Shown here: piece by piece, positions 1-61,315 of the stretch
Numbering within the stretch: position 1 is the first letter of the stretch
How the letters are laid out: every line of letters starts with the position of its first letter
IMG/VR virus record: IMGVR_UViG_3300020020_000031
Coordinates: 1 to 61,315 of that record
Length of the DNA: 61,315 bases
Direction: 5' to 3' (one strand)
Source of the DNA: a virus
Notes under the pieces: model-generated
The model's database searches: none
Told to the model about the DNA's origin: nothing
Seen by the model: only the letters and a program-made list of their open reading frames with translations
Translations under genes and position numbers: made by a program

Positions 1-138
1 CCGGAACTCCGTAAGAACGACCTCGTGGTGCATGAGTACCCGCAGATCTTCTCTCGTGAGTGGGGCGCTGTGATCGCGGACGAGTCCGACCGCTCTCTCC
101 TCCGGTTATCCGGCACGCCTACCCAAACGCGTCAAGGG
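1..138. repeat. Left copy of 138-bp terminal repeat
   Basis: These bases recur as the last 138 bases of the window with a single difference: T at position 12 against G at 61189, a synonymous change in an Arg codon of the SNF2 gene. The overlap shows that the two ends join, either as an assembly overlap of a circular or circularly permuted genome or as a genuine short direct terminal repeat. Confidence 0.95.
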
Positions 139-1290
139 ATGGAGATGATCCGGTTACGGGCGGACGGGCTTCGCCTCGCCATGACCGGGACGCCGACGCG
201 CGGACGGCCGCATCTGCTTTGGGGGACTCTCAACTGGCTAGACTCCAAAGCCCACCCGTCTTTCTGGAACTGGGTGGAGCTATTCTGGGAGCTAACCTCC
301 AATGGTTATTCCAACTACGTCATCGGCAAGCTACTACGGGAGGAGGATTTGTGGAGGAGCCTGGATCGCTACGTCCTGCGGCGAACCAAGGCCGAAGTGG
401 CGCCGGATCTTCCGCCCAAGACCTATGTTGGAACTCCGGCCATTCCGGGCGACGAAGACTCTCCCCATGGCGTTTGGCTTCCCATGGAAGGAGTGCAAGC
501 CAAGGCATACCGGGATATGCTGGAGACTAGCGTTGCAGATTTGGAAGATGGCTCGCGCGTTGAGGCCATCGGCATTCTGGCGGAGCTAACCCGCCTCAAG
601 CAGTTTGCTGGCGCCTCTGGCCGGGTGATCCTTAAGTTGGTCCGCTGCGAGGACTACTTCGAGTGCCCGGATGGACCGGAACCCCACCGCCACGAAAAGA
701 TGCAGTTCAACCCATCAATGCCTTCCAACAAGTTCGAGTACCTAGTGCAATTGCTAGACGAATTGGGATTCCCGGACGACCCCACTACTAAGGTCCTGGT
801 GGTCTCCCAGTTTACGGAGATGCTGGAGTTGTTCGCGCGAGAATTGCCCGCTCGGCTTCAGGCGCTCTCCGCTCACTCCGGGACTCCGATCAAGCCGGAG
901 CAGCGCCCGGTACTCCTGACCGGAGCGCAGACAGGAAGCAAGCGTGAGAACGCCATAGCGGCCATGAACGAACCGGTTGGCAGCGGAGCTCACCTGATGC
1001 TTCTCCAAACCAAGACTGGAGGCGTAGCGATCACTTTGGACCGGGCGGATGTCATGGTGTTCCTGGACGAGACCTGGATTCCAGACGATCAGGAGCAAGC
1101 CGAAGACCGCATTCACCGGGTCTCTCGCCCCCGTCCGGTATTCTACCACTACTTGCGGAGCCTAGATTCTGTGGATCTTGGGATCGCACTTACCAATGCA
1201 GAAAGAGAGAGTGTCAGCAAACGCCTCCTGGACGGTAGGCGAGGAGTAGAGTATGCGCGAGCAGTACTCAAGAGGACTCGGGAGTTGTGA
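1..1290 (+). CDS. SNF2-family DNA helicase, C-terminal part (gene wraps from window end)
   Basis: This is the C-terminal 429 residues of a superfamily 2 SNF2-type ATPase whose N-terminus lies at 60398-61177; joined, it is about 689 aa. Visible motifs are motif II (IADESD), motif III-like (MTGTPTRG), and a RecA-like lobe 2 ending with the motif V/VI region (LLQTKTGGVAIT, then QAEDRIHR). A small Cys/His cluster lies between the lobes (CEDYFECPDG). The reading frame is open from base 1, so no start codon should be sought here. Such phage enzymes are thought to act on replication or recombination intermediates. The next small gene begins one base after the stop. Confidence 0.9.
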   Translation, partial: PELRKNDLVVHEYPQIFSREWGAVIADESDRSLLRLSGTPTQTRQGMEMIRLRADGLRLAMTGTPTRGRPHLLWGTLNWLDSKAHPSFWNWVELFWELTSNGYSNYVIGKLLREEDLWRSLDRYVLRRTKAEVAPDLPPKTYVGTPAIPGDEDSPHGVWLPMEGVQAKAYRDMLETSVADLEDGSRVEAIGILAELTRLKQFAGASGRVILKLVRCEDYFECPDGPEPHRHEKMQFNPSMPSNKFEYLVQLLDELGFPDDPTTKVLVVSQFTEMLELFARELPARLQALSAHSGTPIKPEQRPVLLTGAQTGSKRENAIAAMNEPVGSGAHLMLLQTKTGGVAITLDRADVMVFLDETWIPDDQEQAEDRIHRVSRPRPVFYHYLRSLDSVDLGIALTNAERESVSKRLLDGRRGVEYARAVLKRTREL

Positions 1291-1291
1291 C

Positions 1292-1468
1292 GTGATCTGG
1301 ATCGCGGCGCTGGTCGGGATGGTTCCTGCGCTGATCTTTGCATACCTCATGGGAGTCCGGACGGAGCGCGGACGCCACGCCCGTTGGGCCGCTATCCAGG
1401 AGGTCGTGAAGGAGGATCGTCGTCGCACGGGCGGGATTGTCTTGAGGAAACTTCGAGTGGTGCGCTAG
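1292..1468 (+). CDS. Small single-pass membrane protein
   Basis: A GTG start one base after the helicase stop gives a 58-residue protein with one strongly hydrophobic segment at about residues 2-20 (WIAALVGMVPALIFAYLMG), followed by a basic, Arg-rich cytoplasmic tail. GGAG at 1281-1284 is an acceptable ribosome site. A longer reading starting at 1253 would overlap the helicase and has no better site. Function is unknown. Confidence 0.55.
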   Translation: MIWIAALVGMVPALIFAYLMGVRTERGRHARWAAIQEVVKEDRRRTGGIVLRKLRVVR

Positions 1469-1529
1469 CGCCAAAACAGTTCGGGCCAGTACAAAGTAAG
1501 AAGACCAATCCCCCTGGGAAGGAAAAGCA

Positions 1530-1997
1530 ATGGCTAAGCAATACACCGACGAGGAAATTCTCGCGTACAACGACAAGGCAACAACCGCCGTCCAGGAGCG
1601 CTACGCGGACTGGCTGATCGAGAAGCTCGCAATCGAGTTTCCGAACACCAAGGCCGAAGGCGCATTCCGCGAGGCCGTCCGGGTGGCAACTGCGCTGCGG
1701 TCAATCTTCCAGGCCAGTCCGGAGAACCAGGAAGCGCGCGAGGAGTCCCGCGCGGAGCGCGCGGAAGAGAAGGCCGAAAAGCCCAAGGCCACAAAGGCGA
1801 CGCGGGGCAAGGCGGCCAAGGCGGAGCCCGACGAGGACGAGGCTCCTCCGGCGAAGGCCAAGCCTGCCAAGCGTTCCGCCAAGGCTGCGAAGCCGGTCGC
1901 GAACGAGGACGAGGAAGACACCGCCGTAGCTCCGGCGCCCCGGAAGTCGGCGCCGCGTAAGGCCTCCGCGCGGTCAGGCGCTGCTGCTCCGTTCTAA
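1530..1997 (+). CDS. Lys/Ala-rich protein with an SSB-like C-terminal Pro-Phe
   Basis: The 155-residue protein has a folded-looking N-terminal third (residues 1-70, predicted helical) followed by a long, low-complexity Lys/Ala/Glu/Pro tail of about 85 residues, and ends in AAAPF. The tail resembles the disordered linker of the SSB encoded at 5112, and the terminal Pro-Phe recalls the SSB tip that docks partner proteins. No enzymatic motif is visible. It could be a DNA-binding or replisome-docking protein; that is inference from composition only. A good ribosome site (GGAAGG) precedes the ATG. Confidence 0.65.
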   Translation: MAKQYTDEEILAYNDKATTAVQERYADWLIEKLAIEFPNTKAEGAFREAVRVATALRSIFQASPENQEAREESRAERAEEKAEKPKATKATRGKAAKAEPDEDEAPPAKAKPAKRSAKAAKPVANEDEEDTAVAPAPRKSAPRKASARSGAAAPF

Positions 1998-2031
1998 GCC
2001 CTGCCTACATGAACGGTAAATAGCGCCATTT

Positions 2032-2067
2032 GGGGGAGGAGTAGTCGTGCCGGATTGCTCCTCCTCC
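2032..2067 (+). terminator. Stem-loop upstream of the tRNA-like gene
   Basis: A 10-bp stem (2032-2041 with 2058-2067, one G-T pair) encloses a 16-base loop. No T tract follows, so it may be a weak terminator or an RNA-processing hairpin for the tRNA-like gene that begins at 2073. Confidence 0.45.
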
Positions 2068-2072
2068 GCTTG

Positions 2073-2158
2073 GGAGATATAGAGTAATGGAAGTCTGCGC
2101 TGGCCACTCGCTGCAAACCCGTGGACCAGAGGTGGCGGTTCGATTCCGCCTGTCTCCC
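2073..2158 (+). tRNA. tRNA-Cys(GCA)-like RNA with an elongated anticodon arm
   Basis: The acceptor stem is GGAGATA (2073-2079) with TGTCTCC (2151-2157), one T-G pair. The T arm is canonical: GGCGG, TTCGATT, CCGCC (2134-2150). The D region contains a GG pair in its loop, but its stem is only three pairs in a shifted register (AGA 2081-2083 with TCT 2094-2096). The expected anticodon stem CTGG/CCAG (2100-2103, 2126-2129) is extended inward by CCAC/GTGG with a bulged A2125 and two mismatches, closing on a 7-base loop CTGCAAA whose anticodon would be GCA (Cys). The total of 86 nt is too long for a normal Cys tRNA. CCA is not encoded. It may be a functional variant, an interrupted tRNA or a decayed one. 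Confidence 0.55.
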
Positions 2159-2160
2159 CG

Positions 2161-2190
2161 AAACCCTTACCCCCAAGGGTTTGAGAGAGG
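2161..2190 (+). promoter_or_regulatory. Leader hairpin plus GAGAGAGGGA ribosome site for the Cas4-like gene
   Basis: A perfect 8-bp stem AAACCCTT/AAGGGTTT (2161-2168, 2175-2182) with a C-rich loop lies directly after the tRNA-like gene and directly before the ribosome site at 2183. The arrangement hairpin then GAGAGAGGGA then start codon is the same as in the right-arm leaders at 54718-59422. Confidence 0.55.
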
Positions 2191-2199
2191 GAACCGTCC

Positions 2200-3375
2200 A
2201 TGCAACCTACGGAAATGATCAAACCTCCGCCCAAGATAAGAGCCAGCGAGCGCGTAGCCTTTCAACGGTGCCAAGCCGCTTGGTGGTGGCGTCACCGGGA
2301 AGGACTAGTTCGCAAGGCCACGCCAACGGATGCCTTGTGGTTCGGGACCGGAGTCCATCTAGCCCTAGCGCTCTGGTACTGTGGGCCCGGTAAGAAGCGG
2401 GGACCGGAGCCAGCGGAGACTTGGGACAACTACGCCAAAGAGATGGAGTTGGCGTTTGTCCGGACTGATGACGGCTTTGATGATGAGGCCGTTGCTAAGT
2501 ATGTAGACGCGCGCGAGCTCGGGATCGCAATGCTGGAAGGATACCGCGCACTCTACGGGAAGGATGAGGATTGGTTGGTGGTGGCGCCGGAGAGGCAATT
2601 CAAGCTATCTATCCCTTGGCCCGCCAACGCTGTCAATTTCTGGGATGCTGCCTCCGTGGACCCCAGCTTGGTCATGGCAGAGCTAGTAGGGACCTATGAC
2701 TTGGTCTTGCAGAGCGCTCGGACTCTCCGATACTGGCTAGGGGAGCACAAGACAGCTAAGGCTATCATGACCCGTCACTTGGCGATGGACAACCAAGCCG
2801 GAACCTACTGGGCCACCGCCAACAGCGAGCTCCAACGCGAAGGCTTGCTCCCGGATGGAGAGTTCCTGGCGGGGATCATCTACAACTTCCTGCGCAAGGG
2901 AATGCCGGACGACCGCCCCAAAGACGCCGAAGGCTACGGGACCAACAAGCCGCTGAAATCTCATTATGTTGCGGCGCTTGAAGGCGCGGAGTATCTGCCG
3001 GTTGGAGTCCCCAAGATCACCGGCAAGGAATCGTTGGCGACATTGGAGAAGTATGCGGATGATCTTAGGATGGTTGTTCTTGGGGAGCGCTCCAAAGTCC
3101 AGCCGAAGCCTTTGTTCGAGCGCTACGAGGTTCACCGTACCCGCCCGGAGCGCCGGAGCCAACTACTCCGCGTACAGCAAGACGCGCTCCAAATGGAACT
3201 CCTCCGGGATGGCCTCCTGACTCCTACCAAGAGCGCTACCCGGGAATGCTCCTGGTGCCAGTACTATGATATGTGCGAGCTACAGGAGCGCGGCGGAGAC
3301 TGGGAGTCGCTACGAGATATGGCGTACCGCATTGAGGACCCGTACGCCGACCACCGTAAGTCTACGGACGAGTGA
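2200..3375 (+). CDS. Cas4/RecB-like PD-(D/E)XK exonuclease with an iron-sulphur cluster motif
   Basis: The 391-residue protein has the nuclease core GTYDLVL followed by GEHKTAK (the D and ExK of the PD-(D/E)XK fold) around residues 165-190. It also has the Cas4/AddB-type cysteine set: one Cys near the N-terminus (FQRCQ, about residue 25) and CSWCQYYDMC near the C-terminus, which should hold a 4Fe-4S cluster. This family resects double-stranded DNA ends in phage recombination. It lies in one run with an HhH protein, a Sak4-like ATPase and SSB, which fits a single-strand annealing recombination module. The start is preceded by GAGAGAGGGA. Confidence 0.85.
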   Translation: MQPTEMIKPPPKIRASERVAFQRCQAAWWWRHREGLVRKATPTDALWFGTGVHLALALWYCGPGKKRGPEPAETWDNYAKEMELAFVRTDDGFDDEAVAKYVDARELGIAMLEGYRALYGKDEDWLVVAPERQFKLSIPWPANAVNFWDAASVDPSLVMAELVGTYDLVLQSARTLRYWLGEHKTAKAIMTRHLAMDNQAGTYWATANSELQREGLLPDGEFLAGIIYNFLRKGMPDDRPKDAEGYGTNKPLKSHYVAALEGAEYLPVGVPKITGKESLATLEKYADDLRMVVLGERSKVQPKPLFERYEVHRTRPERRSQLLRVQQDALQMELLRDGLLTPTKSATRECSWCQYYDMCELQERGGDWESLRDMAYRIEDPYADHRKSTDE

Positions 3376-3377
3376 TC

Positions 3378-3424
3378 TAGCCCCACCTATCCGGAGCGCG
3401 TACGCTTCACGTTACGAGAGAGGG
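3378..3424 (+). promoter_or_regulatory. Putative promoter and ribosome site for the HhH protein gene
   Basis: TAGCCC (3378-3383), a 17-base spacer and TACGCT (3401-3406) match the -35/-10 pattern seen repeatedly in the right arm (TAGCCA or TTTGCG, 17 bases, TANNNT). A GAGAGAGGGA ribosome site follows immediately before the ATG at 3429. No strong AGCGAG hairpin is present here. Confidence 0.45.
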
Positions 3425-3428
3425 AACG

Positions 3429-3983
3429 ATGGAAGACTACAACGCTAAGCATGTTGCACCGCCTGCGCCCCCGGAGATTGATCCCGAGCTCGCGCAGTTG
3501 GAGGCGGGCAAGAGTCAGGCGCGTACCTTCATGGAGCGCGTGCTAGCCAATCTCGGCCGGAAGGGGAAAGGGAAGCCGTCCCTGGGTCCGGTAGGAAAGG
3601 CGAAGCACGGCTCTCAGCCTAACGAGGAGCGGTGGCGGCGCCGCGCGATAGCCCGGTACGGGACTAACCCCGATCCCAAGAAGACTCCCCATGGGCGCCT
3701 GGGGCGGGCCAAGGCCGTGAAGTCCAAGACCCGCTCGCAGATCCAATACCAACTCAAGCAGGATGCGCGCAAAGCGCTCTCGCGCATTCGGGTGACGCGC
3801 CTCATGACGGATTGCCCGGATATGAAGTATGTAGCAAGCGTTCCGGGACTCGGGAACGTCTGGCAACTGTGCCAGGCCTCTACTCCCACCATTCATGAAA
3901 TCTCTGGGCTAGGTCCCAAGCGCCGGAAGGCAATCCACGACTACCTCGCGAGCAAGAACGTTCCTTGCAAGTGGGTGCCGTAA
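3429..3983 (+). CDS. Basic DNA-binding protein with C-terminal helix-hairpin-helix
   Basis: The 184-residue protein is rich in Lys and Arg over its middle section and ends with a helix-hairpin-helix signature (IHEISGLGPKRRKAIHDYL, about residues 155-175), a non-specific DNA-backbone binding element. The context between a Cas4-like nuclease and a Sak4-like ATPase suggests a role in handling recombination intermediates. No catalytic motif was found, so a more precise role cannot be given. The stop TAA overlaps the next ATG (TAATG). Confidence 0.65.
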   Translation: MEDYNAKHVAPPAPPEIDPELAQLEAGKSQARTFMERVLANLGRKGKGKPSLGPVGKAKHGSQPNEERWRRRAIARYGTNPDPKKTPHGRLGRAKAVKSKTRSQIQYQLKQDARKALSRIRVTRLMTDCPDMKYVASVPGLGNVWQLCQASTPTIHEISGLGPKRRKAIHDYLASKNVPCKWVP

Positions 3984-4243
3984 TGGCCACCGTTTACGAC
4001 ATCCCCCGGCCGGACGACATTCTTGATGGAAGCTTGACCGTTAAGGAGGTCCAATATCTGTTAGGGCTGATAGCAGATAATCTTTCTGACGCGCAGGCCG
4101 AGATTGGGAATGTTCTTGTGGGATCTATAGATGCAAAGGATGTGAAGACCAATTTGATGCACGCGGCGATAGCACAAGCTCATTCGACTCAGGCTCAAAG
4201 TCTTACCTTGTATCTAGTCTTGTGCGGACGGTTGGAACGATAA
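3983..4243 (+). CDS. Small hypothetical protein in the recombination module
   Basis: The 86-residue protein begins at the ATG overlapping the previous stop. It appears mostly helical with an acidic N-terminus; no known motif was recognised. Its stop again overlaps the next start (TAATG at 4241-4245), implying translational coupling with the Sak4-like ATPase, so it is probably expressed as part of the recombination operon. Confidence 0.6.
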   Translation: MATVYDIPRPDDILDGSLTVKEVQYLLGLIADNLSDAQAEIGNVLVGSIDAKDVKTNLMHAAIAQAHSTQAQSLTLYLVLCGRLER

Positions 4244-5091
4244 TGGCTACCGAGCGTAAGGGAATGACCACCCGGGAGTTTGAAGCCGGTCTGTTCGACC
4301 TAGACGGCTCCAGCGAGTATTGGAATATTCTGCTGTACGGCGACTCCGGTTGCGGCAAGACCGTCCTGGCTGGCTCGCTACCGGGGCGGGTACTCTACCT
4401 CGCCGGCGAGCCCGGATATATCAGCGCCGCGCGGGCAGGTGGGGGTAAGGGGACCGTCCGTTTGGTTCCGGATGCCGCTACGGCTGCGTCTGCAGTAGCT
4501 TGGTTAGAGGCGGGCGGAGCTAAGCGGTATGATTGGATCGTGCCGGATGGTATCAGTACGATGCAGAATAAGTTTCTGTTGGGATACGCAGCGGAGGCTT
4601 TCGACGCCAATCCCGCTAAGCGGGCCCACCGGAACCTTCCCGACAAGCCGGACTACTTTAATGCCCAAAACTTTATGAAGTCTTGGGCATCCCGGCTTGT
4701 GGATCTCCCTTGTAACGTTTTGTTCACCGGTCACGCTATGCGGCCGGAGGACGAGAATGGCGAGACCCTTGTCTATCCCGGAATCCAGGGCAAGGGTTAT
4801 GAGGTTAGCAATTACATTTCCGGTTTGATGCACGAAGTCTGGTATATGGCGACCCGGGTTGTAGAGGTGGGCGGGGAAGCGCGGCAGGTGCGGCGCCTAC
4901 TCTTCCAACACTACGTTGACCCGGTTAACGAGACCCGCTACTTCGCCAAGGATGACTCCGACACGTTGGGGCGCTTCGCAACCGTACGCGACCCCGACAA
5001 CCCCGATGGTGTGATGATGCCCGAGCTTATCGCGCTGATGAACGGGGAACCGTTGCCGGGTACCAAAAAGCCACGCAAGGCGCGCGGCTAA
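4243..5091 (+). CDS. Sak4-like RecA-fold ATPase (single-strand annealing recombinase)
   Basis: The 282-residue protein carries a Walker A motif (GDSGCGKT, about residues 31-38), a Walker B-like stretch (YDWIVPDG) and the later strand FTGHAMRP, matching the compact RecA-like core of phage Sak4-type proteins. That family promotes annealing with help from a cognate SSB, which is encoded immediately downstream, and an exonuclease, encoded upstream. The C-terminus is basic (KKPRKARG). The start ATG at 4243 was chosen because it overlaps the upstream stop; the upstream alternative at 4222 would lie inside the neighbour. Confidence 0.8.
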   Translation: MATERKGMTTREFEAGLFDLDGSSEYWNILLYGDSGCGKTVLAGSLPGRVLYLAGEPGYISAARAGGGKGTVRLVPDAATAASAVAWLEAGGAKRYDWIVPDGISTMQNKFLLGYAAEAFDANPAKRAHRNLPDKPDYFNAQNFMKSWASRLVDLPCNVLFTGHAMRPEDENGETLVYPGIQGKGYEVSNYISGLMHEVWYMATRVVEVGGEARQVRRLLFQHYVDPVNETRYFAKDDSDTLGRFATVRDPDNPDGVMMPELIALMNGEPLPGTKKPRKARG

Positions 5092-5111
5092 CCCTGAGGA
5101 GGGAACCAAGA

Positions 5112-5741
5112 GTGCCGAAGATCAATTGGGCCGGAGCGGATGAGGACGAACTCATTACCGCTGACGACATCGACAGCGCCGAGGACGGCTACCAGGCGTA
5201 TACCGGAGACGTTCCGCCCGGTGGCGTGTACCGCTTCAATTGGAGGCGGGGCATGTACGCCGAGTTCAATTCCGGCAATCAGGGGCTGAACGTCCTTTGG
5301 CTCCTGGATGGCTCCTGGAAATCCGCCCATCGCAAGTTCGAGGGCTGCCCGCTTTGGGACCGCGTTGTCATGACCAAAGCCTCCGCCGCATTCGTGAAGG
5401 CGTTCGCGGCCGGGATTGGTGTCTCGGCAAGCGATCTCGTCGGCAAGGTCGTCGTGGACGAGGACGGGACGGTCACCAAGATCGGGCGTAAGACGATGAA
5501 CGAAGACGTCGCCGTATACATCGCGGTCAAGCCGGGCGAATACAACAATGTGACGCGCCTGGAGGTCGCGGGGACCGGCTACCAAATCGTTGAGACCGAC
5601 GACGAGCCGGACGAGCCGGACGAGGAGGAGGCGCGCCCAGCCTCCAAGCCGGCGAAGACGGCGAAGACGGCTGCCAAGAAGGCAACCGCAAAAGCAGGCA
5701 AAGGCAAGAGCAAAGCGGACGACGACGAGCCGCCGTTCTAG
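5112..5741 (+). CDS. ssb: Single-stranded DNA-binding protein with canonical acidic tip
   Basis: The 209-residue protein has an OB-fold-sized N-terminal domain (residues 1-160), an acidic stretch (DEPDEPDEEE), a Lys/Ala-rich disordered linker, and ends with DDDEPPF, very close to the bacterial SSB tip DDDIPF that recruits repair and replication proteins. The N-terminal domain is not obviously homologous to bacterial SSB by eye and resembles actinophage ssDNA-binding proteins. It starts at a GTG with GGAGGGAACC upstream, 20 bases after the Sak4-like gene, consistent with joint function. Confidence 0.8.
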   Translation: MPKINWAGADEDELITADDIDSAEDGYQAYTGDVPPGGVYRFNWRRGMYAEFNSGNQGLNVLWLLDGSWKSAHRKFEGCPLWDRVVMTKASAAFVKAFAAGIGVSASDLVGKVVVDEDGTVTKIGRKTMNEDVAVYIAVKPGEYNNVTRLEVAGTGYQIVETDDEPDEPDEEEARPASKPAKTAKTAAKKATAKAGKGKSKADDDEPPF

Positions 5742-5758
5742 CCCTTTGCTGGTGAACC

Positions 5759-5794
5759 GGGGACGAGCGGGGGTTGGGCCTGCTCGTCCCCTTT
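5759..5794 (+). terminator. Intrinsic terminator after ssb
   Basis: A 10-bp stem GGGGACGAGC/GCTCGTCCCC (5759-5768, 5782-5791) with a 13-base loop is followed by TTT. It closes the recombination operon. The TTT tract also forms part of a possible -35 element for the next transcript. Confidence 0.8.
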
Positions 5795-5840
5795 CCCCAG
5801 GGACCTAATGAGAGTATCATCAGCAAGGTAAGAGAGGGAG
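5792..5840 (+). promoter_or_regulatory. Putative promoter downstream of the ssb terminator
   Basis: TTTCCC (5792-5797), a 17-base spacer and TATCAT (5815-5820, five of six to TATAAT) precede a GAGAGGGAGC ribosome site and the ATG at 5842. Transcription would restart directly after the terminator. Confidence 0.5.
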
Positions 5841-5841
5841 C

Positions 5842-6060
5842 ATGACGGCCAAGACTCGGAAACGGAAACCAATTGTTGAGGTTCCCCTCATCAGTATCTA
5901 TCCTGGGTGCTGTAATCCGTATCCGGATGCAACGTTCGTCAACCAGAAGCTAGTCAAGCTGGTCGCTCATCATAGGGGTCCGCAATGCAAAGGATTCCTA
6001 GAGCCTATGTCGATAGAGGACTGGAATGCTAGTATTACCCTACGAAGAGATGAGCGATGA
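5842..6060 (+). CDS. Small hypothetical protein
   Basis: The 72-residue basic protein begins after a GAGAGGGA ribosome site. It contains three Cys (GCCNP, QCKG) and His pair AHH that could bind zinc, but no family was recognised. Its stop overlaps the next start (ATGA), so it is likely the first gene of a translationally coupled set running to the nucleotide cluster. Confidence 0.55.
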   Translation: MTAKTRKRKPIVEVPLISIYPGCCNPYPDATFVNQKLVKLVAHHRGPQCKGFLEPMSIEDWNASITLRRDER

Positions 6061-6329
6061 GCACGCCATCCGACACTTGGAACTCCGACACGGTAACCCT
6101 GCCGGCGCTATCCTCTCCCGCGCCTTTGAAATCCGACCGGGATACGTCCTGGCGACCCGGTACGGATGGGGAGTTCTACACCGGCGACTGCATGGCGGAC
6201 GAGCCGACAACCACTCCCACGGATGAATGCGAATACGAGTTCATTTTCCGGCTAGCGGATAAGCACCCGCGCGCTATCGCTTGCACGACTCATGGTTGGA
6301 CTGGGGTGATATACGATGATGGAGGGTGA
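6057..6329 (+). CDS. Small hypothetical protein
   Basis: The 90-residue protein has a Thr/Ser/Asp-rich first half and a more ordered second half (YEFIFRLADKHPRAIACTTH), compatible with a small two-layer fold. Its start ATG overlaps the upstream stop by four bases, and it overlaps the following gene by 14 bases. No function is recognised. Confidence 0.5.
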   Translation: MSTPSDTWNSDTVTLPALSSPAPLKSDRDTSWRPGTDGEFYTGDCMADEPTTTPTDECEYEFIFRLADKHPRAIACTTHGWTGVIYDDGG

Positions 6330-6588
6330 GGGATTTCCGCTGCCTCCGGGCCGGACTCTCTTGGACTTTATGTGGGACGATCTCCTGGATTGCATAACGC
6401 AATTAATGGAGAGCGAAGACCTCGTCATGGATGACCCGGACCTCAACCGCCTCAAGGGGCGGGCTGAAGGGATCTCTTGGTGCATCGGAGTGCTTACGCA
6501 GAGCCCACGGCCGGTTGATATCAATGAGGTTAAGGCGGAAGCTATGGAGCGTTGGGAGGAGAGGGAACGTGAGCCTGTTAAAGCGTAA
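6316..6588 (+). CDS. Small helical hypothetical protein
   Basis: The 90-residue acidic protein seems mostly helical, with regularly spaced Leu, Ile and Met and a charged C-terminus. It overlaps both neighbours, as is normal in this compact operon. No motif or family was recognised. Confidence 0.55.
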   Translation: MMEGEGFPLPPGRTLLDFMWDDLLDCITQLMESEDLVMDDPDLNRLKGRAEGISWCIGVLTQSPRPVDINEVKAEAMERWEEREREPVKA

Positions 6589-7393
6589 GCGCAAGCGCCC
6601 ATTAGCTGTGGCGGTCTTGGGCTCCGGGCCAGCTGGCCTATTCGCCGCGCAGGCGGTGTACGATACCGGGAACATCGTCGAAATCTACGCGCGTGGCGAG
6701 CGCTCCGCGCTATACGGCGCCCAGTACCTCCATGAGCCGGTCCCGGGACTGGACTGCGGGGAGCGCCAGGTCGTGGACTATATCCTCAAGGGCACTCCCG
6801 AAGGCTACCGGCGCAAGGTATACGGGGATGGGGCCACGTTCGCGGTATCTCCTGAGGTATTGTCGCCAAGACATGCCGCTTGGAATATCCGCTCCGCTTA
6901 CGGTCATGCCTGGGATCGGTTCAGTCCGCATATGGATAAGGTGGAGATCACCACCGGATGGCTCGAGCGGCTCAAACTGTTCAAGGAGGAGTTCGACCTG
7001 GTGGTCTGGAGCATTCCGCTAGCTCCATTCTGCGTTGGTGGGCATAGCTGCTGGTCGCAAGCGGTCTGGGCGCAAGGCGACGCGCCGGAGTTGGACATGT
7101 ACTGTTCGGTAGCCGTGGAGCCGTGGACTGTTGTCAACAATGGGGAAGAGTCCCCGCGTTGGTACCGTGCTAGCAACGTCTTCGGTCATCGTACAGCGGA
7201 GTGGCCGGAGTTCCCCAAGCCTCCGGTTGCCGGAGCGGTGAAGGTCCACAAGCCGGTAACTAACAATTGCACTTGCTGGCCTCAGTTGGGTGGGGCGCCG
7301 GTACTCCGCGTTGGCCGGTACGGAACCTGGATCAAGGGTGAGCTATCCCACCAGGCTTACTTCCGGACCCGTAGCGCGCTGGAAGCGATGTAG
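6569..7393 (+). CDS. FAD/NAD(P)-binding oxidoreductase-like protein
   Basis: The 274-residue protein opens with a Rossmann dinucleotide-binding motif after a basic start (VLGSGPAGLFAA, about residues 16-27), then an acidic residue at the end of strand 2 (VEIYARGERS). It is short for a flavoprotein, with one nucleotide-binding lobe and a Cys/His-rich second half (GGHSCWSQ, NNCTCWPQ). The GTG start follows GAGAGGGA and overlaps the preceding gene. It sits beside HAD and SDR genes, suggesting a small redox or nucleotide-modifying pathway. Substrate is unknown. Confidence 0.7.
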   Translation: MSLLKRKRKRPLAVAVLGSGPAGLFAAQAVYDTGNIVEIYARGERSALYGAQYLHEPVPGLDCGERQVVDYILKGTPEGYRRKVYGDGATFAVSPEVLSPRHAAWNIRSAYGHAWDRFSPHMDKVEITTGWLERLKLFKEEFDLVVWSIPLAPFCVGGHSCWSQAVWAQGDAPELDMYCSVAVEPWTVVNNGEESPRWYRASNVFGHRTAEWPEFPKPPVAGAVKVHKPVTNNCTCWPQLGGAPVLRVGRYGTWIKGELSHQAYFRTRSALEAM

Positions 7394-7395
7394 CT

Positions 7396-8073
7396 ATGCG
7401 AACTAAGCCGATTGTGGCGCTGGATATCGACGGGACGTTAGGCGATTACCATGGCCACTTCCTGCGGTTTGCCCAGGACTGGATCGGCAAGCTTATGCCG
7501 GACCCGGAGGAGATCAACCCAGGACTCCGCCTCCATAAGTTTATGGGGGTGAGTATCCGTACCTACCGGGAGTGTAAGTTGGCATATCGCCAAGGCGGGC
7601 TCAAGCGGTTCATGCCGTGCTACGATGGCGCGGCGGAATTGACAATTGCCATCCGGCGCGCCGGAGCGGAAGTCTGGATCTGCACGACCCGCCCGTATCT
7701 CCGGCTGGACTCCATTGACCCTGATACCAGGGAGTGGTTGCGGCGTAATGGGATCAAGTGGGACGCCATACTATACGGTGACGACAAGTATCGGGAATTG
7801 AAGCGCCAAGCCGGGCCGCGCGTAGCAGGCGTGCTCGAGGATCTCCCGGAGTTATGGCGGGAGGCGCATCGGTTGTTTCCGCATGCTTTCGTCCTCCTAC
7901 GAGACCAGCCCTATAATCGTATTGCAGGAAAAGATCCTACTATTGTATTCGGAATCAAGGACTTGGCTTATGCTCAAGAGGTCCTACTCAACTCTGTACA
8001 ACAATGGAAGAATGAGAGAGGGAGCAATGGAAAGCAAGAGCGTACTGGTACTGGGAGGCGCGTCGCCAAGTAG
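7396..8073 (+). CDS. HAD-family phosphatase
   Basis: The 225-residue protein has the HAD nucleophile motif LDIDGTLGD (residues 9-17), a threonine motif II (WICTTRP, about residue 93-99) and a late acidic motif (GVLEDLPE). It belongs to the small 5'-nucleotidase/phosphatase-like HADs often found in phages, acting on nucleotides or on DNA/RNA ends; which cannot be told from sequence. It starts two bases after the flavoprotein stop, and its last 47 bases overlap the SDR gene. Confidence 0.75.
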   Translation: MRTKPIVALDIDGTLGDYHGHFLRFAQDWIGKLMPDPEEINPGLRLHKFMGVSIRTYRECKLAYRQGGLKRFMPCYDGAAELTIAIRRAGAEVWICTTRPYLRLDSIDPDTREWLRRNGIKWDAILYGDDKYRELKRQAGPRVAGVLEDLPELWREAHRLFPHAFVLLRDQPYNRIAGKDPTIVFGIKDLAYAQEVLLNSVQQWKNERGSNGKQERTGTGRRVAK

Positions 8074-8713
8074 TATTGGCGAGGCTATCTGTTACCGCCT
8101 CGGTTGGATGGGGCATGCTGTATCTTCGCCGACAGCGGAGTACCTGGACGTGCTTGATGAGTCCGGGAATGTCCTAGAAGCCATTACCGATTGCCAACCG
8201 GAAGCCGTGGTGTACTCCGTTGGGATCAATGAGCTGGAATGGTCTTGGGCGCTCGAGCGGGATTCCTTTGACCGCATTATGGCCGTCAACGTCTGGGGAT
8301 TCATCAACGTCCTGAAGGCGCTCCAAACCACCGGCAATCCGTACTCCGTCCTGGCGATTACTTCGGACGCGGCCCGTCGACCCATGCGGGCCTCCATGGC
8401 CTATTGCGCTAGCAAGGCCGCGCTAGACCAAGTAATCCGCGTTGCGTCCCGCGAGCTAGCGGCAGAGGGTTGGCGGATCAACGGGCTCGCTCCCGGTAAG
8501 GTGGAAGGGACCGCCATGACTCGGTACGTTGACGATCGGGTGCTCCAAATCAGGGGATGGACCAAGGAGCAGGCGGAGGCGTACGAGCTAGCTTCTTCGC
8601 CTATCCGTCGCAAGCTTTGGACTACCGAGGTCGCAGCGGCTGCTTGCGATATCCTCTTGTCGGACGCCATTGGGTGGACCGGCGATATCGTCACCGTGAA
8701 TGGAGGTCGCTAA
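8027..8713 (+). CDS. Short-chain dehydrogenase/reductase
   Basis: The 228-residue protein shows the SDR glycine-rich motif (LGGASPSSIGEAI, residues 8-20), NVWG for the structural NAG-like motif, a catalytic Ser (ITSDAA) and the YxxxK pair (YCASKAA), ending with the usual TGDIVTVNGG. All catalytic residues are present, so it should be an active NAD(P)-dependent reductase. SDRs are unusual in phage genomes. Position in the flavoprotein-HAD-SDR run suggests a dedicated small-molecule or nucleotide modification. The start at 8027 follows GAGAGAGGGAGC. Confidence 0.85.
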   Translation: MESKSVLVLGGASPSSIGEAICYRLGWMGHAVSSPTAEYLDVLDESGNVLEAITDCQPEAVVYSVGINELEWSWALERDSFDRIMAVNVWGFINVLKALQTTGNPYSVLAITSDAARRPMRASMAYCASKAALDQVIRVASRELAAEGWRINGLAPGKVEGTAMTRYVDDRVLQIRGWTKEQAEAYELASSPIRRKLWTTEVAAAACDILLSDAIGWTGDIVTVNGGR

Positions 8714-8714
8714 G

Positions 8715-9080
8715 ATGGCAAAGACGGATATGCCGCCGCTCATTACCGAGTTGGGCATCAAGCCAGAGGATTGGGAGCAACTCGGGTCCCAGGCTCGTCG
8801 AGTTATCTTCAACCTTATCCCGAAGTTCGCCGTTAGCTTTGTTGAGGCCAGTCAGCATTACGGGCCGGACAACGCTAACGTCCTTGGTCCAGCCGGACAG
8901 TTCTCGGATATCTGGCGGAAGATTGGCCCGTTGCGGCGCGCGCTCTGGGATGGAGCGGAACTCGAGCGGGAGCAGCCGGATGAGATCTGCTTCGATCTCA
9001 TCGGACATTTGCTCTTGACTATTGACATGCTACAGCAGGGGGTTGATCGTCGTGGGAAGTCCCCAGGCACTTGGTCTTGA
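8715..9080 (+). CDS. Hypothetical protein between SDR and UDG
   Basis: The 121-residue protein is predicted mainly helical with conserved-looking Trp and aromatic positions and an acidic C-terminal half. No motif was recognised. It begins two bases after the SDR stop and overlaps the glycosylase start, so it is in the same transcript. Confidence 0.6.
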   Translation: MAKTDMPPLITELGIKPEDWEQLGSQARRVIFNLIPKFAVSFVEASQHYGPDNANVLGPAGQFSDIWRKIGPLRRALWDGAELEREQPDEICFDLIGHLLLTIDMLQQGVDRRGKSPGTWS

Positions 9081-9702
9081 GGACGTGTATGAGACTATCC
9101 GGGAGGACATCCGCTGGGATCATCTACGCCAGCCCGGAATCGTCCTGGTGAAAGGACGAGGTCAGGACGTTCCCGGATTGTGCCGAGCCATGATCGTAGG
9201 CGAAGCGCCCGGAGCCACGGAGAACACGCGGCGCCGACCGTTTTGCGGTCCCTCCGGACGAGTCCTGGATCAATTGATGGCGGTTGCCGGTCTGTATCCG
9301 GACGAGTACGATTGTAGCGACGAGGCTATTATTGCGACTTGCGCCGCCAATTGCTTCATCACCAACGTTGTCAAGTATCGCCCGCCCGGTAACCGGACGC
9401 CAAGGCCGGATGAGATTGCATGGGGGGCCGAAGCGCTACGGAAGGAATGGACCATGCTCGGCCGTCCGCGCCTCCTTGTAGCCGTGGGCGCTACGGCAAG
9501 AGCGGCCTTGGTTCCTAAGATGTTCGGGACCGTAGCGCCAGGCAAGGTGGTGGATCTAGGCTCTCAGGTAGGAGAGGGACCGTTCGTGTGGGTTCATTAC
9601 CATCCCGGTTGGGGGCTTCGTCAAGGGGACTCCGCTCGCCGGACAATGGAGCGCCAATGGGAGGAGATGGGTGCGTGGATGACTCGGATGCTCTATACCT
9701 AG
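9052..9702 (+). CDS. Uracil-DNA glycosylase, family 4/5-like
   Basis: The 216-residue protein has motif 1 GEAPGATEN, RRPFCGPSGRVLD, the strand FITNVVKYRPPGNRTP, and the late VHYHPGWGLR, which mirrors the HP(S/G) motif of the UDG superfamily. These mark a type-4/5 glycosylase that removes uracil from DNA. The typical iron-sulphur cysteines are partly present (GLCRAM, FCG). GTG at 9052 was chosen after AGCAGGGGG; TTG 9043 is an alternative. It pairs logically with dCMP deaminase, whose activity raises dUMP. Confidence 0.8.
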   Translation: MGSPQALGLEDVYETIREDIRWDHLRQPGIVLVKGRGQDVPGLCRAMIVGEAPGATENTRRRPFCGPSGRVLDQLMAVAGLYPDEYDCSDEAIIATCAANCFITNVVKYRPPGNRTPRPDEIAWGAEALRKEWTMLGRPRLLVAVGATARAALVPKMFGTVAPGKVVDLGSQVGEGPFVWVHYHPGWGLRQGDSARRTMERQWEEMGAWMTRMLYT

Positions 9703-10088
9703 AGTTTGCACGGAAGATAGGTGTTGCCAACGGTACGTGCTCTCGCCGGAATGTAGGCGCGGTCCTGGTGGCTGGAGGCCGAGTCCGGGAAACTGGTTGG
9801 AATGGGATGGAGCGTTCCTTAGACGCGCCAACCTGCATGATCGGCGCTTGCCCCCGTGGAATGCTATCTCTAGAGGAGCAGCCACGCGGTAGCGGATACT
9901 CCAACTGCATATATCTTCACGCAGAGTACAATGCGTTGGAGAACTACCGACTATCGGCCAATATCCGTAACCAGAAGGGTTGGGCTACGGGAATCCGTGT
10001 ATATACATCATCCAATCCTTGCCAAGATTGCTGCAAGTATTCCGAATGGGCAGGATCGATGCTAGTGTGGGATCCGGAGGGGTTATGA
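9675..10088 (+). CDS. Deoxycytidylate (dCMP) deaminase
   Basis: The 137-residue protein contains the zinc-dependent deaminase signature HAEYNALEN (His and catalytic Glu) and PCQDCC (the two further zinc Cys). It converts dCMP to dUMP, feeding ThyX encoded at 16506. The GTG start has a strong GGAGGAG site eight bases upstream and overlaps the UDG gene by 28 bases. Cys residues between the motifs could bind a structural zinc, as in other phage dCMP deaminases. Confidence 0.85.
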   Translation: MDDSDALYLEFARKIGVANGTCSRRNVGAVLVAGGRVRETGWNGMERSLDAPTCMIGACPRGMLSLEEQPRGSGYSNCIYLHAEYNALENYRLSANIRNQKGWATGIRVYTSSNPCQDCCKYSEWAGSMLVWDPEGL

Positions 10089-10432
10089 AGGTCTATATCG
10101 CCGGTCCCATTACCGGATACGAGGATGGCAACCGTGCAGCCTTTCGTAAGGCGGAGGCTGAGCTGATCCTGAAGGGTCACGTTCCCGTAAACCCTCACAC
10201 CGTCAAGCCTCAGCACGACGACGATTGCTATGCCAGGAAGATTGGCAGGCACTCCGCTTTGGTGGATGGGCACCACAGCGAGCATTCTTATGCCTGCCAT
10301 CTCCGGGCGGACATCATCGCTCTCCTCGACTGCGAGGCGATTACGATGTTGCCGGAGTGGACGATCTCTCGTGGCGCTACTGCCGAGTTTGCCGTAGCTA
10401 ATGCTATGGGGATGGAGGTGATTGACCTATGA
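10085..10432 (+). CDS. DUF4406/nucleoside 2-deoxyribosyltransferase-like protein
   Basis: The 115-residue protein starts KVYIAGPITG, the nucleotide-binding opening of the nucleoside 2-deoxyribosyltransferase/DUF4406 family, and ends with the matching RGATAEFAVANAMG element. A His-rich insertion lies in between (DGHHSEHSYACH). Family members bind deoxynucleosides and may salvage or sense them. It overlaps the deaminase by four bases (ATGA), which supports joint expression. Confidence 0.75.
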   Translation: MKVYIAGPITGYEDGNRAAFRKAEAELILKGHVPVNPHTVKPQHDDDCYARKIGRHSALVDGHHSEHSYACHLRADIIALLDCEAITMLPEWTISRGATAEFAVANAMGMEVIDL

Positions 10433-10608
10433 AGATCATACGGCACAACAGGAACCTTTTGGTCGAGCCGGGATTCCATTGGCTCCATTCCGGCAATGGA
10501 GGCTCTGCGGTCCTCAAGACCGACGTCTCCTGGCGCAACATATCCGGAATCATCATCGCCACGGAGTCTTCGGTGATGTTCGTCTACTTCAGACGGTCCC
10601 CAAGGTGA
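10429..10608 (+). CDS. Small protein overlapping the polymerase start
   Basis: This 59-residue reading frame begins at ATGA overlapping the previous stop and ends four bases into the polymerase GTG (GTGA at 10605). Such tight coupling at both ends argues that it is real. It looks beta-rich (repeated short hydrophobic runs such as ISGIIIAT and VMFVYF) and basic; no family was recognised. Confidence 0.6.
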   Translation: MKIIRHNRNLLVEPGFHWLHSGNGGSAVLKTDVSWRNISGIIIATESSVMFVYFRRSPR

Positions 10609-11513
10609 GAACGCCTAGCCTACATCACCATTCAACGTTCAGCTATATGGACGGCTTCGGGACTCCGGCCCAACACGTGGAACGCGCGGTGGAGTTGGAA
10701 ATGTGGGCTCTAGCTTTCACGGAGCACGGCAATGTTAGTTCCCACGTAGGGCTGGAGAAAGCTGCATTAGCGGCGGGGATCAAACCGATCTTTGGCCTTG
10801 AGGCGTATACCCACCCGGACCCGGATTCGCAATTAAAGTTCCACCTAACCCTCTTGGCGATGGACCAGACCGGCTACTCCAACCTCAACCGCGTGGTCAC
10901 GCGCTCCTGGGCGGAAGGCTTCTACTATTACCCGACCGTATCCGGGCAAATGCTAGCCGACCATCATGAGGGTTTGATCGTCCTCTCAGGATGCTCGGAC
11001 TCGCTGCTGGCCTGTAGTCTCCTTGGCGGGAAGGACATCCCTGCTAGCTTCGCCGGATTTCATAGGGCCAAGCGGTTGGCCGCTAACTTTCGCGCTCTGT
11101 TCGGGGATCGGTATTATTTGGAAGTGCAAGCATTCCCGATGTTTGATCGCGCAAAGCAGATTGCGCAAGCGTATTGGAGAATAGCCGAGCAACTCCATAT
11201 TCATATAGTGGTGACATTCGACGTCCATACGCTCCGGCCCGGTCAAGGCGAGATGCGGGCGCTCCTCCACGCGGCCGGACGTGGGACCAATACTATCGCC
11301 AAGCAACTCTCCTCCTGGGAGTATGATGTGCCGGACTCTCCGCCCCTCAGCGACGCCTACGCCATGAAGATGTTGCGGGAGTTGGGTTTCAGCAAGATGA
11401 AGGCAAGCTACATCATGGCACAGACCGCCATCGTAGCGGAGCGTTGCAATGTTACGCTCCCCAAGGCAAACAGATTCCGTTACAAGGGAACAGAGGCCAG
11501 CCTGACATGGTAA
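10605..11513 (+). CDS. dnaE: DNA polymerase III alpha subunit, PHP-domain fragment (split gene, part 1)
   Basis: The 302-residue protein is the N-terminal PHP domain of a DnaE-type polymerase. Metal ligands typical of active PHP domains are retained: LHHHST, FTEHGN, FGLEAY, FHLTLLA, LSGC and TFDVH. It ends with ERCNVTLPKANRFRYK, which in complete DnaE proteins directly precedes the palm. The coding frame then stops, and the polymerase core resumes 430 bases later in another frame. Active PHP domains can supply 3'-5' proofreading, so this may be a separate subunit that associates with the core. GTG 10605 overlaps the upstream stop. Confidence 0.85.
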   Translation: MRTPSLHHHSTFSYMDGFGTPAQHVERAVELEMWALAFTEHGNVSSHVGLEKAALAAGIKPIFGLEAYTHPDPDSQLKFHLTLLAMDQTGYSNLNRVVTRSWAEGFYYYPTVSGQMLADHHEGLIVLSGCSDSLLACSLLGGKDIPASFAGFHRAKRLAANFRALFGDRYYLEVQAFPMFDRAKQIAQAYWRIAEQLHIHIVVTFDVHTLRPGQGEMRALLHAAGRGTNTIAKQLSSWEYDVPDSPPLSDAYAMKMLRELGFSKMKASYIMAQTAIVAERCNVTLPKANRFRYKGTEASLTW

Positions 11514-12043
11514 CCATTCAAGACCTATTCCTGTGGGGAATGGACCGGGTAGTCCCGCAGTTACTGACTCCGCCGAAGGGAGTACAGATCAATCTGGGTC
11601 CGGGTAACGTCAAGAACATTCCAAATACGGTCGGGGTCGGTAGGTTGCACGAACTGAAGACGGAGATCGAGTGGGAGTTCCCGGAGCCGATCCCATTTGA
11701 AGATGGAACCGTCTCGGCCGTGCACGCCTATCACTTCATGGAGCACTTCTCCGGAGAGGATTGTCTGAAGATCCTGAGGGAGATGCAGCGAGTTCTCATC
11801 CCGGGCGGAGTTGCTTTCATCTGTACTCCGTATCCGGATACTCCGGGGTACTGGCGCGCTCTAGACCATAAGAGCGCTTGGTGCGAGGAGACTTGGAACT
11901 GGGTCTTCGAAAACCCATACTACGACGGAGGCGCTGAAGTACCATGGGAACTACGGCTACACGCTTGCTTCATCATGGGAATAGTAGAGCGCAACCGGGC
12001 GCTATTCTCTCAGCTGATCAAGAAGCATTCCTGGACCCGGTAG
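11507..12043 (+). CDS. SAM-dependent methyltransferase-like protein inserted between the polymerase parts
   Basis: The 178-residue protein has a class I methyltransferase layout: INLGPGN (motif I), PFEDGTVSAVHAYHFMEHF (the acidic/aromatic motif IV region) and EMQRVLIPGG. The C-terminal part (NPYYDGG, VVERN-like) matches a set of small actinophage methyltransferase-like proteins. Its ATG overlaps the PHP fragment stop by seven bases, and its 3' end overlaps the polymerase core by 100 bases from ATG 11944. Substrate is unknown; DNA, sugar or protein are all possible. It may have arrived as an insertion that split the polymerase gene. Confidence 0.7.
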   Translation: MVTIQDLFLWGMDRVVPQLLTPPKGVQINLGPGNVKNIPNTVGVGRLHELKTEIEWEFPEPIPFEDGTVSAVHAYHFMEHFSGEDCLKILREMQRVLIPGGVAFICTPYPDTPGYWRALDHKSAWCEETWNWVFENPYYDGGAEVPWELRLHACFIMGIVERNRALFSQLIKKHSWTR

Positions 12044-14259
12044 AGATCCTGTGGGCCTGGCTCCGAGAGGGATGGCGGTACCGCCTCCGGCAGGGGAACA
12101 CCCGCCTCAAGACCCACCAGCCGGAGTACCTGGAGCAATTGCAACAAGAGACCGAGCTAGTTATATCCAAGGACTTCGCCAGCTACTTCTTGCTGGTGTC
12201 GGATATTGTCCGCTGGGCAAAGGACCACGGGATTGCGGTCGGTCCCGGTCGCGGTAGCTCTGCGGCTAGCCTTGACTGTTATCTACTTCGCATTACCGAG
12301 CCAGATCCTCTAATGTTCCCATTGACAGACTTCACCCGCTTCATAGACCCCACCCGCGTGGATCTCCCGGACATAGACGTTGACTTTGATGACGTGCGCC
12401 GCCATGAGGTCCGGGAGTACGCGGTATCGCGGTGGGGCGAGGAGAGCGTTGCCAACATCGGAACCTTTACCAAATACAAAGGCAGGAACTCCATCACGGA
12501 CGTTGGGCGAGTATACGCGATCCCGCCCGGGCCGTTGGCAGTGGTCAAGGGAATGATCATCGAGCGCTCGGGCGGAGACTCTCGTGCGGACGCTAGTCTT
12601 GAGGACACCTTTGCTAGCTTCCCTCCGGCGGCGGAAGTCCTGGCGCTATACCCCAAGCTACAGATGGCGGTTGAGCTTGAGGGTAACTACCGGGGTATGA
12701 GTACCCATGCGGCCGGCTTGGTGATCTCCGATACGCCTATTGCTGACGTATGTGCGATGTACTCTCGTCTGGTTCATGGCCGACCAATTGCGGCCGTAGC
12801 AGTCGACAAGAAAGATGCTGAGTACCTGGGATTGATGAAGATTGATGTCCTGGGACTGACCACCATGGGCGAGATCGCAGAGATGTTGCAGCTGACCGGG
12901 ATGACGCTGGAGGAGTTGTACGCGCTCCCGTTTGACGATGAGCTTACGTTTGCCGCGTTCCAACGGGCGGACGTCATAGGCATATTCCAGTTCGAGGGGC
13001 GCGCTACCCGCCTGGTTTGCCGGGAGGTCAAGCCGGAGGACATCTATGAACTCATTCACGTCAACGCGCTCTCTCGCCCAGGTCCGTTGTTCTCCGGAAC
13101 GACTACCGAGTTCATTAACATCAAGCGCGGACTTATGGAGATCCCTCTGATCCATCCCATCCTGGATCGGATAGCGGCTCCCACGCGCGGACAGATCATC
13201 TATCAAGAGCAAGTGCTGCATTCCTTGGCGGAGTTTGGTGGATTGCCGGTCCAGCGGGTCCATGATATCCGGAAGATCATCAGCCAGAAACTGGGAGAGG
13301 CGCAGTTCAATGCCTCCTCGGAAAACTTCATAACTGGTGCAATGGAACGGAACAACGTCTCGCGCGAGGTAGCCTTCAAGGTTTGGGAGCGTGTTGTGAC
13401 CTCCGCCTCCTATGCGTTCGTCTATAGCCACTCGCTCTCGTACAGCATCATCGGGTATTGGTGTCAATGGTTCAAGCAGCATTACCCTACGGAGTTCTAC
13501 CAAGTCAAACTGGGGCGGACCTCGGACAATCAGCGACCCATACTAGTGAGGGATGCAGAACGGCACGGAGTCCGGGTCAAAGGGGTGACGCTAGGCAAGA
13601 GCGCTATTGGTTGGACGTCTCCGCGGAACGGCGAGCTAGTGGCGGGTTATGAGACCCTACCCGGAGTAGGGCCGGTCGTGGCCGCCAAGATATCCAAGAC
13701 GGAGGCGGAGCGCGGCGGATTCACTCAGGTGGAGGAGTTGTTGACGGTCCCTGGTATTGGACCCAAGACCTTGGAGAAGATGCGGCCACTTGTGAACGTG
13801 GAGGACCCATTCGGACTCCGACGCCTTGAGGAGGATATGGGCCGCGTACGCAAATGGATCCCTACGGCCGGACTGCCTACCCCGACGCATGTCTCTGATG
13901 AGCTACTGGACGTTAGTGAAATGGAGACGGTATTTCTGGGATTTGTGTTGGAGCGGAACTACCAAGACTATGTGGAGAACAAGAGAGCGCGCTACGGGAC
14001 GGAGGTCGCCGACATCATCAAGGAGATGCGGCGCCCGGACCTCAAGACGAGCGTGGTCCTACGCTGCGTAGACGATGGAGATGAAGATGTGTACGTACGG
14101 ATCAACCGCTACGATTTCCCAAATCTCAAGAGCCGTATAGACGGCATAGTGGTGGGTCGGGACATGGTCCTCGTCCGAGGTCGCAAGAGCGATAAGGTGG
14201 CAGCATTCGGAATCTCTGTGCAGACGAAGTGGCTGGTTCCCATTGATCCCAACGATTAA
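11944..14259 (+). CDS. dnaE: DNA polymerase III alpha subunit, catalytic core (split gene, part 2)
   Basis: The product contains the DnaE palm, thumb, fingers and C-terminal domains. Key sites are PGRGSSA (about 101-107), catalytic PDIDVDF (142-148), the third catalytic Asp in MKIDVLGL (about 297), a fingers segment, and a helix-hairpin-helix (VPGIGPKTLEKM) before an OB-like end. Homology to full DnaE starts near residue 29 (FLDPVEIL). ATG 11944, with GGAGG 12 bases upstream, is the only ordinary start in this frame before that point; it overlaps the methyltransferase by 100 bases. A -1 frameshift from the methyltransferase frame would also reach this frame, but no clear slippery site is seen. 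Confidence 0.85.
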   Translation: MGTTATRLLHHGNSRAQPGAILSADQEAFLDPVEILWAWLREGWRYRLRQGNTRLKTHQPEYLEQLQQETELVISKDFASYFLLVSDIVRWAKDHGIAVGPGRGSSAASLDCYLLRITEPDPLMFPLTDFTRFIDPTRVDLPDIDVDFDDVRRHEVREYAVSRWGEESVANIGTFTKYKGRNSITDVGRVYAIPPGPLAVVKGMIIERSGGDSRADASLEDTFASFPPAAEVLALYPKLQMAVELEGNYRGMSTHAAGLVISDTPIADVCAMYSRLVHGRPIAAVAVDKKDAEYLGLMKIDVLGLTTMGEIAEMLQLTGMTLEELYALPFDDELTFAAFQRADVIGIFQFEGRATRLVCREVKPEDIYELIHVNALSRPGPLFSGTTTEFINIKRGLMEIPLIHPILDRIAAPTRGQIIYQEQVLHSLAEFGGLPVQRVHDIRKIISQKLGEAQFNASSENFITGAMERNNVSREVAFKVWERVVTSASYAFVYSHSLSYSIIGYWCQWFKQHYPTEFYQVKLGRTSDNQRPILVRDAERHGVRVKGVTLGKSAIGWTSPRNGELVAGYETLPGVGPVVAAKISKTEAERGGFTQVEELLTVPGIGPKTLEKMRPLVNVEDPFGLRRLEEDMGRVRKWIPTAGLPTPTHVSDELLDVSEMETVFLGFVLERNYQDYVENKRARYGTEVADIIKEMRRPDLKTSVVLRCVDDGDEDVYVRINRYDFPNLKSRIDGIVVGRDMVLVRGRKSDKVAAFGISVQTKWLVPIDPND

Positions 14260-14456
14260 AAGAATCTTGCCTAGTACACTAGCCCCACCGCCCGGTATCG
14301 GAGAGAATCAGTTTGCTAGTCCGATTTTGCGAGGAGGGGAGAGGGATGGTCTAGGGCGAACCGGCTCAGGAACACTGATGAAAATTACAGGAGGCGAGCC
14401 CTGGAACTCGCCTCCTGTTTGCTGGAAAACTGACGAAGATCCTTTAAGGAGAAACG
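14260..14456 (+). other. Intergenic region after the polymerase
   Basis: About 200 bases without a convincing gene. It holds a GAGGAGGGGAGAGGG purine-rich stretch (14331-14345) that resembles a ribosome site but leads to no long frame, a TTTGCG element (14326-14331) without a matching -10, and the terminator hairpin listed separately. Confidence 0.6.
14388..14420 (+). terminator. Terminator hairpin after the polymerase core
   Basis: An 11-bp perfect stem CAGGAGGCGAG/CTCGCCTCCTG (14388-14398, 14407-14417) with an 8-base loop is followed by TTT. It should end the replication transcript that includes the split polymerase. Confidence 0.75.
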
Positions 14457-14825
14457 GTGGCTCCGGGAGATGCGGTGGAGGAAATGAAGCGTGCCCTACA
14501 GGGAGATCCGGATCTGCTGCCCGTATTCCGGGCGGGCGAGAATCTTACCATTCAACGCGATGTCAAGGGACAGAACGTCCTGATGGTGGTGGAGGCGCGT
14601 GACCCTTGCTCCCTCGGCCCGCATATGATGCTCCTTCGCGCTACCATGAAGACGTGGGGCGTATCGTCCTATGCAGACGGACGGGTGGCCGCGCAACGAG
14701 ATTCGATCGACCGCCTACTGAAGGAACGGGAGCAAGTCCTGAAACTTGCAATCAAGTACGGGGCGACGGAGATCATCGATCTTCTAACCGCGCCAAGAGA
14801 GGGAGCCGAAAGTGAGCAACTTTGA
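14457..14825 (+). CDS. Hypothetical protein
   Basis: The 122-residue protein starts at a GTG six bases after AAGGAGA. It has an N-terminal helix, a central strand-rich part (NLTIQRDVKGQNVLMVVEA) and a C-terminal amphipathic helix. No family was recognised. It overlaps the next gene by 14 bases. Confidence 0.6.
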   Translation: MAPGDAVEEMKRALQGDPDLLPVFRAGENLTIQRDVKGQNVLMVVEARDPCSLGPHMMLLRATMKTWGVSSYADGRVAAQRDSIDRLLKEREQVLKLAIKYGATEIIDLLTAPREGAESEQL

Positions 14826-15291
14826 CCTGCAACAGCTAGTAAAAGATGTACTGGAGAATTCGGAACTGAACGATCCGCGCGATATCGCAGCCGAGGTGTC
14901 TCGACAAACTCCATCCAAGGTTCTCCGTGAGGCTTATGAGATTGCGCTGGTGGACTACGTACGGAACGTCAGTATCAACAATACCCGATCTAACCCGATC
15001 ATTCGTGGAAGGACCCCGCGAATCAAGACGGGCTCCGCCAAGCGGATTGGGATTCGCGACTGGTGGCAGCGAGCGATGCGGGATCGGGTCTATATCGACT
15101 CCAACCAGAAGATCTGGAAGCCTCTTGGGGATTGCGGCTTTGATGACCTAATGCTGGCTGCCGACAGCCGGCGTGCCAAGGCCGATGCAATCAACGCCAA
15201 GGCTGATCAATTCGAGCGACTTGCGAATCTACTCAAAGAGTATGGTGTGGATTGCGTCTCCGAGCTTCCTCGTGAGGCCATCGATGCCTAA
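14812..15291 (+). CDS. Conserved actinophage-type hypothetical protein
   Basis: The 159-residue protein begins at GTG after GAGAGGGAGCC. The centre (IRDWWQRAMRDRVYI, then GDCGFDDLMLAADSRR) and the C-terminal helix that ends in VSELPREAIDA match a protein type common in actinophage replication regions, from memory. It may bind nucleic acid, being basic and helical in its first half. Function is not established. Confidence 0.65.
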   Translation: MSNFDLQQLVKDVLENSELNDPRDIAAEVSRQTPSKVLREAYEIALVDYVRNVSINNTRSNPIIRGRTPRIKTGSAKRIGIRDWWQRAMRDRVYIDSNQKIWKPLGDCGFDDLMLAADSRRAKADAINAKADQFERLANLLKEYGVDCVSELPREAIDA

Positions 15292-16402
15292 GAAGACTCC
15301 TGGCCGGGCCAATAACGGCCCGATGCCCATACGCGCCTCGCCCGGCCAGGGCAAGACTCTCGGGAAGACCACAACCCCAACTACAACCATAGCCAATTCG
15401 CCTTCCCGGGACAAGACTCCACGTCAGGCCAGCGAGCATCCGAAGCCCATGGGCGGCTCGCCTGACGTGGACCTATTCGAACCCACTCTAGCCCTGTCCG
15501 CTGATGTTCTGGATGACCTGGAGCAAACCAGGATCGCTAACGAGAATCGGCTCCGCCAGCTTGTTCGATCTGAGGCCGACAGCGACGGAGAGGAGCGCGG
15601 CTTTGGACTGGATGACACCAATCCTGTCGTGGCCGCACTCCAGAAGATGATTGCTGGACTCTTCGAGATTGAGGGGAAAGCTGTACTCAATCTTGAGAAG
15701 GTGATGAAAGCGCACCCTCTCGGGGAGTGGCAGAGAGCGCAGCACGGAATTGGCGCTAAACAATGCGCACGCCTTATAGCCGCTATCGGGGACCCATACA
15801 TCAGACCGGCATACGCGATCGAGAACGAAGACGGGACTGTTACGGAGGTCCCAGCCGCTCCGCGTACCGTGTCGCAACTTTGGGCCTATTCCGGCTATCA
15901 CACACTCCCCATCGGCCAGGCGCGAGACGATACCCATATAATAGTCGCCGATGGGGGCAAACTCCCGACCAGCAGCCATCTTACCTTCGAAACCCACAAG
16001 GGCACCGCTGCTGTTCGGGGCAAGTCCGGCAACCGGAGCCAGAGTCCCTCCGATCCCCATCCACCATTCGCTTCGGTTGCCGCAAAACGTAAGAAAGGCG
16101 AACGCGCCAATTGGTCCGCTGACGCCAAGATGCGTGCATTCCTTATTGCAGAGAAAACGGTTCAGCTAGGAAAGGCGGTCGACAGCCCGTACTATGAGGC
16201 GTATGCAAAGCGCAAGGCTAACACAGAAGGTCGGACCCATGTTGCGCCTTGTGTCCGTTGCGGGCCTAGTGGGAAGCCTGCCTTGAAAGGTTCCGTATGG
16301 TCGGACGGTCACCGCCACGCCGACGCGCTCCGTATTGTTGCCAAGGAGATCCTGAAGGGCCTCTGGATAGAGGCGAAGAGGCTTCACGAGGAGGAGAAAT
16401 GA
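15284..16402 (+). CDS. IS110/Transposase_20-related protein with a replaced N-terminus
   Basis: The 372-residue protein has a Pro/Ser/Thr-rich, probably disordered N-terminus (residues 1-60), a coiled-coil-like helix, then a segment that matches the C-terminal half of IS110-type transposases: GIGAKQCARLIAAIGD (about 155-170), RTVSQLWAYSGY (194-205) and KGERANWSADAKMRAFLIAE (about 275-295). The DEDD RuvC-like nuclease domain that IS110 enzymes carry in front is missing. A Cys pair (CVRCG) and His-rich end follow. No flanking insertion-sequence ends are seen, so this is probably a domesticated phage protein that binds branched DNA rather than a mobile element. Confidence 0.6.
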   Translation: MPKKTPGRANNGPMPIRASPGQGKTLGKTTTPTTTIANSPSRDKTPRQASEHPKPMGGSPDVDLFEPTLALSADVLDDLEQTRIANENRLRQLVRSEADSDGEERGFGLDDTNPVVAALQKMIAGLFEIEGKAVLNLEKVMKAHPLGEWQRAQHGIGAKQCARLIAAIGDPYIRPAYAIENEDGTVTEVPAAPRTVSQLWAYSGYHTLPIGQARDDTHIIVADGGKLPTSSHLTFETHKGTAAVRGKSGNRSQSPSDPHPPFASVAAKRKKGERANWSADAKMRAFLIAEKTVQLGKAVDSPYYEAYAKRKANTEGRTHVAPCVRCGPSGKPALKGSVWSDGHRHADALRIVAKEILKGLWIEAKRLHEEEK

Positions 16403-16509
16403 ATCAATGGGTTGTGGCGTTCCTAATCTTCTGGTTGGGAACCGGAGCGCTTACTGTGGCGAACAACTTCGCCAACGTCCTCAAAGAAAAGAACAAGAGG
16501 CTGCGATGA
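16399..16509 (+). CDS. Tiny single-pass membrane protein
   Basis: A 36-residue frame with GGAGGAG upstream overlaps both neighbours by four bases (ATGA each). One hydrophobic segment (WVVAFLIFWLGTGALTVA) is followed by a basic tail (KEKNKRLR). Function is unknown; tight coupling to the ThyX gene argues that it is translated. Confidence 0.55.
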   Translation: MNQWVVAFLIFWLGTGALTVANNFANVLKEKNKRLR

Positions 16510-17678
16510 ACGAACCGGCTTGGTTGACCGAGCACCGCGAATCTAAGTCCCTGTTGCAACTCCTGGCACCTCTATTCTCCGGCCACGAGGGGTTGGCGGA
16601 TCAGGAGTTAGACAATCTTGTCCATGTGGCGGAGACTGCGTTCAACAACCACTCCAAGAACACCGGGGAGCACGTCTCGCCATTCGATACCGGCATCGTT
16701 CGGGTAGGAACGGATGGTCTGGAGGTCCGGTTGCTCCAGGGCATTAACTTCGCCGGCCTCAAGCAGGTTATAGCAAAGGGAGTTCGCGCCACAATTGGGA
16801 ACCCTCGTCCGCAACGCTGGACTCCGCCAAGCCTTATGTCAGATCACCAGACGGTCTCCGACGAAGAGTGGCAGGAGATGTTCCGGGGTGGACTCCAAGC
16901 CGCGCTGGAGTCCCAGACGATTGTCTTTGAGGTCTGGGGCGCGTCCCGTGTCCTGACGCACCAGTTGGTTCGCAGTCGCCGCGCGGGATTCCACCAGCAG
17001 AGCCAGCGATCTACCTGGTACGGCGACCAACCTGAGGTACGGATGCCGGAGACCGTATGGCGCGCTGGCCATGTGGTTCGGGAGAGGTGGAGACAAAGCT
17101 ACTTTGCTGCGTGGGATGCGTACAGGAAAGCTTGCGACGCAGGAGTGCCGTACGAGGATGCGCGGTACATCCTCCCGGAAGGAACCGTCAACTACATCCA
17201 GTGCGAGTACACCATTCGGGAGTTCATGGCGGTCTACGCCTACCGGGGGTGCTCAATGTTCCTCCGGGAAATGGTTGAGTGTATGCGGTTGATGCGCGCC
17301 GCGCTCCTGGAGCAGGCTCCCTGGATGGAGCCGTTCGTGAAGGTCTCCTGCGAGACCGGACCCGGTTGCCCAGAGTGCGGCGGTCGTGGTTCATACTTTA
17401 CCGAATGGAGCGATGCAGCCTCGGCTAATCCCGAACTCGATCGAATGGTCCGTTATTACCCGGACCCACCGGATGGTACGGTCGAAATCGAATGCCAGAC
17501 CTGCCACGGAACAGGCGGTCGCAAGTGCACCTTCCAGGGCTGGGAGAATGTCGAGCTCGCGTGCGACAAGCCAATGGCCAAAGAAAACAACCGGGTATTT
17601 GTTGCTTCCCCCCGGCTTCGCATCGGAGCTAAAGAACGGCCCGCCACCGACAAAGAAGTAAAGGACTGGCTGTCATGA
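16506..17678 (+). CDS. thyX: Flavin-dependent thymidylate synthase, extended form
   Basis: The 390-residue protein has the ThyX core; its signature is RSRRAGFHQQSQR where the family motif is RHRxxSxNxxSxR, so the His is replaced by Ser. VWGASRVLTHQLV precedes it, and the REMVECMRLM helix follows. It would methylate dUMP to dTMP using folate and FAD. Beyond the usual core of roughly 220-250 residues it carries a C-terminal extension with two CxxC-type knuckles (CPECGGRG and CQTCHGTGG), resembling a DnaJ-type zinc module. Pathway partner: dCMP deaminase at 9675. The start ATG overlaps the previous stop. Confidence 0.85.
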   Translation: MNEPAWLTEHRESKSLLQLLAPLFSGHEGLADQELDNLVHVAETAFNNHSKNTGEHVSPFDTGIVRVGTDGLEVRLLQGINFAGLKQVIAKGVRATIGNPRPQRWTPPSLMSDHQTVSDEEWQEMFRGGLQAALESQTIVFEVWGASRVLTHQLVRSRRAGFHQQSQRSTWYGDQPEVRMPETVWRAGHVVRERWRQSYFAAWDAYRKACDAGVPYEDARYILPEGTVNYIQCEYTIREFMAVYAYRGCSMFLREMVECMRLMRAALLEQAPWMEPFVKVSCETGPGCPECGGRGSYFTEWSDAASANPELDRMVRYYPDPPDGTVEIECQTCHGTGGRKCTFQGWENVELACDKPMAKENNRVFVASPRLRIGAKERPATDKEVKDWLS

Positions 17679-18388
17679 CCGTACATATCCGCGCGCTTGG
17701 TCCGGACGGGACCCAAATTGGAGAATGGCGGACCCACGAGAACGGAGAGCATGAAGTGATGCAACGGGACGAGGACGGGACCGAGCACGGCATTCATGGC
17801 GTCAGGGGATTTTCGATATCCGGCCGGAACGGAGCGGACGAGATCACTCCCAAGGACGTTGGTTCCAACGCCTCCGAGCTAGTAGCGGAGGAGATGGAGG
17901 ATGCGGACTCCGAGCCGTACGCCATCGATGACGAAATGCTTAAGGAGGATGACGCCAGGGCTCGCGCCTATATGGCGGTGTGGGACCACTATGAGTGTGC
18001 TTATAACGCTACCCGCCACCGGGTCTCCATCGACAACTACTTCCACCAGTTGGTCGATCTTCTGTCCGCTATCATGGGCCGGACGATCACCCTGGGCGGG
18101 GATGACGACCCGCCGTTCTCCACGGCGCTCTGGGACGCGGGGCAGGAGCGATCGCGCCTCCTGAGTCAAATTGAGCGGGTCCAGGAAACGCTCGGGGTCC
18201 AAGCGAACTCCGTAGCCAGCCAGCAGCGCCTGATTCAAGAGTTCGTGGGCCATGCGACGCGCGGAAAGGCGGCTACGGAATTGCTTCGTGGCTTAGCCAT
18301 TTGGGTCGGTGCGAAGGCAAACGGCTCGCCGGAGGAGTTAGCGGCCTCCATCAAAAGCGCTCTGAGCCGTACGCCATCCGATGGTTAG
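17675..18388 (+). CDS. Hypothetical protein with acidic N-terminus
   Basis: The 237-residue protein has a beta-rich N-terminal part (residues 1-50), an acidic stretch (about 60-90) and a helical C-terminal half with coiled-coil character (QERSRLLSQIERVQETLGV). It contains TRHRVSIDNYFHQLVDLLSA, suggestive of a helical bundle. No family was recognised. It overlaps thyX by four bases. Confidence 0.6.
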   Translation: MTVHIRALGPDGTQIGEWRTHENGEHEVMQRDEDGTEHGIHGVRGFSISGRNGADEITPKDVGSNASELVAEEMEDADSEPYAIDDEMLKEDDARARAYMAVWDHYECAYNATRHRVSIDNYFHQLVDLLSAIMGRTITLGGDDDPPFSTALWDAGQERSRLLSQIERVQETLGVQANSVASQQRLIQEFVGHATRGKAATELLRGLAIWVGAKANGSPEELAASIKSALSRTPSDG

Positions 18389-18593
18389 ATGGTGGGCCCT
18401 CGCGGCAGCGCCGGTAGCTACCAGCGCGCTGTGGGTGGCTCATCTCCTTCCCGGTTGGGCTCTGTTGGGAGTCGTGTTGGTATGCAAAGGGATTCTCCTC
18501 CTCGCTTCCAACCAGTCGAAGACCCGGCAGAGTCCTACTCTCCGTGGGATCAAGGGTGGAGACTTTTGGTCGCCTGGGGAGCGAGCCTATTGA
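18381..18593 (+). CDS. Small membrane protein, overlapping frame 1
   Basis: The 70-residue protein starts within the end of the preceding gene and has two adjoining hydrophobic segments (about residues 4-20 and 24-42, WALLGVVLVCKGILLLA) and a basic tail. It overlaps another putative membrane protein (18482) by 112 bases in a different frame. Function is unknown. Confidence 0.55.
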   Translation: MVRWWALAAAPVATSALWVAHLLPGWALLGVVLVCKGILLLASNQSKTRQSPTLRGIKGGDFWSPGERAY

Positions 18594-18661
18594 CTGTTAT
18601 ATTAGGGCTGCTGCATTTGGCGCTAATTTTGGAGGTCATACGATGGTGGATCAATTCTTGA
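18482..18661 (+). CDS. Small membrane protein, overlapping frame 2
   Basis: The 59-residue frame begins inside the preceding gene after a GGGAG element and has a hydrophilic first half and one long transmembrane helix (LLVAWGASLLTVILGLLHLALILEV) near its C-terminus. The hydrophobic part lies mainly beyond the neighbour's stop, which favours a real protein. It overlaps the next start by 19 bases. The exact start is uncertain; 18389 is an alternative. Confidence 0.45.
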   Translation: MQRDSPPRFQPVEDPAESYSPWDQGWRLLVAWGASLLTVILGLLHLALILEVIRWWINS

Positions 18662-19467
18662 CGATACCAAAAGATGAACTGGCCGCAGAGCGCGAAGCTA
18701 TTCCGGCCGGGAGCCTACAAGCGGGAGACATAATCCAACTAACCGCTGAAGGAACGATGATCTGGGTGGAGCCCAGAGCGGTAATGGGGAGAAGCATTTG
18801 GGACACTACCGACGAAATGTACATTACCTACAACGAGGAAGGTGAACGTGTCCTCACGACGACCGGTGAAGAAGACATCTGGAACCAATCCCATTCCTAC
18901 CAGCGAGCCGGGAGTTCCCAATATGACACCATCTCCGAACGACTCGAACTCGCAGGAGCCGTCCCGGCCGGAGGAGTCAAGCGCTCCCGAGGAATTGGTC
19001 GGCGAGCTCGAGCAGCAATTGGCCGCCTCCTTCGTCAAGCTAAGTCAACTCTTTGGCGAGGGCGTGCGCCGATTCAGCTTGATAGTAACGGGGACAACAC
19101 CAGGAGCGGACCTGGTCGGAGAGCGCGAGCTCATTCTGAAGACCATAGAGCGCGCGCTGATGGGACTACACGTGACGCACGGAATTGGGCTAATTGGGGC
19201 GGCGTACAGGAGCGACCCAATCCCATCCGAAGTCACCGACACTGTCCAGGATGCTCTGGACACGCCCGAGTCCTCAGAGGAGCCTGGGGGATCTTCGGAC
19301 GCGCAATCGGATCCTGGGCTCTTGGATGGTTCGCCATCTGGTCCACCGGAATCGGAATCGACCTCCCCCAGTACATCATCCTAACTGGTTTGGGTTTCTT
19401 TGCGGCAACGCTATTCCGGCCGGTTTGGCGGGAATGGATCAACGCTGAGGATCGCCGGAGCTATTGA
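18643..19467 (+). CDS. Hypothetical protein with a nested gene in another frame
   Basis: The ATG at 18643 follows a strong GGAGG. The first 90 or so residues look like a genuine soluble domain (IPAGSLQAGDIIQLTAEGTMIWVEP). From about 18930 to 19290 the same DNA encodes a better-looking protein in the second frame, and this frame becomes Arg/Gly-rich like a shadow. The last 55 residues again look real, with two hydrophobic segments (SWALGWFAIWST and YIILTGLGFFAATLF). Either the whole 274-residue frame is translated, or the membrane end is reached by frameshifting from the nested gene; no ordinary start precedes the membrane part. Confidence 0.45.
   Translation: MVDQFLTIPKDELAAEREAIPAGSLQAGDIIQLTAEGTMIWVEPRAVMGRSIWDTTDEMYITYNEEGERVLTTTGEEDIWNQSHSYQRAGSSQYDTISERLELAGAVPAGGVKRSRGIGRRARAAIGRLLRQAKSTLWRGRAPIQLDSNGDNTRSGPGRRARAHSEDHRARADGTTRDARNWANWGGVQERPNPIRSHRHCPGCSGHARVLRGAWGIFGRAIGSWALGWFAIWSTGIGIDLPQYIILTGLGFFAATLFRPVWREWINAEDRRSY
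18923..19384 (+). CDS. Nested hypothetical protein
   Basis: The 153-residue protein starts at ATG with GGGAG eight bases upstream. It has a Pro/Ser/Glu-rich N-terminus, a convincing central domain (LAASFVKLSQLFGEGV, GERELILKTIERALMGLHVTHG) and a Ser/Pro-rich low-complexity tail, where the overlapping frame encodes transmembrane segments. It lies entirely inside 18643-19467. CCTGGGGGAT at 19284-19293 could permit a -1 shift to the membrane frame. Function is unknown. Confidence 0.6.
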   Translation: MTPSPNDSNSQEPSRPEESSAPEELVGELEQQLAASFVKLSQLFGEGVRRFSLIVTGTTPGADLVGERELILKTIERALMGLHVTHGIGLIGAAYRSDPIPSEVTDTVQDALDTPESSEEPGGSSDAQSDPGLLDGSPSGPPESESTSPSTSS

Positions 19468-19547
19468 CGGTGAGGAATGCATATGTGGCGATAGAGGTGG
19501 GGGCGCTGCCCCTGCCTCCGCTATCTCCAGACGAAGAGGGGGAACCT

Positions 19548-20063
19548 ATGTGGACTTGCATCGGCCTGGACCCAGGTGGTACTACGGGCTGGTGTGTATT
19601 GCGCATTCACGAGATTGCAATGACCTCGCCCCAGTACCGCATTTTGGAGAATATGGCTGGCTGGGCGGTCGGGCAGATTAACGGCTCCATCAATCACCAG
19701 ATAGACAAATTGGTGGATTTGGTAGATGCCTGGCCGGAAGCGGAAGTGGTGTGCGAGGACTTCTTGCTACGCCAGTTGCGAGGCGGGCGGGAACTGTTGG
19801 ACCCGGTGCGAATCACCGCTCCTCTGGCCTGGTGGCTCGAGCGCGGTGGGCGACGCGCTTGGGATGTGGAGGAGGGCGAAGATTGGAAGCCGCGCGAGCT
19901 CCACTTACAACAACCGGCGCTAGCGATGACTACCATTACCGATGACCGGCTGAAGGCATTCGGAGTCCTCCATCTGACAGCAGGTCAGCCTCACGCTAGG
20001 GATGCAATGCGTCACGCGCTTACGTTTGCTAGACGCCGAAAAACCGTTATGGCGATGGAATGA
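19548..20063 (+). CDS. RuvC-like Holliday junction resolvase
   Basis: The 171-residue protein opens with IGLDPGGTTGW, the first RuvC catalytic Asp motif, then VVCEDF (catalytic Glu) and HARDAMRHAL (C-terminal Asp). This RNase H-fold family cuts branched DNA before packaging. ATG 19548 was chosen because GAGGGGGA lies just upstream and the catalytic strand should be N-terminal; a TTG at 19464 would add 28 unlikely residues. Confidence 0.8.
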   Translation: MWTCIGLDPGGTTGWCVLRIHEIAMTSPQYRILENMAGWAVGQINGSINHQIDKLVDLVDAWPEAEVVCEDFLLRQLRGGRELLDPVRITAPLAWWLERGGRRAWDVEEGEDWKPRELHLQQPALAMTTITDDRLKAFGVLHLTAGQPHARDAMRHALTFARRRKTVMAME

Positions 20064-20069
20064 GGAGAC

Positions 20070-20570
20070 ATGAATGCATATTACCTGGCGGAGCTCAATG
20101 AGCTAGCTAGGGTTATCTACGAACGAAATGTCCGGTTGGGCTTCTACGAGGAAGACAAGGTGCGACCGCTTGACGGGATGCTAGCTAATGTTCACGGTGA
20201 AGTCTCCGAGGCTCTGGAGGAGTGGCGAAAGGGCAAGGACTTCGACGAGACCTACTGGAGGGTTAATGCCGAGGTCGGCGACCTGTTCAAATGGGACAAG
20301 GAGGGAATGTGGGTCAAGAACTACGACTGGGACTATAATTTCGGTAATGACGTCCCGGAGTGGCTTACGATGACCCCCGAGCGCCTACGGAATATGCCCA
20401 ATATGATCCGGCATCTCAAGCCGGAGGGCATCCCTTCGGAGCTCGCCGATATCATCATTCGGGTCTTGGACATTTGCGCGTATCACAAGATTGATATCGC
20501 CCACGCTATAGCCGATAAAATGGCTTACAACGAAACCCGCCCGTACCGGCACGGAGGCAAAAGGTCATGA
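20070..20570 (+). CDS. MazG-like NTP pyrophosphohydrolase
   Basis: The 166-residue protein has the all-alpha NTP-PPase signature: HGEVSEALEEW (the EExxE-type metal site) and ELADIIIRVLDICAYHKIDI (the ExxD helix). This family hydrolyses non-canonical or excess nucleoside triphosphates. An insertion rich in Trp and Tyr separates the two halves (DWDYNFGNDVPEWL). A second MazG-like domain occurs in the XRE fusion at 26088. Confidence 0.75.
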   Translation: MNAYYLAELNELARVIYERNVRLGFYEEDKVRPLDGMLANVHGEVSEALEEWRKGKDFDETYWRVNAEVGDLFKWDKEGMWVKNYDWDYNFGNDVPEWLTMTPERLRNMPNMIRHLKPEGIPSELADIIIRVLDICAYHKIDIAHAIADKMAYNETRPYRHGGKRS

Positions 20571-20725
20571 GTGAACTCACGCGCGAGGATCTGTCCCGGC
20601 TGGAGGCTGCGGTTGCGAATCTTGCAACCATAGCTCAGACAATCATATATGCAATGGAAGCCATCAGGCCCATTCTCGATTCCTCCTTGAAGGAGATTGC
20701 AAATGTTGGGAGTCCCCGTGAGTGA
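20567..20725 (+). CDS. Small helical protein
   Basis: A 52-residue frame starts at ATGA overlapping the MazG-like stop and ends 23 bases into the following gene. It is predicted as one long amphipathic helix with alternating Leu/Ala/Ile (LSRLEAAVANLATIAQTII), possibly forming a coiled coil. Coupled overlaps at both ends support it. Function is unknown. Confidence 0.5.
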   Translation: MSELTREDLSRLEAAVANLATIAQTIIYAMEAIRPILDSSLKEIANVGSPRE

Positions 20726-20954
20726 TATCGAGGCTAAGGTTACCAGTCGGGAACGGATCTACAAGATCAACGAGTTGGGCCTAGCTGCCGTCGCCAGGTT
20801 TCTTGATCCGGTAAATGCTTTCGCCGTAAACGATCTAGGCGCAAACGATCGGGTTACGCTTACCGTGACTATCACTATAGCCGGCGACCCTGCGAATGAT
20901 GGTTCGGCCGTGATTCATCTGGAATTACCGGCCGGGATGCTGGAGGAGTTGTGA
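20703..20954 (+). CDS. Small hypothetical protein, beta-rich
   Basis: The 83-residue protein starts at ATG after AAGGAG. Its second half alternates Thr/Val/Ile (RVTLTVTITIAG), indicating beta strands. No motif was recognised. It overlaps the next GTG start by four bases. Confidence 0.55.
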   Translation: MLGVPVSDIEAKVTSRERIYKINELGLAAVARFLDPVNAFAVNDLGANDRVTLTVTITIAGDPANDGSAVIHLELPAGMLEEL

Positions 20955-21349
20955 AGGTCCAACCGAAACCAACGCTGAACCCAACCGGCGCCGTACGGTT
21001 CAAAGGGATGGATGAGGGCATCCTGCTCCGCTACGGGCGCCAGGTGGAGGGTGCCCAGCCGGCCCAGTTTACCGGCGCTTGCGCGGAATGCGACCAACCG
21101 TACTTGAAAGGCGATTGGGTAGTCCCGGACGAGCGCGGCTACTTAATCGGAGTCAATTGCTGCGGGGGTGCGAAGAACGAAACTCCGGGCGATCCAATTC
21201 CCATGGGTTCAACCTTGGATGACGCGGAGGATATTGACGGTCGCGACTGGGTACCCTTGGCGCAGGTCCTTCCTCCGGGGAGGAGTAGGGCCGATATGTG
21301 TCCCAAGTGCTTCCAAATACCAGCTAGCAATGGCATTTGCGGTTGTTAA
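20951..21349 (+). CDS. Zinc-ribbon-like hypothetical protein
   Basis: The 132-residue protein has two cysteine-pair sites: CAECDQ (about residue 44) with NCCGG later, and a C-terminal MCPKCF plus ICGC, indicating one or two structural zinc sites. No enzymatic motif was recognised. It precedes the primase-helicase with a structured gap between. Confidence 0.6.
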   Translation: MKVQPKPTLNPTGAVRFKGMDEGILLRYGRQVEGAQPAQFTGACAECDQPYLKGDWVVPDERGYLIGVNCCGGAKNETPGDPIPMGSTLDDAEDIDGRDWVPLAQVLPPGRSRADMCPKCFQIPASNGICGC

Positions 21350-21356
21350 AAGGGCG

Positions 21357-21410
21357 AGGGCGACGGAAGCGGTACGCTATCCGTCGCCCTATCGTCCGCC
21401 TCTCGGACGA
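21357..21410 (+). terminator. Two tandem hairpins before the primase-helicase gene
   Basis: The first hairpin has an 11-bp stem AGGGCGACGGA/TCCGTCGCCCT (21357-21367, 21380-21390); the second has a 7-bp stem TCGTCCG/CGGACGA (21392-21398, 21404-21410). No T tract follows either, so they may attenuate, protect or structure the leader of the primase-helicase mRNA rather than terminate strongly. Confidence 0.55.
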
Positions 21411-21442
21411 CCCTACCCTGGCAAGGAGGATGATACCCTATC

Positions 21443-23923
21443 ATGGCCGAAAATCCTATGCCTTATTCGGTGGCCGCTCGAGACTATGTCGAAGCTGGAT
21501 GGATAGCTCCGTTACCATTACCATTCAAGGAGAAAGATCCACCACCGACTGGGTTTACCGGGGAGCAGGCGGAGTATCCCTCTATTGAGCAGATTGCGCG
21601 TTGGCTAGGTCAGAAGAATGGTAAGCTACGCGGAGGCTTCAAGGGGCGCCCGGAGCAAGCCAGGGCCGGAAACCTATCATTCCTGCCCGGTAACATCGCG
21701 CTCCGCATGCCACATAACGTCATCGGCATAGACGTTGACTTGTACGACGGTAAGGCTGGCGCGGAAACTCTTGCGGCCAACGAGAAAAAGTGGGGACCGC
21801 TACCACCCACATGGATTTCCACCTCACGGTTTGATGGTAGCGGCATTCGTTACTTTCGGGTCCCGGATGGGTTGCAATGGAACGATGTCGGGCCGGGCGT
21901 TGAGACCATTAAGTGGTATCACCGCTACGCCATAGTAATGCCAAGCGTTCATAGCAAGACCGGGAAGCGTTACATATGGATCCGCCCGGACGAAGAGCGC
22001 GTGTCTGATGAGTTCCCGTCTGTTGATGAATTGCCGATGCTGCCGGAGCGGTGGGTCGCGGGGTTGTCGGGTGGGGAAGCTTGGTCTAGCTCCGGCGACG
22101 CGGGCAACATTGACTACAAATCGGCGCTGGCTTGGTTGGTAGCTAATGGTACCGGTGAGCTATGCTCGGTAATGCAGTCTACCTTCACGAAATACGAGCG
22201 TTCGGTCCGGGAGGCGGGTGAAGACGGAGGCGCGCATGATCAGGCGCGGGACGGAGCGTGGGCGCTCCTGGGTGACGCGAAGGCAGGGCATACCGGAGCC
22301 CAGGAAGCGATCCGCCAACTTGGTAGCGTCTTCGGTACGGCCGTGGAAGGTAGGCGACCGCGCTGGCCGGCTGAGTGGCGCCGAGCCGTCACCAAAGGTG
22401 TTGGTAAGGTCCGCGAGGAATTGCGCAAGCTGGGCGGCGACGGGAGCGTTACGGAGACCGACCCTTGCGATGATTTCACGGGGAGCATGACGGTTACCGA
22501 TGTTGATGGTGAAGCCGTCAAGCCCAACAAGAATTACACTTTTGATGATACCGGAAACGGGCGCCGGTTGGCGGACGCGCTCCAAGGCCGAGCGGTCTGG
22601 GTCGGAGGCGACCACGGTTACTGGATGGCGTTGAACCCTGATACCCTTATGTGGGAGAAACGAGGGTCGGCGCCTATCCGCAAAACCTGGGACGAAGTCA
22701 CTACGCAAATGCATAAAGATGCTACAATGAGCTCGGATGCCGATTCGGCCGGTAGCTGGGCCAAGACCTCCCGGAGCGAACCTCGTATTGTTGCTGCCAT
22801 GAAGAATGCCCAACGGCATGTGGTCGTCGCGCCAGACATGTTTGACGCCAATAGCTCCGTCCTACACGTAGCAAACGGGGCAATAGAGCTAAGGCGGACC
22901 GTGGCGGAGCCGTATGTGTTCCGCGCGCGGGAGGCGTCAGACTACGCCACCTTGTGTTCTCCTGTGGTATTCAATCCGGAAGCGAAGTCTGCGATCTGGG
23001 ATGCTTTTGTTGAGAGCATTCTCCCGGACGAGGACGATCGCTGCTGGGTCCAAACCTGCACCGGCTATACCATCCAGGACGGCAACCCTGAGCGCGCGTG
23101 GTTCCTGGCCATTGGCCCGACTAGCGGCGGGAAAGGTACATTCACCGGCGCCGTGGCGGCCGCGCTCGGCCCGTACGCGGGGACCTACAATTTGTCGTTG
23201 TTCCACGATAAGCGCGAGGACGCGCCCCGGCCTGACATCCTGAAGGCGCTGCCGCAGCGAATGCTGTATCGGTCGGAGGTCGCCGACCTACGGGCTCTGA
23301 GTGCGGAAACCATCAAGGACTTCACCGGTAACGATCCGCTCACCGGCCGGGCTATGAGGTCGGATGTCATGGTGGAGCGCGTACCGGCATTCACGCCCTG
23401 GCTGACTACAAATAAGGTCCCCGATGTGACCGGTGCGGATAGAGCGCTCTGGCGACGTCTCCGTTGTCTCCCGTTCTTAGAGGGGCGGACCGAGGAGCAA
23501 GAAGACCCCAACCTGAAGGCTCAGCTAGCTAAGCCAAAGGTGCTGGCAGCCGTCCTCGCTTGGGCGCTCGAGGGTTGGGGGCTCTACCTCCGAGACCGGC
23601 TTGAGAGCCCATCCGCCAACGCTAGCCTCGAGACCGCTAAGGCGCGTATGGCCATGAGTGTGGCCGGCCGGTTTGTCGAGGATTCTTGTGACGTGGATCC
23701 CGAGTTCTGGGTTACTTCGATAGACCTCTGGAATCAATTCAAGTGGTGGCTCGAGGATAACGGCACGCGGGCGGAGCGCGATCGCGCCAACCGGAACAAT
23801 TTTGCACGCGGGCTAACAGAACTCGGTTACGTACAAAGACAAAGGCGTATCGGAGAGCGCGATGATGATCTCAAAGTTCGTGGTTGGTCCGGGCTCCGAA
23901 TCCGGGGTGCGCGGGTCGGATAG
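21443..23923 (+). CDS. Primase-helicase: AEP primase domain plus SF3/D5-type helicase
   Basis: The 826-residue protein has an N-terminal archaeo-eukaryotic primase-polymerase domain with the catalytic acid pair IGIDVDLYDGK (residues 94-104), and a C-terminal D5/superfamily 3 helicase with Walker A AIGPTSGGKGT (about 557-567), then PQRMLYRSEV and TPWLTTNKVPDV-type motifs. It should synthesise primers and unwind DNA at the phage origin. The iteron and hairpin region begins inside its last codons (23904), so enzyme and probable origin are adjacent. AAGGAGG precedes the ATG. Confidence 0.85.
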   Translation: MAENPMPYSVAARDYVEAGWIAPLPLPFKEKDPPPTGFTGEQAEYPSIEQIARWLGQKNGKLRGGFKGRPEQARAGNLSFLPGNIALRMPHNVIGIDVDLYDGKAGAETLAANEKKWGPLPPTWISTSRFDGSGIRYFRVPDGLQWNDVGPGVETIKWYHRYAIVMPSVHSKTGKRYIWIRPDEERVSDEFPSVDELPMLPERWVAGLSGGEAWSSSGDAGNIDYKSALAWLVANGTGELCSVMQSTFTKYERSVREAGEDGGAHDQARDGAWALLGDAKAGHTGAQEAIRQLGSVFGTAVEGRRPRWPAEWRRAVTKGVGKVREELRKLGGDGSVTETDPCDDFTGSMTVTDVDGEAVKPNKNYTFDDTGNGRRLADALQGRAVWVGGDHGYWMALNPDTLMWEKRGSAPIRKTWDEVTTQMHKDATMSSDADSAGSWAKTSRSEPRIVAAMKNAQRHVVVAPDMFDANSSVLHVANGAIELRRTVAEPYVFRAREASDYATLCSPVVFNPEAKSAIWDAFVESILPDEDDRCWVQTCTGYTIQDGNPERAWFLAIGPTSGGKGTFTGAVAAALGPYAGTYNLSLFHDKREDAPRPDILKALPQRMLYRSEVADLRALSAETIKDFTGNDPLTGRAMRSDVMVERVPAFTPWLTTNKVPDVTGADRALWRRLRCLPFLEGRTEEQEDPNLKAQLAKPKVLAAVLAWALEGWGLYLRDRLESPSANASLETAKARMAMSVAGRFVEDSCDVDPEFWVTSIDLWNQFKWWLEDNGTRAERDRANRNNFARGLTELGYVQRQRRIGERDDDLKVRGWSGLRIRGARVG

Positions 23924-24172
23924 CCGATCCGTACCCCGGCGCTCTAGGGGTGCGTTTCGGGGTGCGGCCGGGGACGGATTGCCGACGAATGCGCACCCCG
24001 GAAAAGTCGTTGGTATGAAACAGATCTCGCTATTAGGGGTGCGGGGGTGCGGATTCGAGGCTAAAGTTAGTTGTATTACTCGCGCGCTATCGATTTGCAT
24101 TCGTGCCACTACGCGCGCGAGAGGCTACTATCGGCTACTAACTTTCACCGAAAACGCCGAATCCGCACCCCC
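23904..24172. other. Candidate replication origin: iterons and a three-stem nested hairpin
   Basis: The octamer GGGGTGCG occurs five times on the + strand (23904, 23947, 23959, 24036, 24044) and twice as CGCACCCC (23992, 24164). The 3' part forms three nested stems: 15 bp (24043-24057 with 24158-24172), 9 bp AAAGTTAGT/ACTAACTTT (24063-24071, 24137-24145) and 9 bp CTCGCGCGC/GCGCGCGAG (24079-24087, 24113-24121). GGCTACTA is repeated at 24123 and 24133. The region follows the primase-helicase gene and has no convincing gene, which fits an origin; a structured RNA or operator is the alternative. Confidence 0.7.
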
Positions 24173-24219
24173 CGGAGTAGAATCTGGGGAAACGATTAGC
24201 TAAGGGAGTTGAGGATTGC

Positions 24220-24450
24220 ATGGCTAGGAACATGAGGACCGAGACTGAGTTTGGTTTGCCGATCCTACCGGCGCCGGATGGTTCGGTGATTCCTGAGGGA
24301 GCTTCCGGGCCGGCTGCGATAACTGCATTTACGGATGCAGACTCCATTAAGGCCGGGGCTGCAGGGCAGGAGTCCGGGCCGTTGTCCATTCAGCAACTCT
24401 CGCATGAGGCTCGCGAGATCTATGCACAAGGGGATGGCTTCCTCGGGTAG
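24220..24450 (+). CDS. Small hypothetical protein after the origin region
   Basis: The 76-residue acidic protein begins after AAGGGAG and is rich in Ala, Gly, Pro and Ser. A helical C-terminus (IQQLSHEAREIYAQ) is the only ordered-looking part. No family was recognised. It is the first gene of the run that leads to the terminase. Confidence 0.5.
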   Translation: MARNMRTETEFGLPILPAPDGSVIPEGASGPAAITAFTDADSIKAGAAGQESGPLSIQQLSHEAREIYAQGDGFLG

Positions 24451-24486
24451 GCTATCGTAAATGCTGATCTATCGGGATGTCGACAA

Positions 24487-24567
24487 ATGGCTCCGCCTTG
24501 GTACCTGATAGCTTTGCTGATACTCATGTTTGTGTTCTGGAGGCTCGGAGATGGTCGCAGAAGATGA
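24487..24567 (+). CDS. Possible 26-residue membrane peptide
   Basis: This short frame encodes a single hydrophobic helix (WYLIALLILMFVFW) and a basic end (RRR), which is the pattern of a tiny membrane peptide. No clear ribosome site precedes it, and it overlaps the following gene by 17 bases, so it is uncertain. Confidence 0.3.
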   Translation: MAPPWYLIALLILMFVFWRLGDGRRR

Positions 24568-24913
24568 AGCCGTTGTGGCTGTGCTGGAGGCCGCAAAGGT
24601 TGTTGGTGTGCTCGGCGACTACCTGGGCGGATATGATGCAGATTCCGTTGCTGCCGGTCGCCTTGCCGGGCGGGTAGAGACGCTGCTGTGGGCACAGGCC
24701 GAGCTCCAAGTAGAGTTAGCTCGAGTTTCGGCTGCTGATCGCTTTGCCGATACCAGAGCGCTCGAGGAGTTCCTGGTGCGGGTGCGGGATAGCTTGAGGC
24801 AGGTCCAGGACGGGACCGGAAAGCCTGCCGGGCTAGTCCGTAGCGGCGTGGAGGCAGTTAAGACGGAGATGGCTACCCTTGAGGGTGTCCCAACCACGGA
24901 GATGGGAGGCTAG
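24551..24913 (+). CDS. Hypothetical helical protein
   Basis: The 120-residue protein starts at ATG with GGAGG upstream (24539). It is Ala/Val/Glu-rich and almost wholly helical (LWAQAELQVELARVSAADRF), suggesting a coiled-coil or bundle. Position just before the small terminase candidate suggests a packaging accessory role, which is inference only. Confidence 0.6.
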   Translation: MVAEDEAVVAVLEAAKVVGVLGDYLGGYDADSVAAGRLAGRVETLLWAQAELQVELARVSAADRFADTRALEEFLVRVRDSLRQVQDGTGKPAGLVRSGVEAVKTEMATLEGVPTTEMGG

Positions 24914-24914
24914 G

Positions 24915-25466
24915 GTGGCTCAGCGGCCGCCATCCCGGCGAGGGACACCAATATGCAAAGGGCATACCGTTATTCGGCAGCCGCGCAACCTTACCGACCT
25001 GGCGCTACGGGGACAACCTATCTTGGATGAGGATGGGCGCCGTCAGTATCGGCCGTGTGAAGCGTATGCCGCTAACGGGACGGAGTATTGCCATTCTCAT
25101 GGGGGCTCCGCTCCGCAAACAATCAATGCGGCTAGGCGGACGCTAGCGCTATCGGCCGAGCGCGTGGCGCAAGGAGTGGTTGATACTGCATTGGACGAAC
25201 GGATTCCGGCCGTTGAGCGCCTCAAGGCTCAGGTACAGGTTTTGGACCGAGTGGGAATCCGTGCCGGGCTGGATGTCGGTCTAGAGACTCCGAAGTGGCA
25301 GAATGTCTTGAGTAAGATGTTCGGCCGGGTCGAAGAGGAGGATGAACTAGCGCCAACGGAGCCGGTACAGGAGACTCCGAAGAAAGCAAGTCGGGCGCCC
25401 GCAAGGGCAAAGCCTCGTAAGGCGGCACCGCCGTCTACGAAGCCAAAGTTTGAAGGCTGGGGATAA
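24915..25466 (+). CDS. Putative terminase small subunit
   Basis: The 183-residue protein begins at GTG. It carries a Cys/His module near the N-terminus (TPICKGH, CEAYAANG, YCHSHGGSAPQ) followed by a helical region. The HSHGGSAPQ element resembles the HGG(A)APQV motif of proteins that precede large terminases in actinobacterial prophages. It would recognise the packaging start site and load the large subunit at 29850, although that gene is 4.4 kb away. The C-terminus is a Lys/Pro/Ala-rich tail. Confidence 0.5.
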   Translation: MAQRPPSRRGTPICKGHTVIRQPRNLTDLALRGQPILDEDGRRQYRPCEAYAANGTEYCHSHGGSAPQTINAARRTLALSAERVAQGVVDTALDERIPAVERLKAQVQVLDRVGIRAGLDVGLETPKWQNVLSKMFGRVEEEDELAPTEPVQETPKKASRAPARAKPRKAAPPSTKPKFEGWG

Positions 25467-25804
25467 TGACAGCAGATGCTGATTATGCCGGGATGCACGC
25501 TGAACGGATTCGCCAGGAAGCCGAGGCGGCGATGATTGAGGTTGCTAAGCGATCCGCGGCAGAGACGGCCAAGCTAGCGGATCGCGTATCCACGTTAGAA
25601 GCCCAGCAGGGTGAATTGCTGGACTCTCTAGGCTGGGCTCTTGTTGCCATCGCGGAGTTGGTAGCATTCCGCGACACCGGCGCCGTCCACCGGCAGTGCA
25701 AAGCCTGCCTGCAGATTATTCCGGTTACCATGACCGGCCAGTTCATGCCGCATTCGATACCTCTGCAGGGACCGCCCTGTGTCAACTCGGGAGGCCATGT
25801 CTAA
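25466..25804 (+). CDS. Coiled-coil protein with C-terminal Cys pair
   Basis: The 112-residue protein has a long N-terminal helix with heptad-like spacing (AAMIEVAKRSAAETAKLADRV) and a C-terminal section with CKACLQ and a later Cys, suggestive of a zinc site. Function is unknown. It is coupled to both neighbours by one-base overlaps. Confidence 0.55.
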   Translation: MTADADYAGMHAERIRQEAEAAMIEVAKRSAAETAKLADRVSTLEAQQGELLDSLGWALVAIAELVAFRDTGAVHRQCKACLQIIPVTMTGQFMPHSIPLQGPPCVNSGGHV

Positions 25805-26088
25805 TGGCGCGGACGCAGGAGGAGCGCGACACCAACGACCTCATCGAGGCCGCTATTGAAGCGTATCGTGAGGCATACCGGAATGCGCACCCGGAAGCTA
25901 CTCACGGCACAATGACGGATTGGGTCGTCATTGCTGCTGAGACTAAGCCCAATATGGACGAGCCGGAGGACGATGTTACCGCCTACAGCATTATCATGCC
26001 AGGTGGGAGCATTCCTTGGTACCGGGCGCGCGGCCTCCTGCAGGCAGGAATCCATTACCTGGGGCTACAAGAGGAGGATGATGTCTGA
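25804..26088 (+). CDS. Small hypothetical protein
   Basis: The 94-residue protein resembles short actinophage proteins with the THGTMTDWVVIAAE pattern and a C-terminal GLLQAGIHYL helix. No function is known. Its TGA overlaps the next ATG. Confidence 0.55.
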   Translation: MARTQEERDTNDLIEAAIEAYREAYRNAHPEATHGTMTDWVVIAAETKPNMDEPEDDVTAYSIIMPGGSIPWYRARGLLQAGIHYLGLQEEDDV

Positions 26089-26627
26089 TGATTGATCCGT
26101 TAGTGGCGGCGCTTAAGCAGCGCCGCGAGGAATTGGGTTGGGACCCCATTAAGCTAACTCGTGAGTTCAATTGGTCGTCTGCGGCTCTCATCCGCTTTGA
26201 GGCGGGCGGAGACCCAAGGCTGAGTACGGTGAGAAAGGTGGCTGAAGCACTAGGGTGTGACCTGAATCTGGTCCCGAAGAATGGCAACCCGATTCTGTCG
26301 CCGAGCTACTTGGACCTGATCGATCGGCTGGAGAAGCACTTCACCGAGCAGGGAGGCGTAACGCTGCCGCTCCAGCTAATCAAGATTCAGGAGGAGTTGG
26401 GTGAAGCTGCAGAGGCTTACGTCGGCATGACCGGATCTAACCCGCGTAAGGGCGTCACCCATACGGCTGCTGACGTTGCTATGGAGTTGGCCGATGTGGC
26501 GCTCACGGCGATATTGGCGATTAGATACGCGGGGCACGAAGTAGAGGCCGTGCTTATTGCGCAGGCGGTTAAGACCGAGCAGCGGCTTGACGAGTACGAC
26601 CAGATCCCGCTGAGAGGGATATCATGA
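26088..26627 (+). CDS. XRE-type HTH fused to a MazG-like domain
   Basis: Residues 1-62 form an XRE/Cro-type helix-turn-helix (LKQRREELGWDPIKL, then SAALIRFEAGGDPRLSTVRKVAEALG). Residues 75-179 match an all-alpha NTP pyrophosphatase: IKIQEELGEAAEAYVG (EExxE metal site) and DVAMELADVALTAILAI. The fusion couples a DNA-binding module to a nucleotide-hydrolysing domain. It may act as a nucleotide-sensing regulator or simply be an enzyme with a protein-interaction domain. It is the only HTH regulator recognised in the window. Confidence 0.75.
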   Translation: MIDPLVAALKQRREELGWDPIKLTREFNWSSAALIRFEAGGDPRLSTVRKVAEALGCDLNLVPKNGNPILSPSYLDLIDRLEKHFTEQGGVTLPLQLIKIQEELGEAAEAYVGMTGSNPRKGVTHTAADVAMELADVALTAILAIRYAGHEVEAVLIAQAVKTEQRLDEYDQIPLRGIS

Positions 26628-26959
26628 GCTTAGTTGAACATGCCATTCGTGAGCTGGAGCTCAGCGGCCAGACCGCTGAAGATCCAGCTTACTCCGCTGC
26701 TCTTGTCGCCTCAATTGCGGCCTTTGCCTCGTATGGGCACAGCGGCGGATCGGCCGGAGTTGCTATCCGGCAACTGATGCTGCTTTTGCAGCATCGCGCG
26801 CTTTCGCCGCTGACCTCGGACCCCGAAGAATGGATCGATCAAAGCGGTCCGTCGGGATACCCGCTGTGGCAGAACAAGCGCGACTCGGCGGCGATGAGTA
26901 AGGACGGAGGCAAGACCTGGTATTACGTGGATGAACGTCGTCCGGTTTCATCGTGCTGA
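26624..26959 (+). CDS. Conserved phage hypothetical protein
   Basis: The 111-residue protein contains FASYGHSGGSAGVAIRQL and LWQNKRDSAAMSKDGGKTW, signatures of a small protein widespread in actinophages (from memory). It may be a factor related to DNA metabolism; its role is not established. It is coupled to the XRE-MazG gene by a four-base overlap. Confidence 0.65.
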   Translation: MSLVEHAIRELELSGQTAEDPAYSAALVASIAAFASYGHSGGSAGVAIRQLMLLLQHRALSPLTSDPEEWIDQSGPSGYPLWQNKRDSAAMSKDGGKTWYYVDERRPVSSC

Positions 26960-26978
26960 TCTGAATGGAGTACAAGTA

Positions 26979-28166
26979 ATGCAGAAATCAAAGTGGGCGC
27001 CAGCCGGAGTTGCGGCTGTTGTCGCTGCTCTATTCGTTACAATCGTGCTGTCTACCTCTGTGGGAGCGCCAGCTGCTCCCGCGCTAGCCGCCGCGCCAGC
27101 AGAGCTCATGATTGCGCCGGGAGCGGACCCAGTCGCGTTCGGCCAGATGTGTGTGGACCGTAAGGCCAAGGGAACGGCCGGGCTCTCCAGCCGGGCCAAG
27201 AACTGGCTGACGGACTGTATCGCGATCTTCGGCGTCGGCCTCACCCCCAATCCATCCGGAAGCCCGTCGGCTAGCCCTTCGACGAGCCCGAGCTCCTCAC
27301 CGTCGGCTAGCCCAAGCGCTTCGGCGTCGCCGACTCCTCCCCCACCGCCTCCGCCAGCTTCCTGCGGGGAGTTCCCGTCAATGCCAGATGCCTCCTGTAC
27401 GGGAGTCCCGGCCGGAGTGGTCTTGCAAGCTTGCAATAGCGAGATCACTCAGCCCGGTACGTACGACTCGTGCCTATGGACGGACAGCGTTCAGGTCATG
27501 GCTTGCAACGTCACCATTACTCGATCCAAGGTACTGGGGCGCGTCGGAGACGGCGGGATGACCTTCCAGACTTGTGGGAGGCATGATCGTCAGCGCGCGC
27601 TTTCGCTGACTGATGTTGAGATCGACGGGTCGTCGCTCACCGATCCCACCGACATCCAAGAGGCCGCAATTGGCAAGGACGGATACACCTGTCTGCGGTG
27701 TAACGTCCACCACACTCTGCGCGGTGCGGACATGGGTGAATCGGTGACCCTCCGCGATTCCTACTTCCATGACTTCAAGGGCGTGGACGAGGCGCACATG
27801 TCGGCCGCTGGATCCAATGGCGGTGGCGATAATGTGATAGTGCACAATACGTTCGATTGCAATTCCGTGACTGGCCAGGGCGCGTGCTCCGGAGCGTTCG
27901 TCATGTACGGCGATTTCGCCCCAATCGACAACTGGCTGATCCAGAACAACTGGTTCGCCAGTCCCGGCTCGTACTGCGTCTATGCCGGTTCGCTGGACCT
28001 CAAGCCATTCCCGAATGCTACCAATGTGGTATTCTTGGCGAACTTGTGGTCCAAGAAGTACACGCCGCAGTGCGGCGAATTCGGTCCGGTGACCGGGTGG
28101 GAGCCCAATTCGGGCAATAGCTGGAACGAGAACCGTTACACTACGGGTGAACTGATCCTGGTGTAG
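26979..28166 (+). CDS. Secreted right-handed beta-helix protein
   Basis: The 395-residue protein begins with a classical signal peptide (basic start, hydrophobic core AAVVAALFVTIVLS, Ala-rich cleavage region near residues 30-38). A Ser/Pro/Ala-rich linker (about 95-125) leads to a C-terminal domain with repeated short turns and Cys residues (ACNVTITRSKV, LRCNVHHT, VTLRDSYFHDF, DNVIVHNTFDCNS), typical of pectate-lyase-like beta-helices. It is encoded well away from the tail genes and should be exported from the infected cell, perhaps to modify surface polysaccharide. ATG 26979 was chosen because it places the signal peptide at the N-terminus. Confidence 0.7.
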   Translation: MQKSKWAPAGVAAVVAALFVTIVLSTSVGAPAAPALAAAPAELMIAPGADPVAFGQMCVDRKAKGTAGLSSRAKNWLTDCIAIFGVGLTPNPSGSPSASPSTSPSSSPSASPSASASPTPPPPPPPASCGEFPSMPDASCTGVPAGVVLQACNSEITQPGTYDSCLWTDSVQVMACNVTITRSKVLGRVGDGGMTFQTCGRHDRQRALSLTDVEIDGSSLTDPTDIQEAAIGKDGYTCLRCNVHHTLRGADMGESVTLRDSYFHDFKGVDEAHMSAAGSNGGGDNVIVHNTFDCNSVTGQGACSGAFVMYGDFAPIDNWLIQNNWFASPGSYCVYAGSLDLKPFPNATNVVFLANLWSKKYTPQCGEFGPVTGWEPNSGNSWNENRYTTGELILV

Positions 28167-28176
28167 CACCAAGATC

Positions 28177-28224
28177 GTCGGGGTGGGCCGAAACCTCCCA
28201 AGGTCCGGCTCGGCCCACCCCGAC
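28177..28224 (+). terminator. Strong hairpin terminator after the secreted protein gene
   Basis: A perfect 15-bp stem (28177-28191 with 28210-28224) encloses an 18-base loop. It isolates the secreted protein gene from the next gene, which has its own AAGGAGG site. A T tract is almost absent (CTTGT), so termination may need Rho or be bidirectional. Confidence 0.75.
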
Positions 28225-28241
28225 TTGTCAAGGAGGAAATA

Positions 28242-28631
28242 ATGACATGGAAGTTTTGGCGGCGCTCGGTAAGTTCCTGGCGGACCGCAAAACCCGGCGA
28301 GACACCAGGCCAAATGGATATTGAGGTCCAGTTCCCGCATTGCGATCAAGCCGTCCTACATGCGCCAGCGGAGTGCAAGTATTGCGATATGCATTCCGAT
28401 TGGCAGCAATTGCGGATCTATTGGGGGATTGCCTTTACCGGCCATCTCGCTGAGAAGAGACAATTGCCGTGCCCGTCGGACTTCAATCGCGGCCTTGCCG
28501 GAGCCCATATCTGGGCCGGGAACATCCCTAGACCGGACGATGATGCCATTTACTCATCCTTGGGCGACGATACAAGGTATTGGGCCGACCCGATCCGTGA
28601 TCGTATAGGCGGAAGTAGCCAACCATCATGA
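28242..28631 (+). CDS. Zinc-binding hypothetical protein
   Basis: The 129-residue protein has a Cys/His cluster in its middle (FPHCDQAVLHAPAECKYCDM) that resembles a small zinc site seen in many actinophage proteins, and a conserved-looking CPSDFNRGLAGAHIWAGN. Start ATG follows AAGGAGG. Its exact role is unknown. Confidence 0.65.
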   Translation: MTWKFWRRSVSSWRTAKPGETPGQMDIEVQFPHCDQAVLHAPAECKYCDMHSDWQQLRIYWGIAFTGHLAEKRQLPCPSDFNRGLAGAHIWAGNIPRPDDDAIYSSLGDDTRYWADPIRDRIGGSSQPS

Positions 28632-29200
28632 CGGATGAAGACGCGCCATTGCCGCTCCCGCGCTCTTGGGAGGTAGCCGGAACCATTGATCGGCCTCCGC
28701 TCCTCCCGCCTGATTCGCCATTGTGGGACCAAATGAAGCCGATTCCGCCCGGTACGCCTCCGCCAACGTTCCCGAAGCTGCCAAAGTCCCACAACCAGTA
28801 TTGCCGGGACGACTGGGACATGTACCACGGGGACGGGCCACGCGGAATGGGCCCAAAGGGCGATGGGTGCGTTTGCGCGCTAGACCCAAGCAGGCCACGC
28901 CTCTGGGACTCTGAGCCGGAGGGAGTGACTCATATCGCAGGCGCCAACATAGTCTTGTTTGGACGCTACCTCCGTCAGAGATGCGATTGGTGCGGGATCG
29001 TCCTTCTAGAGTACGACCTTGAGCGGATCGCGGTCCCCGTTGGGCAAGACCCTATGCCCGGCCACTGGGACCCGGGTACGTTGGTGCGGGTAGATGGAAA
29101 CATATCTGCAGCCATTGATAACCCGCAGATAACAGACGAAGGCATACAACTACCTCCGGACTCATGCGCCTTCAACCCATTGACTCAAGTGGGGATGTAA
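28628..29200 (+). CDS. Hypothetical protein, Pro-rich with Cys motifs
   Basis: The 190-residue protein has a Pro-rich first third, then CVCALDP and RQRCDWCGIVLLEYDL, which may form a zinc ribbon, followed by a beta-rich end. No family was recognised. It overlaps the previous gene by four bases. Confidence 0.55.
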   Translation: MTDEDAPLPLPRSWEVAGTIDRPPLLPPDSPLWDQMKPIPPGTPPPTFPKLPKSHNQYCRDDWDMYHGDGPRGMGPKGDGCVCALDPSRPRLWDSEPEGVTHIAGANIVLFGRYLRQRCDWCGIVLLEYDLERIAVPVGQDPMPGHWDPGTLVRVDGNISAAIDNPQITDEGIQLPPDSCAFNPLTQVGM

Positions 29201-29358
29201 TGGCGCATGTTGAGTTCCATAAACCATATTGGTATCGGTACCTGGTAGGGAATCCGGGACTTCGTACGGGACCCAACCGCTATCCGGGTGCATGGATAGG
29301 TTGGTACGTAGTCATAGGCCGGTATGCTTATTGCGTCAAGTGGGGGTGGGCTAGATAA
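29200..29358 (+). CDS. Small aromatic-rich hypothetical protein
   Basis: The 52-residue protein is rich in Trp and Tyr (PYWYRYLVGN, WIGWYVVIGRYAYCVKWG), a type found as small conserved proteins near actinophage terminases. ATG 29200 overlaps the previous stop by one base (TAATG). Function is unknown. Confidence 0.55.
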   Translation: MAHVEFHKPYWYRYLVGNPGLRTGPNRYPGAWIGWYVVIGRYAYCVKWGWAR

Positions 29359-29537
29359 TGGACGCAATACTTACGTTCCGAGACGAGGATGGACGTGAGT
29401 GGTTGGCCGGAGCGCAGATCGGTCCGTTGCTGCGATTCGAGAATCCGGGTGAGCCCGCGGTTGAGACTATGGAGCCTGACCTCATGAAGGACCGCGCATT
29501 CTCGTTGATCTGTGTCACCGCTATCGACACGACATGA
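29358..29537 (+). CDS. Small acidic hypothetical protein
   Basis: A 59-residue frame begins at TAATG overlap with the preceding stop and ends in the ATGA overlap with the next gene. The sequence is balanced and strand-rich (DAILTFRDEDGREWLAGAQI). The coupling on both sides makes it likely to be real. No function is recognised. Confidence 0.6.
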   Translation: MDAILTFRDEDGREWLAGAQIGPLLRFENPGEPAVETMEPDLMKDRAFSLICVTAIDTT

Positions 29538-29857
29538 CGAATAGCGAATGGGCGACGCGAGAGCTAGGCGGACACGGCAACGGCTGGGGGCTTTATCGCC
29601 GGGTAGACGATCAGGTTTATGACGTCAAATGCCAGCTTATCGTTACCGGAGCGCCACCTAAGGCGTGCCGCCAACGCGGCCTCAAGTACGGCCAGCTGCT
29701 CCGAGTGCGGTGTTGGTGCATGGCTCAATTGCCCGGACAGTTGCAGCGACCGGAGCGCAGGCACACGCTGCGATTCGACTTTATAGCAGATGTCCCGACG
29801 TACCCGGAAGCTGTTGCTTTGTGGAATGAGCATAAGCTACGGAGGAGCGATGGCTAA
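29534..29857 (+). CDS. Small hypothetical protein preceding the terminase
   Basis: The 107-residue basic protein has alternating beta-type stretches (QVYDVKCQLIVTG, LRVRCWCMAQL) and a helical C-terminus. It overlaps the terminase start by eight bases. No family was recognised. Confidence 0.55.
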   Translation: MTNSEWATRELGGHGNGWGLYRRVDDQVYDVKCQLIVTGAPPKACRQRGLKYGQLLRVRCWCMAQLPGQLQRPERRHTLRFDFIADVPTYPEAVALWNEHKLRRSDG

Positions 29858-31361
29858 GCTACTCACGCCGCCTCCGCCCAATGAGATCTGGCCGCACATA
29901 TGGGACGAAGTGGAATGGGTGCCGTACGGACTCCAAAGGGAAGTGTTGCTTGATCGGACTCGTAACAAGGTAGTGGCGGCGGGTCGCCGGGCGGGCAAGA
30001 GCCAAATGGGTGCGCACCGGCTAGTCCCGGAGGCGTTTGGAGCTTGGACCGAGTTGGACTTCTTGGAGCGCAAGGGATTGCGGCGAGAGTACTGGATTGT
30101 CGGGCCGGAGTACTCGGATGCCGAAAAGGAGTTCCGCGTCATCTACTTGGCGCTGGAGCGCTTGGGGTTTATCTTTGACCATCCAGGGACATACAACATC
30201 CCCGAGTCCGGCAATATGCAAATCAGTCTCTTTGACCGGCGCTTAATCATATCCGCCAAGAGCGCCAAGTATCCGGCGACCCTGGTTGGTGAAGGGCTTT
30301 CGGGAGTGGTGTTCTCGGAGGCGGCCAAGCTCAAGCCGTCCACTTGGATCAAGTACGTTCGCCCCACATTGGCTGACTTTGGTGGCTGGGCGCAGTTTGG
30401 GTCTACCCCGGAAGGCAAAAACTGGTTCTATGACCTTTGGATGATTGGGCAGGACCCGGAGCGTATGGATTGGAAGTCTTGGCGCGCTCCGGCTTGGGTT
30501 AATCCGTATGTGTATCCGGGCGGAGTCAACGAGGAGCTATTGAAGTGGCTCTCCGAACAGCACCGACACGGGCGCTTGGATAAGGCAAAGGTTGCGTTGG
30601 CGGAGCTAGGGCGTATGATCCGGGGCGATGATGGAGTGATTGCGCCCGCAGGGATCCACCCAGAGATCTGGGCTATGTGGTTGGACATGAGCGTAGAGAT
30701 GTTCAACCAAGAGATTGCGGCTTTGTTCACGGAGTATGTCGGGCGTGTGCTGAAGGACTTTGACGAAGAGATACACGTCAATAGTGAGGAGTACCGGGCC
30801 GGCTGGGAGACTTGGGCTTGCGCGGACTACGGATTCACCAACCCATTTGTTTGGTTGATTGTCCAGACAGACCCGCGCCACGAACGGTTCCACGTACTAG
30901 ATGAGGTCTATGAGGTTGGGCGGACTACGGAGGAGATGGCGGAGATCATAAAGGAGCGCGGGATGAACCCTGTGACGCTCCGTGGTTTCTACCCGGACCC
31001 AGCTGAGCCGGACCGGACCCGTAGACTAGAACAATTGCTCAAGGTGCGAAGTATGGATCCGGGCAGTCTAGTGATCAACGATCGCTTGGAATGGTTCCGA
31101 CGCAAGCTGAAGGTTGGCATCCTGGGCGGAGCCGGACCGCAACTGACTGTGAATCGTCAATGCATTAACACGATCCGAGAGTTCAACGACTACCGTTACC
31201 CAATGACGGCTGAGAAGGCAAGCGAGCGCGGGCGTTCCGCCCCGGAGCATCCATTGAAGAAAGATGACCATACCCCGGAAGCGTTGGGACGTCTGTTTGG
31301 AGGGATGCTTGGTAGTCCGTACGTGTCCACCCGCCAGAACAAGGCCAAGGCTACCAGATAG
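29850..31361 (+). CDS. terL: Terminase large subunit
   Basis: The 503-residue protein carries the packaging ATPase Walker A AGRRAGKS (residues 44-51), a Walker B-like GVVFSEAAKL where Ser takes the usual Asp position before the catalytic Glu, a coupling motif region STPEGKNW, and the RNase H-fold nuclease start ACADYGFTNP with later Asp residues. It cuts and pumps genome DNA into proheads through the portal encoded next. Length is normal. ATG 29850 with GGAGGAGC upstream was preferred to upstream starts inside the neighbour. Confidence 0.92.
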   Translation: MAKLLTPPPPNEIWPHIWDEVEWVPYGLQREVLLDRTRNKVVAAGRRAGKSQMGAHRLVPEAFGAWTELDFLERKGLRREYWIVGPEYSDAEKEFRVIYLALERLGFIFDHPGTYNIPESGNMQISLFDRRLIISAKSAKYPATLVGEGLSGVVFSEAAKLKPSTWIKYVRPTLADFGGWAQFGSTPEGKNWFYDLWMIGQDPERMDWKSWRAPAWVNPYVYPGGVNEELLKWLSEQHRHGRLDKAKVALAELGRMIRGDDGVIAPAGIHPEIWAMWLDMSVEMFNQEIAALFTEYVGRVLKDFDEEIHVNSEEYRAGWETWACADYGFTNPFVWLIVQTDPRHERFHVLDEVYEVGRTTEEMAEIIKERGMNPVTLRGFYPDPAEPDRTRRLEQLLKVRSMDPGSLVINDRLEWFRRKLKVGILGGAGPQLTVNRQCINTIREFNDYRYPMTAEKASERGRSAPEHPLKKDDHTPEALGRLFGGMLGSPYVSTRQNKAKATR

Positions 31362-31388
31362 GATTGACCAACCGGAGGAGGAGCACCC

Positions 31389-32975
31389 GTGGTATCCCCA
31401 TACGCAACGGCGGTGGCGCTGGGTCGCCCTGTCCCCACCTACGTCAACGGCAAGCAGTCGGACGACATCCAGCGCATTCAGTCCTATTGGACGTACGACG
31501 ATATCGTCAACAACGTGAACGAAGCGTTTGATGCTCTACTCAGGACGGAGACGGATAACAAGGGGAAGCGCTTCATTCCATTTGCGCGCGCGGTCCTGGA
31601 GGGGACCAACCGTTATCTGGGGAAAGATCTCACGGTGAGCTACGAGGTACCTCCGGAGAGTCCGGCGACCCCGGAGGTCCAAGCGGAGTTGGCTACTTGG
31701 GCGAAGGCACTCTTCGACCGCGAGCAGTTCGTAGTGAAGTTTGCAGAAGCAAAGCGAACTATGCTCAGGCGCGGTGACGCATTCTTGCAATTGAGCGCGG
31801 ACACTAGCAAGCCGGAGGGGCAGCGGCTCCGGATTACTCTGCTTGACGGCGCCCAGTACTTTTCCATTCCAATGGGGACGGACTCGGAGCGGATCGCCGG
31901 CTGCTACATCATTACCCTCTTGTCCTCCCCGGACGGCCAGACTACGGTGGCGCAGCGCGAGCGTTACCAAAGAATCCTGACGGAGGCGGACCAGGCAGAG
32001 GTTCCGGGCTCAACCATCGGTGGGATCTACTACCGAATGGAGTTCTTTGAGTCTAACGGTTGGGATGATAGGTTCCCGTTGACCGCTGCGGATCTCAAGC
32101 CGGCCGACGCGCCTGATTGGGTGGTGTGGGACGAGCGCTACACTAGCCAGGCATTCGTGGGATTCATGCTACCGGCCGAGATCCAAGCCATTCCGGTCTA
32201 CCACTTCAAGAACACCAACAGCGGCCCATTTGGATTTTCCATGTTGCAGGGTCTGGAGACCGTGTTCGCCGGCATCACTCAGGGGATGACTGACGAGGAC
32301 ATGTCGATTGCCCTATCCGGCATTGGTGTCTATTGGACGGACTCCGGAAGCCCACGCGCGGCCGACGGGAGCGAGACGGAATGGGTGATTGCTCCGGCTA
32401 GCGTCCTGGAGCTACGCCAAGGTGGCAAGTTCGGCCGCGTTGAAGGCGTAAGTTCCGTTGACCCGATGCAAGACCATGTGAATGCGCTCAAGGATGCTGC
32501 GCTGGAGAGTAGCGGAACTCCAGACATCGCAGTGGGCAAGGTAGATGTCAAGGTGGCGGAGAGCGGCGTGGCCTTGGCGATCAAGATGGCGCCGGTTATT
32601 GCCGGCAACCGGGAGCGCGAGGACGGAATGGCTGCAGTCCTCACGCAATTCCTGTGGGATCTCTTGAATGGTTGGGCTCCCGCGTTCGAGGGGCGCCAAG
32701 CCATTGAGGGAGTGTTCACAGTCAATGTAACCTTCGGCGACCCCATGCCGGTAGATCGCGCGGCCGTGATCGCGGAGATGGTGGCGCTGATTACCGCCAA
32801 GATTGTCGATGCGCAGTACGCGCAGGAGTACCTGGCGGATAAGCTTGGGTTCACGTTCCCCAAGGATCTGTTGACGCGTATGGCCGCAGCAGAAGCGGCC
32901 GTGTTGGACGCCGAGGCTTCAAGGCTAGGGCTCGAGGCCGGAGGTGCTAGTGTGGAGGAGGTCCCGACCCCATGA
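31389..32975 (+). CDS. Portal protein
   Basis: The 528-residue protein has the length, position and composition of a siphovirus portal: early helical region, AKRTMLRRGDAFLQL, a stem region with VYHFKNTNSGPFGFSMLQGLETV, and a long C-terminal helical barrel domain. It forms the dodecameric DNA channel and docks the terminase. The GTG start follows GGAGGAGC. It overlaps the next small gene by four bases. Confidence 0.88.
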   Translation: MVSPYATAVALGRPVPTYVNGKQSDDIQRIQSYWTYDDIVNNVNEAFDALLRTETDNKGKRFIPFARAVLEGTNRYLGKDLTVSYEVPPESPATPEVQAELATWAKALFDREQFVVKFAEAKRTMLRRGDAFLQLSADTSKPEGQRLRITLLDGAQYFSIPMGTDSERIAGCYIITLLSSPDGQTTVAQRERYQRILTEADQAEVPGSTIGGIYYRMEFFESNGWDDRFPLTAADLKPADAPDWVVWDERYTSQAFVGFMLPAEIQAIPVYHFKNTNSGPFGFSMLQGLETVFAGITQGMTDEDMSIALSGIGVYWTDSGSPRAADGSETEWVIAPASVLELRQGGKFGRVEGVSSVDPMQDHVNALKDAALESSGTPDIAVGKVDVKVAESGVALAIKMAPVIAGNREREDGMAAVLTQFLWDLLNGWAPAFEGRQAIEGVFTVNVTFGDPMPVDRAAVIAEMVALITAKIVDAQYAQEYLADKLGFTFPKDLLTRMAAAEAAVLDAEASRLGLEAGGASVEEVPTP

Positions 32976-33175
32976 AGACTCTTGTAACGGATGACTTCGA
33001 TGAGCGCCCACGCATTCCCGTTGACATTACATACGCCGACGGGACGACTTCGACCCTCAATGCTACTTCCATCAACATCATTACGACGGGTGGGTATGTC
33101 GCCGGCGATCCGCCACCTCCCGAGCTTTACCGCACCCAGGCCTTTGTTGACAAGCGGAAAGAGATTGAGTCGTGA
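32972..33175 (+). CDS. Small protein between portal and MuF
   Basis: The 67-residue acidic protein overlaps the portal stop and the next GTG by four bases each. It appears beta-rich (VDITYADGTTSTLNATSINI). It may be a minor head component; function is not recognised. Confidence 0.55.
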   Translation: MKTLVTDDFDERPRIPVDITYADGTTSTLNATSINIITTGGYVAGDPPPPELYRTQAFVDKRKEIES

Positions 33176-33483
33176 GTGTTGTTGGTAATGGTTGGGAGGC
33201 TATGCCGACCGACTCCGAAGCCATTGATCTCGGTAACGGGACCAAGTACACCCGCGTAGTCTGGGGCGACAATGACGAGTGGGTAGGTATCAACGAATGG
33301 CACCTGACTCCGGCCGGAGAGCTATGCGGCGGATGGATTCCGTTTGCCGGGACGAGCTACCCGGCCGGACAACCTACTTGGGATGTCATTAGCCGTGCTC
33401 CGCTCACGCTCAGCCCTAGCCTCTTGTGTCGGTCCTGTCAGCACCACGGATTCATTCGCGAGGGGAGGTGGGTGCCCGCGTGA
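33172..33483 (+). CDS. DUF6527-like zinc protein
   Basis: The 103-residue protein ends with LTLSPSLLCRSCQHHGFIREGRWVPA-type sequence, whose LTLSPSL, CxxC and H-G-F-I-R order matches the DUF6527 family (recalled, not searched). Its role in phage heads is unknown. GTG start overlaps upstream; the stop overlaps the MuF start. Confidence 0.6.
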   Translation: MSVVGNGWEAMPTDSEAIDLGNGTKYTRVVWGDNDEWVGINEWHLTPAGELCGGWIPFAGTSYPAGQPTWDVISRAPLTLSPSLLCRSCQHHGFIREGRWVPA

Positions 33484-34442
33484 CAAGCCCGTTCCGGCCA
33501 CCAGCCCCCGGAGAATGGATCCGCGCGTACGCCCAGGTCCAAATTTCAGCGGATCAACAGATTATCTCTATGCTGTCGGATGCGGTTAGCTCTTTGCAAA
33601 GGGAGATGACTCGCATTATCTCCAAGCAGACCATGACTATGAGCGAAAAGCTCAGATACCAACAGATGGCCATGGTCCGGAAGGCATTGCTGGAGGAACA
33701 ATCTAAGTTGCTCCGGAAGCTTGGGCGGGTAGTAGAGTCTCGCCGGCTGGAAGCGGCGGCGCGCGCCATCCAATTAGGGACCCAAATGGATGCGTATGTC
33801 CTGGACCGTCTGGGGCGGAGCGCGCTGGCGCGGGAGATCTCAACCAATCTGCAGTTCGGACTAGGGCGAACAACCGAAGTTGCATTGGCTCGTATGGATC
33901 TTAGTTATACCGAGCTCTCGCAGAGGATCTACAACACAGACGTTTGGTTGGGGAGCAGGATTGATAAGCGGATTAGCTCGCTCCTGGCGCAGGGCAAGAC
34001 CGCCAAGGAGTTCGCGGCGGAGGCGGTAGATTGGTTCAATCCTAACACTCCGGGCGGAGTCCGCTACGCCGCCATGAGGCTAGCGCGGAGCGAGATCAAT
34101 AATGCGTTCCATGCGGTAGCGGTTCAGCAAGTGCAAGACAAGCCTTGGATTCCATCTATGCAATGGCATTTGTCTTCCTCGCACCCCAAAGCTGACATTT
34201 GCGATGATTACGCGCACGAGGATAAGTTCGACAAGGGTGCAGGGATCTTCCCCAAGGCTGAGGTCCCACGGAAACCACACCCGCATTGCTATTGCTATGT
34301 GGTGCCGGTACAGATTGACGAGGATGAGTTCCTGGACCGGCTCGTCAATGGGGACTACGATAAATGGATTGGTGAACAGCGTGCGATAGCAATGCAAAAG
34401 CAGCCTGTAGTGCCAACGCCCAAGCGTGTAAGTAGACTCTGA
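33480..34442 (+). CDS. MuF-like head morphogenesis protein
   Basis: The 320-residue protein has a long N-terminal helical portion followed by the Mu F-type minor head domain: ARSEINNAFHA, WHLSSSHPKADICDDYA and PHPHCYCYVVPV. Such proteins sit near the portal and are ejected or needed for head assembly. GTG 33480 overlaps the previous stop (GTGA). The gene order portal, MuF, scaffold, capsid is standard. Confidence 0.82.
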   Translation: MTSPFRPPAPGEWIRAYAQVQISADQQIISMLSDAVSSLQREMTRIISKQTMTMSEKLRYQQMAMVRKALLEEQSKLLRKLGRVVESRRLEAAARAIQLGTQMDAYVLDRLGRSALAREISTNLQFGLGRTTEVALARMDLSYTELSQRIYNTDVWLGSRIDKRISSLLAQGKTAKEFAAEAVDWFNPNTPGGVRYAAMRLARSEINNAFHAVAVQQVQDKPWIPSMQWHLSSSHPKADICDDYAHEDKFDKGAGIFPKAEVPRKPHPHCYCYVVPVQIDEDEFLDRLVNGDYDKWIGEQRAIAMQKQPVVPTPKRVSRL

Positions 34443-34472
34443 CCAACGTCGGGTATAGTATCAGGAGGAACC

Positions 34473-35135
34473 ATGACTGACCCACTGGGCGGACAGAGCG
34501 CCGCTACCGGGACCGGACAGAGCGCCGGGACCGGTGACCAAGGGACGGGAACTACCGCGAATGCAGGGGGACAGAGCGCCCCCGGAACGACCGCTACGAC
34601 CCAACCGGAAGCCGGACAGAGCGCCGTCAGCCGGGAGGAATTCGAGCGAGTCGTGGCCCAGCTGGCGGCAGCGGATAAGAAGCGGGTCGAGGCCGAACAA
34701 GCCCATGCGCAATTGCGGGATAAGGATATGCCCGCGATCCAGAAGCTTGAGCGTGACCTCGCGGAGGCTACGAAGGCTCAGGAAGTCATGCTGACTGCGA
34801 ACACTCAACTTCGCGTTGAAAACGCATTCCTAACGGCCAATGAGCATGAGTGGCATTCTCCGACAGCGGCGCTCCAATTGCTGGACCGCTCGAAGATCAC
34901 GGTTGACGCGGAGGGTGTGGTTGCGGGAATGAAGGAGGCGCTGAAAGCTCTTGCCACGGCGCATCCCTATTTGCTCAAGCCGAAGCCAGCCGAGGCGGGC
35001 GGAACGGGACAGCAGCAAAATGCCCCTCCGCCCGGTACCGCGCCTGCCAATGGCGGAATTGCCCCGCAACAGGGGACCAAGCCAAGCACGGCTGAACTAG
35101 CGAAGCGCTTTCCGGCGCTCCGCCAGCGCCTGTAG
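34473..35135 (+). CDS. Scaffolding protein with a repeated N-terminal motif
   Basis: The 220-residue protein contains a central coiled coil (FERVVAQLAAADKKRVEAEQA...), and a basic C-terminal end (AELAKRFPALRQRL) like the capsid-binding end of scaffolds. The N-terminus carries GQSA four times, encoded by a 12-base repeat GGACAGAGCGCC at 34491, 34515, 34569 and 34614. Position directly before decoration and capsid genes supports the assignment. The low-complexity N-terminus may be an expandable disordered arm. Confidence 0.78.
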   Translation: MTDPLGGQSAATGTGQSAGTGDQGTGTTANAGGQSAPGTTATTQPEAGQSAVSREEFERVVAQLAAADKKRVEAEQAHAQLRDKDMPAIQKLERDLAEATKAQEVMLTANTQLRVENAFLTANEHEWHSPTAALQLLDRSKITVDAEGVVAGMKEALKALATAHPYLLKPKPAEAGGTGQQQNAPPPGTAPANGGIAPQQGTKPSTAELAKRFPALRQRL

Positions 35136-35192
35136 GAAACTCAGATGGGGCAATGGAAGCCCCCGATTAACAGGAGGGAGTGAAAGACTCCA

Positions 35193-35582
35193 ATGTCTCG
35201 ATTTGACAAGTACGACCCGGTATCGGGTGGCTTCCGGGCGCCACTTGCCGCGCTCATCGCTGTGGCGGACAAGGACAAGGTCTTCGCTGTGGCGCTCAAC
35301 ACGTCCGGCCAAGTCGTCCGTACCGGCATCACCACCGCCATCATGGGTGTTATTTGCCCAACCAAGGCGATGGCCGCCGGGGACATGATTGACGTCATGA
35401 CGTCGGGGGAGATCGTGGAGGCGACCATGACCGTCGGCACCGCATTTACTGCGGGCGTCCCGGTTTATGGGCACGCTGACGGGACCGTGAATGGAACAGT
35501 CACGGCGTCCAGGGTTGTTGGCAACATGGTGGAGCTCGACCGCATGATCGTGCGGGTCGGCACTCCGGGTATTGCCGCGTAA
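35193..35582 (+). CDS. Capsid decoration/stabilisation protein
   Basis: The 129-residue protein is Ala/Gly/Val/Thr-rich with beta-type stretches (VFAVALNTSGQVVRTGIT, GDMIDVMTSGEIVEATM), matching the small head decoration or DUF2190-like proteins placed before the capsid gene. It would cement capsomers on the outer shell. GGAGGGAG lies upstream of the ATG. Confidence 0.65.
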   Translation: MSRFDKYDPVSGGFRAPLAALIAVADKDKVFAVALNTSGQVVRTGITTAIMGVICPTKAMAAGDMIDVMTSGEIVEATMTVGTAFTAGVPVYGHADGTVNGTVTASRVVGNMVELDRMIVRVGTPGIAA

Positions 35583-35600
35583 CGGGAGGAGGCGAGTCTA

Positions 35601-36740
35601 ATGGCAAAGGGTTACCAGAATGCTCAGGACGTCCTCACCCGTACCCGCGACGGCCAGGATCTGAACGCCATTTGGGATGCGTTTGCCGCTATCCTCGAGA
35701 CGTTCAATGCGCAGCGTCAGCCGCTCGTCGATCTGCTCTCATTCAACGTCACCGACGTTATCGAGGACGTTGTCGAGGCCGGTGGCGAGCGCTTCGAGGA
35801 AGCGACTGAGTTCGGCATCCCGAAGGCAATCCGCCCCAAGCCGGTCATCACTCAGCGGGCGTTCCCGTTCAAGTGGTACGACCTTCGCCAGGGCTACACG
35901 TTCCAGTACTTGGCCGGAGACGGTAACACTCAGGGAGCGAGCTCCCAGCAGCTGGACGCCGTACTCCAGATGGCGATGGAGGCCGACAACCGTCTCCTCT
36001 TCGAGCAGGTCATGAAGGCGCTCTTCAACAGCGCCAACCGGACCACGACAATCACCAACACCGCCTACACGGTGACGGCGCTCTACAATGCGGACTCGAT
36101 GTTCATTCCGCCGTACAACGGAGTGACGTTCAACCCCGCGACCCACACGCATTATGTCGCAAGCGGCGCCGTCCTTTTGGACAGCACCGACCTCGACAAC
36201 CTGGCCGCGCTTCTCACCGAGCACGGCTACGACACCGGGAATGGCTACACCACTCTCATTCTGGTCAACAAGACGGAGGCGGACGTCATCAAGACGTTCC
36301 GTCGCGGCGTGGTCAACAACAACGGTGTGACGGCGGTGTACGACTTCATTCCTGCGACCGGCACGGGATTCCTGCTGCCGATCGGATGGGAAGTGGCCGC
36401 CGGTGGTCAGCCGGGGAACCAGTTCGCCGGAATGAACGTGGTCGGTACCTATGGCCCGTACCTGATCGTGGAGCACGGCACGATCCCGTCCGGGTACATG
36501 GTGGCGGCGGCGAGCGCGGGACGGACGACTAACCTGAACGTGATCGGTATCCGCCAGCACTCGCAGTCGTCGCTACAGGGCGTGATTCTCAAGCCCGGCA
36601 ACAACAACTCCTACCCGCTTATCGACTCAATGTTCGTTCGTGGCCTTGGCACCGGAGTCGGTCGGCGAGGTGCGGCGGCGGTCATGCAATTGACCGCTGG
36701 CGCTTACGCTGTCCCGGCTGCTTACGCCTGGACTGCCTGA
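35601..36740 (+). CDS. Major capsid protein (HK97 fold)
   Basis: The 379-residue protein has the expected size and position, an N-terminal helical arm, an E-loop region with PKPVITQRAFPFKWYDLRQ, a long spine-helix region (QQLDAVLQMAMEADNRLLFEQVM), and a strand-rich P-domain with VNKTEADVIKTFRR. Its codons use fewer rare triplets than early genes, fitting high expression. GGGAGGAGG lies upstream. The hairpin after the stop could reduce read-through and stabilise the mRNA. Confidence 0.88.
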   Translation: MAKGYQNAQDVLTRTRDGQDLNAIWDAFAAILETFNAQRQPLVDLLSFNVTDVIEDVVEAGGERFEEATEFGIPKAIRPKPVITQRAFPFKWYDLRQGYTFQYLAGDGNTQGASSQQLDAVLQMAMEADNRLLFEQVMKALFNSANRTTTITNTAYTVTALYNADSMFIPPYNGVTFNPATHTHYVASGAVLLDSTDLDNLAALLTEHGYDTGNGYTTLILVNKTEADVIKTFRRGVVNNNGVTAVYDFIPATGTGFLLPIGWEVAAGGQPGNQFAGMNVVGTYGPYLIVEHGTIPSGYMVAAASAGRTTNLNVIGIRQHSQSSLQGVILKPGNNNSYPLIDSMFVRGLGTGVGRRGAAAVMQLTAGAYAVPAAYAWTA

Positions 36741-36753
36741 TCGGACGGCTGAC

Positions 36754-36773
36754 CCCTGGGCTCCGGCCCAGGG
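36754..36773 (+). terminator. UNCG-capped hairpin after the capsid gene
   Basis: An 8-bp stem CCCTGGGC/GCCCAGGG closes a TCCG tetraloop, giving C(UCCG)G, a very stable UNCG-class loop in RNA. No T tract follows, so it is better seen as an attenuator or 3'-end stabiliser of the capsid mRNA. Confidence 0.65.
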
Positions 36774-36798
36774 CTTAGCTCCGGAGAGGATTCGAGAA

Positions 36799-37218
36799 AT
36801 GTCGAAAGTTGTCCCGCTCGGTCAGGCTCTCGAGGACGAGGACCGGCGCTATCTGAGGGATCTCGGCGCGCACGGCACCAATATCGAGAAGCGGATCGAC
36901 ACCGAATACCCGCCCAATGCGGACGCACTTGCCGCATTCGAGCGCGATGAGCAGAAGCGGCTCGCCGAGATCAATGGTGGCGTCTACACCATGGAGGCTC
37001 AGAACGTTCTGCTGGCCGAGAATGAGCGGCTACGCGCGGAGCTCGAAGCGCTCCGTGGCCCGGCACCGGCGCCGGACTCGAATGACTACTCCAGCTGGAG
37101 TAAGGCGCAGCTGGAGGCGGAGATCGACCGCGTCAACGCCGAAGACCCGGACGCAAAGCTCGCCAAGGGTAACAAGGAGCCCATGGCGGCCGCGCTCGCC
37201 GCGTACTTCGCGGACTAA
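36799..37218 (+). CDS. Head protein with a C-terminal SAP/Rho-N-like helical module
   Basis: The 139-residue acidic protein has helical N-terminal and central parts (coiled-coil stretch LLAENERLRAELEALR) and ends in YSSWSKAQLEAEIDRVN with later KLAKGNKEPMAAALAAYF, the pattern of a small helix-extended-helix DNA/RNA-binding module. Found right after the capsid, such proteins are often head-tail connector or capsid-associated factors. Function is not certain. Confidence 0.6.
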   Translation: MSKVVPLGQALEDEDRRYLRDLGAHGTNIEKRIDTEYPPNADALAAFERDEQKRLAEINGGVYTMEAQNVLLAENERLRAELEALRGPAPAPDSNDYSSWSKAQLEAEIDRVNAEDPDAKLAKGNKEPMAAALAAYFAD

Positions 37219-37228
37219 CACCCAGACC

Positions 37229-37261
37229 GGAGGGTCGGGATCGCCCGACTCCCGACCCTCC
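37229..37261 (+). terminator. Hairpin between head genes
   Basis: A perfect 12-bp stem GGAGGGTCGGGA/TCCCGACCCTCC (37229-37240, 37250-37261) with a 9-base loop and no following T tract. It likely attenuates transcription or stabilises upstream capsid mRNA. Confidence 0.65.
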
Positions 37262-37280
37262 ATCCCGATAGGACGGTGAA

Positions 37281-37595
37281 ATGGCTACTCCTGAAGAGAT
37301 TGCGGCGCTCCGGCTGCTAATCGCGGAGCCCACCACCGACGCCTATGACGATGATGACCTGAATGCTCGGCTTACGGCCGGAGTCAACGAGTACGCCGTA
37401 GCCCAAGACATCTGGACCGAAAAGGCCGCTGCTGCGGCCGCTCTTGTGGACATTTCCGAGGGTGGCTCTACCCGGAAGATGGGCGATATCTACGAGCAAG
37501 CGCTATCAATGGCTAGCCAGATGGGCGCGCGCTCTACCATAGCGGCTTCGCCTAGCTCCGTAGGAACGCGCATCCGTAAACTGACGAGGCCATGA
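37281..37595 (+). CDS. Head-tail connector (adaptor-type) protein
   Basis: The 104-residue acidic helical protein with ATPEEIAALRLLIAEP and DDDLNARLTAGV has the size, start and position of gp6/gp15-type adaptors that bind the portal. A Pro/Ser/basic C-terminus follows. The call rests on gene order and resemblance to actinophage connector proteins. Confidence 0.65.
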   Translation: MATPEEIAALRLLIAEPTTDAYDDDDLNARLTAGVNEYAVAQDIWTEKAAAAAALVDISEGGSTRKMGDIYEQALSMASQMGARSTIAASPSSVGTRIRKLTRP

Positions 37596-37969
37596 TGTTG
37601 GCCCCCGCCGAGCTCAAGTACCAGCGGGAGAACACGCTTGCGTTCATTATGTCCAATCCGACATGGCTGACGCTGATTCCTCGCATTAAGGTTAAGGATG
37701 GTACAGGGACTCGTTTCGTGGACCAGCCTCCGCGCGGAGCGCAGCAATTGCGGTTGATTGACCAGTCTACGGCTCGCAATACCATTCCGGGGATGATACA
37801 GACTAGCGACGGTCGGGAGCGCTTGGCTGACTTCATCCTCTTGGGGACGCACGACGCCGAGATTGAGCTTTGGGACTACTGGGTCGACTCGACTGGGACT
37901 CTGGAAGTAGCTCAGATGTTCCCATGGAACCAGTACGAGGTCCGCGCGGCGGTGGTGCGTCGTGCCTAA
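37592..37969 (+). CDS. Head-tail connector (stopper-type) protein
   Basis: The 125-residue protein is strand-rich (TLIPRIKVKDGTGTRFVDQPP, EIELWDYW, YEVRAAVVRRA), compatible with the beta-barrel head-closure protein that seals the head after packaging. It sits in the canonical place after the adaptor. The assignment is by synteny and predicted structure type. Confidence 0.6.
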   Translation: MMLAPAELKYQRENTLAFIMSNPTWLTLIPRIKVKDGTGTRFVDQPPRGAQQLRLIDQSTARNTIPGMIQTSDGRERLADFILLGTHDAEIELWDYWVDSTGTLEVAQMFPWNQYEVRAAVVRRA

Positions 37970-38345
37970 GGGACTCGGAATTACAATGGACTTCAACTCT
38001 CATAACCTTGGGCGGAATCTGCGGACTCTCCCGGCTAAGGTGGATGGCCAGGTCCATGCGATAATGGAGTACCAGTCTACAAAGGCGCTTGGGTACATGA
38101 AGACGAATGCGCGCTGGACCGATCGGACTGGTAACGCGCGGAACGGCTTGGGGACTACGGTGGTTTGGGTCCCTAACGTATCTCATGCGATCAAGTTATT
38201 CCACCGTGTGTTCTATGGGATCTTCTTGGAGGTCCGCTGGGCGGGTAGGTACGCCATCATCCTCCCAACCATCCAGATCTATGGGCCGGATACTATGCGG
38301 CTCTTGAGTAAACTGTTCTCGCGGCTGGGGGGAGGGATGCCGTAA
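37962..38345 (+). CDS. Tail completion / minor capsid-like protein (HK97 gp10-like)
   Basis: The 127-residue basic protein contains YMKTNARWTDRTGNARNGL, closely resembling the aromatic/basic signature of HK97 gp10-like proteins, then a FLEVRWAGRYAII-type strand. Such proteins help close the head-tail joint. GTG start overlaps the previous stop. Confidence 0.65.
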   Translation: MPKGLGITMDFNSHNLGRNLRTLPAKVDGQVHAIMEYQSTKALGYMKTNARWTDRTGNARNGLGTTVVWVPNVSHAIKLFHRVFYGIFLEVRWAGRYAIILPTIQIYGPDTMRLLSKLFSRLGGGMP

Positions 38346-38755
38346 TGGCGAGTAGGACTCTCCGGCAGGCAGTTTTCGGCCTCCTCGTGGCATCTCCGGT
38401 CTTGGCGGCGTTAGGGCTGGGCGAGCCCCAGATCTCACCCAATTTCAGCCCGGACGCGCCCGAGGGGGACCGTTTCCTGATACTTCGTTGGGGGACTACT
38501 ACTCGGGGTATCGGCCCGGTCAACCGGGTAAGGCTTCAGGCGTGGATGTACAATCGGCAACCGGACTTCGGTCCAATTTCCGATGCCCTCCTGGAGATCC
38601 GACTTCGCCTGCCAACCCTAGCAGGTGCAAGAATGTCTTCAACGGAAGCTATCCTGGCGATAGACTACGAGGGAGACAGCGACGATCTGTATGACGATGG
38701 CTACCGCGCCCATACGCGGTGGTGTTCGCATACCATTACTGCGAGTGGGAGTTGA
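38345..38755 (+). CDS. Tail terminator-like protein
   Basis: The 136-residue protein lies just before the tail tube gene, in the place of tail terminators (which cap the tube and join it to the head). The alpha-beta pattern (FLILRWGTT, SDALLEIRLRLPTL) is consistent. The stop is followed one base later by the next ATG. Confidence 0.6.
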   Translation: MASRTLRQAVFGLLVASPVLAALGLGEPQISPNFSPDAPEGDRFLILRWGTTTRGIGPVNRVRLQAWMYNRQPDFGPISDALLEIRLRLPTLAGARMSSTEAILAIDYEGDSDDLYDDGYRAHTRWCSHTITASGS

Positions 38756-38756
38756 A

Positions 38757-39146
38757 ATGACCGAGCCCGAGTACGTAACCGTGGGTGACCCTGCGCCCGC
38801 TACCGGCACGGCGGGTGAATTGCCGGTTGGTGGAGTCGGCGAAGCGCCGCCGGAGGAGGCGGCAGCAAAGCTCAGCGACACCGTGCTTTGCGTACGGTAC
38901 AAGGGGACCGCCAACCAGCGTTCCCTCAGCGCGGATGACATCTCCGGGGTCGGCTCTACGGCGCCCGAATTCCTCGTCTGGACTCCGGAGTCCGAGGTGC
39001 CTTGGGAGGACTGGCTGCGGCTAGCCGGTAGCGAAGAGCGCGCGCGCCAGGTATTGAAGGATATGGCGCACGATTTCGAGCTTGTCGGTCCTGGCGCAGA
39101 AGCCGACGCGGCCGAGGAGTTCGAAGTTGGGGGCTCGGTGGAATAA
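38757..39146 (+). CDS. Hypothetical acidic protein in the tail cluster
   Basis: The 129-residue acidic protein is Gly/Pro/Glu-rich at both ends with a folded-looking middle (TVLCVRYKGTANQRSLSADDI, VPWEDWLRLAGSEERARQVL). No structural class was recognised. It is probably a minor virion protein or assembly factor. Confidence 0.5.
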   Translation: MTEPEYVTVGDPAPATGTAGELPVGGVGEAPPEEAAAKLSDTVLCVRYKGTANQRSLSADDISGVGSTAPEFLVWTPESEVPWEDWLRLAGSEERARQVLKDMAHDFELVGPGAEADAAEEFEVGGSVE

Positions 39147-39147
39147 A

Positions 39148-39354
39148 ATGGACCTTCGGTGCGAGCACAAGAAGCATGCCGAATTGGCTGATGGAGTCTT
39201 CTCCATTAAGTGTCGGCAGGCTTTCTGTGGTGCTGGCCCGGGAGTGGTGGTGATCCACCGTTGGACGCTCAGTGGTGAGCGTCTATCAGATCAGCGGTTC
39301 CGGGATCCAATCCCAACGACCGCAAGACAACAGGAGGAGGGAGCACGGCTATGA
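39148..39354 (+). CDS. Small zinc-knuckle-type protein
   Basis: The 68-residue protein shows LRCEHKKHAELADGV and IKCRQAFCGAGPGVVVIHRW, giving a C-H-C-C set and the conserved look of a short actinophage protein usually found beside tail tube genes. Function is unknown. Confidence 0.65.
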   Translation: MDLRCEHKKHAELADGVFSIKCRQAFCGAGPGVVVIHRWTLSGERLSDQRFRDPIPTTARQQEEGARL

Positions 39355-39905
39355 CCATGCCGATTCCGTTGCCGTTCGGTCTGCGGGATGTGAAGATCAC
39401 CCCGTACACTGATGCGACAGCAACCGCGCTGGCGGCATCCAGCATCGATTTCCCCAACAGCCGCGTGTTCTCATTCACGGAGACGGAGGATTTCGAGGAA
39501 CTGCGCGGAGATGACAGCCTTGTCGCTACGCATGGCGCCGGTCCTTCGGTTCAATGGGAACTGGAAGGCGGTGGCTATTCCCTGGAGGCCGTACGCGCCA
39601 TGTACGGCGGCACCATTTCCGAGACCGGCTCGGCTCCCAACCGGGTCAAGAAGCTGCGGAAGCTGAAGACGGATCAACGGCCATACTTCAAGGTCGAGGG
39701 CCAGATCATTTCGGACTCCGGCGGCGACCTTCACGCGGTCCTTTGGCGCTGCAAGGCGACAGATGACCTCGCTGGCGAATTCTCCGATGGTCAGTTCTTC
39801 TTGACTGGAGCTTCCGGGGCGGGTCTGGGATGCTTGATCCCGGGCGGCGACATCAACGTGGTCTGGGACTTTGTCCAGAACGAGACTGCGGCCACTATCC
39901 CGTAA
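39351..39905 (+). CDS. Major tail (tube) protein
   Basis: The 184-residue protein sits between the terminator-like gene and the chaperones and has a strand-rich tube-protein pattern (RDVKITPYTDATATAL, VFSFTETEDFEELRGDD, PYFKVEGQIISDSGGDLHAVL). It should polymerise into the long non-contractile tail. GGAGGAGGG precedes the ATG. It overlaps the upstream gene by four bases. Confidence 0.78.
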   Translation: MTMPIPLPFGLRDVKITPYTDATATALAASSIDFPNSRVFSFTETEDFEELRGDDSLVATHGAGPSVQWELEGGGYSLEAVRAMYGGTISETGSAPNRVKKLRKLKTDQRPYFKVEGQIISDSGGDLHAVLWRCKATDDLAGEFSDGQFFLTGASGAGLGCLIPGGDINVVWDFVQNETAATIP

Positions 39906-39931
39906 CCGGGCCAACCTGAGAGGAGAGAGAA

Positions 39932-40315
39932 ATGGCCGATCAGACCGCCAATATCCAGAAGCCTGGACTCACTGGCGTGGCCCCAACCTACGCGGCGGCG
40001 AACGCCACGGACTTCTTCACCGCAGCGCCCAATTCGCGGTACGAAATCCACTACAAGAATGGCGCGACCCCAACCGCCACGGGCGCGTTCACCATCACCG
40101 ATCCGACGACCGTAGCTCCGCCCGGATCTGGAGCCGTCGCCGGCTTCGCGGATGCCATTGTGAAGGCAACTGGATCCATGCTCGCTAACACCGAGCTCAA
40201 ATGTGTCATTAGCAACAGCGACCGATTCCGAGACGCTAACGGACGGATCAACTTCGTCCATGGCGGGACTCTTACAACGGTAGTCATGAACATTCTCGGA
40301 CCGTTCCCCGCGTAA
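39932..40315 (+). CDS. Secondary tail or decoration protein
   Basis: The 127-residue protein is Ala/Thr/Gly-rich and strand-forming (TGAFTITDPTTVAPP, TELKCVISNSD), reminiscent of small tail-tube-associated or decoration proteins. It has a GGAGAGAGA site upstream. It may be a minor tail component; evidence is limited to composition and context. Confidence 0.5.
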   Translation: MADQTANIQKPGLTGVAPTYAAANATDFFTAAPNSRYEIHYKNGATPTATGAFTITDPTTVAPPGSGAVAGFADAIVKATGSMLANTELKCVISNSDRFRDANGRINFVHGGTLTTVVMNILGPFPA

Positions 40316-40340
40316 ACCATCTAGCCGAAGGAGCACAAGG

Positions 40341-40901
40341 ATGCCCGGCAAGGTTAAGAAATACACGCTAGGCCAAGCGCCCGACCTACACGACGTCACT
40401 CTCCCGTCCGGAGCTACCTGCCAAGCTAAGCGCCCCGGAGTTCAGGGCATGATCGAGGCTGGCCTATTGGACAGCTTTGATGAGCTCACCGCTCTTGTCC
40501 AGAGCGAGCATATTGAGCCCAAGACTCCGAAGGGAATGGCGGCCGCCGAAAAGGTCACGCCCGGTCAGGTCAAGAGCGCGACCGAAATCCTCATGGCGGA
40601 CCCATCCAAGCTAGCGACCGCATTCCATTTGATCGACCGGATGGTTGCCGGTGTCGTTGTTCAGCCGCCGGTCTGGGTCGATTACCAGATGAAAGACGAG
40701 CCCGACGAAGAATGGACCAAGCGCCAGGAGAAAGCGCTTGAGGATGAGGCGCTCGCGGTTCGCGCGATCGACCTTGACGACAAGATGTTCTTGGTGGAAT
40801 GGTCCATTGGAGGTTCCGGCGATCTGACCTCGTTTCGTAAAGGACGCCAAGAGCTTATGGCTGACTTGGCTCCAGGCCAAACGGTTCAGCTGCCGGCCTA
40901 G
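40341..40901 (+). CDS. Tail assembly chaperone, first protein
   Basis: The 186-residue protein shows the acidic/helical composition of phage tail assembly chaperones (gpG-like) and lies directly upstream of the tape measure gene. Its end at TAG 40899-40901 is followed by a second chaperone frame, open from 40828, that is offset by +1. A shift at the end (for instance GCC TAG C) would fuse both, giving the gpGT-type long form. Confidence 0.75.
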   Translation: MPGKVKKYTLGQAPDLHDVTLPSGATCQAKRPGVQGMIEAGLLDSFDELTALVQSEHIEPKTPKGMAAAEKVTPGQVKSATEILMADPSKLATAFHLIDRMVAGVVVQPPVWVDYQMKDEPDEEWTKRQEKALEDEALAVRAIDLDDKMFLVEWSIGGSGDLTSFRKGRQELMADLAPGQTVQLPA

Positions 40902-40914
40902 CGAGATAGTTGGG

Positions 40915-41115
40915 GTGACGGACCAGCCTATGGCGTTCTACTTCGACCGGGCGGTGTTTACGTTCGGGAGCGCGCTGGAGGCGGAATTGGAGAAAGCTGG
41001 ACACTCAAGAGGAAAGTCCAAGAAGTCCGACGCCCAGATAGCTATGGCCCGCCAACAAGTAATGGCTAAATGGCTTGGAACGAAAAGGTTTGCTGATCCC
41101 GTGCCGAGGGGGTGA
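40915..41115 (+). CDS. Tail assembly chaperone, second protein or frameshift extension
   Basis: The 66-residue frame has the typical second-chaperone core (AFYFDRAVFTFGSALEAEL, then KWLGTKRFADP). From GTG 40915 the ribosome site is poor (GATAGTTGGG), whereas the frame stays open upstream to 40828 inside the first chaperone. A +1 (or -2) frameshift is therefore the likely mode of expression, as in other siphophages where this part is a frameshift extension. Confidence 0.7.
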   Translation: MTDQPMAFYFDRAVFTFGSALEAELEKAGHSRGKSKKSDAQIAMARQQVMAKWLGTKRFADPVPRG

Positions 41116-41122
41116 GAGCTAG

Positions 41123-44100
41123 ATGCCCGACTACAGTCTTGGTACTGCTGAAGGTACCATCAAGATCGGCTATGACGGTAAGGGCATCACCCAGGCCGGG
41201 CAAGGGCTAGATACCCTTGAGAGTAAGGCACGGAATGTACAGCGTGGATTCCAGACTGTAGCGACGACTACCGGGATAGCTGCCGGCGCGATCATAGGCG
41301 GTATTGCATTAGCCGTCAACGCCGCAATTGATTTCGAAGCCCGGATCTCCGCTATTGGTGCGGTATCTAATGCTACCGCCGAGCAATTGGACCGCATTCG
41401 TAAGAAAGCACTTCAGCTAGGCGCCGATACCAAATTCTCCGCCAGCGAGGCCGCACAGGCGATGGAGGAATTGGTCAAGGCTGGCCTCTCTGTTGAAGAT
41501 GTAATGAATGGCGCGGCCGACGCTACCGTGGCGTTGGCGGCTGCTGGCGAGATAGCGCTCCCGGAAGCGGCTGCGATCGCATCTAATGCGATGAATCAGT
41601 TCAATCTGACTGCAGCCGAGCTTCCGAAGATTGCAGACTTGATTGCCGGCGCCGCCAACGCCTCCGCCATTACTGTGAGCGAGTTTGGCTTCTCGTTGAG
41701 CCAGGCCGGAGCTATTGCCAATCTGGTCGGCGTTGACTTCGAGGATCTGGCTACCGCTATCGCCCTTATGGGGAACCAGGGGATCAAGGGTAGCGACGCG
41801 GGTACGGCGCTCAAGACTATGCTGGCTAACCTCCAGCCAGTAACCAAGCGCCAAATTGATACGATGCGGGAACTGGGGCTAGTTACGGCGGACGGCGCCA
41901 ACCAGTTCTTTACCGCCGAAGGCAAACTAAAGTCTCTTGGCGAAGTTTCCGAAGTCCTCAAGCAGTCATTGGTTGGGTTGACTGACGCCCAGAAGACAAT
42001 GGCGCTTGAGACCATTTTCGGGCAAGACGCTATCCGTGCGGCTGCTACTCTCGCGGGCGAGGGGGCGGCAGGCTTTAACGCGATGGCTACCGCCATGGGC
42101 GAGGTTACCGCTCAAGAGGTGGCGGCCAAGAGACTGGATAACGTCTCAGGCGCGCTTGAGCAACTCAAGGGAAGCGTGGAGACGGCTGCGATAGCCTTTG
42201 GTACCGCGCTCCTCCCGACGATCCGCAAGGTGACCGAATTCATCACCATGCTGGTCAACAAATTCTCCGCGCTAGACCCTAAGTGGCAGAAACTGATCGC
42301 ATTCGCCGCCGTAGCTGCTGCTGCACTCCTGGGTCTAGTGGCGGTTATAGCTACGGTCGGTGCCGTCATAGCCGGCATGATTGCAGCCTTTGCGGCTATC
42401 AAGATCGGAGCCATAATTGGCGGGATTGTTCTCGCCATTATTGCAATAGCGGCTGCCGTCAAGCTTGCGTATGATCGCAGCGCGGAGTTCCGGACTCTCC
42501 TGGGGCAGCTAGGCCAGGTTGCGGTTGCAGTCTTCAAGGCAATCATGGCGGTTGTCCGCCCGATCGCGGAGTTCTTCAGAGACAAGATCATCCCGGCGAT
42601 CCAGGAGATCGCGGCCAAGCTACAAAAGAATCTCGCGCCCGCATTCAAGGCTATCGGGGAGTTCATGCAGAAGCATGTCATCCCCGGAGTGGAGAAGATC
42701 CGCGCGGCACTTGAGAAGGCAATGCCGTCCATTCTCAAGGTAGCCGGCTTGATCATCGGCCCGCTGAAGTTGGCCTTTGAGGTCCTCGGCAAGGTGCTTG
42801 GATTCCTCATTCCCATCTTGTTCAAGATTATTGGGCCCATCTTCGGCGCTCTGTTCACGGTCATCGCTGCTGTCATCGGGTTCATCCCCAACCTCATAGA
42901 CGGATTCGCGAAGTTCATCAATATCCTCAAGACCGTCGCCACGGTCATAGCCGTTGTTGTGATCGCGCCGTTCTGGCTGCTGTACCAGGTCGGGAAGTTT
43001 GTCTTCGAGCAATTGATGAAGGTCGTAGAGACGTTCGTCGCCGGATTCATGGCGGTATGGAACTTCCTGTGGCCGGTGACCAAGGCGGTTTGGGATCTTA
43101 TCGTCGCCATCATCCAGCTAGCCTTTGCTGTCATCAGCTCTATGTTCGAAGCCTTCATGGCTGGCGTAATGGCGGTGTGGGGGCTCCTTTGGGGCTTCAT
43201 CATCAAGCCAGTCGTAACCGGCTTCGGTGTAGTCATGAATGCGGTCGGCGCCGCGCTAGGATGGATCGGCGACCGGATCAGCGACTTCTGGAACTGGGTC
43301 CAAGGGATCTGGGCCAAGGTCCACGGATGGGTCGTCGTCCCAATCGTCAATGCGTTCAACGCGATCAAGGACTGGATCGCGGAGCGGATGACGATCGTTC
43401 GGAACGACATCCAGCAGAAGTGGGACGCGATTGTTGCGTTCTTCACTAACGCTCGCGACCGGATAGTCGCCATCATTAACAACTTCACCGCGATTGTGGA
43501 TAGAGTCCGGGCGATCTTCCAGCAGATGAAGGATGCGGCGATCGCCAAGGCCACCGAGATGGTCGAATGGATCGCCGGCTTGCCCGGGCGGATCATCGGG
43601 GCAATTGGTAATATCGGGATGTCACTCTACAACTCTGGTCGCGCGTTGATCCAGGGATTCTGGGATGGCATGAGATCCGTTGTTGACGCTATGATTGGTT
43701 GGGTCTCGAGCAAGCTAGGTGCTATCCGTAACCTGCTGCCGTTCTCGCCCGCCAAGGAGGGTCCATTCTCCGGCCGTGGTTGGGTGCTCTACTCCGGTCG
43801 CGCGCTCATGGAGGGATTCGCCGAAGGTATCGGCCAGCGAGCCGGTATGGTACGTGCCGCAGCGGAGCGCGCGTTGGCGGGAGTGGCTGGGAGTCTCCCG
43901 ACGGACTTCTCGGCTACGGTAGGTGCCGCCAAGTCCGGGGTGGGCGCGGCAGCGGGCTTCGGAGGCGCCGGAGGGTCGACTACGACCACGACGTCAACCG
44001 TCAACGAGATCAATTTGAATGTCCCGCTGGAGGACTTGCGTTCGATCCGCGACGTCCAGGATCTACTAGACTTCATTGACCGTTTGCGAAACGATAGCCG

Positions 44101-44125
44101 GAGAGGCCTGGAGGTGAATGCGTAA
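41123..44125 (+). CDS. Tape measure protein
   Basis: The 1000-residue protein sets tail length. An N-terminal TP901-type tape measure core is seen (SASEAAQAMEELVKAGLS, GVDFEDLATAIALMGNQGI, KGSDAGTALKTML), then several hydrophobic segments (for example AAVAAAALLGLVAVIATVGAV near residues 393-415 and IGGIVLAIIAIAAAV), long amphipathic helices with Trp-rich pieces, and a C-terminal PGRIIGAIGNIG/LPFSPAKEGPFSG element that is common in tape measure C-termini. At about 1.5 angstrom per residue the tail would be near 150 nm. Confidence 0.92.
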   Translation: MPDYSLGTAEGTIKIGYDGKGITQAGQGLDTLESKARNVQRGFQTVATTTGIAAGAIIGGIALAVNAAIDFEARISAIGAVSNATAEQLDRIRKKALQLGADTKFSASEAAQAMEELVKAGLSVEDVMNGAADATVALAAAGEIALPEAAAIASNAMNQFNLTAAELPKIADLIAGAANASAITVSEFGFSLSQAGAIANLVGVDFEDLATAIALMGNQGIKGSDAGTALKTMLANLQPVTKRQIDTMRELGLVTADGANQFFTAEGKLKSLGEVSEVLKQSLVGLTDAQKTMALETIFGQDAIRAAATLAGEGAAGFNAMATAMGEVTAQEVAAKRLDNVSGALEQLKGSVETAAIAFGTALLPTIRKVTEFITMLVNKFSALDPKWQKLIAFAAVAAAALLGLVAVIATVGAVIAGMIAAFAAIKIGAIIGGIVLAIIAIAAAVKLAYDRSAEFRTLLGQLGQVAVAVFKAIMAVVRPIAEFFRDKIIPAIQEIAAKLQKNLAPAFKAIGEFMQKHVIPGVEKIRAALEKAMPSILKVAGLIIGPLKLAFEVLGKVLGFLIPILFKIIGPIFGALFTVIAAVIGFIPNLIDGFAKFINILKTVATVIAVVVIAPFWLLYQVGKFVFEQLMKVVETFVAGFMAVWNFLWPVTKAVWDLIVAIIQLAFAVISSMFEAFMAGVMAVWGLLWGFIIKPVVTGFGVVMNAVGAALGWIGDRISDFWNWVQGIWAKVHGWVVVPIVNAFNAIKDWIAERMTIVRNDIQQKWDAIVAFFTNARDRIVAIINNFTAIVDRVRAIFQQMKDAAIAKATEMVEWIAGLPGRIIGAIGNIGMSLYNSGRALIQGFWDGMRSVVDAMIGWVSSKLGAIRNLLPFSPAKEGPFSGRGWVLYSGRALMEGFAEGIGQRAGMVRAAAERALAGVAGSLPTDFSATVGAAKSGVGAAAGFGGAGGSTTTTTSTVNEINLNVPLEDLRSIRDVQDLLDFIDRLRNDSRRGLEVNA

Positions 44126-46458
44126 TGGTCGAAATCTATGGTAACGACAACGGTGGCGGCTTATCCGGACCGAATGGCCATAGGGTCGCTGTCCATTATA
44201 CCATCCAGGGCCAGAGTATTGCCGGTAACTACACTGACGTGTATTGGGCGTATGGTGTTGACTACGGTAACCCCAACTGGTGGAACAATATCACCAACCG
44301 ATCCTGTAGCTTCAGCGTTGTCGTTGGCGCTAGCATAGTCGGATTGACCGGCTACGGGACCGCATTCTCGTCGGCTCCGATCATCAACACTAGCGATCCC
44401 GGCTACGGCGGACAGCTTCACTGGTTTGTGGATGGGACGTTCCGTCTTAACCACAATAGCAACGGCCAGGGCACTTTCCGCATCAATGCGCAAATGTCCT
44501 TCAATAGCAATCAGTGGACGTCGTTCATCACCAACTTTGATGTTGGCTTAGCGAATATCATCCGTCCGCCGTCGGCTCCGACTGTGCTTACGGCTACCCG
44601 GATTAGCGATACGCAGATCAACCTAGGTTGGACCAACAACTCCGGATCATTTACCGCCTATTCAAACGTGGCGGTCCTTCGGTCCACCGACGGGGGCGGG
44701 TACGCGCTCATCGCCACGTTGGGTGTGGTTACTAGCTACAACGATACGGGAGTCTCCGCCAACCATAAGTACACCTACAAGGTCCAGGCACAGAATGCGG
44801 CCGGCACGGCGGATTCCTCCGCCTCTTCAGCAGTTTGGACCACGCCCGGAACACCCACGAGCTTGACAGCAACAAAGCTTGCTGGTGGTAACATCCGGCT
44901 GGACTGGAATAATAACGTCAATTACTCCGAGTACACGGTACGGATCGAGGAATCTAACAACGGCGCCGCGTACGCGGAAATTGCAAGCGTATCAAGCGGA
45001 GTAATAACATGGGAGCACGTTTCTCCTGTTCAGGGGAATACGCACCAGTACCGGGTGCGCGCTAGGACGAGCTCCGGGACTACTCTGAACTCCAGTTACT
45101 CCAACCTATCCGCGCTCATCGTCCTCTTGAGTACCGCGAATCCGCCAACCGGACTCAGCCCCTCCGGTCCAACATTCGATGCAACCGAAGCCATTCTCCT
45201 TTCTTGGAATCATAACCCTACGGATGGCACGCCGCAGACTTCGTACCGGATCCAATATGAAGTGAATGGTGGAAGTACGATCACAATTGGTCCTACTTCC
45301 AGCGCGGTGTCGAGCTTCTCGCTTCCCGCTAGTACGGTTGCTAATGGCGCCACAATTACTTGGCGGGTCGCGACGGCCGGTCAGAATACCACCCTGTCCG
45401 CCAACTCCGCCACGGCTACGTTCTTCACCCAGAATCGTCCGACTTCGGTTGTATCCTCTCCCGGAAGCAGCGTCAATACCTCGGCTCTTACCGTTCAATG
45501 GACATACTTCCAATCCCAGGGAAGCGCTCAGGCCGCGTGGCATGCATACCTGATGCAGAAGGGTGTGCAGTCTGACTATAGCGATGCCACTTTAGTTGGC
45601 GAACTGTCCGGGACCGGCACGACTGCTCAGGCTACATTCCCCACTGCTTTGCTCGACGGTGAAACGTATCTTGTATGGGTTGATGTAACTAGTGCTTCCG
45701 GACTCCAGAGTTCGCTCGCGGGCGCCCAGCGCAAAGAGTTCACAGTTACGTTCTTGCCTCCGGCGAATGTTACTCTGGCGCTGTCTTACGAGGCAGACTA
45801 TGGACGGATGATCGTAACGGTAACCGGAAGCGCTGCGGTGGGTGGTGTTACGGAGCCTATTGCTCTTGTCGATCTCCAACGTCAAATTAACGGAGGCGAA
45901 TGGGTTACCTGGGCGACCGGGATGGCTCTCTCGGTTGGAACCCTGATGGCGATCTTGATGGATACGGCGCCCACAGTTCGTGGCACCAATAACTATCGAG
46001 CCGTTGTCTACTCAGCATTGCCCTCCTCTGTTCTGAGTCCGGAGGTCGCGAACGTTACTGCTGAAGAGCGTTGGGGATTCCTTAGTGCCGGTAGTAGCTT
46101 CGGGGAATTGGTACGAATGCGAGCTCGCCTATCGAGCCGTGCTGCGGTAGATCGAAACAAGAGCAGCTACCACTTCGCCAGTAGGCCCAAGCCGGTTGAG
46201 CTATCCGGGGAGGAGACCAACCTGAGGCTATCCGTCCTCGCCACGCTATACCCGCCTAGCCGGGGCGGGCAATCCTCGGAGCCGCAAGACTTGGAGGCGC
46301 TGGGGCTAACAACCGGCCCGGTATTGTGGCGGGACTATACCGGGCGTCGCATATTCGCCAGCTTGAGTGGCGTCAATGTTGACTACAATACGGATTCCGT
46401 TCTGTACCCGGCTGCATTCAATTTGACCGAGCTAGACTACGACGAGAATGTTGGATAG
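44125..46458 (+). CDS. Minor tail protein with fibronectin type III-like repeats
   Basis: The 777-residue protein has an N-terminal Trp/Asn/Gly-rich domain (HRVAVHYTIQGQSIAGNYTDVYW) that looks like a virion surface jelly-roll, followed from about residue 150 by several Fn3-type units (PPSAPTVLTATRISDTQINLGWTN; YTYKVQAQNAAGT; PTSLTATKLAGGNIRLDWN). The C-terminal domain is Arg-rich and strand-forming. It likely builds the tail tip and contacts the cell surface. It overlaps the tape measure stop by one base. Confidence 0.75.
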   Translation: MVEIYGNDNGGGLSGPNGHRVAVHYTIQGQSIAGNYTDVYWAYGVDYGNPNWWNNITNRSCSFSVVVGASIVGLTGYGTAFSSAPIINTSDPGYGGQLHWFVDGTFRLNHNSNGQGTFRINAQMSFNSNQWTSFITNFDVGLANIIRPPSAPTVLTATRISDTQINLGWTNNSGSFTAYSNVAVLRSTDGGGYALIATLGVVTSYNDTGVSANHKYTYKVQAQNAAGTADSSASSAVWTTPGTPTSLTATKLAGGNIRLDWNNNVNYSEYTVRIEESNNGAAYAEIASVSSGVITWEHVSPVQGNTHQYRVRARTSSGTTLNSSYSNLSALIVLLSTANPPTGLSPSGPTFDATEAILLSWNHNPTDGTPQTSYRIQYEVNGGSTITIGPTSSAVSSFSLPASTVANGATITWRVATAGQNTTLSANSATATFFTQNRPTSVVSSPGSSVNTSALTVQWTYFQSQGSAQAAWHAYLMQKGVQSDYSDATLVGELSGTGTTAQATFPTALLDGETYLVWVDVTSASGLQSSLAGAQRKEFTVTFLPPANVTLALSYEADYGRMIVTVTGSAAVGGVTEPIALVDLQRQINGGEWVTWATGMALSVGTLMAILMDTAPTVRGTNNYRAVVYSALPSSVLSPEVANVTAEERWGFLSAGSSFGELVRMRARLSSRAAVDRNKSSYHFASRPKPVELSGEETNLRLSVLATLYPPSRGGQSSEPQDLEALGLTTGPVLWRDYTGRRIFASLSGVNVDYNTDSVLYPAAFNLTELDYDENVG

Positions 46459-46472
46459 GAGAGGAACTAGCC

Positions 46473-46814
46473 ATGGGATTGAACAACGCGGGACTAGATG
46501 CCCTGCTCAACGACGGTAACGAGGCCGTGTTCTATGCGGCAATTGGAAGCGGCTCGGCTTCCGGCAACGAGAACAGCGCGGCGCGCGTAGCGCTTACGCT
46601 GGGCGCTCCTGCGGCGGGCGTGATCACAGTTAGCAACGTTCCGCTGGCTTTCACCGGGACTCCGTCGGCAGCCGCGACTCACGTACTGCTATTCAGCGCT
46701 AGCACAGCTGGTACATTCTACGGCTTCGATGCGCTGGCGGGCGATCAGGCATACAATGCCGCTGGTGCCTACCAAGTCACGGCTCTTACCTTGACCGGGA
46801 CATCGCCGGCCTGA
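46473..46814 (+). CDS. Minor tail protein
   Basis: The 113-residue protein is Ala/Gly/Thr-rich and strand-forming, beginning GLNNAGLDALLNDG. The N-terminus resembles that of the next gene (KLSNAGLQESLG), suggesting a shared tail-docking sequence. It is probably a small tail-tip or fibre-base protein. Confidence 0.6.
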   Translation: MGLNNAGLDALLNDGNEAVFYAAIGSGSASGNENSAARVALTLGAPAAGVITVSNVPLAFTGTPSAAATHVLLFSASTAGTFYGFDALAGDQAYNAAGAYQVTALTLTGTSPA

Positions 46815-46828
46815 TAGGGGGATGTTCC

Positions 46829-47401
46829 ATGAAGCTCTCTAATGCCGGACTCCAAGAGTCGCTGGGACCGTACGCGAATCTCGGCGGCCTAGCGTTCACT
46901 ACATTCACCACGAAGAAAGACATCTCGCCGCTACCTATCCCGAAGATTCCGGCCGGACGGCTTGACATCGGGTCGATGCTTAAGATCGAGGCCGAAGGGG
47001 AATGGTCGTGTACTACGGGTTCCCCAACGATTATTCTCGGCCTCTACTTGGGTACCCATGATGGGACTCTTGCTATCCCCGCCATCGTTACCGATATCGC
47101 TCTGTCATCCGCCATGGCCTGCGGCGCAGGCGCTCTGACCGGGATGCCTTGGCGTCTGGAATGGCGCGGTAAGTGCATCAAGGTTGGATCGGCCGGACAA
47201 CTAGTTGGCAATGGGGAGTTGAACTTCGGAACGTCGCTGACCGCATTCAATAACGTCCCGATCCCGATTACGCAGGCGCTGCGTACGCTGGCGATCAACA
47301 CGACGGTGGAGAACGCCATCGGCGTTAGCGGTACCTGGAGCGCTAGCAACGCGGCGAACTCTCTCACCACTTACAACCTGACCGCTTCGATTCTCAACTA
47401 G
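46829..47401 (+). CDS. Minor tail protein, beta-rich
   Basis: The 190-residue protein shows alternating strands (RLEWRGKCIKVGSAGQLVGNG, VSGTWSASNAANSLTTYNL) and begins with the same NAGL element as the preceding protein. This pattern is common in virion receptor-binding or fibre-trunk proteins. Function is inferred from context. Confidence 0.6.
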   Translation: MKLSNAGLQESLGPYANLGGLAFTTFTTKKDISPLPIPKIPAGRLDIGSMLKIEAEGEWSCTTGSPTIILGLYLGTHDGTLAIPAIVTDIALSSAMACGAGALTGMPWRLEWRGKCIKVGSAGQLVGNGELNFGTSLTAFNNVPIPITQALRTLAINTTVENAIGVSGTWSASNAANSLTTYNLTASILN

Positions 47402-47430
47402 TTCCCTCCGGGGAGGTCCGGGGGTGAGTT

Positions 47431-49161
47431 ATGTCGGTGATTGCCAGCGACGACTTCAACCGGGCCAACGAGACGCCGCTAGCCTCCGGATGGCAGACGG
47501 TTTCGACGGCATTCAATCTGAGTGGCAACGCTGCTGTTCCGTCTAATGTCAATGCTGACTGCCAAGCGTATTGGAGTGCTTGGAGCGCTGGCAATGACCA
47601 GTATTCCCAGGCCAAACTTTCCACCAGCAGCACAGGCGGCGGCGGAGTTGGCGTCGGCTTAATGGTTCGGGCTGCAACATCAACTACGTGGTACCGCTTG
47701 GCCATGGACCACGCCGCTTCCAACAACATTCAGCTACAGTATGAGATCAATGGTGCCGGTTCGGTTCTGATATGGAATAGAACGGCCGCTTGGAACAATG
47801 GGGATACCGTCCGGCTGGAGGCGTTCGGTACCACCCTACGGGTGTTCATCAACGGGGTGCAGGTTGGCGCCGATACGATCGATACCAATATTGCTATTGG
47901 TCAGCCAGGATTGTTCTATTCGTCAACGGCATCGGCGCCTTCGATCGATGACTGGGAGTGTGGCGATGACGCTTTGCAATCGGCGCCCCCGCCTGCCGCC
48001 CGGATAACTCTACCGCCGCATTTGTTGAAGGAATTACTTGAAGCGGCGGCTCGTCGGTACCAGCCGTCATCCGAAGAGGCTCTTGCGCAAGGCTCCTCCG
48101 ACTTCACTATGGATGTAGCTCTTGACGCCACGGGCGCCCGGGATAGCGCCGGAGTCGGAGCGCTTACGGCTGACGTGGTGGTCGCCGCTACGGGCGCACG
48201 GAACAGTGCCGGAGTGGCCAGCCTAGACGTGGCGGTCGCCGTAGCGGGTACCGGGAGCGCCCCCGCTCAAGGCGTGGCCGCGATCAGCGTAGACATCGCG
48301 CTTGCCTCTACCGGAGTTCAGCCGCCTAACCAAGGCGTGGCTGCATTTACCGTTGACGTAGCGCTCGCCGCTACCGGAGCGCGGGCCAGCCAAGGCGTCG
48401 CGGCCTTTGGAGTGGTTGTCGCCCTAGCCGGGACGGGCGCCCGGAATAGCTCTGGTATTGGAGACCTTGGCGTCGTAGTAACGCTGGCGGGGACCGGTGC
48501 TAGGGCGAGCCAAGGTGTTGCGGCTCTTAGCGCCGTCATAACGCTAGCGGGTACCGGCGCCAGGAATAGTCTCGGCGTTGTCGCAATCGGTGTCGATATC
48601 GCTCTTGCCGCTACCGGCGCCAGGAATAGTCTCGGGGTTTCGGCTTTCGGTATTGTTATTGCCCTGGAGAGTGTTGGATCCTCCGGAGGCGGTACCGGGG
48701 TTGCCAACTTTGGTGTTGTTGTCGCGGTTGCCGGGGGCGGAGCACGGAATAGCTCCGGGGTTGCAGACCTGGGTGCTGTTGTAACCTTGGCGGGCGTCGG
48801 GAATGCGCCGAGGCAAGGCGTGGCGGCATTCGGTGTTGTTGTAGCTCTTGTCGGGACCGGCGCTCGGAATAGCTTGGGTGCGGCTGCATTCGGAGTTAAC
48901 ATAGCGCTAGCCGCCAGCGGCTTGAGGAACTCTCTTGGCGTATCGCTATGGGATGTACAGATCTCGATAGATTCAATTGGGGTGGATCCGGCTGGCGTGA
49001 CGCCTGTGGCCCGCTTGCTTCGGCTATCATCCGACTATCGCGTAGGATTGAAGGCAAGCTACCGCGTAGGGTTGGACGCCGAGCCCGGTGCTGAATTGGA
49101 CGCTGAACATCGTGTAGGACTGGAGACCGAGTACGAGGTGGGCCTTACATGGAACAACTAA
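47431..49161 (+). CDS. Tail fibre-like protein: lectin-like head plus 20-residue tandem repeats
   Basis: The 576-residue protein has an N-terminal concanavalin/LamG-like domain (residues 1-178, SDDFNRANETPLASGWQ and DTVRLEAFGTTLRVFINGV). From about residue 221 to 520 it carries about fifteen tandem units of 20 residues with consensus QGVAAFGVVVALAGTGARNS, and ends with shorter YRVGL-type repeats. The repeats should form an elongated beta structure that projects the lectin domain. The same unit occurs in the gene at 49456. The GTG/ATG region has GGGAGG upstream. Confidence 0.7.
   Translation: MSVIASDDFNRANETPLASGWQTVSTAFNLSGNAAVPSNVNADCQAYWSAWSAGNDQYSQAKLSTSSTGGGGVGVGLMVRAATSTTWYRLAMDHAASNNIQLQYEINGAGSVLIWNRTAAWNNGDTVRLEAFGTTLRVFINGVQVGADTIDTNIAIGQPGLFYSSTASAPSIDDWECGDDALQSAPPPAARITLPPHLLKELLEAAARRYQPSSEEALAQGSSDFTMDVALDATGARDSAGVGALTADVVVAATGARNSAGVASLDVAVAVAGTGSAPAQGVAAISVDIALASTGVQPPNQGVAAFTVDVALAATGARASQGVAAFGVVVALAGTGARNSSGIGDLGVVVTLAGTGARASQGVAALSAVITLAGTGARNSLGVVAIGVDIALAATGARNSLGVSAFGIVIALESVGSSGGGTGVANFGVVVAVAGGGARNSSGVADLGAVVTLAGVGNAPRQGVAAFGVVVALVGTGARNSLGAAAFGVNIALAASGLRNSLGVSLWDVQISIDSIGVDPAGVTPVARLLRLSSDYRVGLKASYRVGLDAEPGAELDAEHRVGLETEYEVGLTWNN
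48091..48990 (+). repeat. Fifteen 60-bp coding tandem repeats
   Basis: DNA encoding the 20-residue repeats of the fibre-like protein. Units vary at synonymous and some non-synonymous sites, with GGGACCGGCGC-like segments recurring. The array could expand or contract by recombination. Confidence 0.8.
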
Positions 49162-49445
49162 CCATTAAGCGTGGCGACAAGCACGATGTCAGGCTTAACA
49201 TCGGCAATCCTCCCATGGACTTGGCGGGCGGGGTTGCTAAGGTTCACGTCCGGCCGTCAATTGTTGGCGCGGCGGAGGTCTTTGACGCAACCCTAGATGG
49301 TAATGTGGTGACTTGGACCCTGGATGGGACGTTGGATCCCGGTAAGTACATTCTGGAGGTCCAGATTACGGTAGGCGGAAACTGGGTTGTGACGGCGCCA
49401 AGTGACGGGATGATGATCCTCGTTGTCTTGCAAGATATTGCATAG
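49149..49445 (+). CDS. Baseplate-upper-protein-like N-terminal domain protein
   Basis: The 98-residue protein (LTIKRGDKHDVRLNI, VTWTLDGTLDPGKYILEVQIT) matches the small beta-sandwich at the N-terminus of BppU-type baseplate proteins. As a separate short gene it could be an adaptor that docks the repeat protein to the tail tip. It overlaps the upstream gene by 13 bases. Confidence 0.6.
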   Translation: MEQLTIKRGDKHDVRLNIGNPPMDLAGGVAKVHVRPSIVGAAEVFDATLDGNVVTWTLDGTLDPGKYILEVQITVGGNWVVTAPSDGMMILVVLQDIA

Positions 49446-49455
49446 GCGGTGACGA

Positions 49456-51516
49456 ATGGCCGCTCCTACTGTTGTTGAGGTCCTGACTGACGAGGGTGCC
49501 AATACCGTCGCCTCGGTGACTACTGCAGCGGGCACTGCCGTTGACGACATCATAGTCGTATTTGCCACCGACAACTACTATGCCGGCTATAACAATCCAT
49601 CTCAGCCGTCGGGAGTTACTACCTGGGCTCACATTGTTCTTGTCGACCAGAATACTCACGTTCCTCCTCACCTAATCAAACATAATGCTTGGTGGGGGAA
49701 AGTAACTGCCAGCGGCGCAAAGACTATCAACGTTAGTCCTAGCTCCGATGAGGAAGTATACCTATCCGCCTATGTGCTTAGGGGTGCTGACCCAACTAGT
49801 CCTGTAGATGTGTTTGCGACGGCAGAGGACTCCTCACTCGGTAGTACGATCGCCATTCCGATTGTGACGACAACTGACCCCAACACCCGTGTAATCAACT
49901 CCACTTATAATGGTACCTATGGCGGCACTCCCGCAAACTTCTCTTCTGTTGATTCTCCTTGGACCGAAGAGGGCGAAGTCGGTAATGCGTTCGGACGTGC
50001 GGCAGTGGCTTCATATGCCAAGGTTGCAACCGGAGCAACGAGCGCCGCCAACTGGAACCTTTCAAGCAGTAGCTCCGGTCCGTCCATTACGGTGGCGATT
50101 AGGTCAGCTACCGCATCTCAGGGAGTCGCTGCCTTCTCAGTCGAGATCGCTGTGGCTGGTACCGGAGATGCTCCCGGTGCAGCGAATGGTGTTGGCGCCC
50201 TCGGCGTAGCGGTAACCGTTGCCGGAACGGGCGCTAGGCCCAGCCAGGGCGTTGGCGACATTAGCGTTCCAATTGAAGTCGCGGGATCGGGTTTGGTTTC
50301 AACGGCTGGCATTGGCGCGATCGCGGTAGAAATTGCCCTGGACGGGACCGGAGACGCGCCCAGCTTGACGGCGGTTGGCGTCGCGGCATTTACCGCCGAT
50401 ATAGCTCTCTTTGCATACGGGGCAGGAATATCCCGGATCACTCCGGTGCGGATATTGACGGCACACGAGATCCTGACCGGGAACCGAAACACCAAATTCT
50501 ATCTGGACGTCTTGGATTCCGCCAATGCTCCGTTAGCCCGCTTAGATGGTGTGACGGACGGTAAGCTGGACTGGATTGCTAATGTCGTCATCAAAGGCGC
50601 GGGTAGCTTGACGGTGATTGACGTTGACCAGGATGTCGATTGGCTGAACGCGCGCCTCCGCCCGGTTATGGTAATTGAAGGTTTGCCCATACAGCCTTTG
50701 GGAGTCTTCATGGTGTCCGAGGCTCCGGAGAACTGGGGCGGCGGGCGGAGTTGGTCTATCAAGCTTCTCGACAATACCACTATCTTGGATCAAGACACAG
50801 TTGCTGAGACTTATGCGTTGAATGCCGGCACGGTTGTTACTACGACGATCCGTCAGTTGATTGAGAGTGCGGGGATCACTAACCATTCCGTCACTTCATC
50901 TACTGCTACGGTTGCTGCGCCGTTAGTGTGGAGCGCCGGGACTAGCAAGCTTAGGATCGTTAACGACCTCTTGGCGCTAATTGGATACTTCAGCTTGTTC
51001 TCTAACTTCGATGGGCAGTACGTAGCCAGGCCTTATGTCCTCCCGGCCAAGCGGCCGTTGACCTATGAGTTTGTTGATGGGCCGGAATCAATCTACGAAC
51101 CAAGGTTCAACCGGGATAACGATATCTGGAGTATCCCCAATCGGGTAACTATCGTGGGGGTTGGGGACGGGACGACCGCCGCGCTGACCTCTACCATAGA
51201 CAACAACGACGCCACTTCTCCGTACTCCATCGCCAGCCGGGGGCGGGTAATTGGGCACACGGAGACTGGAGTGGAAGCGGCGTCCCAAACTGTTTTGAAC
51301 GAATACGCAAAAAAGAGATTGGTCGAACTGACTAGCCCGACTTCAAGCGTAGAGATCGCCCATATGCCAGTTCCTGGCCTGGCGGTTAATCAGGCAGCCA
51401 GGTTCCGACGCACAATAGCCGGGATTGATGCCCGTCATGTGGTATCGAAGACTAGTATTACGTTGGACGGTAAAGCCCTGGCTACTAGTACGCTCCGCGA
51501 GGTGGTGGACCTGTGA
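49456..51516 (+). CDS. Tail tip protein with inserted fibre repeats
   Basis: The 686-residue protein has an N-terminal beta domain (residues 1-215, like viral surface sandwich domains), five copies of the 20-residue repeat (221-324, ASQGVAAFSVEIAVAGTGDAP and variants), and a C-terminal part from about 330 with DVLDSANAPLARLDGVTDGKLDW and later RLRPVMVIEG, which resembles the tail-associated (Tal/gp27-like) proteins of siphophages. It probably forms the central tail tip while the repeats present the N-terminal domain outward. Confidence 0.7.
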   Translation: MAAPTVVEVLTDEGANTVASVTTAAGTAVDDIIVVFATDNYYAGYNNPSQPSGVTTWAHIVLVDQNTHVPPHLIKHNAWWGKVTASGAKTINVSPSSDEEVYLSAYVLRGADPTSPVDVFATAEDSSLGSTIAIPIVTTTDPNTRVINSTYNGTYGGTPANFSSVDSPWTEEGEVGNAFGRAAVASYAKVATGATSAANWNLSSSSSGPSITVAIRSATASQGVAAFSVEIAVAGTGDAPGAANGVGALGVAVTVAGTGARPSQGVGDISVPIEVAGSGLVSTAGIGAIAVEIALDGTGDAPSLTAVGVAAFTADIALFAYGAGISRITPVRILTAHEILTGNRNTKFYLDVLDSANAPLARLDGVTDGKLDWIANVVIKGAGSLTVIDVDQDVDWLNARLRPVMVIEGLPIQPLGVFMVSEAPENWGGGRSWSIKLLDNTTILDQDTVAETYALNAGTVVTTTIRQLIESAGITNHSVTSSTATVAAPLVWSAGTSKLRIVNDLLALIGYFSLFSNFDGQYVARPYVLPAKRPLTYEFVDGPESIYEPRFNRDNDIWSIPNRVTIVGVGDGTTAALTSTIDNNDATSPYSIASRGRVIGHTETGVEAASQTVLNEYAKKRLVELTSPTSSVEIAHMPVPGLAVNQAARFRRTIAGIDARHVVSKTSITLDGKALATSTLREVVDL
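50116..50427 (+). repeat. Second array of the 20-residue fibre repeat (five units)
   Basis: Five units related to the array at 48091-48990 lie inside the tail tip gene. Shared sequence (QGVAAF, AGTGARPSQGVGD) implies that the repeat was copied between neighbouring tail genes. Confidence 0.75.
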
Positions 51517-52166
51517 ACCGTAACCTACCATTGCTGGTTCCAAAGGCGACCCCCGATCCAGATGCTGCTTGTTGGGCTACGGTAACACAGGCCTCCCCCT
51601 TACGAATCCGGATTGATGGTGAGAGCGCTGCGTTACCATTCACGCCGGGATCTTTGGTGGCCAATTTAGCGGTCAACGATCGTGTCTGGATCGCCCTTGC
51701 GACCAATGCAGATCCTTCGGTTAAGTCACGACGAGTCGTCATTATTGGCCGCTCAGGCGGGAATCAACTCCCCAGAAATGGTATTACGCTCCGAAGGAAT
51801 ACTACTCAGTCCATTCCTACGGCCGGAAGCTCGGTTGCGATCGATTGGAATGTTGCAGACTTCGAGACGCCCGAGATGTGGACGTCCGGTTCCACAGTTA
51901 CCATTCCCCTCCCCGGAATGTGGGCGTTTACGTTTCAAGTCGAGTGGGCGTCTGCTGTTGGAAGCGGCCGTGCTTTTCTGTCGGTCGAGATTAATGCAGC
52001 ACCGTACCGCCTACCTTACAACGGACAGAGCGAAACGTTTGTAACTATGGGATTCATTCAGCCGCTCCAGGCTGGCGAGACGTTTGTGTGTAAGGTGCTC
52101 CAGTCTTCCGGAGCGTCAATCAACGTCACTACCGCTAGGCTTCACGCTTACCGAATTGGGATCTAG
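51513..52166 (+). CDS. Minor tail protein with C1q/TNF-like end
   Basis: The 217-residue protein has an N-terminal region (LVPKATPDPDAACWATVTQASP, VNDRVWIALATN), like phage tail OB-type modules, and a C-terminal jelly-roll (MWTFQVEW-type strands, LQAGETFVCKVLQSSGASINV) that resembles C1q-like virion domains. It probably adds a receptor-binding module to the tip. The GTG start overlaps the upstream stop (GTGA). Confidence 0.65.
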   Translation: MNRNLPLLVPKATPDPDAACWATVTQASPLRIRIDGESAALPFTPGSLVANLAVNDRVWIALATNADPSVKSRRVVIIGRSGGNQLPRNGITLRRNTTQSIPTAGSSVAIDWNVADFETPEMWTSGSTVTIPLPGMWAFTFQVEWASAVGSGRAFLSVEINAAPYRLPYNGQSETFVTMGFIQPLQAGETFVCKVLQSSGASINVTTARLHAYRIGI

Positions 52167-52198
52167 TAGACTTCGGACAAGTCGGGAGAGGAGAGAAC

Positions 52199-52504
52199 AT
52201 GACGGCAAAGAAAGCGCCGGCAAAGAAAGCGCCGGAGCCCGAAGAAGTAGTGCAAGGGAGCGGAACTCGGCAAGGACAGTGCCAAGGCGGGCCGTTGAAC
52301 GGTAAGCCTGGTATGTCGCGCTTCCCCAAGGGATTCCTGCTTGTAGACAAACAGGCCGACGCGGCTTGGGTCTACGACTGGAATGGCGTGGCATTCATTT
52401 GCCGCGACGACGAGCCGCGCGAACTGGAGACCGAGGGCCGCGTGGAAGCGGCCGAGAGCTCGGACTGGGACGTCGTAGCATTCACCGAGGGAGGCGTGCT
52501 GTGA
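52199..52504 (+). CDS. Small acidic protein before the endolysin
   Basis: The 101-residue protein starts with a Lys/Ala/Pro stretch, followed by CQGGPLNGKPG and WVYDWNGVAFIC. The GGPLNG element is found in a type of small phage protein near lysis genes. Function is unknown. It overlaps the endolysin GTG by four bases. Confidence 0.6.
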   Translation: MTAKKAPAKKAPEPEEVVQGSGTRQGQCQGGPLNGKPGMSRFPKGFLLVDKQADAAWVYDWNGVAFICRDDEPRELETEGRVEAAESSDWDVVAFTEGGVL

Positions 52505-53271
52505 GTAGTATCGCCTACCAGCCAATGCGGGACTTCGCGACGGAGTGGGACAACGGCTACCCGAGCGCAGTCTTCTCGGGAATTGTCGCGCTCTCCGGAG
52601 GCTATCACGCCTCCATTGAGGATAGCGTTTGGGGAAGCTACTCGGTGGTGCGCGTAGACGACAAGGCTCCGCCCGGTACCTGGCCGCGTAATCTATCCGC
52701 CGCCATTGACATGTCCAAGAACACTTCGGACATGGTCAAGGAGTTCTGGCGGGTATGGCGGGTATTTAGTAACCCGGCTGACCCGCGTCGGGCATTCTTC
52801 AACGCCTATGACGGCTGGGACGGTTCCGGCGACGCGGTTCGCTTGGACTTCGTTACCGGCGGCCAGTCCTGGGCGAATAGTACCCACAAGTGGCATGGCC
52901 ATCTCGAATGGCGTCGTCGGCACGTTACCAATCCGATCTCGTATGTGGCAGCACGATCTATGCTGCTGACAGACGAGGGCATTCCCGCGTACCTGGCCCG
53001 GATTGGCGCGGCTCCCGCGCCTACGCCGACCGGTAATGTGCCGGGAACCAGAACGCTCCGTGTGATTGACGGAGCAGGTATGCTGCACGGCGAAGACGTT
53101 CTCTTCGTGCAGAAGTACATCGGATGGCGCTGCGGAACTCCGGACGGCTGGTACGGAAATGGTACCGCTAACGGCGTCCGTTGGTACCAGGGAATGCGCG
53201 GAATCCAAGTGGACGGCGAAGTTGGTCCCGTGACCTGGACCCATCTTCTCCAGCGCGCGGTAACCTACTAG
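52501..53271 (+). CDS. Endolysin: M15-like peptidase domain plus peptidoglycan-binding domain
   Basis: The 256-residue protein has an N-terminal part with GGYHASIED, AAIDMS and a C-terminal HKWHGHLEW, the H/D/H arrangement of an M15-type zinc D-Ala peptidase, followed by a PG_binding_1-like domain (VLFVQKYIGWR, GIQVDGEVGPVTWTHLL). This would cleave cell-wall peptides at lysis. GTG 52501 was chosen for its overlap with the previous stop; the longer frame upstream is a shadow of the neighbour. Confidence 0.72.
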   Translation: MSSIAYQPMRDFATEWDNGYPSAVFSGIVALSGGYHASIEDSVWGSYSVVRVDDKAPPGTWPRNLSAAIDMSKNTSDMVKEFWRVWRVFSNPADPRRAFFNAYDGWDGSGDAVRLDFVTGGQSWANSTHKWHGHLEWRRRHVTNPISYVAARSMLLTDEGIPAYLARIGAAPAPTPTGNVPGTRTLRVIDGAGMLHGEDVLFVQKYIGWRCGTPDGWYGNGTANGVRWYQGMRGIQVDGEVGPVTWTHLLQRAVTY

Positions 53272-53346
53272 AAAGCGCAGCCGCAGTTCGAGGGGGCGGT
53301 GGGTACCGGGGCTCGCCGTCCTCTCTTTGCAATTGTGAGGTGATAT

Positions 53347-54003
53347 ATGGCGACGACGAGAGGGAATCCCGTGCCGGTTGATGATGATGGTGGAAGCAGA
53401 CCTGTACCGGATCCCACCCTTCTGACTACCGCACAATTAGTGCGAGCGACCCGAGCCGAGCGGGACTATGTTGACGGCAGGATTGCTGTCCTTATGGAAC
53501 GGTTGCGAGGAATTGATACCGCAACCGTTTTGCTTAATGAGACGGTAAACCGCGTCCCGACCGAGACGCAGACCGCGGTCGGGCGGCTGCAGGACCTGAC
53601 TGACGAGAAGTTCCGTTCGGTGGGCCTGCAGTTTCAGGAACGGGACACCCGCAGCGAACGCGAGTCACGGGACAACAAGGTTGCGGTCGATGCGGCGTTC
53701 GCGGCCCAAAAAGAGGCGGCGTCGGAGCAGAACAAGTCTAACACTTTAGCCATCACCAAGTCGGAGTTAGCTACTCAAGAGACCATCAATAAACTGGCTG
53801 AGTTGTTCAAGACAACTACCGATGCACTTTCCGATAAGTTAGACGATATGAAGGATCGGCTCGGACGTTTGGAGGCAACCGTCAGCAATATACAGACTGC
53901 TCGTGCAACCGGCCAACAATCGCAATCGAGCCTGTATATCGTTATGGGACTTTTGCTGACTCTTGGCGGAATCATCGTGGCGATTATACTAAGTCAAGGG
54001 TGA
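53347..54003 (+). CDS. C-terminally anchored coiled-coil membrane protein (lysis cassette)
   Basis: The 218-residue protein has a helical body with coiled-coil stretches (VGLQFQERDTRSERESRDNKVAVDAAF, then LSDKLDDMKDRLGRLEATV) and a single C-terminal transmembrane helix (SLYIVMGLLLTLGGIIVAIIL). This type is common next to endolysins in actinophages and may regulate or form holes in the membrane. GAGGTGAT, the best ribosome site in the window, precedes the ATG. Confidence 0.7.
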   Translation: MATTRGNPVPVDDDGGSRPVPDPTLLTTAQLVRATRAERDYVDGRIAVLMERLRGIDTATVLLNETVNRVPTETQTAVGRLQDLTDEKFRSVGLQFQERDTRSERESRDNKVAVDAAFAAQKEAASEQNKSNTLAITKSELATQETINKLAELFKTTTDALSDKLDDMKDRLGRLEATVSNIQTARATGQQSQSSLYIVMGLLLTLGGIIVAIILSQG

Positions 54004-54013
54004 AGGGAGGGCG

Positions 54014-54529
54014 ATGAACCGTCGCGCAGCAATCATTACCGGAGCATTCCTGACGGTTACAGCTGGAGCCGTAGGTATGGAGGTATGGTTCGCCGTTGAC
54101 AGCGATCCGGATACGCTGCCATGGACGGCTCTGATTGCTGACTACGTTCCCGCCCCTATTGCATTTATTGCCATAGCCATATTGGTTGCATGGCTTCCCG
54201 GCCATTTCGTGGAAGCCTACAAGGTCCGAAAGAAGGATGGCATGTTCTTCGATAATCCGAACATTCGCAGAATCCTCTACCTGGTGACTATTGTCCTAGC
54301 GGGCGTAGTCATCATCTTGAAGTATCTTCCGACTCCGTGGGCTATGACTGCGCGTGATGCAGTCAACGAGCTAATGGCATACCTCGCCGGTTTGGCGGGT
54401 CTAGTTGCTGCCGGCAATGTTACTAATCCGGCCACGACGAGCATAACAACGGTGACGCCCATTCCGTCTCCGTCCGTCGTCACTACTACGGAGACCACCG
54501 AAAAGCCTCCTTCAGATCTATCGCCCTAG
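54014..54529 (+). CDS. Holin-like membrane protein
   Basis: The 171-residue protein has three to four hydrophobic segments (about residues 5-25, 44-62, 86-104 and 120-136) and a Thr/Ser/Pro-rich hydrophilic tail. Placed after the endolysin and a membrane coiled-coil protein, it is the best holin candidate. An alternative is that the previous gene is the holin and this an accessory protein. Confidence 0.6.
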   Translation: MNRRAAIITGAFLTVTAGAVGMEVWFAVDSDPDTLPWTALIADYVPAPIAFIAIAILVAWLPGHFVEAYKVRKKDGMFFDNPNIRRILYLVTIVLAGVVIILKYLPTPWAMTARDAVNELMAYLAGLAGLVAAGNVTNPATTSITTVTPIPSPSVVTTTETTEKPPSDLSP

Positions 54530-54630
54530 CGCCAGATTTCCCCCGCGAGGTACCGTTCCTATTTGATAGGTCTCGGCGAGGTCGAACGGTGGAGTTTGGG
54601 TTCCCTCTCCTCCCCGTTCCCCCGAGCCTC

Positions 54631-54685
54631 GGTGGTCCTCTCCTGTGGCCTCGCAACCCAGCCAGGAGGGGACCACCGCTTTACT
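54631..54685 (+). terminator. Terminator closing the late operon
   Basis: A 15-bp stem with one G-T pair (54631-54645 with 54663-54677) and a 17-base loop is followed by GCTTTACTT. It ends the late transcript. Its T-rich trail overlaps the -35 element of the next promoter. Confidence 0.8.
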
Positions 54686-54750
54686 TACGCGCTCCAGTGG
54701 AGTAGCGTTCGTGCTGTGGGGCGAGCGAGCGCCCCGGACGAGAGGGATCC
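54680..54750 (+). promoter_or_regulatory. Promoter and AGCGAG hairpin leader 1
   Basis: TTTACT (54680-54685), 17 bases, TAGCGT (54703-54708), then nine bases to a hairpin GGGGCG-AGCGAG-CGCCCC (54718-54735), then GAGAGGGA (54740-54747) and GTG at 54753. Transcription would begin at or just before the hairpin. Confidence 0.65.
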
Positions 54751-54752
54751 CA

Positions 54753-55796
54753 GTGACGACCACGATTGACCTCAACAAGATGATGGCTAAGATCCAGGCA
54801 CTCCTAGCCAAGGCGGACGGCACCGAGTTCCCGGAGGAGGCTACTACCTACCGGGCCAAGGCCGAGCAGTTCATGCGGGACTACCGGATCGAGGAAGAGC
54901 ACCTGATCGCCTCCGACCAGGTAGAGATAGCGCCGGAGGTCCACGAGCTCTGGTTGGGCCCGCTGAAGGACGCTACCCGCGCCACCACCCGTGAGAATTC
55001 AGGCAACAGTTACTACCAGGAGTGGTACGCGCTAGCGTCCGGCGCCGCAAGGCACTCTGGGGTCATGATCCACTACCGTTGGAAGCGCAATCCCGACACC
55101 GGCGAGTACGGGATCTGGGCGGTCATGGTTGGCTACTCCGGCGACCTTCGGCTAGCGGAGTTGGTCTATACCAACGCCCGTATCGTCTTCGGAGAGCGGC
55201 TGGAGCCAAAGGTGGATCCTAGCCTCAGCGACCGCGAGAACGTGTATCGGCTACGGAGCGCTGGAATCACGCGCGACCGGGTAGCGGAGATGCTTTGGGG
55301 AGCGGCGCCCGGTACGCGCGCGGCTCAGGTAGGCGCGTGGTACAAGGAGGAGTGCGCCAAGCGCGGGGAGACTCCAGCGCTGGATGGTCGCGGGATCTCT
55401 GCTGCGCTCTACCGGGACGAGTTCGCGCGGTCGTTCGTGGATGAGCTAGACCGACGCCTCCGCGCGGCGCGCGATGCGGCGGATTCCGTTGGCGGCGCGC
55501 TAGTCCTCCACGGACGCGCGGAGCGGATTCAGGAAGCGTTCTGGACCGAGTTCCCGAGCCTCCGCCCGCAAGCCGCTACGGACTTGGCGGAGCGCGAGAC
55601 CTCCCCGGCTAAGCGCGGACGCGCCCCCAAGCCGTACTGGGAAACGGCAGCCTATCGCAAGGAGCAAGAGCGCCGTTACTCCGACGTAGGCCAAGCCGCG
55701 CGGAGCGCCGGTCGCGCTGCGGCTGCAGACGTTCCTCTAGACCGGACCTCCCCGGCCAAGCGGGTTAGTCGCCCCGTCGCGGGAGAGATCGGGTAG
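54753..55796 (+). CDS. DUF2786-family protein
   Basis: The 347-residue protein has the DUF2786 module at its N-terminus (KIQALLAKADGTEFPEEATTY, AEQFMRDYRI, about residues 8-48), a following mixed alpha/beta domain (ALASGAARHSGVMIHY, WAVMVGYSGDLRLAELVY), and a basic, Arg/Ala-rich tail. DUF2786 occurs widely in actinobacteria and their phages without a proven role. GTG 54753 follows leader 1. Confidence 0.75.
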   Translation: MTTTIDLNKMMAKIQALLAKADGTEFPEEATTYRAKAEQFMRDYRIEEEHLIASDQVEIAPEVHELWLGPLKDATRATTRENSGNSYYQEWYALASGAARHSGVMIHYRWKRNPDTGEYGIWAVMVGYSGDLRLAELVYTNARIVFGERLEPKVDPSLSDRENVYRLRSAGITRDRVAEMLWGAAPGTRAAQVGAWYKEECAKRGETPALDGRGISAALYRDEFARSFVDELDRRLRAARDAADSVGGALVLHGRAERIQEAFWTEFPSLRPQAATDLAERETSPAKRGRAPKPYWETAAYRKEQERRYSDVGQAARSAGRAAAADVPLDRTSPAKRVSRPVAGEIG

Positions 55797-55847
55797 AGCG
55801 CGCGGCTCGCGGACGCCAAAGGGCTTCGCGAGTCGTTGTGGGGAAAA

Positions 55848-55885
55848 GGAGGGGCGAGCCTAACCGGGCTCGCTCCTCCGATTTT
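55848..55885 (+). terminator. Intrinsic terminator
   Basis: A 13-bp stem with one G-T pair (55848-55860 with 55867-55879) and the loop TAACCG is followed by GATTTT. It ends the DUF2786 transcript; the trailing T tract overlaps the next -35 element. Confidence 0.85.
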
Positions 55886-55955
55886 GCGTACGCGGATTTT
55901 TGGCGTACGCTACGGGTAGAGCGCCGGAGCGAGCCGACGCCAAGAGAGAGGGAAC
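55883..55955 (+). promoter_or_regulatory. Promoter and AGCGAG hairpin leader 2
   Basis: TTTGCG (55883-55888), 17 bases, TACGCT (55906-55911), nine bases, then a hairpin with loop AGCGAG (stem 55921-55927 with 55934-55940, one mismatch), then GAGAGAGGGA (55944-55953) and ATG at 55959. GATTTT(T)GCGTACGC is nearly repeated within the promoter. Confidence 0.7.
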
Positions 55956-55958
55956 GCC

Positions 55959-56369
55959 ATGAGAACCATGAGTTGGGATTGGAAAGAGCAGCCGGACTTC
56001 GACGAGCTATCTCGCCTCGTGACGGAGGTAGCCGGCAAGCCGATCAAGATCCGCAAGATCGAGACGGGAACGGATCTCTACGTCATCGCGATCTCCTCCG
56101 GGAGTGCGGCGCTGGAGCTCGGTGACGTCGTAGCCGTCCTTACCCACAACGGCGAGGTCGGCTACTTCGGAGAGGTCACGAGCCTCCCCGTACCCGGTAG
56201 TGACGCCGCTCTATTTGACCGGGGCAAGGTCGGCGTGTGGAACCCTGAGACCGATGAAGTTCACTACGTCGCGTCGGCCGACGGCGAGGGTATCCGGGAG
56301 GCTACGGAGGCAGAGAGCGACGCCTATATTGAGCGTTGGCTTGACTCTGACCCGGAGCCACGGCCGTAG
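55959..56369 (+). CDS. Hypothetical protein under leader 2
   Basis: The 136-residue acidic protein has a beta-rich middle (IKIRKIETGTDLYVIAISS, GDVVAVLTHNGEVGYFGEV) suggesting a small barrel. No family was recognised. It is a single-gene transcript bounded by its own leader and by the strong terminator downstream. Confidence 0.6.
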   Translation: MRTMSWDWKEQPDFDELSRLVTEVAGKPIKIRKIETGTDLYVIAISSGSAALELGDVVAVLTHNGEVGYFGEVTSLPVPGSDAALFDRGKVGVWNPETDEVHYVASADGEGIREATEAESDAYIERWLDSDPEPRP

Positions 56370-56386
56370 GGTAAAGGATCTAGCGA

Positions 56387-56412
56387 GGGGCGCCCGCGGG
56401 CGCCCCTTTTTT
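56387..56412 (+). terminator. Strong intrinsic terminator
   Basis: GGGGCGCCC/GGGCGCCCC (56387-56395, 56398-56406) is followed by six T residues. It is the clearest Rho-independent terminator in the window. Confidence 0.95.
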
Positions 56413-56586
56413 GCATCCGGTTACTCTACGTAGAATCTGTGCCGTGCAGGCCTCTAGGAGCCACGTACGTGGTTTGCGGTTTCGGACGTATCCGGTTATG
56501 CAGACCTCCTCGAGTTTGACCATGAGCTGAAAAAGTCGTTGCTACGCAAGCGAAGGATCTAGTGCAAAAGAATCTTGGCCGCCACC
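56413..56586. other. Non-coding region with palindrome and short repeats
   Basis: No gene is seen. It holds a perfect 12-base palindrome CCACGTACGTGG (56461-56472), the smaller CTACGTAG upstream, and ATCCGGTTA at two places (56414 and 56490). A TTTGCG at 56473-56478 with TTATGC 17 bases on resembles a weak promoter. An operator or protein-binding site is possible. Confidence 0.4.
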
Positions 56587-56657
56587 TTTGCGGGAGCCAC
56601 GGCATGGCGTACGCTTAGCCCGTATGGCGGGAGCGAGCCCGCCGAGAGAGAGGGAAT
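56587..56657 (+). promoter_or_regulatory. Promoter and AGCGAG hairpin leader 3
   Basis: TTTGCG (56587-56592), 17 bases, TACGCT (56610-56615), ten bases, then hairpin GGCGGG-AGCGAG-CCCGCC (56626-56643), GAGAGAGAGGGA (56644-56655) and GTG at 56661. The -35 and -10 hexamers are identical to those of leader 2. Confidence 0.75.
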
Positions 56658-56660
56658 CCC

Positions 56661-56933
56661 GTGAATCTGAACGAGCTCATCGAGCGCCACGACGAGAAGT
56701 GCGAGCTCAACCGGGTGGACTGGCCGCAGTTCAAGGAGTGGACCGACCCAATCACCGGGAAGACTCACCCAGCCGGACCGTACCCGTGCCACTGCTTCGG
56801 CCGAGCGACCGGAATCCGCAAGGCCGAACGCGAGAATGCTCGCGTGGAGCGTGCTGCGAACGCTTGCCTGGAATGTTACGTAACGTTCCGGACTCCAGAG
56901 AACCTCATGCGCCACCTGCGCGTAGCCCATTAG
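56661..56933 (+). CDS. Small protein with a C2H2-type zinc finger
   Basis: The 90-residue protein ends with CLECYVTFRTPENLMRHL and a final RVAH, a C-x2-C-x12-H-x4-H arrangement like a eukaryotic-type zinc finger. Two further Cys/His residues occur in PYPCHCFG. It may bind DNA or a protein. Promoter leader 3 drives it. Function is unknown. Confidence 0.65.
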   Translation: MNLNELIERHDEKCELNRVDWPQFKEWTDPITGKTHPAGPYPCHCFGRATGIRKAERENARVERAANACLECYVTFRTPENLMRHLRVAH

Positions 56934-57003
56934 CCATCCCATCCAGCAGCGAGTACCGTAACGACCAGAGGGGCGAGCGAGCGCTCCCGCGAGAGAGGGA
57001 ATT
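56931..57003 (+). promoter_or_regulatory. Promoter and AGCGAG hairpin leader 4
   Basis: TAGCCA (56931-56936), 17 bases, TACCGT (56954-56959), ten bases, then hairpin GGGGCG-AGCGAG-CGCTCC (56970-56987, one G-T pair), GAGAGAGGGA (56991-57000) and ATG at 57007. The -35 overlaps the stop codon of the upstream gene. Confidence 0.7.
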
Positions 57004-57006
57004 GAT

Positions 57007-57453
57007 ATGTACGGATCAGTCGTGAATCGGATCGTGGAGTCTGGCCGCTACCCCGAGATCGTTGTGGGCATGGGCGCTACCATCACCTACTGGAGCGACC
57101 GCTCCTCCGCTACCGTGGTAGCGGTCCGGTACGCCAAGGACGGCAAGAGCGTCAGGGAGATCGACACACGGGGCGACCACGTTGGCCCCAACAAGGTAAC
57201 CTGGCCGGGTCAGGACTACGACATTACTCCGGCTAGTACGGAGGTCTGCGATGACCGGTACATCCTTGATGATTGCGGCCACTCCGCCGATCACGCGAGC
57301 CACATCCCGGTACAGACCTGGCGGATGGACCAGCGCGGGAGACTCCGCAAGACCTTCATCAGCGAGAACGGGCGCCGCGTAATGTGCGCTCCGAACAACG
57401 GTCCCGAGATCGTCCTGGGTAGCCGTGACTACTATCAAGACCCGTCATTCTAA
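57007..57453 (+). CDS. Hypothetical protein under leader 4
   Basis: The 148-residue protein is strand-rich (GATITYWSDRSSATVVAVRYA) with a C-terminal repeat-like end (KTFISENGRRVMCAPNNGPEIVLG). It recalls small actinophage proteins of unknown role. No motif was recognised. Confidence 0.65.
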   Translation: MYGSVVNRIVESGRYPEIVVGMGATITYWSDRSSATVVAVRYAKDGKSVREIDTRGDHVGPNKVTWPGQDYDITPASTEVCDDRYILDDCGHSADHASHIPVQTWRMDQRGRLRKTFISENGRRVMCAPNNGPEIVLGSRDYYQDPSF

Positions 57454-57470
57454 AGAGAGAGGTAACTCCA

Positions 57471-57707
57471 ATGCAATGCTCGCGCTGCTCGGGGACCGGA
57501 CAAGAGCCGGGTGGCCCTACATCAGAACGTATCACCGAGACATTCCGTGGCGTTAACTGCAAGCGCCACGCCTACGCCTACCGGGACCAAATGAAAGCCG
57601 AAGGCTGGCGCGAGGCTTCATTCTCCGGAGTTAGCGGCGTGGGCGGGTACAAGTCCTGCTCTATCACGTTGGTCCGGTCTACCGTGGCGAGTACGCCAAC
57701 CGGGTGA
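57471..57707 (+). CDS. Small Cys-pair protein
   Basis: The 78-residue protein starts with CSRCSGTG, a zinc-knuckle element, followed by a short alpha/beta part. It has an AGAGAGGTAA site but no AGCGAG hairpin, and may be co-transcribed with the preceding gene. Function is unknown. Confidence 0.6.
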   Translation: MQCSRCSGTGQEPGGPTSERITETFRGVNCKRHAYAYRDQMKAEGWREASFSGVSGVGGYKSCSITLVRSTVASTPTG

Positions 57708-57720
57708 TATCCCGGAACCC

Positions 57721-57786
57721 AAGCCATTAACGTTGCAACCCCAGTAGGATCAAGACAGAAGCGCCGACGGCGCCAAGAGAGGGAAC
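57721..57786 (+). promoter_or_regulatory. Promoter and hairpin leader 5 (variant loop)
   Basis: AAGCCA (57721-57726), 18 bases, TAGGAT (57745-57750), ten bases, then hairpin GCGCC-GAC-GGCGC (57761-57773), GAGAGGGA (57777-57784) and ATG at 57791. The geometry matches the other leaders, but the loop is GAC in place of AGCGAG. Confidence 0.55.
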
Positions 57787-57790
57787 CAAA

Positions 57791-58687
57791 ATGACTACCA
57801 CAGCGAGCAAGGCTGGCCTCCGGGCCAAGGCTGAGGCTACCCGGACCAAAGCGGCCCAGCGGACTCCGCTGCCTCCGAAGCCGGGAACACCGGAGCACCG
57901 GGACGAGCAAATTGCAGCCGGGCAGGAGCGCAAGCGCGTACGGCGCGCGGCCGAGGACGCCAAGACCGCCAACGAGCCCGCCCGTCGAGCGACGCGGGAC
58001 GCCAAGAAAGACGCAGCGACGGAGGCGCGGCGCGCCAAGGCGACCAAGCCTGCCAAAGCGCCCAAGCCGGATAAGGCGACCATCTACGCGGGAGAGATGA
58101 CCAAGCTAGGATGGCACCCCGAGGTCACCCGGCTGGACGGACTCCACGAGCTCATTGCTACGCGCGGGAATGAAGCGCTCTACCTGGCCTGGATGAACGA
58201 GGCCCACGTTCCCGGTACCTCTACCTACACCATTGCGGACCGTACCGTTAAGGTCCGCAATCCCGCTGAGGCTATGCGGGTCGCGGCTCTTAAGCCGACC
58301 GAGGCGAAAGCCGTTCAGGAGAAAGTCTCCAGCAACGTGTCGTTCCGTAAGCGCCCCACCGGGCCAACGATCCGGCGCATTCCCTTTGACGTAGAGACGG
58401 CCACGGAGGAGGAGTTGCGCGCCGCGCTGGAGGCTCACGAAATCCGCTGGCACAACCAGTACCGGGTGAACTCCGAAGAAGCCATCGTGGGAAGCGCCAA
58501 GAGCATCCACGTTTCGCGCCACAAGGCGGGTCACCGGATCGTGTCGTTCGTAGACCCTCAGTTCGGGTACCGCGCGCTCCGGCTGGAGCACCTGGAGAAT
58601 GTTGGCGCCAAGGTTAACCTGGCACATATCCGCCAGGAAATCCTGAAGTCACTCTCTCGCCCGGAGCGTAAGGCTAAGGCGGCGTGA
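57791..58687 (+). CDS. Basic protein with Lys/Ala-rich N-terminus
   Basis: The 298-residue protein has a highly charged Lys/Ala/Arg-rich first third (about residues 1-95), probably disordered and nucleic-acid binding. The remainder is a folded domain (IYAGEMTKLGWHPEV, YLAWMNEAHVPGTSTYTI, VRNPAEAMRVAAL). It may be a DNA-binding or nucleoid-associated protein; no family was recognised. Confidence 0.6.
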   Translation: MTTTASKAGLRAKAEATRTKAAQRTPLPPKPGTPEHRDEQIAAGQERKRVRRAAEDAKTANEPARRATRDAKKDAATEARRAKATKPAKAPKPDKATIYAGEMTKLGWHPEVTRLDGLHELIATRGNEALYLAWMNEAHVPGTSTYTIADRTVKVRNPAEAMRVAALKPTEAKAVQEKVSSNVSFRKRPTGPTIRRIPFDVETATEEELRAALEAHEIRWHNQYRVNSEEAIVGSAKSIHVSRHKAGHRIVSFVDPQFGYRALRLEHLENVGAKVNLAHIRQEILKSLSRPERKAKAA

Positions 58688-58698
58688 GATCCGCAAAC

Positions 58699-58725
58699 GG
58701 GGCGCTCCAACCGGGGCGCCCCTTT
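58699..58725 (+). terminator. Intrinsic terminator
   Basis: GGGGCGC/GCGCCCC (58699-58705, 58716-58722) with a 10-base loop is followed by TTT. It separates the basic-protein gene from the next one. Confidence 0.75.
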
Positions 58726-58745
58726 CGGCCGGGGAGGGAACCAAA

Positions 58746-59378
58746 ATGAGCATGGGTAGGGAAATGGTTAAGCGGCCGCCAAAGTGGCCATTAGATACTC
58801 TGGAGGCGTGCATCCGGGACTTCTTGTGGCGCCGCGCTCCGGGCGGAGGTCTTGACGTCTTGGCGGATGACATTCCCGGAATGTGCTTGGCTGCTACCAA
58901 TTTCTATGAAGCTGTTTGGCTCGCTTGCGCATCTAAGCGTATAAATGGAAAGATGCATCCCCACCAGACCAAGGTTAAGGCGGACGCGCGGCGCGAGTTT
59001 GGCTACCGGATCATAGAGCGCGGAAACCATATTCAGATTCTGGCTTTCGCCGGGACCCTAACCTTCGATCAGTTCCATGATGACCTCTGGGAGATTCGGC
59101 CGGAGGGGATCGGTCCGCTGACGGTCTATGACGTTGCAACGCGCGTGGGCGCGTACTTCCGTATAGAGCCAAAAGACATCTTCCTGCATACCGGTGCAAG
59201 GTTAGGATGGAACGCGCTTACGGGCGGAATGGCACGTGCTTACGGGGTGACTGCTCGCGTTCCCCCGGAGCGCTGGCCCGCGCCACTCCGCCAGCTAAGC
59301 GCGGACATGGCAGAAGACTTCTTGTGCGCCTACCGGGTACAGCTGGCCGGCCTAGCCATCCCGAACGCAGTGGAGTAG
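58746..59378 (+). CDS. Hypothetical protein, possible DNA-binding helical fold
   Basis: The 210-residue protein includes GIGPLTVYDVATRVGAYF, which looks like a helix-hairpin-helix-type segment, followed by FLHTGARLGWNAL. The pattern recalls a class of bacterial and phage proteins of unknown function, some with DNA glycosylase-like HhH pieces. The catalytic site is not evident. A GGGAACC site precedes ATG 58746. Confidence 0.6.
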   Translation: MSMGREMVKRPPKWPLDTLEACIRDFLWRRAPGGGLDVLADDIPGMCLAATNFYEAVWLACASKRINGKMHPHQTKVKADARREFGYRIIERGNHIQILAFAGTLTFDQFHDDLWEIRPEGIGPLTVYDVATRVGAYFRIEPKDIFLHTGARLGWNALTGGMARAYGVTARVPPERWPAPLRQLSADMAEDFLCAYRVQLAGLAIPNAVE

Positions 59379-59424
59379 AGTCAGGGTTGTGGGGCGAGCG
59401 AGCGCTCCGGAGGAGAGAGGGACC
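59353..59424 (+). promoter_or_regulatory. Promoter and AGCGAG hairpin leader 6
   Basis: TAGCCA (59353-59358), 17 bases, TAGAGT (59376-59381), nine bases, then hairpin GGGGCG-AGCGAG-CGCTCC (59391-59408, one G-T pair), GAGAGAGGGA (59413-59422) and ATG at 59428. The -10 box includes the TAG stop of the upstream gene. Confidence 0.7.
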
Positions 59425-59427
59425 GAG

Positions 59428-60273
59428 ATGATTAAGTGTGGACACTGCCGGAGTAGCCACGGAACTGTGGCTAAGGTCCGCGAGTGCGCAACCAACGTAG
59501 CTACGACCGATACGGCTGGCCAGGCGCGGGAGCGCCGGGAGAGGCTGGAGGAGCTAGCACGCTCCGACGCACGAGCGGAGTTCAACGCAGAGGACGAGCG
59601 CGCGATGCATCGGATGGAAGCGGAGGGTGACCGCGCGGAGTCGCGCCGGGACTCAGCCGCTAAGGCGGCCAAGTGGGATGCGGAGATGCGCGCCTGGACG
59701 TTGACGGACGACCCGGCCGAGCTCCGCACGTTGGTTGCGCGGGTAGACCGGCTGTTGGTGACTCAGCAGATCCCGGAGGAGTACCACCGCTGGAGCCGCG
59801 CGATTCGCGCGTTGATCTCTGGCCAAGGGAACGTCAGGATCACCGAGTACGCTATGCGGTCCGCCAAGGAGCGGCTGGAAGCGTTCCCGGTAATGCTGGA
59901 GATTGATCCCGCTTATCCGTCTGGACGGGTGGAGAAGCCATGGTCCAATTCCCCCAAGGTTACGGCCGAGGGACTCTACCGGCTGGACGGGAACCTCTAT
60001 CAGGTGACGCGCTCCAAGGACTCCGACCGGCTATACGCCAAGCTGGTAACATTCCCGGAGGGCAAGAAGCGGCCCATCCTGACCTATGCCAAAGGTGCGA
60101 TCTTCCGCCTTCGTCCGGAGCACCTAGTCCCAATGGCGGAGGCCAATGAGCTAACCCAGAAGACCGGCTGGTGCGTCTTCGGCCACTTCTTGACCAATCC
60201 CGTTTCCATCGCGCGCGGTATGGGCCCGGTATGCTGGGAGCGCTACGGCGGATCGCACGAGAGCGTGGCCTAG
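59428..60273 (+). CDS. DUF6011-type protein with N-terminal Cys motif
   Basis: The 281-residue protein starts with KCGHCRSSHGTVAKVREC, a zinc-binding-type opening. It then has a long charged coiled-coil section, a beta-rich middle (LYRLDGNLYQVTRSKDSDRLY) and the DUF6011-like end WCVFGHFLTNPVSIARGMGP with a final Cys. The two Cys-containing ends may assemble zinc sites. DUF6011 proteins are common in actinophages; their role is unknown. Confidence 0.7.
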   Translation: MIKCGHCRSSHGTVAKVRECATNVATTDTAGQARERRERLEELARSDARAEFNAEDERAMHRMEAEGDRAESRRDSAAKAAKWDAEMRAWTLTDDPAELRTLVARVDRLLVTQQIPEEYHRWSRAIRALISGQGNVRITEYAMRSAKERLEAFPVMLEIDPAYPSGRVEKPWSNSPKVTAEGLYRLDGNLYQVTRSKDSDRLYAKLVTFPEGKKRPILTYAKGAIFRLRPEHLVPMAEANELTQKTGWCVFGHFLTNPVSIARGMGPVCWERYGGSHESVA

Positions 60274-60275
60274 AC

Positions 60276-60401
60276 ATGGACTGGTTGCTGATTTCGATTC
60301 AGGCTTTTGCTATATTGGTATCTATCATCTCCATGATCCTGAGCGTGAAGGCTAATCGCATGAGTCGCAAGGCGGAGGCCATCTTGAGGAGGGACCGGTG
60401 A
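60276..60401 (+). CDS. Small single-pass membrane protein
   Basis: The 41-residue protein has an N-terminal transmembrane helix (WLLISIQAFAILVSIISMILS) and a basic tail (RMSRKAEAILRRDR). ATG 60276 lies two bases after the upstream stop; its own stop overlaps the helicase GTG (GTGA). Function is unknown, and it resembles the tiny membrane genes at 1292 and 16399. Confidence 0.6.
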   Translation: MDWLLISIQAFAILVSIISMILSVKANRMSRKAEAILRRDR

Positions 60402-61315
60402 GCGTTCGGGCGGAACTAGCCAAAAGCGGGAGGCGCATCTATCTCAGCACCAGCCGCCCGTTGGCGGGTCTGAAGATGGCCATTCCCGGAGCCGCGTTCA
60501 ACCAAGGCCGATATGGCAAGCCCTATTGGAGCCTACCACTCAGCATGCCGGTCTGCCGGCGCTTACGGGAGGAGTTCGGATCCGAATTGGTGATAGGTCC
60601 GGCGCTTTGGGATTGGGCTAAGACGGAACAAGCGAAGGCGGTCGTCATGTCTACCTTGGCGGCCGCGCGTGACGCTAATCTCCAGATAGTTCCTACGGTA
60701 GCGCCCCGGCTAGCTAAGGCGATGGCGTCCCGCACGTATCAGCGGGTAGGCGCGCGGTTCATAGCGGAGGCGCGCGCCAATGGGGCCGGCTGCCTAGTGG
60801 CGGATCAGCCGGGACTAGGCAAGACGCTGGAAGCGCTAGGCGGAGTGGTAGAGAGCCGGATTGCGGGACCGTATCTGGTTGTTACACCCAAGACCGCTAC
60901 CAATACGGTCTGGGGGGCGGAGATCCCACGCTGGCTGGAAGGCCAGATCGTGGTAACGCTCCCGGACGGAGACGTAACCCGCAACAAGATCAGGACTCCT
61001 CAGCGGGCTCGCCGGGACGCCGTACTGGACTCACTCGCTAGCAGCCCTAGATTGGACGCTACGTGGGTGGTGGTGCATCCTGAGGCCGTTCGTGCAAGGG
61101 TGTACTGGGTCTGCGGCGTATGTGGAAGCGAGACGCCTAAGAAGTATGGCCGGGTAGAGCTCAAGTGCGTTCATGACCCGGAACTCCGGAAGAACGACCT
61201 CGTGGTGCATGAGTACCCGCAGATCTTCTCTCGTGAGTGGGGCGCTGTGATCGCGGACGAGTCCGACCGCTCTCTCCTCCGGTTATCCGGCACGCCTACC
61301 CAAACGCGTCAAGGG
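60398..61315 (+). CDS. SNF2-family DNA helicase, N-terminal part (continues at base 1)
   Basis: The frame opens at GTG 60398 with GAGGAGGGACC upstream and runs off the window after 306 codons; the last 46 codons duplicate the start of the window. It contains Walker A QPGLGKT (about residues 136-142), motif Ia VVTPKT, a zinc-type insertion with CGVCG and KCVHD, and motif II IADESD. With 1-1290 it forms a complete SNF2-like ATPase of about 689 residues. Confidence 0.88.
   Translation, partial: MSVRAELAKSGRRIYLSTSRPLAGLKMAIPGAAFNQGRYGKPYWSLPLSMPVCRRLREEFGSELVIGPALWDWAKTEQAKAVVMSTLAAARDANLQIVPTVAPRLAKAMASRTYQRVGARFIAEARANGAGCLVADQPGLGKTLEALGGVVESRIAGPYLVVTPKTATNTVWGAEIPRWLEGQIVVTLPDGDVTRNKIRTPQRARRDAVLDSLASSPRLDATWVVVHPEAVRARVYWVCGVCGSETPKKYGRVELKCVHDPELRKNDLVVHEYPQIFSREWGAVIADESDRSLLRLSGTPTQTRQG
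61178..61315. repeat. Right copy of the 138-bp terminal repeat
   Basis: It repeats bases 1-138 with one change (G at 61189 against T at 12). See the left copy for meaning. Confidence 0.95.

Follow-up and report, generated by a model that had tools for sequence, protein, structure and literature searches.

A phage DnaE-type replicase encoded in two pieces, with a break at the PHP-palm junction that recurs among phages

Introduction

The virus of IMG/VR record IMGVR_UViG_3300020020_000031, whose 61,315 nucleotides are called the window below, quite probably replicates with a natural two-subunit DnaE, as judged from sequence comparison. Two polypeptides, one holding the PHP domain and the other the palm-fingers-HhH polymerase, would be made from adjacent, translationally coupled genes, and these halves most likely reassemble in trans into one proofreading replicase. 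The break falls in the loop that connects the final PHP helix to the first helix of the palm, and that palm helix stays whole in the polymerase half. Such an arrangement bears on the role of the PHP domain in replicative polymerases of the bacterial type, and on its need for covalent attachment; because natural two-piece versions have fused close relatives, one can add, remove or exchange PHP as a protein of its own.

In cyanobacteria with a split-intein DnaE, the break sits elsewhere in the protein than the PHP-palm point. There, too, two genes encode DnaE, but the halves are rejoined by protein splicing (PMC3919608), whereas no intein was found at the present locus. Essential replication enzymes made from two cooperating cistrons are further known from gp43A/gp43B of Aeromonas phages and from NrdA of phage Aeh1, where they are linked to mobile endonucleases; in Aeromonas phage 25 the pieces of gp43 co-purify to give an active polymerase, and the divided NrdA of Aeh1 is likewise active (reviewed in PMC2988022). 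These differ from the present case in being a B-family polymerase and a ribonucleotide reductase, in occurring in few lineages, and in having no repeated break at one domain boundary. DnaE1 of Mycobacterium tuberculosis carries a PHP domain with a full nine-residue trinuclear zinc site and has intrinsic proofreading (PMC5636811), but it is a single polypeptide, whereas the window encodes two.

The split of DnaE is not itself new, since the same break is present, and already annotated, in the cultured actinophages Krampus (Microbacterium cluster EF), Wollypog, Onyinye and Weiss13 (Weiss13/Papyrus group). Their two-gene DnaE resembles that of the window in the PHP/palm break, in the PHP gene lying upstream on the same strand, and in a tryptophan-ended tail on PHP; it differs in what lies between the halves, which in the window is a methyltransferase-like gene overlapping both parts and in the actinophages is nothing, small ORFs or an HNH endonuclease. 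Our literature searches for a phage DnaE in two pieces or a PHP gene of its own yielded a single sentence, on cluster EF, in a passage that mentions the two genes and does not discuss break point, recurrence or tail. We found no report of split and fused forms interconverting at one point, nor of a common Trp tail.

The two halves of the polymerase

The stand-alone PHP half of DnaE (302 aa; 10605..11513, + strand) is of the 3'-5' exonuclease type (Pfam PF02811, E 1.3e-37) and runs from a GTG start codon at 10605 to a TAA stop at 11511-11513. Its start is fixed by the overlap with an upstream 59-aa ORF (10429..10608, + strand), whose TGA stop is shared with the PHP start as GTGA (10605-10608). 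A full set of metal ligands had been proposed in the initial annotation, and by alignment all nine are present (H7, H9, D16, H41, E66, H80, C130, D206 and H208), with no ligand loss seen; the aligned positions correspond to the nine-residue metal site of the active PHP exonucleases of M. tuberculosis and Taq DnaE. An AlphaFold model of the lone PHP protein reached a pLDDT of 90.6, and its closest PDB hits are PHP domains from Pol III alpha of bacteria.

The stand-alone polymerase half (palm, fingers and C-terminal HhH; 771 aa) extends on the + strand from an ATG at 11944 to 14259 and was identified by both Pfam (DNA_pol3_alpha, E 4.6e-64; DNA_pol3_finger, E 3.7e-34) and PHROG; it also matches the PDB sequence of E. 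coli alpha (E 1e-83). The catalytic motifs are intact, with PDIDVDF in the palm and KIDVLGL in the second Asp region, and the PDxDxDF-type and KxDxLGL-type positions are invariant in the alignment. Pol III alpha catalytic, finger and HhH domains together with the catalytic aspartates place the protein in the C family (DnaE type), but the PHP domain that the family definition puts on the same polypeptide is found here on a separate ORF, with stops between. Residues 33-770 match positions 12-772 of the 782-position phrog_11165 (E 4e-247), a stand-alone phage DNA polymerase family, which therefore appears to represent polymerase halves without PHP; PHROGs names it only 'DNA polymerase' and records no link to a separate PHP half. 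Homology to relatives lacking the methyltransferase restarts at 12034; the opening ~30 residues of the polymerase ORF are therefore not a conserved leader.

Recurrence and phylogeny of the split

When the same break point was sought in related phages, it was found independently in 25 other distinct loci, making 26 with the window and including the isolates Krampus, TinyMiny, Wollypog, Onyinye and Weiss13; the PHP and polymerase genes are adjacent in every one. No split DnaE was seen in cells (0 of the 78 bacterial loci in which both parts were found). In a tree of concatenated PHP and polymerase sequences, split and intact forms are separated by six changes, all of them forced by well-supported (starred) branches, and the split as a trait of a single clade is rejected (p-AU 2e-53). 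Trees of PHP only and of the polymerase only recover the same split groups. Two loci, L004 and L020, are intact and read FRYP-xA-DPVxELW at the junction, i.e., the PHP end is joined straight to a split-type polymerase start; they resemble a fusion nested within a group of split relatives.

The PHP-palm junction could tentatively be regarded as a recurrent natural split point, at which separate lineages turned a one-piece polymerase into a two-subunit one, each gaining the same Trp-ended docking tail, so that phages toggle between a fused and a two-piece proofreading replicase. A single early split that was later undone by several fusions would account most simply, through inheritance, for the shared tail, and the apparent fusion in L004 and L020 fits such a history. 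We nevertheless regard it as rather doubtful: the linker of intact proteins other than these two holds no clear relic of the tail, cellular DnaE is intact, fusion would need to recur many times, and a tree in which the window's split group forms a clade to the exclusion of L004 and L020 is rejected, though weakly (p 0.02).

The tryptophan-ended tail

The PHP protein had been thought to end exactly where the domain ends, but comparison of the split PHP proteins shows that it continues for a further ~10 residues, YKGTEASLTW (11481..11510, + strand), which are absent from intact homologues. A tryptophan, the last residue here, lies 9-10 residues past a conserved Tyr/Phe in 26 of the 26 split PHP proteins. 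In the model of the lone PHP protein, the tail has low confidence (pLDDT ~60), whereas the model of an intact homologue shows an ordered linker that runs into the palm helix (pLDDT 91-96). The tail probably helps PHP to dock onto the polymerase, and if it is such a docking element, it would define a short peptide linking a proofreader to a replicase; as alternatives to docking, it could serve translation only or PHP folding only.

The DNA of the tail usually also supplies the gene that follows with its ribosome-binding site and start codon. Here the codons of the tail include a Shine-Dalgarno-like AGAGG (11492..11496, + strand), 10 nt ahead of the methyltransferase ATG. By inspection, the TGG codon overlaps the start codon of the following ORF in 20 of the 26 loci, and the annotated starts of Wollypog gp57 and Weiss13 gp73 sit exactly at this TGG. 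One stretch encoding both a protein tail and the start signal of the next gene would be an unusually compact form of translational coupling. These overlaps also favour a reading in which the Trp tail is only a side effect of the ribosome site and start codon that its DNA contains (GAGGA...CCATGG and similar) and not a feature of the protein. We consider this unlikely, since the Trp is kept in six loci where no such start is used or possible (Krampus, TinyMiny, L058, L052, L017 and Onyinye). In the first three of these, the codons are CCC TGG, with which no ATG or GTG start can overlap the Trp codon; the protein motif Asp-Leu/Trp-x-Pro-Trp is conserved while the D, L and P codons vary synonymously, and in the Krampus group ~40 more residues follow the tail Trp.

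Proposed reassembly of the halves and integrity of the reading frames

Reassembly of PHP and polymerase into one complex, the likeliest function and the one suggested in the initial annotation, has to be weighed against a polymerase half that works alone, with PHP acting as a free nuclease or phosphatase or having some other job. The break does away with the covalent link, the tail might do no more than cap the PHP fold, and there are DnaE polymerases that tolerate a reduced PHP domain (PMC3919608). Such independence is nonetheless improbable given that PHP and polymerase are neighbours in all split loci, that their trees match, and that none of the zinc-ligand positions has been lost.

That PHP and the catalytic PDIDVDF palm occupy separate ORFs in different frames is borne out by both the ORFs and Pfam. 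The PHP, methyltransferase and polymerase ORFs lie in three frames, and the overlaps of the methyltransferase gene with its two neighbours measure 7 and 100 nt, in agreement with the initial annotation. The polymerase frame contains 7 stops upstream of the polymerase start (11434-11935) and the PHP frame 10 stops from 11511 onward, so one indel cannot join the two. Neither overlap contains a slippery heptamer, no intron family scored above the Rfam threshold, and Pfam matched none of the three proteins to an intein domain, hence no intein halves at the break, and gave no endonuclease hit for the insert. Rfam's single match, PVT1_3 (E 0.2), is far under threshold and is a chance hit. A promoter scan found nothing, with fewer matches than the shuffled expectation. 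Both halves evolve under purifying selection (dN/dS 0.06-0.12 for the window and L001-L003, where computable), and two complete ORFs cover one ancestral protein as genes in pieces. The earlier view of a stable arrangement rather than decay is upheld by this selection, by the intact catalytic residues and by the recurrence of the break in many phages. Errors do occur in metagenome contigs, and the PHP gene of locus L009 has an apparent internal frameshift, but mistakes in sequencing or assembly, gene decay, or a product joined by frameshift, intron or intein are barely credible here in view of the stops, the empty searches, the strong selection and the presence of the break in independent isolates.

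Content of the gap

The gap in the window is filled by a class I methyltransferase-like gene (178 aa; 11507..12043, + strand), with an ATG at 11507 and a TAG stop at 12041-12043. Its protein matches phrog_6636 over nearly its full length (E 1.4e-32) and Methyltransf_11 above the cut-off (E 1.2e-7), the latter over the second half of the profile only (52-95). Local alignments of both flanks delimit an insert (11511..12033, + strand) without counterpart in L001, which has 53 unrelated bases in its place. L001-L003, which are 78-87% identical to the window, are split at the same point, lack the methyltransferase, and have PHP and polymerase abutting or overlapping. The suggestion that the methyltransferase made the split is rejected, because these relatives are broken there with nothing between the genes; it is later cargo, not the cause.

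The gap in other relatives is empty or holds small ORFs of no known kind or a NUMOD4/HNH endonuclease, the last in Wollypog. A homing endonuclease at the break is common, though not obligatory, in split phage enzymes; the insert of the window is the methyltransferase instead. That different lineages carry different cargo agrees with the earlier proposal of the linker as a permissive insertion site, and the gap serves as a landing site for it; splitting and fusing at the PHP-palm point have occurred repeatedly in these phages. The methyltransferase would now occupy the start site from which the polymerase of near relatives is read, and in this phage the polymerase start would lie inside the 3' end of the methyltransferase gene. 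A Shine-Dalgarno-like GGAGG (11927..11931, + strand) is present there, within the methyltransferase gene and 12 nt before the polymerase ATG at 11944, a spacing that is rather long and counts somewhat against the proposed two-subunit reading.

A DnaE encoded in two halves

The PHP half of DnaE (10605–11513, plus strand, 302 aa), a methyltransferase (11507–12043, plus strand, 178 aa) and the polymerase half (11944–14259, plus strand, 771 aa) were assigned with Pfam and PHROGs, and the ORF coordinates bear out the three ORFs of the initial annotation, together with its overlaps of 7 nt (PHP/methyltransferase) and 100 nt (methyltransferase/polymerase). A 59-aa ORF upstream ends in a GTGA overlap with the PHP gene, which secures the PHP start. 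Of the residues that coordinate the three zinc ions in M. tuberculosis DnaE1 (PMC5636811), the PHP half retains all nine, and its predicted model (pLDDT 90.6) is closest to bacterial Pol III alpha PHP domains. The polymerase half, which from residue 51 onward aligns to E. coli alpha, retains both PDIDVDF and KIDVLGL.

The break is no artefact. Seven stops lie in the polymerase frame ahead of its start and ten in the PHP frame from its end onward. Scans of the 7-nt and 100-nt overlaps gave no slippery heptamer, curated RNA families gave no match above threshold, and a Pfam domain search of the ORF products found no intein domain. Among the window and three close relatives (L001–L003), dN/dS was, where computable, 0.06–0.12 for PHP and 0.07–0.08 for the polymerase, values that are rough because synonymous sites are near saturation.

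Recurrence of the split at the domain boundary

Including environmental contigs, we counted 26 distinct loci with a split DnaE and about 50 with an intact one. Among cultured phages, DnaE is split in Onyinye (gp82/83/84), Wollypog (gp56/57/58/59), Krampus (gp56/57), TinyMiny (gp61/62/63) and Weiss13 (gp72/73/74); it is intact in P3.1, Ranch, Hawkeye, Gumball, Wentworth, Phreeze, Fury, NovumRegina and Sujidade, and in all 78 bacterial loci with both parts found (80 examined). In the predicted model of the intact protein of L020 (pLDDT 88.7), the last PHP helix runs to 275 and the first palm helix starts from 293, with an ordered linker (pLDDT 91–96); judged by this model, the break falls in the PHP–palm loop.

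The split groups largely agree across the polymerase, PHP and joined trees: group A (window, L001–L003, L005, L017, L006–L009, L011), group B (L052, L054, L058), group C (Wollypog, Krampus, TinyMiny, L022, L069, L072), group D (Onyinye, L048, L050, L071) and group E (Weiss13), each with intact neighbours beside it. A single clade of all splits was rejected (cost 1080 log units, p-AU 2e-53). Six changes between split and intact are needed on the joined tree, and six are forced by well-supported branches. Two intact loci, L004 and L020, probably nest as a pair inside group A (p 0.02 for the alternative), and their junction sequence resembles two split halves fused together. From the tree by itself, gain and loss of the split are indistinguishable, and one early split followed by many fusions is possible; we consider several splits and one or more fusions the better reading, given that cellular DnaE is in one piece and that the linkers of intact proteins show no clear trace of the tail of split PHP proteins.

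The Weiss13 PHP half (L033 2641–3576) belongs to a group including Send513, Nilo, Riparian, Zenon, Candle and MontyDev. Of 11 records from this group, 7 label the separate PHP half "DNA polymerase III sliding clamp"; its sequence identifies it as the PHP domain of DnaE. DnaE of Serratia phage KKP 3709 (L038 4049–5953) is annotated as at least three adjoining ORFs, which look like frameshifts of the record and not a domain split, and an apparent frameshift near residue 42 interrupts the PHP gene of L009 (4799–5693), possibly a sequencing error.

A tryptophan-ended tail at the break

All 26 split PHP proteins carry a tail of the form Y-x(2-4)-acidic-(L/W/M/F)-x-(P)-W after a conserved Tyr/Phe, with small departures. 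Its Trp lies at +9 from this residue in group A and at +10 in the other groups, mostly at or close to the protein's last residue. Among about 50 intact homologues, five carry a Trp at equal distance, where it is part of the first palm helix. The tail resembles the start of this helix (STEDYL in E. coli), so that a duplication of that stretch by the break is a weak possibility.

The TGG of the tail usually overlaps the start codon of the ORF that follows (ACATGG, CCATGG, AGTGGTGA), preceded by a purine-rich ribosome site. By our reading, this overlap occurs at 20 of the 26 split loci, three being weak GTG cases, and the annotated starts of Wollypog and Weiss13 are consistent with it. Krampus, TinyMiny and L058 read CCC TGG at this point, which leaves room for neither an ATG nor a GTG start, and L052, L017 and Onyinye lack any ORF of at least 35 codons starting at the tail TGG. 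Because all six of these loci retain the Trp, and the tail's codons for D, L and P vary synonymously in the Krampus group, we read the tail as being under selection as protein as well as RNA.

Most likely, the two products would assemble into a two-subunit DnaE, with the tail helping the halves to assemble and the predicted proofreading acting in trans. In the model of the lone window PHP half, pLDDT drops to ~60 in the tail, as would be expected if a partner were needed, although low confidence alone is no proof. Split gp43 of Aeromonas phage 25 and NrdA of Aeh1 are precedents for enzymes that function in pieces (PMC2988022). Split DnaE is itself already known: GenBank records annotate it, phrog_11165 embeds it and PMC7302621 mentions it in a single sentence. 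The literature searched, thin on subscription journals, gave no report of its domain-boundary position, repeated gain or loss, double-duty tail or cargo turnover.

Turnover of gap contents

The gap between the two genes is empty in L001–L003, L048, L069, L022 and Krampus, contains a NUMOD4/HNH gene in Wollypog, and in others carries small ORFs of several unrelated kinds. In one branch of split phages (L006, L007, L008, L009, L011, L017) it is filled by a recurring small protein (~64–98 aa) whose C-terminus reads P-V-W-(I/V/Y)-W or a near variant; the L006 member tested had no Pfam or PHROG match.

In the window, the METHYLTRANSFERASE is cargo acquired later. L001, L002 and L003 share the split point of the window (PHP 78–80% and polymerase 82–87% identical), and their polymerase start overlaps the PHP stop or sits within tens of bases of it. 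Homology between the window and L001 ends at 11510 and returns from 12034, hence an insert of ~523 bp, where L001 has 53 bases. The ATG of the methyltransferase occupies the ACATGG spot that is the polymerase start of L001 and L002, and the gene's 3' end (last codons and stop) is polymerase DNA in another frame; the window polymerase now probably starts at the ATG at 11944, which has a GGAGG 12 nt ahead of it. In G+C content the methyltransferase gene is close to its neighbours. Related methyltransferases precede dnaE in L010, L011, L023, Gumball and Ranch. The L023 relative (513–1019, 41%), the sole one that a search with the window methyltransferase returned from IMG/VR, adjoins an intact distant DnaE on its upstream side in a 4.3-kb contig.

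Nucleotide-metabolism genes (dCMP deaminase, nucleoside 2-deoxyribosyltransferase-like, thymidylate synthase) flank the polymerase at 9588–10432 and 16407–17678, and a 409-aa ORF amid the replication genes (15173–16402) matches phrog_4285 'transposase' (E 2e-77). Directly downstream of the polymerase gene lies a 14-bp inverted repeat (14387–14418; ACAGGAGGCGAG..CTCGCCTCCTGT) with AGGAGG inside its stem.

Follow-up and report, generated by a model that had tools for sequence, protein, structure and literature searches.

A block of short repeats and nested inverted repeats at positions 23904-24172 raises the question of what it does for the virus that carries it. The window, that is the whole stretch of DNA analysed here, comprises 61,315 bases of a virus record and encodes terminase, portal, major head and tape-measure proteins on the + strand. 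The block starts inside a primase-helicase gene of the same strand and extends into the gap that follows it. We propose that it is probably the replication origin of this phage, organized according to the rep-ori type of SaPIs and PICIs. Not one of the 17 annotated stretches from this phage class that we inspected, several of which belong to cultured phages of Gordonia, Mycobacterium smegmatis and Arthrobacter, has an origin marked, and the block provides a concrete and small candidate for the class.

The primase-helicase and the repeats behind its gene

The features on which the argument is built are, in order along the window:

21443-23923, + strand: Prim-Pol / D5-SF3 primase-helicase of 826 amino acids, the proposed initiator (PF09250, PF08706, phrog_1156, TIGR01613)
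23904-23911, + strand: iteron GGGGTGCG, within the final primase codons
23930-23937, - strand: degenerate iteron GGGGTACG, one mismatch
23947-23954, + strand: iteron GGGGTGCG
23959-23966, + strand: iteron GGGGTGCG
23992-23999, - strand: inverted iteron GGGGTGCG
24036-24043, + strand: iteron GGGGTGCG, first of an abutting tandem pair
24043-24172, no strand: outer 15-bp perfect inverted repeat, arms 24043-24057 and 24158-24172, an iteron on each
24044-24051, + strand: iteron GGGGTGCG, second of the tandem pair, extended to GGGGTGCGGATTCG, in the left arm of the outer stem
24052-24163, no strand: core between the iteron sets, 112 bp, the proposed melting region, GC 0.50 against 0.59 for the window
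24063-24145, no strand: middle 9-bp stem, arms 24063-24071 and 24137-24145
24079-24121, no strand: inner 9-bp stem of alternating C and G, arms 24079-24087 and 24113-24121
24164-24171, - strand: inverted iteron GGGGTGCG, on the far side of the core
24220-24450, + strand: gene of 76 amino acids, the next after the gap, family without assignment

The primase combines an N-terminal Prim-Pol domain (PF09250) with a D5_N/SF3 helicase domain (PF08706) and has no TOPRIM match in Pfam. It is assigned to phrog_1156 ('DNA primase') and scores above the NCBIfam cut-off for TIGR01613, the P4-family primase_Cterm. An AF2 model of residues 364-826 based on 22 sequences has a mean pLDDT of 88.9; it replaced a model of the whole primase from four sequences, which reached a pLDDT of 34.4. 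In VIA-align, the model matches the SaPI5 primase-helicase (7ola/7om0) with a Z of 28.9 over 387-392 residues (rmsd 4.3-4.5), in an alignment that covers positions 1-462 of the model and hence nearly its full length, and the PrimPol of African swine fever virus with a Z of 32.0. The sequence profile also retrieves the SaPI5 protein (E 3.7e-07), and structure hits to D5/E5 of poxviruses and to C962R of African swine fever virus reflect the same helicase class. According to our own reading of its secondary structure, the C-terminus of the model consists of helices and two strands and appears to be winged-helix-like. Based on its domains and modelled fold, this protein thus has the parts of a self-loading initiator, which would act by binding the iterons.

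The earlier note on this DNA had claimed seven copies of GGGGTGCG, five direct and two inverted; all were located, within 23904-24171, and the first indeed lies in the last codons of the primase ORF. It had also called this number far above chance, which holds for the clustering, as judged against both shuffles and other stretches. In 300 dinucleotide shuffles, the top 6-, 7-, 8- or 9-mer count of the 360-bp region is never attained. Likewise, in 400 other stretches of 450 bp from the window, no 7- or 8-mer occurs seven times (maxima 5 and 4). The whole window holds nine copies of GGGGTGCG compared to a shuffle mean of 4.43, a number reached in 4 of 100 shuffles. Since this total is near chance and just two copies lie outside the cluster, the sites are local rather than dispersed operators.

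The latter point bears on a reading of the block as a regulatory region, consisting of operators for a repressor or for autoregulation of the primase, or forming a structured leader for the operon beginning at 24220. The region does precede a run of co-directional genes and its + strand folds as RNA with a z of -3.35. However, 23700-24600 contains neither a sigma-70-like promoter on the + strand nor a terminator-like site, and the region has no Rfam match. Together with the local confinement of the repeats, this makes a regulatory role highly unlikely. In line with the lack of a credible gene in the block that had been noted, the three small ORFs tested (23862-24203 on the + strand, 23813-24109 and 24138-24389 on the - strand) have no PHROG match at E 0.1. 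The 76-aa gene beyond the gap matches neither Pfam nor PHROGs.

Repeat arrays beside related primase genes

A nucleotide search with 21400-25400 against a phage collection returned no match, a contig scan of genomes likewise revealed no relative, and plasmid records gave partial matches only. The comparison therefore relies wholly on distant relatives and on siblings from IMG/VR. Related proteins are encoded in 839 phage records, every one with less than 60% identity. To define the sample, 52 of 65 loci were scanned, the 13 omitted being apparent duplicate contigs or close Gordonia relatives as judged from a table; four of the 52 had no stop. The remaining 48 were combined with 20 named or sibling loci, hand-picked for diversity from the 839 matching records, and seven duplicates with at least 85% identity were removed (L026, L038, L041, L044, L062, L064, L065), giving 61 loci. 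Three of the removed loci (L026, L041, L064) had been array-positive, and L063, the locus kept instead of L064, is negative. An array was accepted when one 7- or 8-mer had at least five non-overlapping copies, exceeding every control stretch of the same locus; a repeat test that allowed one mismatch was too noisy, as the count found in the window recurred in 1 of 58 control stretches.

An array is found directly 3' of the primase in 23 of these 61 non-redundant loci and 5' of it in 0 of 60. For loci with an alignment to the window primase of at least 600 columns, the corresponding numbers are 13/34 and 0/34. Cultured phages among the positives are Madi (ATTACGG, eight copies), Hawkeye (GCGGAAC, eight), Onyinye (GTAACCA, eight) and ParvusTarda (CGGTTAC, eight) as well as NovaSharks, Cuke, Labelle, DrLupo, Tarzan and Constance. 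The array test failed in 38/61 loci, including the Zierdtviridae examples Commandaria, Float294, ChewyVIII and Zion as well as Troll4, YungJamal, Attoomi and ORFs above 1,500 amino acids. Where arrays are present, the repeat word varies between most loci and the place is constant. This one-sided distribution, in combination with the precedents for this primase class, makes an initiator followed by its origin, as the note had read the block, the best-supported reading, and it argues further against a regulatory one.

Each of the 23 arrays was divided at its longest gap to define a core. The GC content of the core is below that of the locus in 22 of 23 cases (mean difference -0.127). In 18 loci, most iterons on one side of the core lie on the strand opposite to most of those on the other side; no locus has the same majority strand on both sides, and five are tied. 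Not one of 5000 random strand assignments, nor of 5000 permutations within loci, gave as many as 18 opposite cases. The window itself carries short iterons immediately 3' of the initiator gene, as SaPIs and PICIs do. Its two sets are lopsided, with six copies to the left of the core (five on the + strand, one on the - strand) and a single - copy to the right, and the core is only mildly AT-rich, so that the layout of two sets around an AT-rich region is clearer in many related loci than in the window.

Repeat arrays mark partition, packaging and recombination sites in other replicons too, and the block could by chance be a site of this kind, for instance a parS-like one, that happens to be located here. 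This is extremely improbable in view of the above, since the array follows the initiator class across many loci with differing repeat words and displays the flipped orientation and GC-poorer core. In addition, about 5.6 kb separate the block from the terminase gene, whose start is at 29790, and no partition-protein or integrase family is present among the window proteins scanned against PHROGs, a subset of the ORFs.

We consider it fairly probable that the PICI-type origin layout is common to Prim-Pol/D5 initiators and widely used by autonomous tailed phages, those named here infecting actinobacteria, with an iteron word that is rewritten per lineage and gives each phage a private origin code. 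A search by title and abstract, which left subscription journals largely outside, found no description of origins of this kind in actinobacteriophages; within the searched literature, no account seems to exist of how frequently this initiator is accompanied by the same layout in tailed phages. As a rule, opposed iterons just 3' of a Prim-Pol/D5 gene would predict both origins and initiator specificity, and a single replication module would connect autonomous phages with phage satellites. We also looked for co-evolution between the iteron word and the C-terminal domain and did not find it: the correlation of word similarity with C-terminal similarity (rho 0.12; 113 of 2000 permutations as high) lies below that of the N-terminal control (rho 0.21; 17 of 2000).

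A second word, CAGGTCAG, occurs in 11 of 29 origin regions with differing iterons, compared to 0.8 expected from control stretches. It is present in the 3' regions of L013, L015, L016, L017, L037, L045, L059, L070, L077 and L084 and absent from the window's own region, and a shared or host factor may use it as a site. The word CAGGTCAGA is also found shortly 5' of the primase in L015, L016, L036 and L037.

Stems, folding and sibling loci

Three nested stems of 15, 9 and 9 bp had been described for the block, and all three are 100% complementary, with an iteron on each arm of the outer one (24044-24051 on the + strand, 24164-24171 on the - strand). The window contains two perfect inverted repeats of at least 15 bp within a span of up to 160 bp, 24043-24172 and 28177-28224, and each of 30 shuffles contains none; the second sits just past an ORF ending at 28166. 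As DNA, the nested-stem stretch folds with a z of -5.05, equalled in 0 of 200 shuffles, and its raw folding energy ranks only 32 of 2353. The outer stem follows from the opposed layout, because its arms are two facing extended iterons GGGGTGCGGATTCG. It is therefore better read as opposed iterons across a core than as a hairpin selected for folding. Without the iteron-bearing arms the window core has a z of about -2, and 24062-24146 has a z of -3.49.

These stems are the basis of a different type of origin, similar to that of the pRN1 replicon, in which the primase-helicase would assemble on the folded 130-bp stem-loop and not on iterons. There are precedents for such a system: pRN1 carries a 100-bp stem-loop that starts 54 bp 3' of its Prim-Pol/SF3 gene; this stem-loop and the replication operon are both needed for replication and together suffice for it, and the pRN1 authors report that phage BIP-1 has a similar structure 3' of its replication gene (PMC4234260). 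In the window, a pRN1-like protein and a large nested structure about 120 bp 3' of the primase gene are both present, and in 27 loci picked as array-bearing or siblings, a choice that leaves out array-negative loci, 17% of 270 3' windows have a z below -3 compared to 2% of 540 controls. However, the folding is mostly due to the opposed iterons. In the 18 of 23 array-bearing loci with a core of at least 60 bp, iteron-free cores have a mean z of -0.77 compared to -0.23 for controls (n 216), and two of the 18 fall below -2; the core of ParvusTarda stands out with a 14-bp stem and a z of -4.85. Moreover, pRN1 as described has no iterons (PMC4234260), whereas the region in the window does. Consequently, a pRN1-type origin appears unlikely. 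Conservation of the stems in relatives, one of the checks suggested, has been borne out only weakly when the hairpin is taken as a conserved element of the class, and the hairpin is weaker evidence for an origin than the iterons. A cumulative GC-skew profile, also put forward as a check, does not single out this place: the skew keeps its positive sign over roughly the first 27 kb of the window and does not turn at 24 kb.

The closest relatives are four IMG/VR siblings (L001, L002, L003 and L022) with primases that are about 47-51% identical, of which L002 equals L003 in sequence over the stretch compared. The siblings retain the order of primase, non-coding gap and small gene with a similar start, a likeness judged by eye. 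A fold of comparable stability to that of the window is absent from them (minimum z -1.53 in L001, -2.55 in L003, -2.71 in L022), which is a further point against the pRN1-type reading. The array test also failed in L001, L003 and L022, including when one mismatch was allowed. In L022, two sets of three degenerate 8-bp tandem copies flank the core, both in the same orientation. A 16-bp palindrome, CGCGCGTATACGCGCG, is found in the gap cores of L003 (6533-6548) and L022 (7577-7592), and words resembling CTCTATATACG recur in the cores of several other phages. Homology of the inverted window core with the sibling cores was considered and dropped, as the shared stretches are too short to claim it.

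Proposed mechanism and known systems

From the iterons, their layout, the protein domains with the modelled fold and the recurrence of arrays beside related genes, all of which are shown by the analysis, we infer how a SaPI/PICI-type origin at this place would work. The C-terminal winged-helix-like domain of the primase-helicase would bind the GGGGTGCG iterons, and the oppositely pointing iteron sets would cause two SF3 helicase rings to load facing opposite ways; the opposed symmetry of the iterons is what two such rings would need. Both rings would then melt the core of 112 bp (24052-24163) and travel away from each other, after which the opened strands would be primed by the Prim-Pol domain and extended by the DnaE-like polymerase of the phage. 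The stems in the core may play a role, as in pRN1, but are not needed; in a secondary function they might help extrusion or mark priming sites.

The placement of the block agrees with relatives of the primase that have been studied by experiment, as for SaPI Rep, SCCmec Cch2 and pRN1 ORF904 an origin or putative origin has been reported directly 3' of the gene (PMC7581432, PMC4234260, PMC6092414). In SaPIs, rep is directly followed by the origin, whose iterons are recognised by the Rep C-terminal domain (PMC7581432). PICI origins are described as immediately 3' of the initiator gene, with an AT-rich region between two iteron sets (PMC6092414). Similar to SaPI5 Rep (7ola/7om0), the window encodes a D5-class primase-helicase, as supported by both fold and sequence, with a predicted C-terminal DNA-binding domain, iterons directly 3' and, in a less clear-cut form, iteron sets on either side of a proposed melting region; the fold alignment extends across nearly all of the modelled half. 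Unlike the satellite islands, the window is a contig of 61 kb from a tailed phage and encodes terminase, portal and tail proteins, and its origin candidate has its own word GGGGTGCG, the lopsided sets, the mildly AT-rich core and inner stems.

The other systems share fewer elements with the window. Cch2 of SCCmec also has a D5-family helicase, and its C-terminal domain binds repeats just 3' of its own gene, which the protein unwinds; it is described with three iterons and without a fused primase, the element encoding a separate primase-polymerase (PMC7581432). ORF904 of pRN1 has the same combination of Prim-Pol, SF3 and winged helix, the latter modelled in our case, and a large stem-loop 3' of its gene, yet specific binding was not detected in the pRN1 work as reported (PMC4234260) and the window region is dominated by iterons. 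The alpha protein of P4 is likewise a multifunctional primase-helicase with a winged helix that binds origin repeats, but its primase is of the bacterial TOPRIM type (PMC4234260), whereas the window protein is an archaeo-eukaryotic Prim-Pol.

Two other regions of the window deserve mention. A 409-aa ORF at 15173-16402 on the + strand matches NCBIfam NF052498.1, 'TIGR-Tas system RNA-guided endonuclease', with 199.7 bits (cut-off 100) and also phrog_4285, a transposase; repeat finders applied to the surrounding 14000-17000 reported no repeat array. The DnaE-like DNA polymerase III alpha is encoded on the + strand in a split form, with the N-terminal part at 10422-11513 and the remainder at 11944-14259, and between both lies an ORF (11444-12043) with a methyltransferase-family match.

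Follow-up and report, generated by a model that had tools for sequence, protein, structure and literature searches.

A promoter-linked hairpin with a conserved AGNGAG loop at the predicted 5′ ends of right-arm mRNAs in a group of uncultured phages

Leaders and neighbouring elements in the window

The window (the whole stretch of DNA analysed, 61,315 nucleotides of IMG/VR record IMGVR_UViG_3300020020_000031) carries six plus-strand leaders in its right arm (54,680-59,428), each comprising a -35 hexamer, a spacer, a -10 hexamer, a hairpin, the sequence GAGAGGGA, and a start codon. An earlier note had described this common layout, and all six leaders were found where it placed them. The -10 hexamer lies in the context G(A/C)G-TANNNT (GAG or GCG) in five leaders and CAG-TAGGAT in one; the spacer is 17 bp in five and 18 bp in the leader at 57,721. 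The stem begins 8-10 nt past the -10, and 5-6 nt separate GAGAGGGA from the start codon.

Leader 1 (54680-54753) precedes a DUF2786 gene and has ortholog leaders in six related phages (A-F, below); it consists of a -35 TTTACT (54680-54685), a -10 TAGCGT (54703-54708), the hairpin TGGGGCG-AGCGAG-CGCCCCG (54717-54736), GAGAGGGA (54740-54747), and GTG at 54753. Leaders 2 (55883-55961) and 3 (56587-56663) share the hexamers TTTGCG (55883-55888 and 56587-56592) and TACGCT (55906-55911 and 56610-56615); the hairpin of the former (55921-55940) is followed by GAGAGGGA (55946-55953) and ATG at 55959, and that of the latter (TGGCGGG-AGCGAG-CCCGCCG, 56625-56644) by GAGAGGGA (56648-56655) and GTG at 56661. 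Leader 4 (56931-57009), with ortholog leaders in A, B, and C, has TAGCCA (56931-56936), TACCGT (56954-56959), the hairpin GGGGCG-AGCGAG-CGCTCC (56970-56987; a rival pairing register is present at 56,976), GAGAGGGA (56993-57000), and ATG at 57007. The divergent leader 5 (57721-57793) has AAGCCA (57721-57726), TAGGAT (57745-57750), the hairpin GCGCC-GAC-GGCGC (57761-57773), GAGAGGGA (57777-57784), and ATG at 57791; its ortholog in phage B reads GGCGCG-ACGAG-CGCGCC. Leader 6 (59353-59430) has TAGCCA (59353-59358), TAGAGT (59376-59381), the hairpin TGGGGCG-AGCGAG-CGCTCCG (59390-59409), GAGAGGGA (59415-59422), and ATG at 59428. The earlier description of 5-7 bp hairpins with an AGCGAG loop in five of six leaders holds with three corrections: the stem of leader 2 contains an internal C-A mismatch, leader 5 has a GAC triloop on a 5-bp stem, and leader 4 has the rival register mentioned above.

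Right-arm units are separated at two places by plus-strand intrinsic terminators, one at 55848-55888, its T run sharing bases with the -35 of leader 2, and one at 56385-56412, preceding leader 3. The replication region provides a negative control: a plus-strand promoter of the same type (TAGCCC-N17-TACGCT with GAGAGGGA, 3378-3436; equivalents in B and C) has no AGCGAG hairpin, whereas every right-arm promoter of this type in the window, A, B, and C bears the hairpin element. Upstream of an exonuclease gene, a tRNA-like sequence (2073-2159, plus strand) is followed directly by a hairpin (2161-2182) and GAGAGGGA (2185-2192), an arrangement that recurs in B and C and is possibly a second route to a 5′ hairpin on mRNA. 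A tRNA-like element with a hairpin directly after it is also found in Damien.

Conservation, covariation, and position of the hairpin

The element was recovered in six further IMG/VR phages, with the loop AGCGAG in A, B, and C and AGAGAG in the more distant D, E, and F, bearing out the conservation in relatives that the earlier note had made a test of its proposal; the DUF2786 gene has a hairpin leader in all seven phages. The phages of this group are uncultured and probably actinobacterial. In an alignment of 24 copies, 98.3% of stem cells are paired, four of the five stem pairs are altered on both sides, and stem covariation is 0.61, versus 0.18 after shuffling and no more than 0.12 after sliding. 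Loop and closing pair (G-AGNGAG-C) are invariant except at N, which is C in four phages and A in three; exceptional loops among the copies are 7-nt AAGCGAG, TAGCGAG, and TTGCGAG, together with ACGAG and GAC. The SD slot is occupied by GAGAGGGA or, in D-F, by GAAGGGACC. The covariation with a conserved loop seen earlier in a few stems is thus upheld by the larger alignment, and on this comparative evidence it is nearly certain that the RNA hairpin is real.

Chance was ruled out as the origin of the hairpins: four AGCGAG loops with at least five contiguous pairs were observed in the right arm, against 0.034 expected from 2,000 dinucleotide shuffles. The hexamer AGCGAG occurs across the window just as often as expected (46 times against 46); GAGAGGGA is enriched (18 versus 3.3). 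Folding energies of individual leaders are mostly no better than those of shuffles (weak z-scores) and are uninformative singly. Membership of a known Rfam family was rejected, since no Rfam 15 covariance model matched positions 54600-59500 even at E-values up to 1. Covariance model searches yielded no convincing copy elsewhere in these phage genomes and no convincing leader match in nine described actinophages; a DNA-level search of INPHARED returned no relative of the window, a profile search of genome contigs with the DUF2786 alignment no cellular or prophage relative, and a literature search no published description of the element.

The distance from the end of the -10 to the loop is 15.6±0.66 nt in 20 of 21 leaders, confirming that the hairpin is tied to the promoter, as had been claimed. 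Because this distance is fixed, the hairpin should occupy the 5′ end of the mRNA, just beyond the ribosome footprint. The loop lies 10.4±1.6 nt from the SD and 23.5±2.4 nt from the start codon. The earlier suggestion of control adjacent to the ribosome site stands in part: the hairpin is close, but its 3′ end lies about 17 nt upstream of the start codon and it excludes the ribosome-binding site. In leader folds the SD is mostly unpaired (0.3-1.0; with few exceptions among 29 leaders, the unpaired probability is at least about 0.5), and these folds, with the distances, rule out SD occlusion by the hairpin.

Proposed role and alternatives

Comparison of the sequences shows a covarying RNA hairpin at a fixed distance from the -10, with an invariant loop, conservation in seven phages, and restriction to right-arm leaders. 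Our tentative explanation, which we would place just short of an even chance, is a promoter-encoded, 5′-terminal RNA tag that is read via its loop and protects or promotes mRNAs that are probably early. Transcription would start about 7 nt past the -10, so that right-arm transcripts would open with a few unpaired nucleotides, then a GC-rich 5-7 bp hairpin capped by AGNGAG, and immediately after it the ribosome-binding site. The tagged mRNAs would be short, mostly monocistronic, and probably early; the loop may be recognised by a phage or host protein or by an RNA, and the outcome would be positive, the 5′ end being shielded from 5′-dependent decay, these mRNAs being preferentially translated, or both. 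A more speculative extension, less likely than not, is an RNA regulon. A trans-acting phage or host factor would recognise AGNGAG at the 5′ terminus of every right-arm mRNA, singling these out as phage transcripts to be protected or preferentially translated; the loop (AGCGAG versus AGAGAG) would diverge by lineage with its reader, and other actinophages would deal with the same difficulty at the 5′ end by means of different hairpins, of tRNA-like elements, or of ribozymes resembling hammerheads.

The main alternative, rather unlikely in our judgement, is that the hairpin acts through structure alone, as a 5′ stabiliser or insulator: one stable hairpin would serve as well as another to block nucleases and keep the SD single-stranded, and AGNGAG would be retained because GCGA or GAGA forms a compact GNRA turn above an A-G pair. 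The C/A variation does coincide with the N of GNRA, 5′ stem-loops have precedent in E. coli (reviewed, PMC3997798), and in the window, B, C, and Damien the hairpin directly after the tRNA-like element would likewise come to lie at a newly formed 5′ end. Also in its favour are leaders of comparable design in mycobacteriophage Oline (cluster B) and Gordonia phages Skog, Pupper, and Evaa, located by blastn with a consensus leader at a relaxed E-value, in which equally placed hairpins have quite different loops and stems. These show a promoter, 9-12 nt, a GC hairpin, a purine-rich SD, and a start, in 5-7 copies per genome section; unlike the window leaders, they have a TTGACA -35, a variable 5-nt loop, and a near-fixed stem (GGCGGG/CCCGCC or GGCGAG/CTCGCC). 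Since loop varies and stem is near-fixed in these cultivated phages, loop reading cannot be the general principle, which counts against the reading proposed above. We found no description of their hairpins in a literature search; the annotated RNase E of Oline (gp69) was dropped as a lead, Pfam giving only weak HTH matches. However, a GCGA or GAAA tetraloop on the window-group stems would be more stable (-10.6 versus -9.6 kcal/mol), yet the A/G flanks are invariant. The loop ranks an unremarkable 1792 of 4096 by nearest-neighbour energies, so stability alone does not account for loop conservation, and retention for plain thermodynamic stability was not supported. A structural role is further weakened by data from M. 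smegmatis, which also count against protection by the proposed tag: close to the 5′ end of esxB, a pair of hairpins failed to stabilise a reporter, and half-life is uncorrelated with 5′-end structure transcriptome-wide (PMC11728522).

Less probable is a translational operator, with a phage RNA-binding protein on the hairpin repressing the set as T4 gp43 represses its own mRNA. Several genes have the conserved loop on a variable stem, as in the gp43 operators, which have loop bases in common in T4 and RB69 and differ in RB49 (PMC3014915). Each gp43 operator, however, is a lone autogenous site extending to the ribosome-binding site, whereas here a multi-gene set has its SD outside the hairpin; no candidate binder was found among the window proteins scanned. 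Antitermination of the nut/boxB or put type, acting on RNA polymerase, is highly improbable: the hairpin is promoter-proximal with a GNRA-like, lineage-specific loop and terminators lie downstream, but there is no boxA, nor space for one, between transcript start and hairpin, and read-through would gain little because each unit has its own promoter directly after a terminator. Least probable is a DNA-level repressor or activator site just downstream of the start, since, although the promoter distance is fixed and the near-constant GGCGGG/CCCGCC arms of the cultivated phages are compatible with a dimer site, the compensated variation of the arms around a fixed centre in the window group is the reverse of what a dimeric DNA site would show.

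Comparison with known systems

Start-site repeats of actinophages (SAS, ESAS, cluster O, EG) have been known for more than a decade, with no function reported; one class can now be read as an RNA hairpin that is encoded with the promoter and whose stem clearly covaries. Mycobacteriophages and Gordonia phages that are easy to grow share this design, so what it does for mRNA decay or translation in infected cells can be tested directly. Should a factor read the loop, the element would be a new means by which a phage labels its transcripts, and actinobacterial expression tools would gain a portable leader.

SAS/ESAS repeats, known from mycobacteriophages of cluster K and Microbacterium phages of cluster EF, likewise lie at the ribosome-binding site and just upstream of it in right-arm non-structural genes. 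The nearest known capsid protein is that of EF phages (about 42% identity), which have a similar promoter (TAGCG(A/G)-N17-GNGTANNNT) followed by SAS. The sequences differ (GGGATAGGAGCCC and GGGAAAGGACCCC versus GAGAGGGA), and the 13-bp SAS is replaced at the ribosome-binding site by GAGAGGGA, or by GAAGGGACC in D-F. Hairpins occur only sporadically in EF phages, and their loops are unrelated; the cluster K ESAS, upstream 17-bp imperfect inverted repeats, were judged non-pairing as RNA (PMC3203893), in contrast to the covarying stem here. The 17-bp cluster O and 18-bp cluster EG palindromes are also inverted repeats recurring near gene starts, but have invariant arms, a variable or absent centre, and no tie to the promoter start.

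The ompA and papA mRNAs of E. coli have a hairpin a few nucleotides from the 5′ end (as predicted here), a free SD, and a promoter of the ordinary vegetative type; the accessible ribosome-binding site of such 5′-terminal mRNA-stabilising stem-loops is also seen in our leader folds. Structures of this kind stabilise because RppH and RNase E require single-stranded 5′ ends (PMC3997798). The leaders described here differ in that many phage genes share a single hairpin family whose loop does not vary, and the hosts are probably actinobacteria, in which the stabilising effect is doubtful.

Right-arm leaders in the window and its relatives

The right arm of the window, which lies between the lysis end and an SNF2-like helicase gene and is presumed to be the start of the early region, contains six promoter and hairpin leaders (54,680-59,430, + strand). 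Their layout is confirmed at the sequence level as the earlier note described it: the -35 hexamer is separated by 17-18 bp from TANNNT, which follows GAG or GCG (CAG in leader 5); a GC hairpin begins 8-10 nt past the -10, and GAGAGGGA lies 5-6 nt ahead of the start codon. The AGCGAG loop reported for five of the six is present in that number, with four stems intact and one mismatch in the fifth; the sixth leader has a GAC loop. The AGCGAG hexamer is not enriched in the window (46 seen, 46 expected); the right arm nevertheless has four copies that form the loop of a stem with five or more contiguous pairs, compared with 0.034 in shuffled sequence. Folding energies of single leaders are mostly not unusual for DNA this GC-rich, and the argument therefore relies on recurrence, placement and covariation. 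Strong terminators precede leaders 2 and 3; thus, the genes there form short units.

The window is probably a complete genome, circularly permuted or terminally redundant, since its two ends (1-138 and 61178-61315) form a 138-base repeat with a single mismatch and the helicase gene crosses them. Positions 26624-26959 match Tad3, which inhibits type I Thoeris defence, in Pfam (E 6e-29).

Conservation of the element in related phages is supported by six IMG/VR relatives that carry it. Three (A, 3300042846_000008; B, 3300045391_001192; C, 3300035121_000011) were found by a DUF2786-protein search and a pattern search for the loop plus SD (the ribosome-binding motif between hairpin and start codon); 3300028793_000010 has the same sequence as A. 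Right-arm orthologs in this group share roughly 40-78% protein identity. With the window, these phages contain 16 copies with the exact six-base loop and several more with AAGCGAG, TAGCGAG, TTGCGAG or ACGAG loops. A more remote relative by DUF2786 (D, 3300020027_000145) and two phages retrieved by the promoter-plus-hairpin pattern (E, 3300043621_000039; F, 3300028380_000016) keep the layout, with an AGAGAG loop and a different SD, GAAGGGACC. The DUF2786 gene has the leader in all seven phages, with D-F proteins only 34-43% identical; the copy in C is atypical, its loop lying just 9 nt from the nearest -10-like hexamer. E (50552 and 55798) and F (33213 and 38637) also have a second type of leader, in which TCGTAGGAATTG or TCGTATGAATTG comes ahead of GAAGGGACC.

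Placement, structure and possible role of the hairpin

The distance from the -10 end to the loop (15.6+-0.66 nt in 20 of 21 copies) is more constant than that from the loop to the SD (10.4+-1.6 nt) or start codon (23.5+-2.4 nt), indicating that hairpin position is set by the promoter, not the ribosome site. Taking transcription to start about 7 nt past the -10, the stem would begin at roughly +2 to +5. The hairpin ends about 17 nt ahead of the start codon and does not include the SD; leader folds leave that motif mostly unpaired. All right-arm TAGCCA/TTTGCG-N17-G(A/C)GTANNNT promoters of the window, A, B and C have the hairpin; the replication region of the window, B and C has a single promoter of this type without it, and a covariance model detected no further convincing copy in the genomes of this phage group.

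The stem covariation claimed earlier is borne out by 24 aligned copies: 98.3% of stem cells are paired, four of the five stem pairs are altered on both sides, and the covariation score of 0.61 falls to 0.18 when shuffled and to at most 0.12 with the pairing slid. The closing G-C pair and the loop (AGNGAG for both versions) vary only at N, which is C in the window, A, B and C and A in D, E and F; the loop may form a GNRA fold (GCGA, GAGA) within an A...G pair. By nearest-neighbour energy the loop ranks 1792 of 4096 hexamers; on the same stems a GCGA or GAAA tetraloop is predicted to be more stable than the native loop.

The best reading of these sequence comparisons is that the promoter would specify a 5'-terminal RNA hairpin tag on the transcript, that in the window group the tag would be recognized via its loop, and that tagged mRNAs would be protected or promoted. 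A purely structural 5' stabilizer, the rival explanation, is consistent with the wider pattern in cultivated phages and has a precedent in E. coli (PMC3997798); however, 5' structure gave no general protection in a direct test in M. smegmatis (PMC11728522), and the invariant A...G flanks are left unexplained. Use of the hairpin as a translational repressor site, an antitermination site or a DNA operator is less likely.

Leaders in cultivated phages and described elements

A blastn search with the consensus leader identified intergenic leaders of mycobacteriophages HSavage, Baee and Serendipitous and Gordonia phage Skog; a 34-nt Skog probe matched 376 phage records (362 from Mycobacterium phages). 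A sequence scan found five to seven leaders each in Oline (a cluster B mycobacteriophage) and Gordonia phages Skog, Evaa and Pupper, with none on the opposite strand and 0-0.17 in shuffles. They consist of TTGACA-N17-TANNNT, usually 9-12 nt, a hairpin (GGCGGG-(5 nt)-CCCGCC or GGCGAG-(5 nt)-CTCGCC), a purine-rich SD and the start codon; the stem is nearly fixed and the loop variable, the reverse of the window group. In nine described actinophages there was no convincing example of the AGNGAG hairpin itself. The RNase E label of Oline gp69 (17496-18194) is probably a misannotation; Pfam gives only weak HTH and sigma-70 region 4 matches.

In the window (2073-2192, with equivalents in B and C) and mycobacteriophage Damien, a hairpin, the SD and a gene come immediately after a tRNA-like element; the processed mRNA would also have a 5' hairpin. 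Many consecutive Damien genes (7012-11417) have a tRNA-like minihelix and a 7-bp hairpin whose loop is often CANAAGA; ARAGORN detected no tRNA in these leaders. Streptomyces phage Wentworth has ribozymes resembling Type II hammerheads in gene leaders immediately ahead of the SD (10221-10301, 13845-13913 and 15375-15431); their catalytic core is discernible, and they score 22-26 bits against Rfam Hammerhead_II, under the 37-bit threshold. We suggest that regulation may commonly act on the mRNA 5' end in these actinophages.

The nearest described elements are the repeated start-site elements SAS/ESAS of clusters K (PMC3203893) and EF (PMC7302621) and the cluster O palindromes (PMC4351075). No description of the AGNGAG or cluster B/Gordonia leader was found in open-licence literature, an absence that is not proof. 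In AnnaSerena, the EF-cluster ESAS, centred on GTAGAG, resembles the -10 of a TAGCG(A/G)-N17-GNGTANNNT promoter (5298, 8156, 15638, 16013, 25383, 27131 and 28529). In the EF phages, whose capsid protein is the nearest to that of the window, SAS follows a similar promoter, with hairpins only sporadic. The window-group leaders do not have the SAS sequence and, unlike any of these described elements, encode a covarying RNA hairpin.
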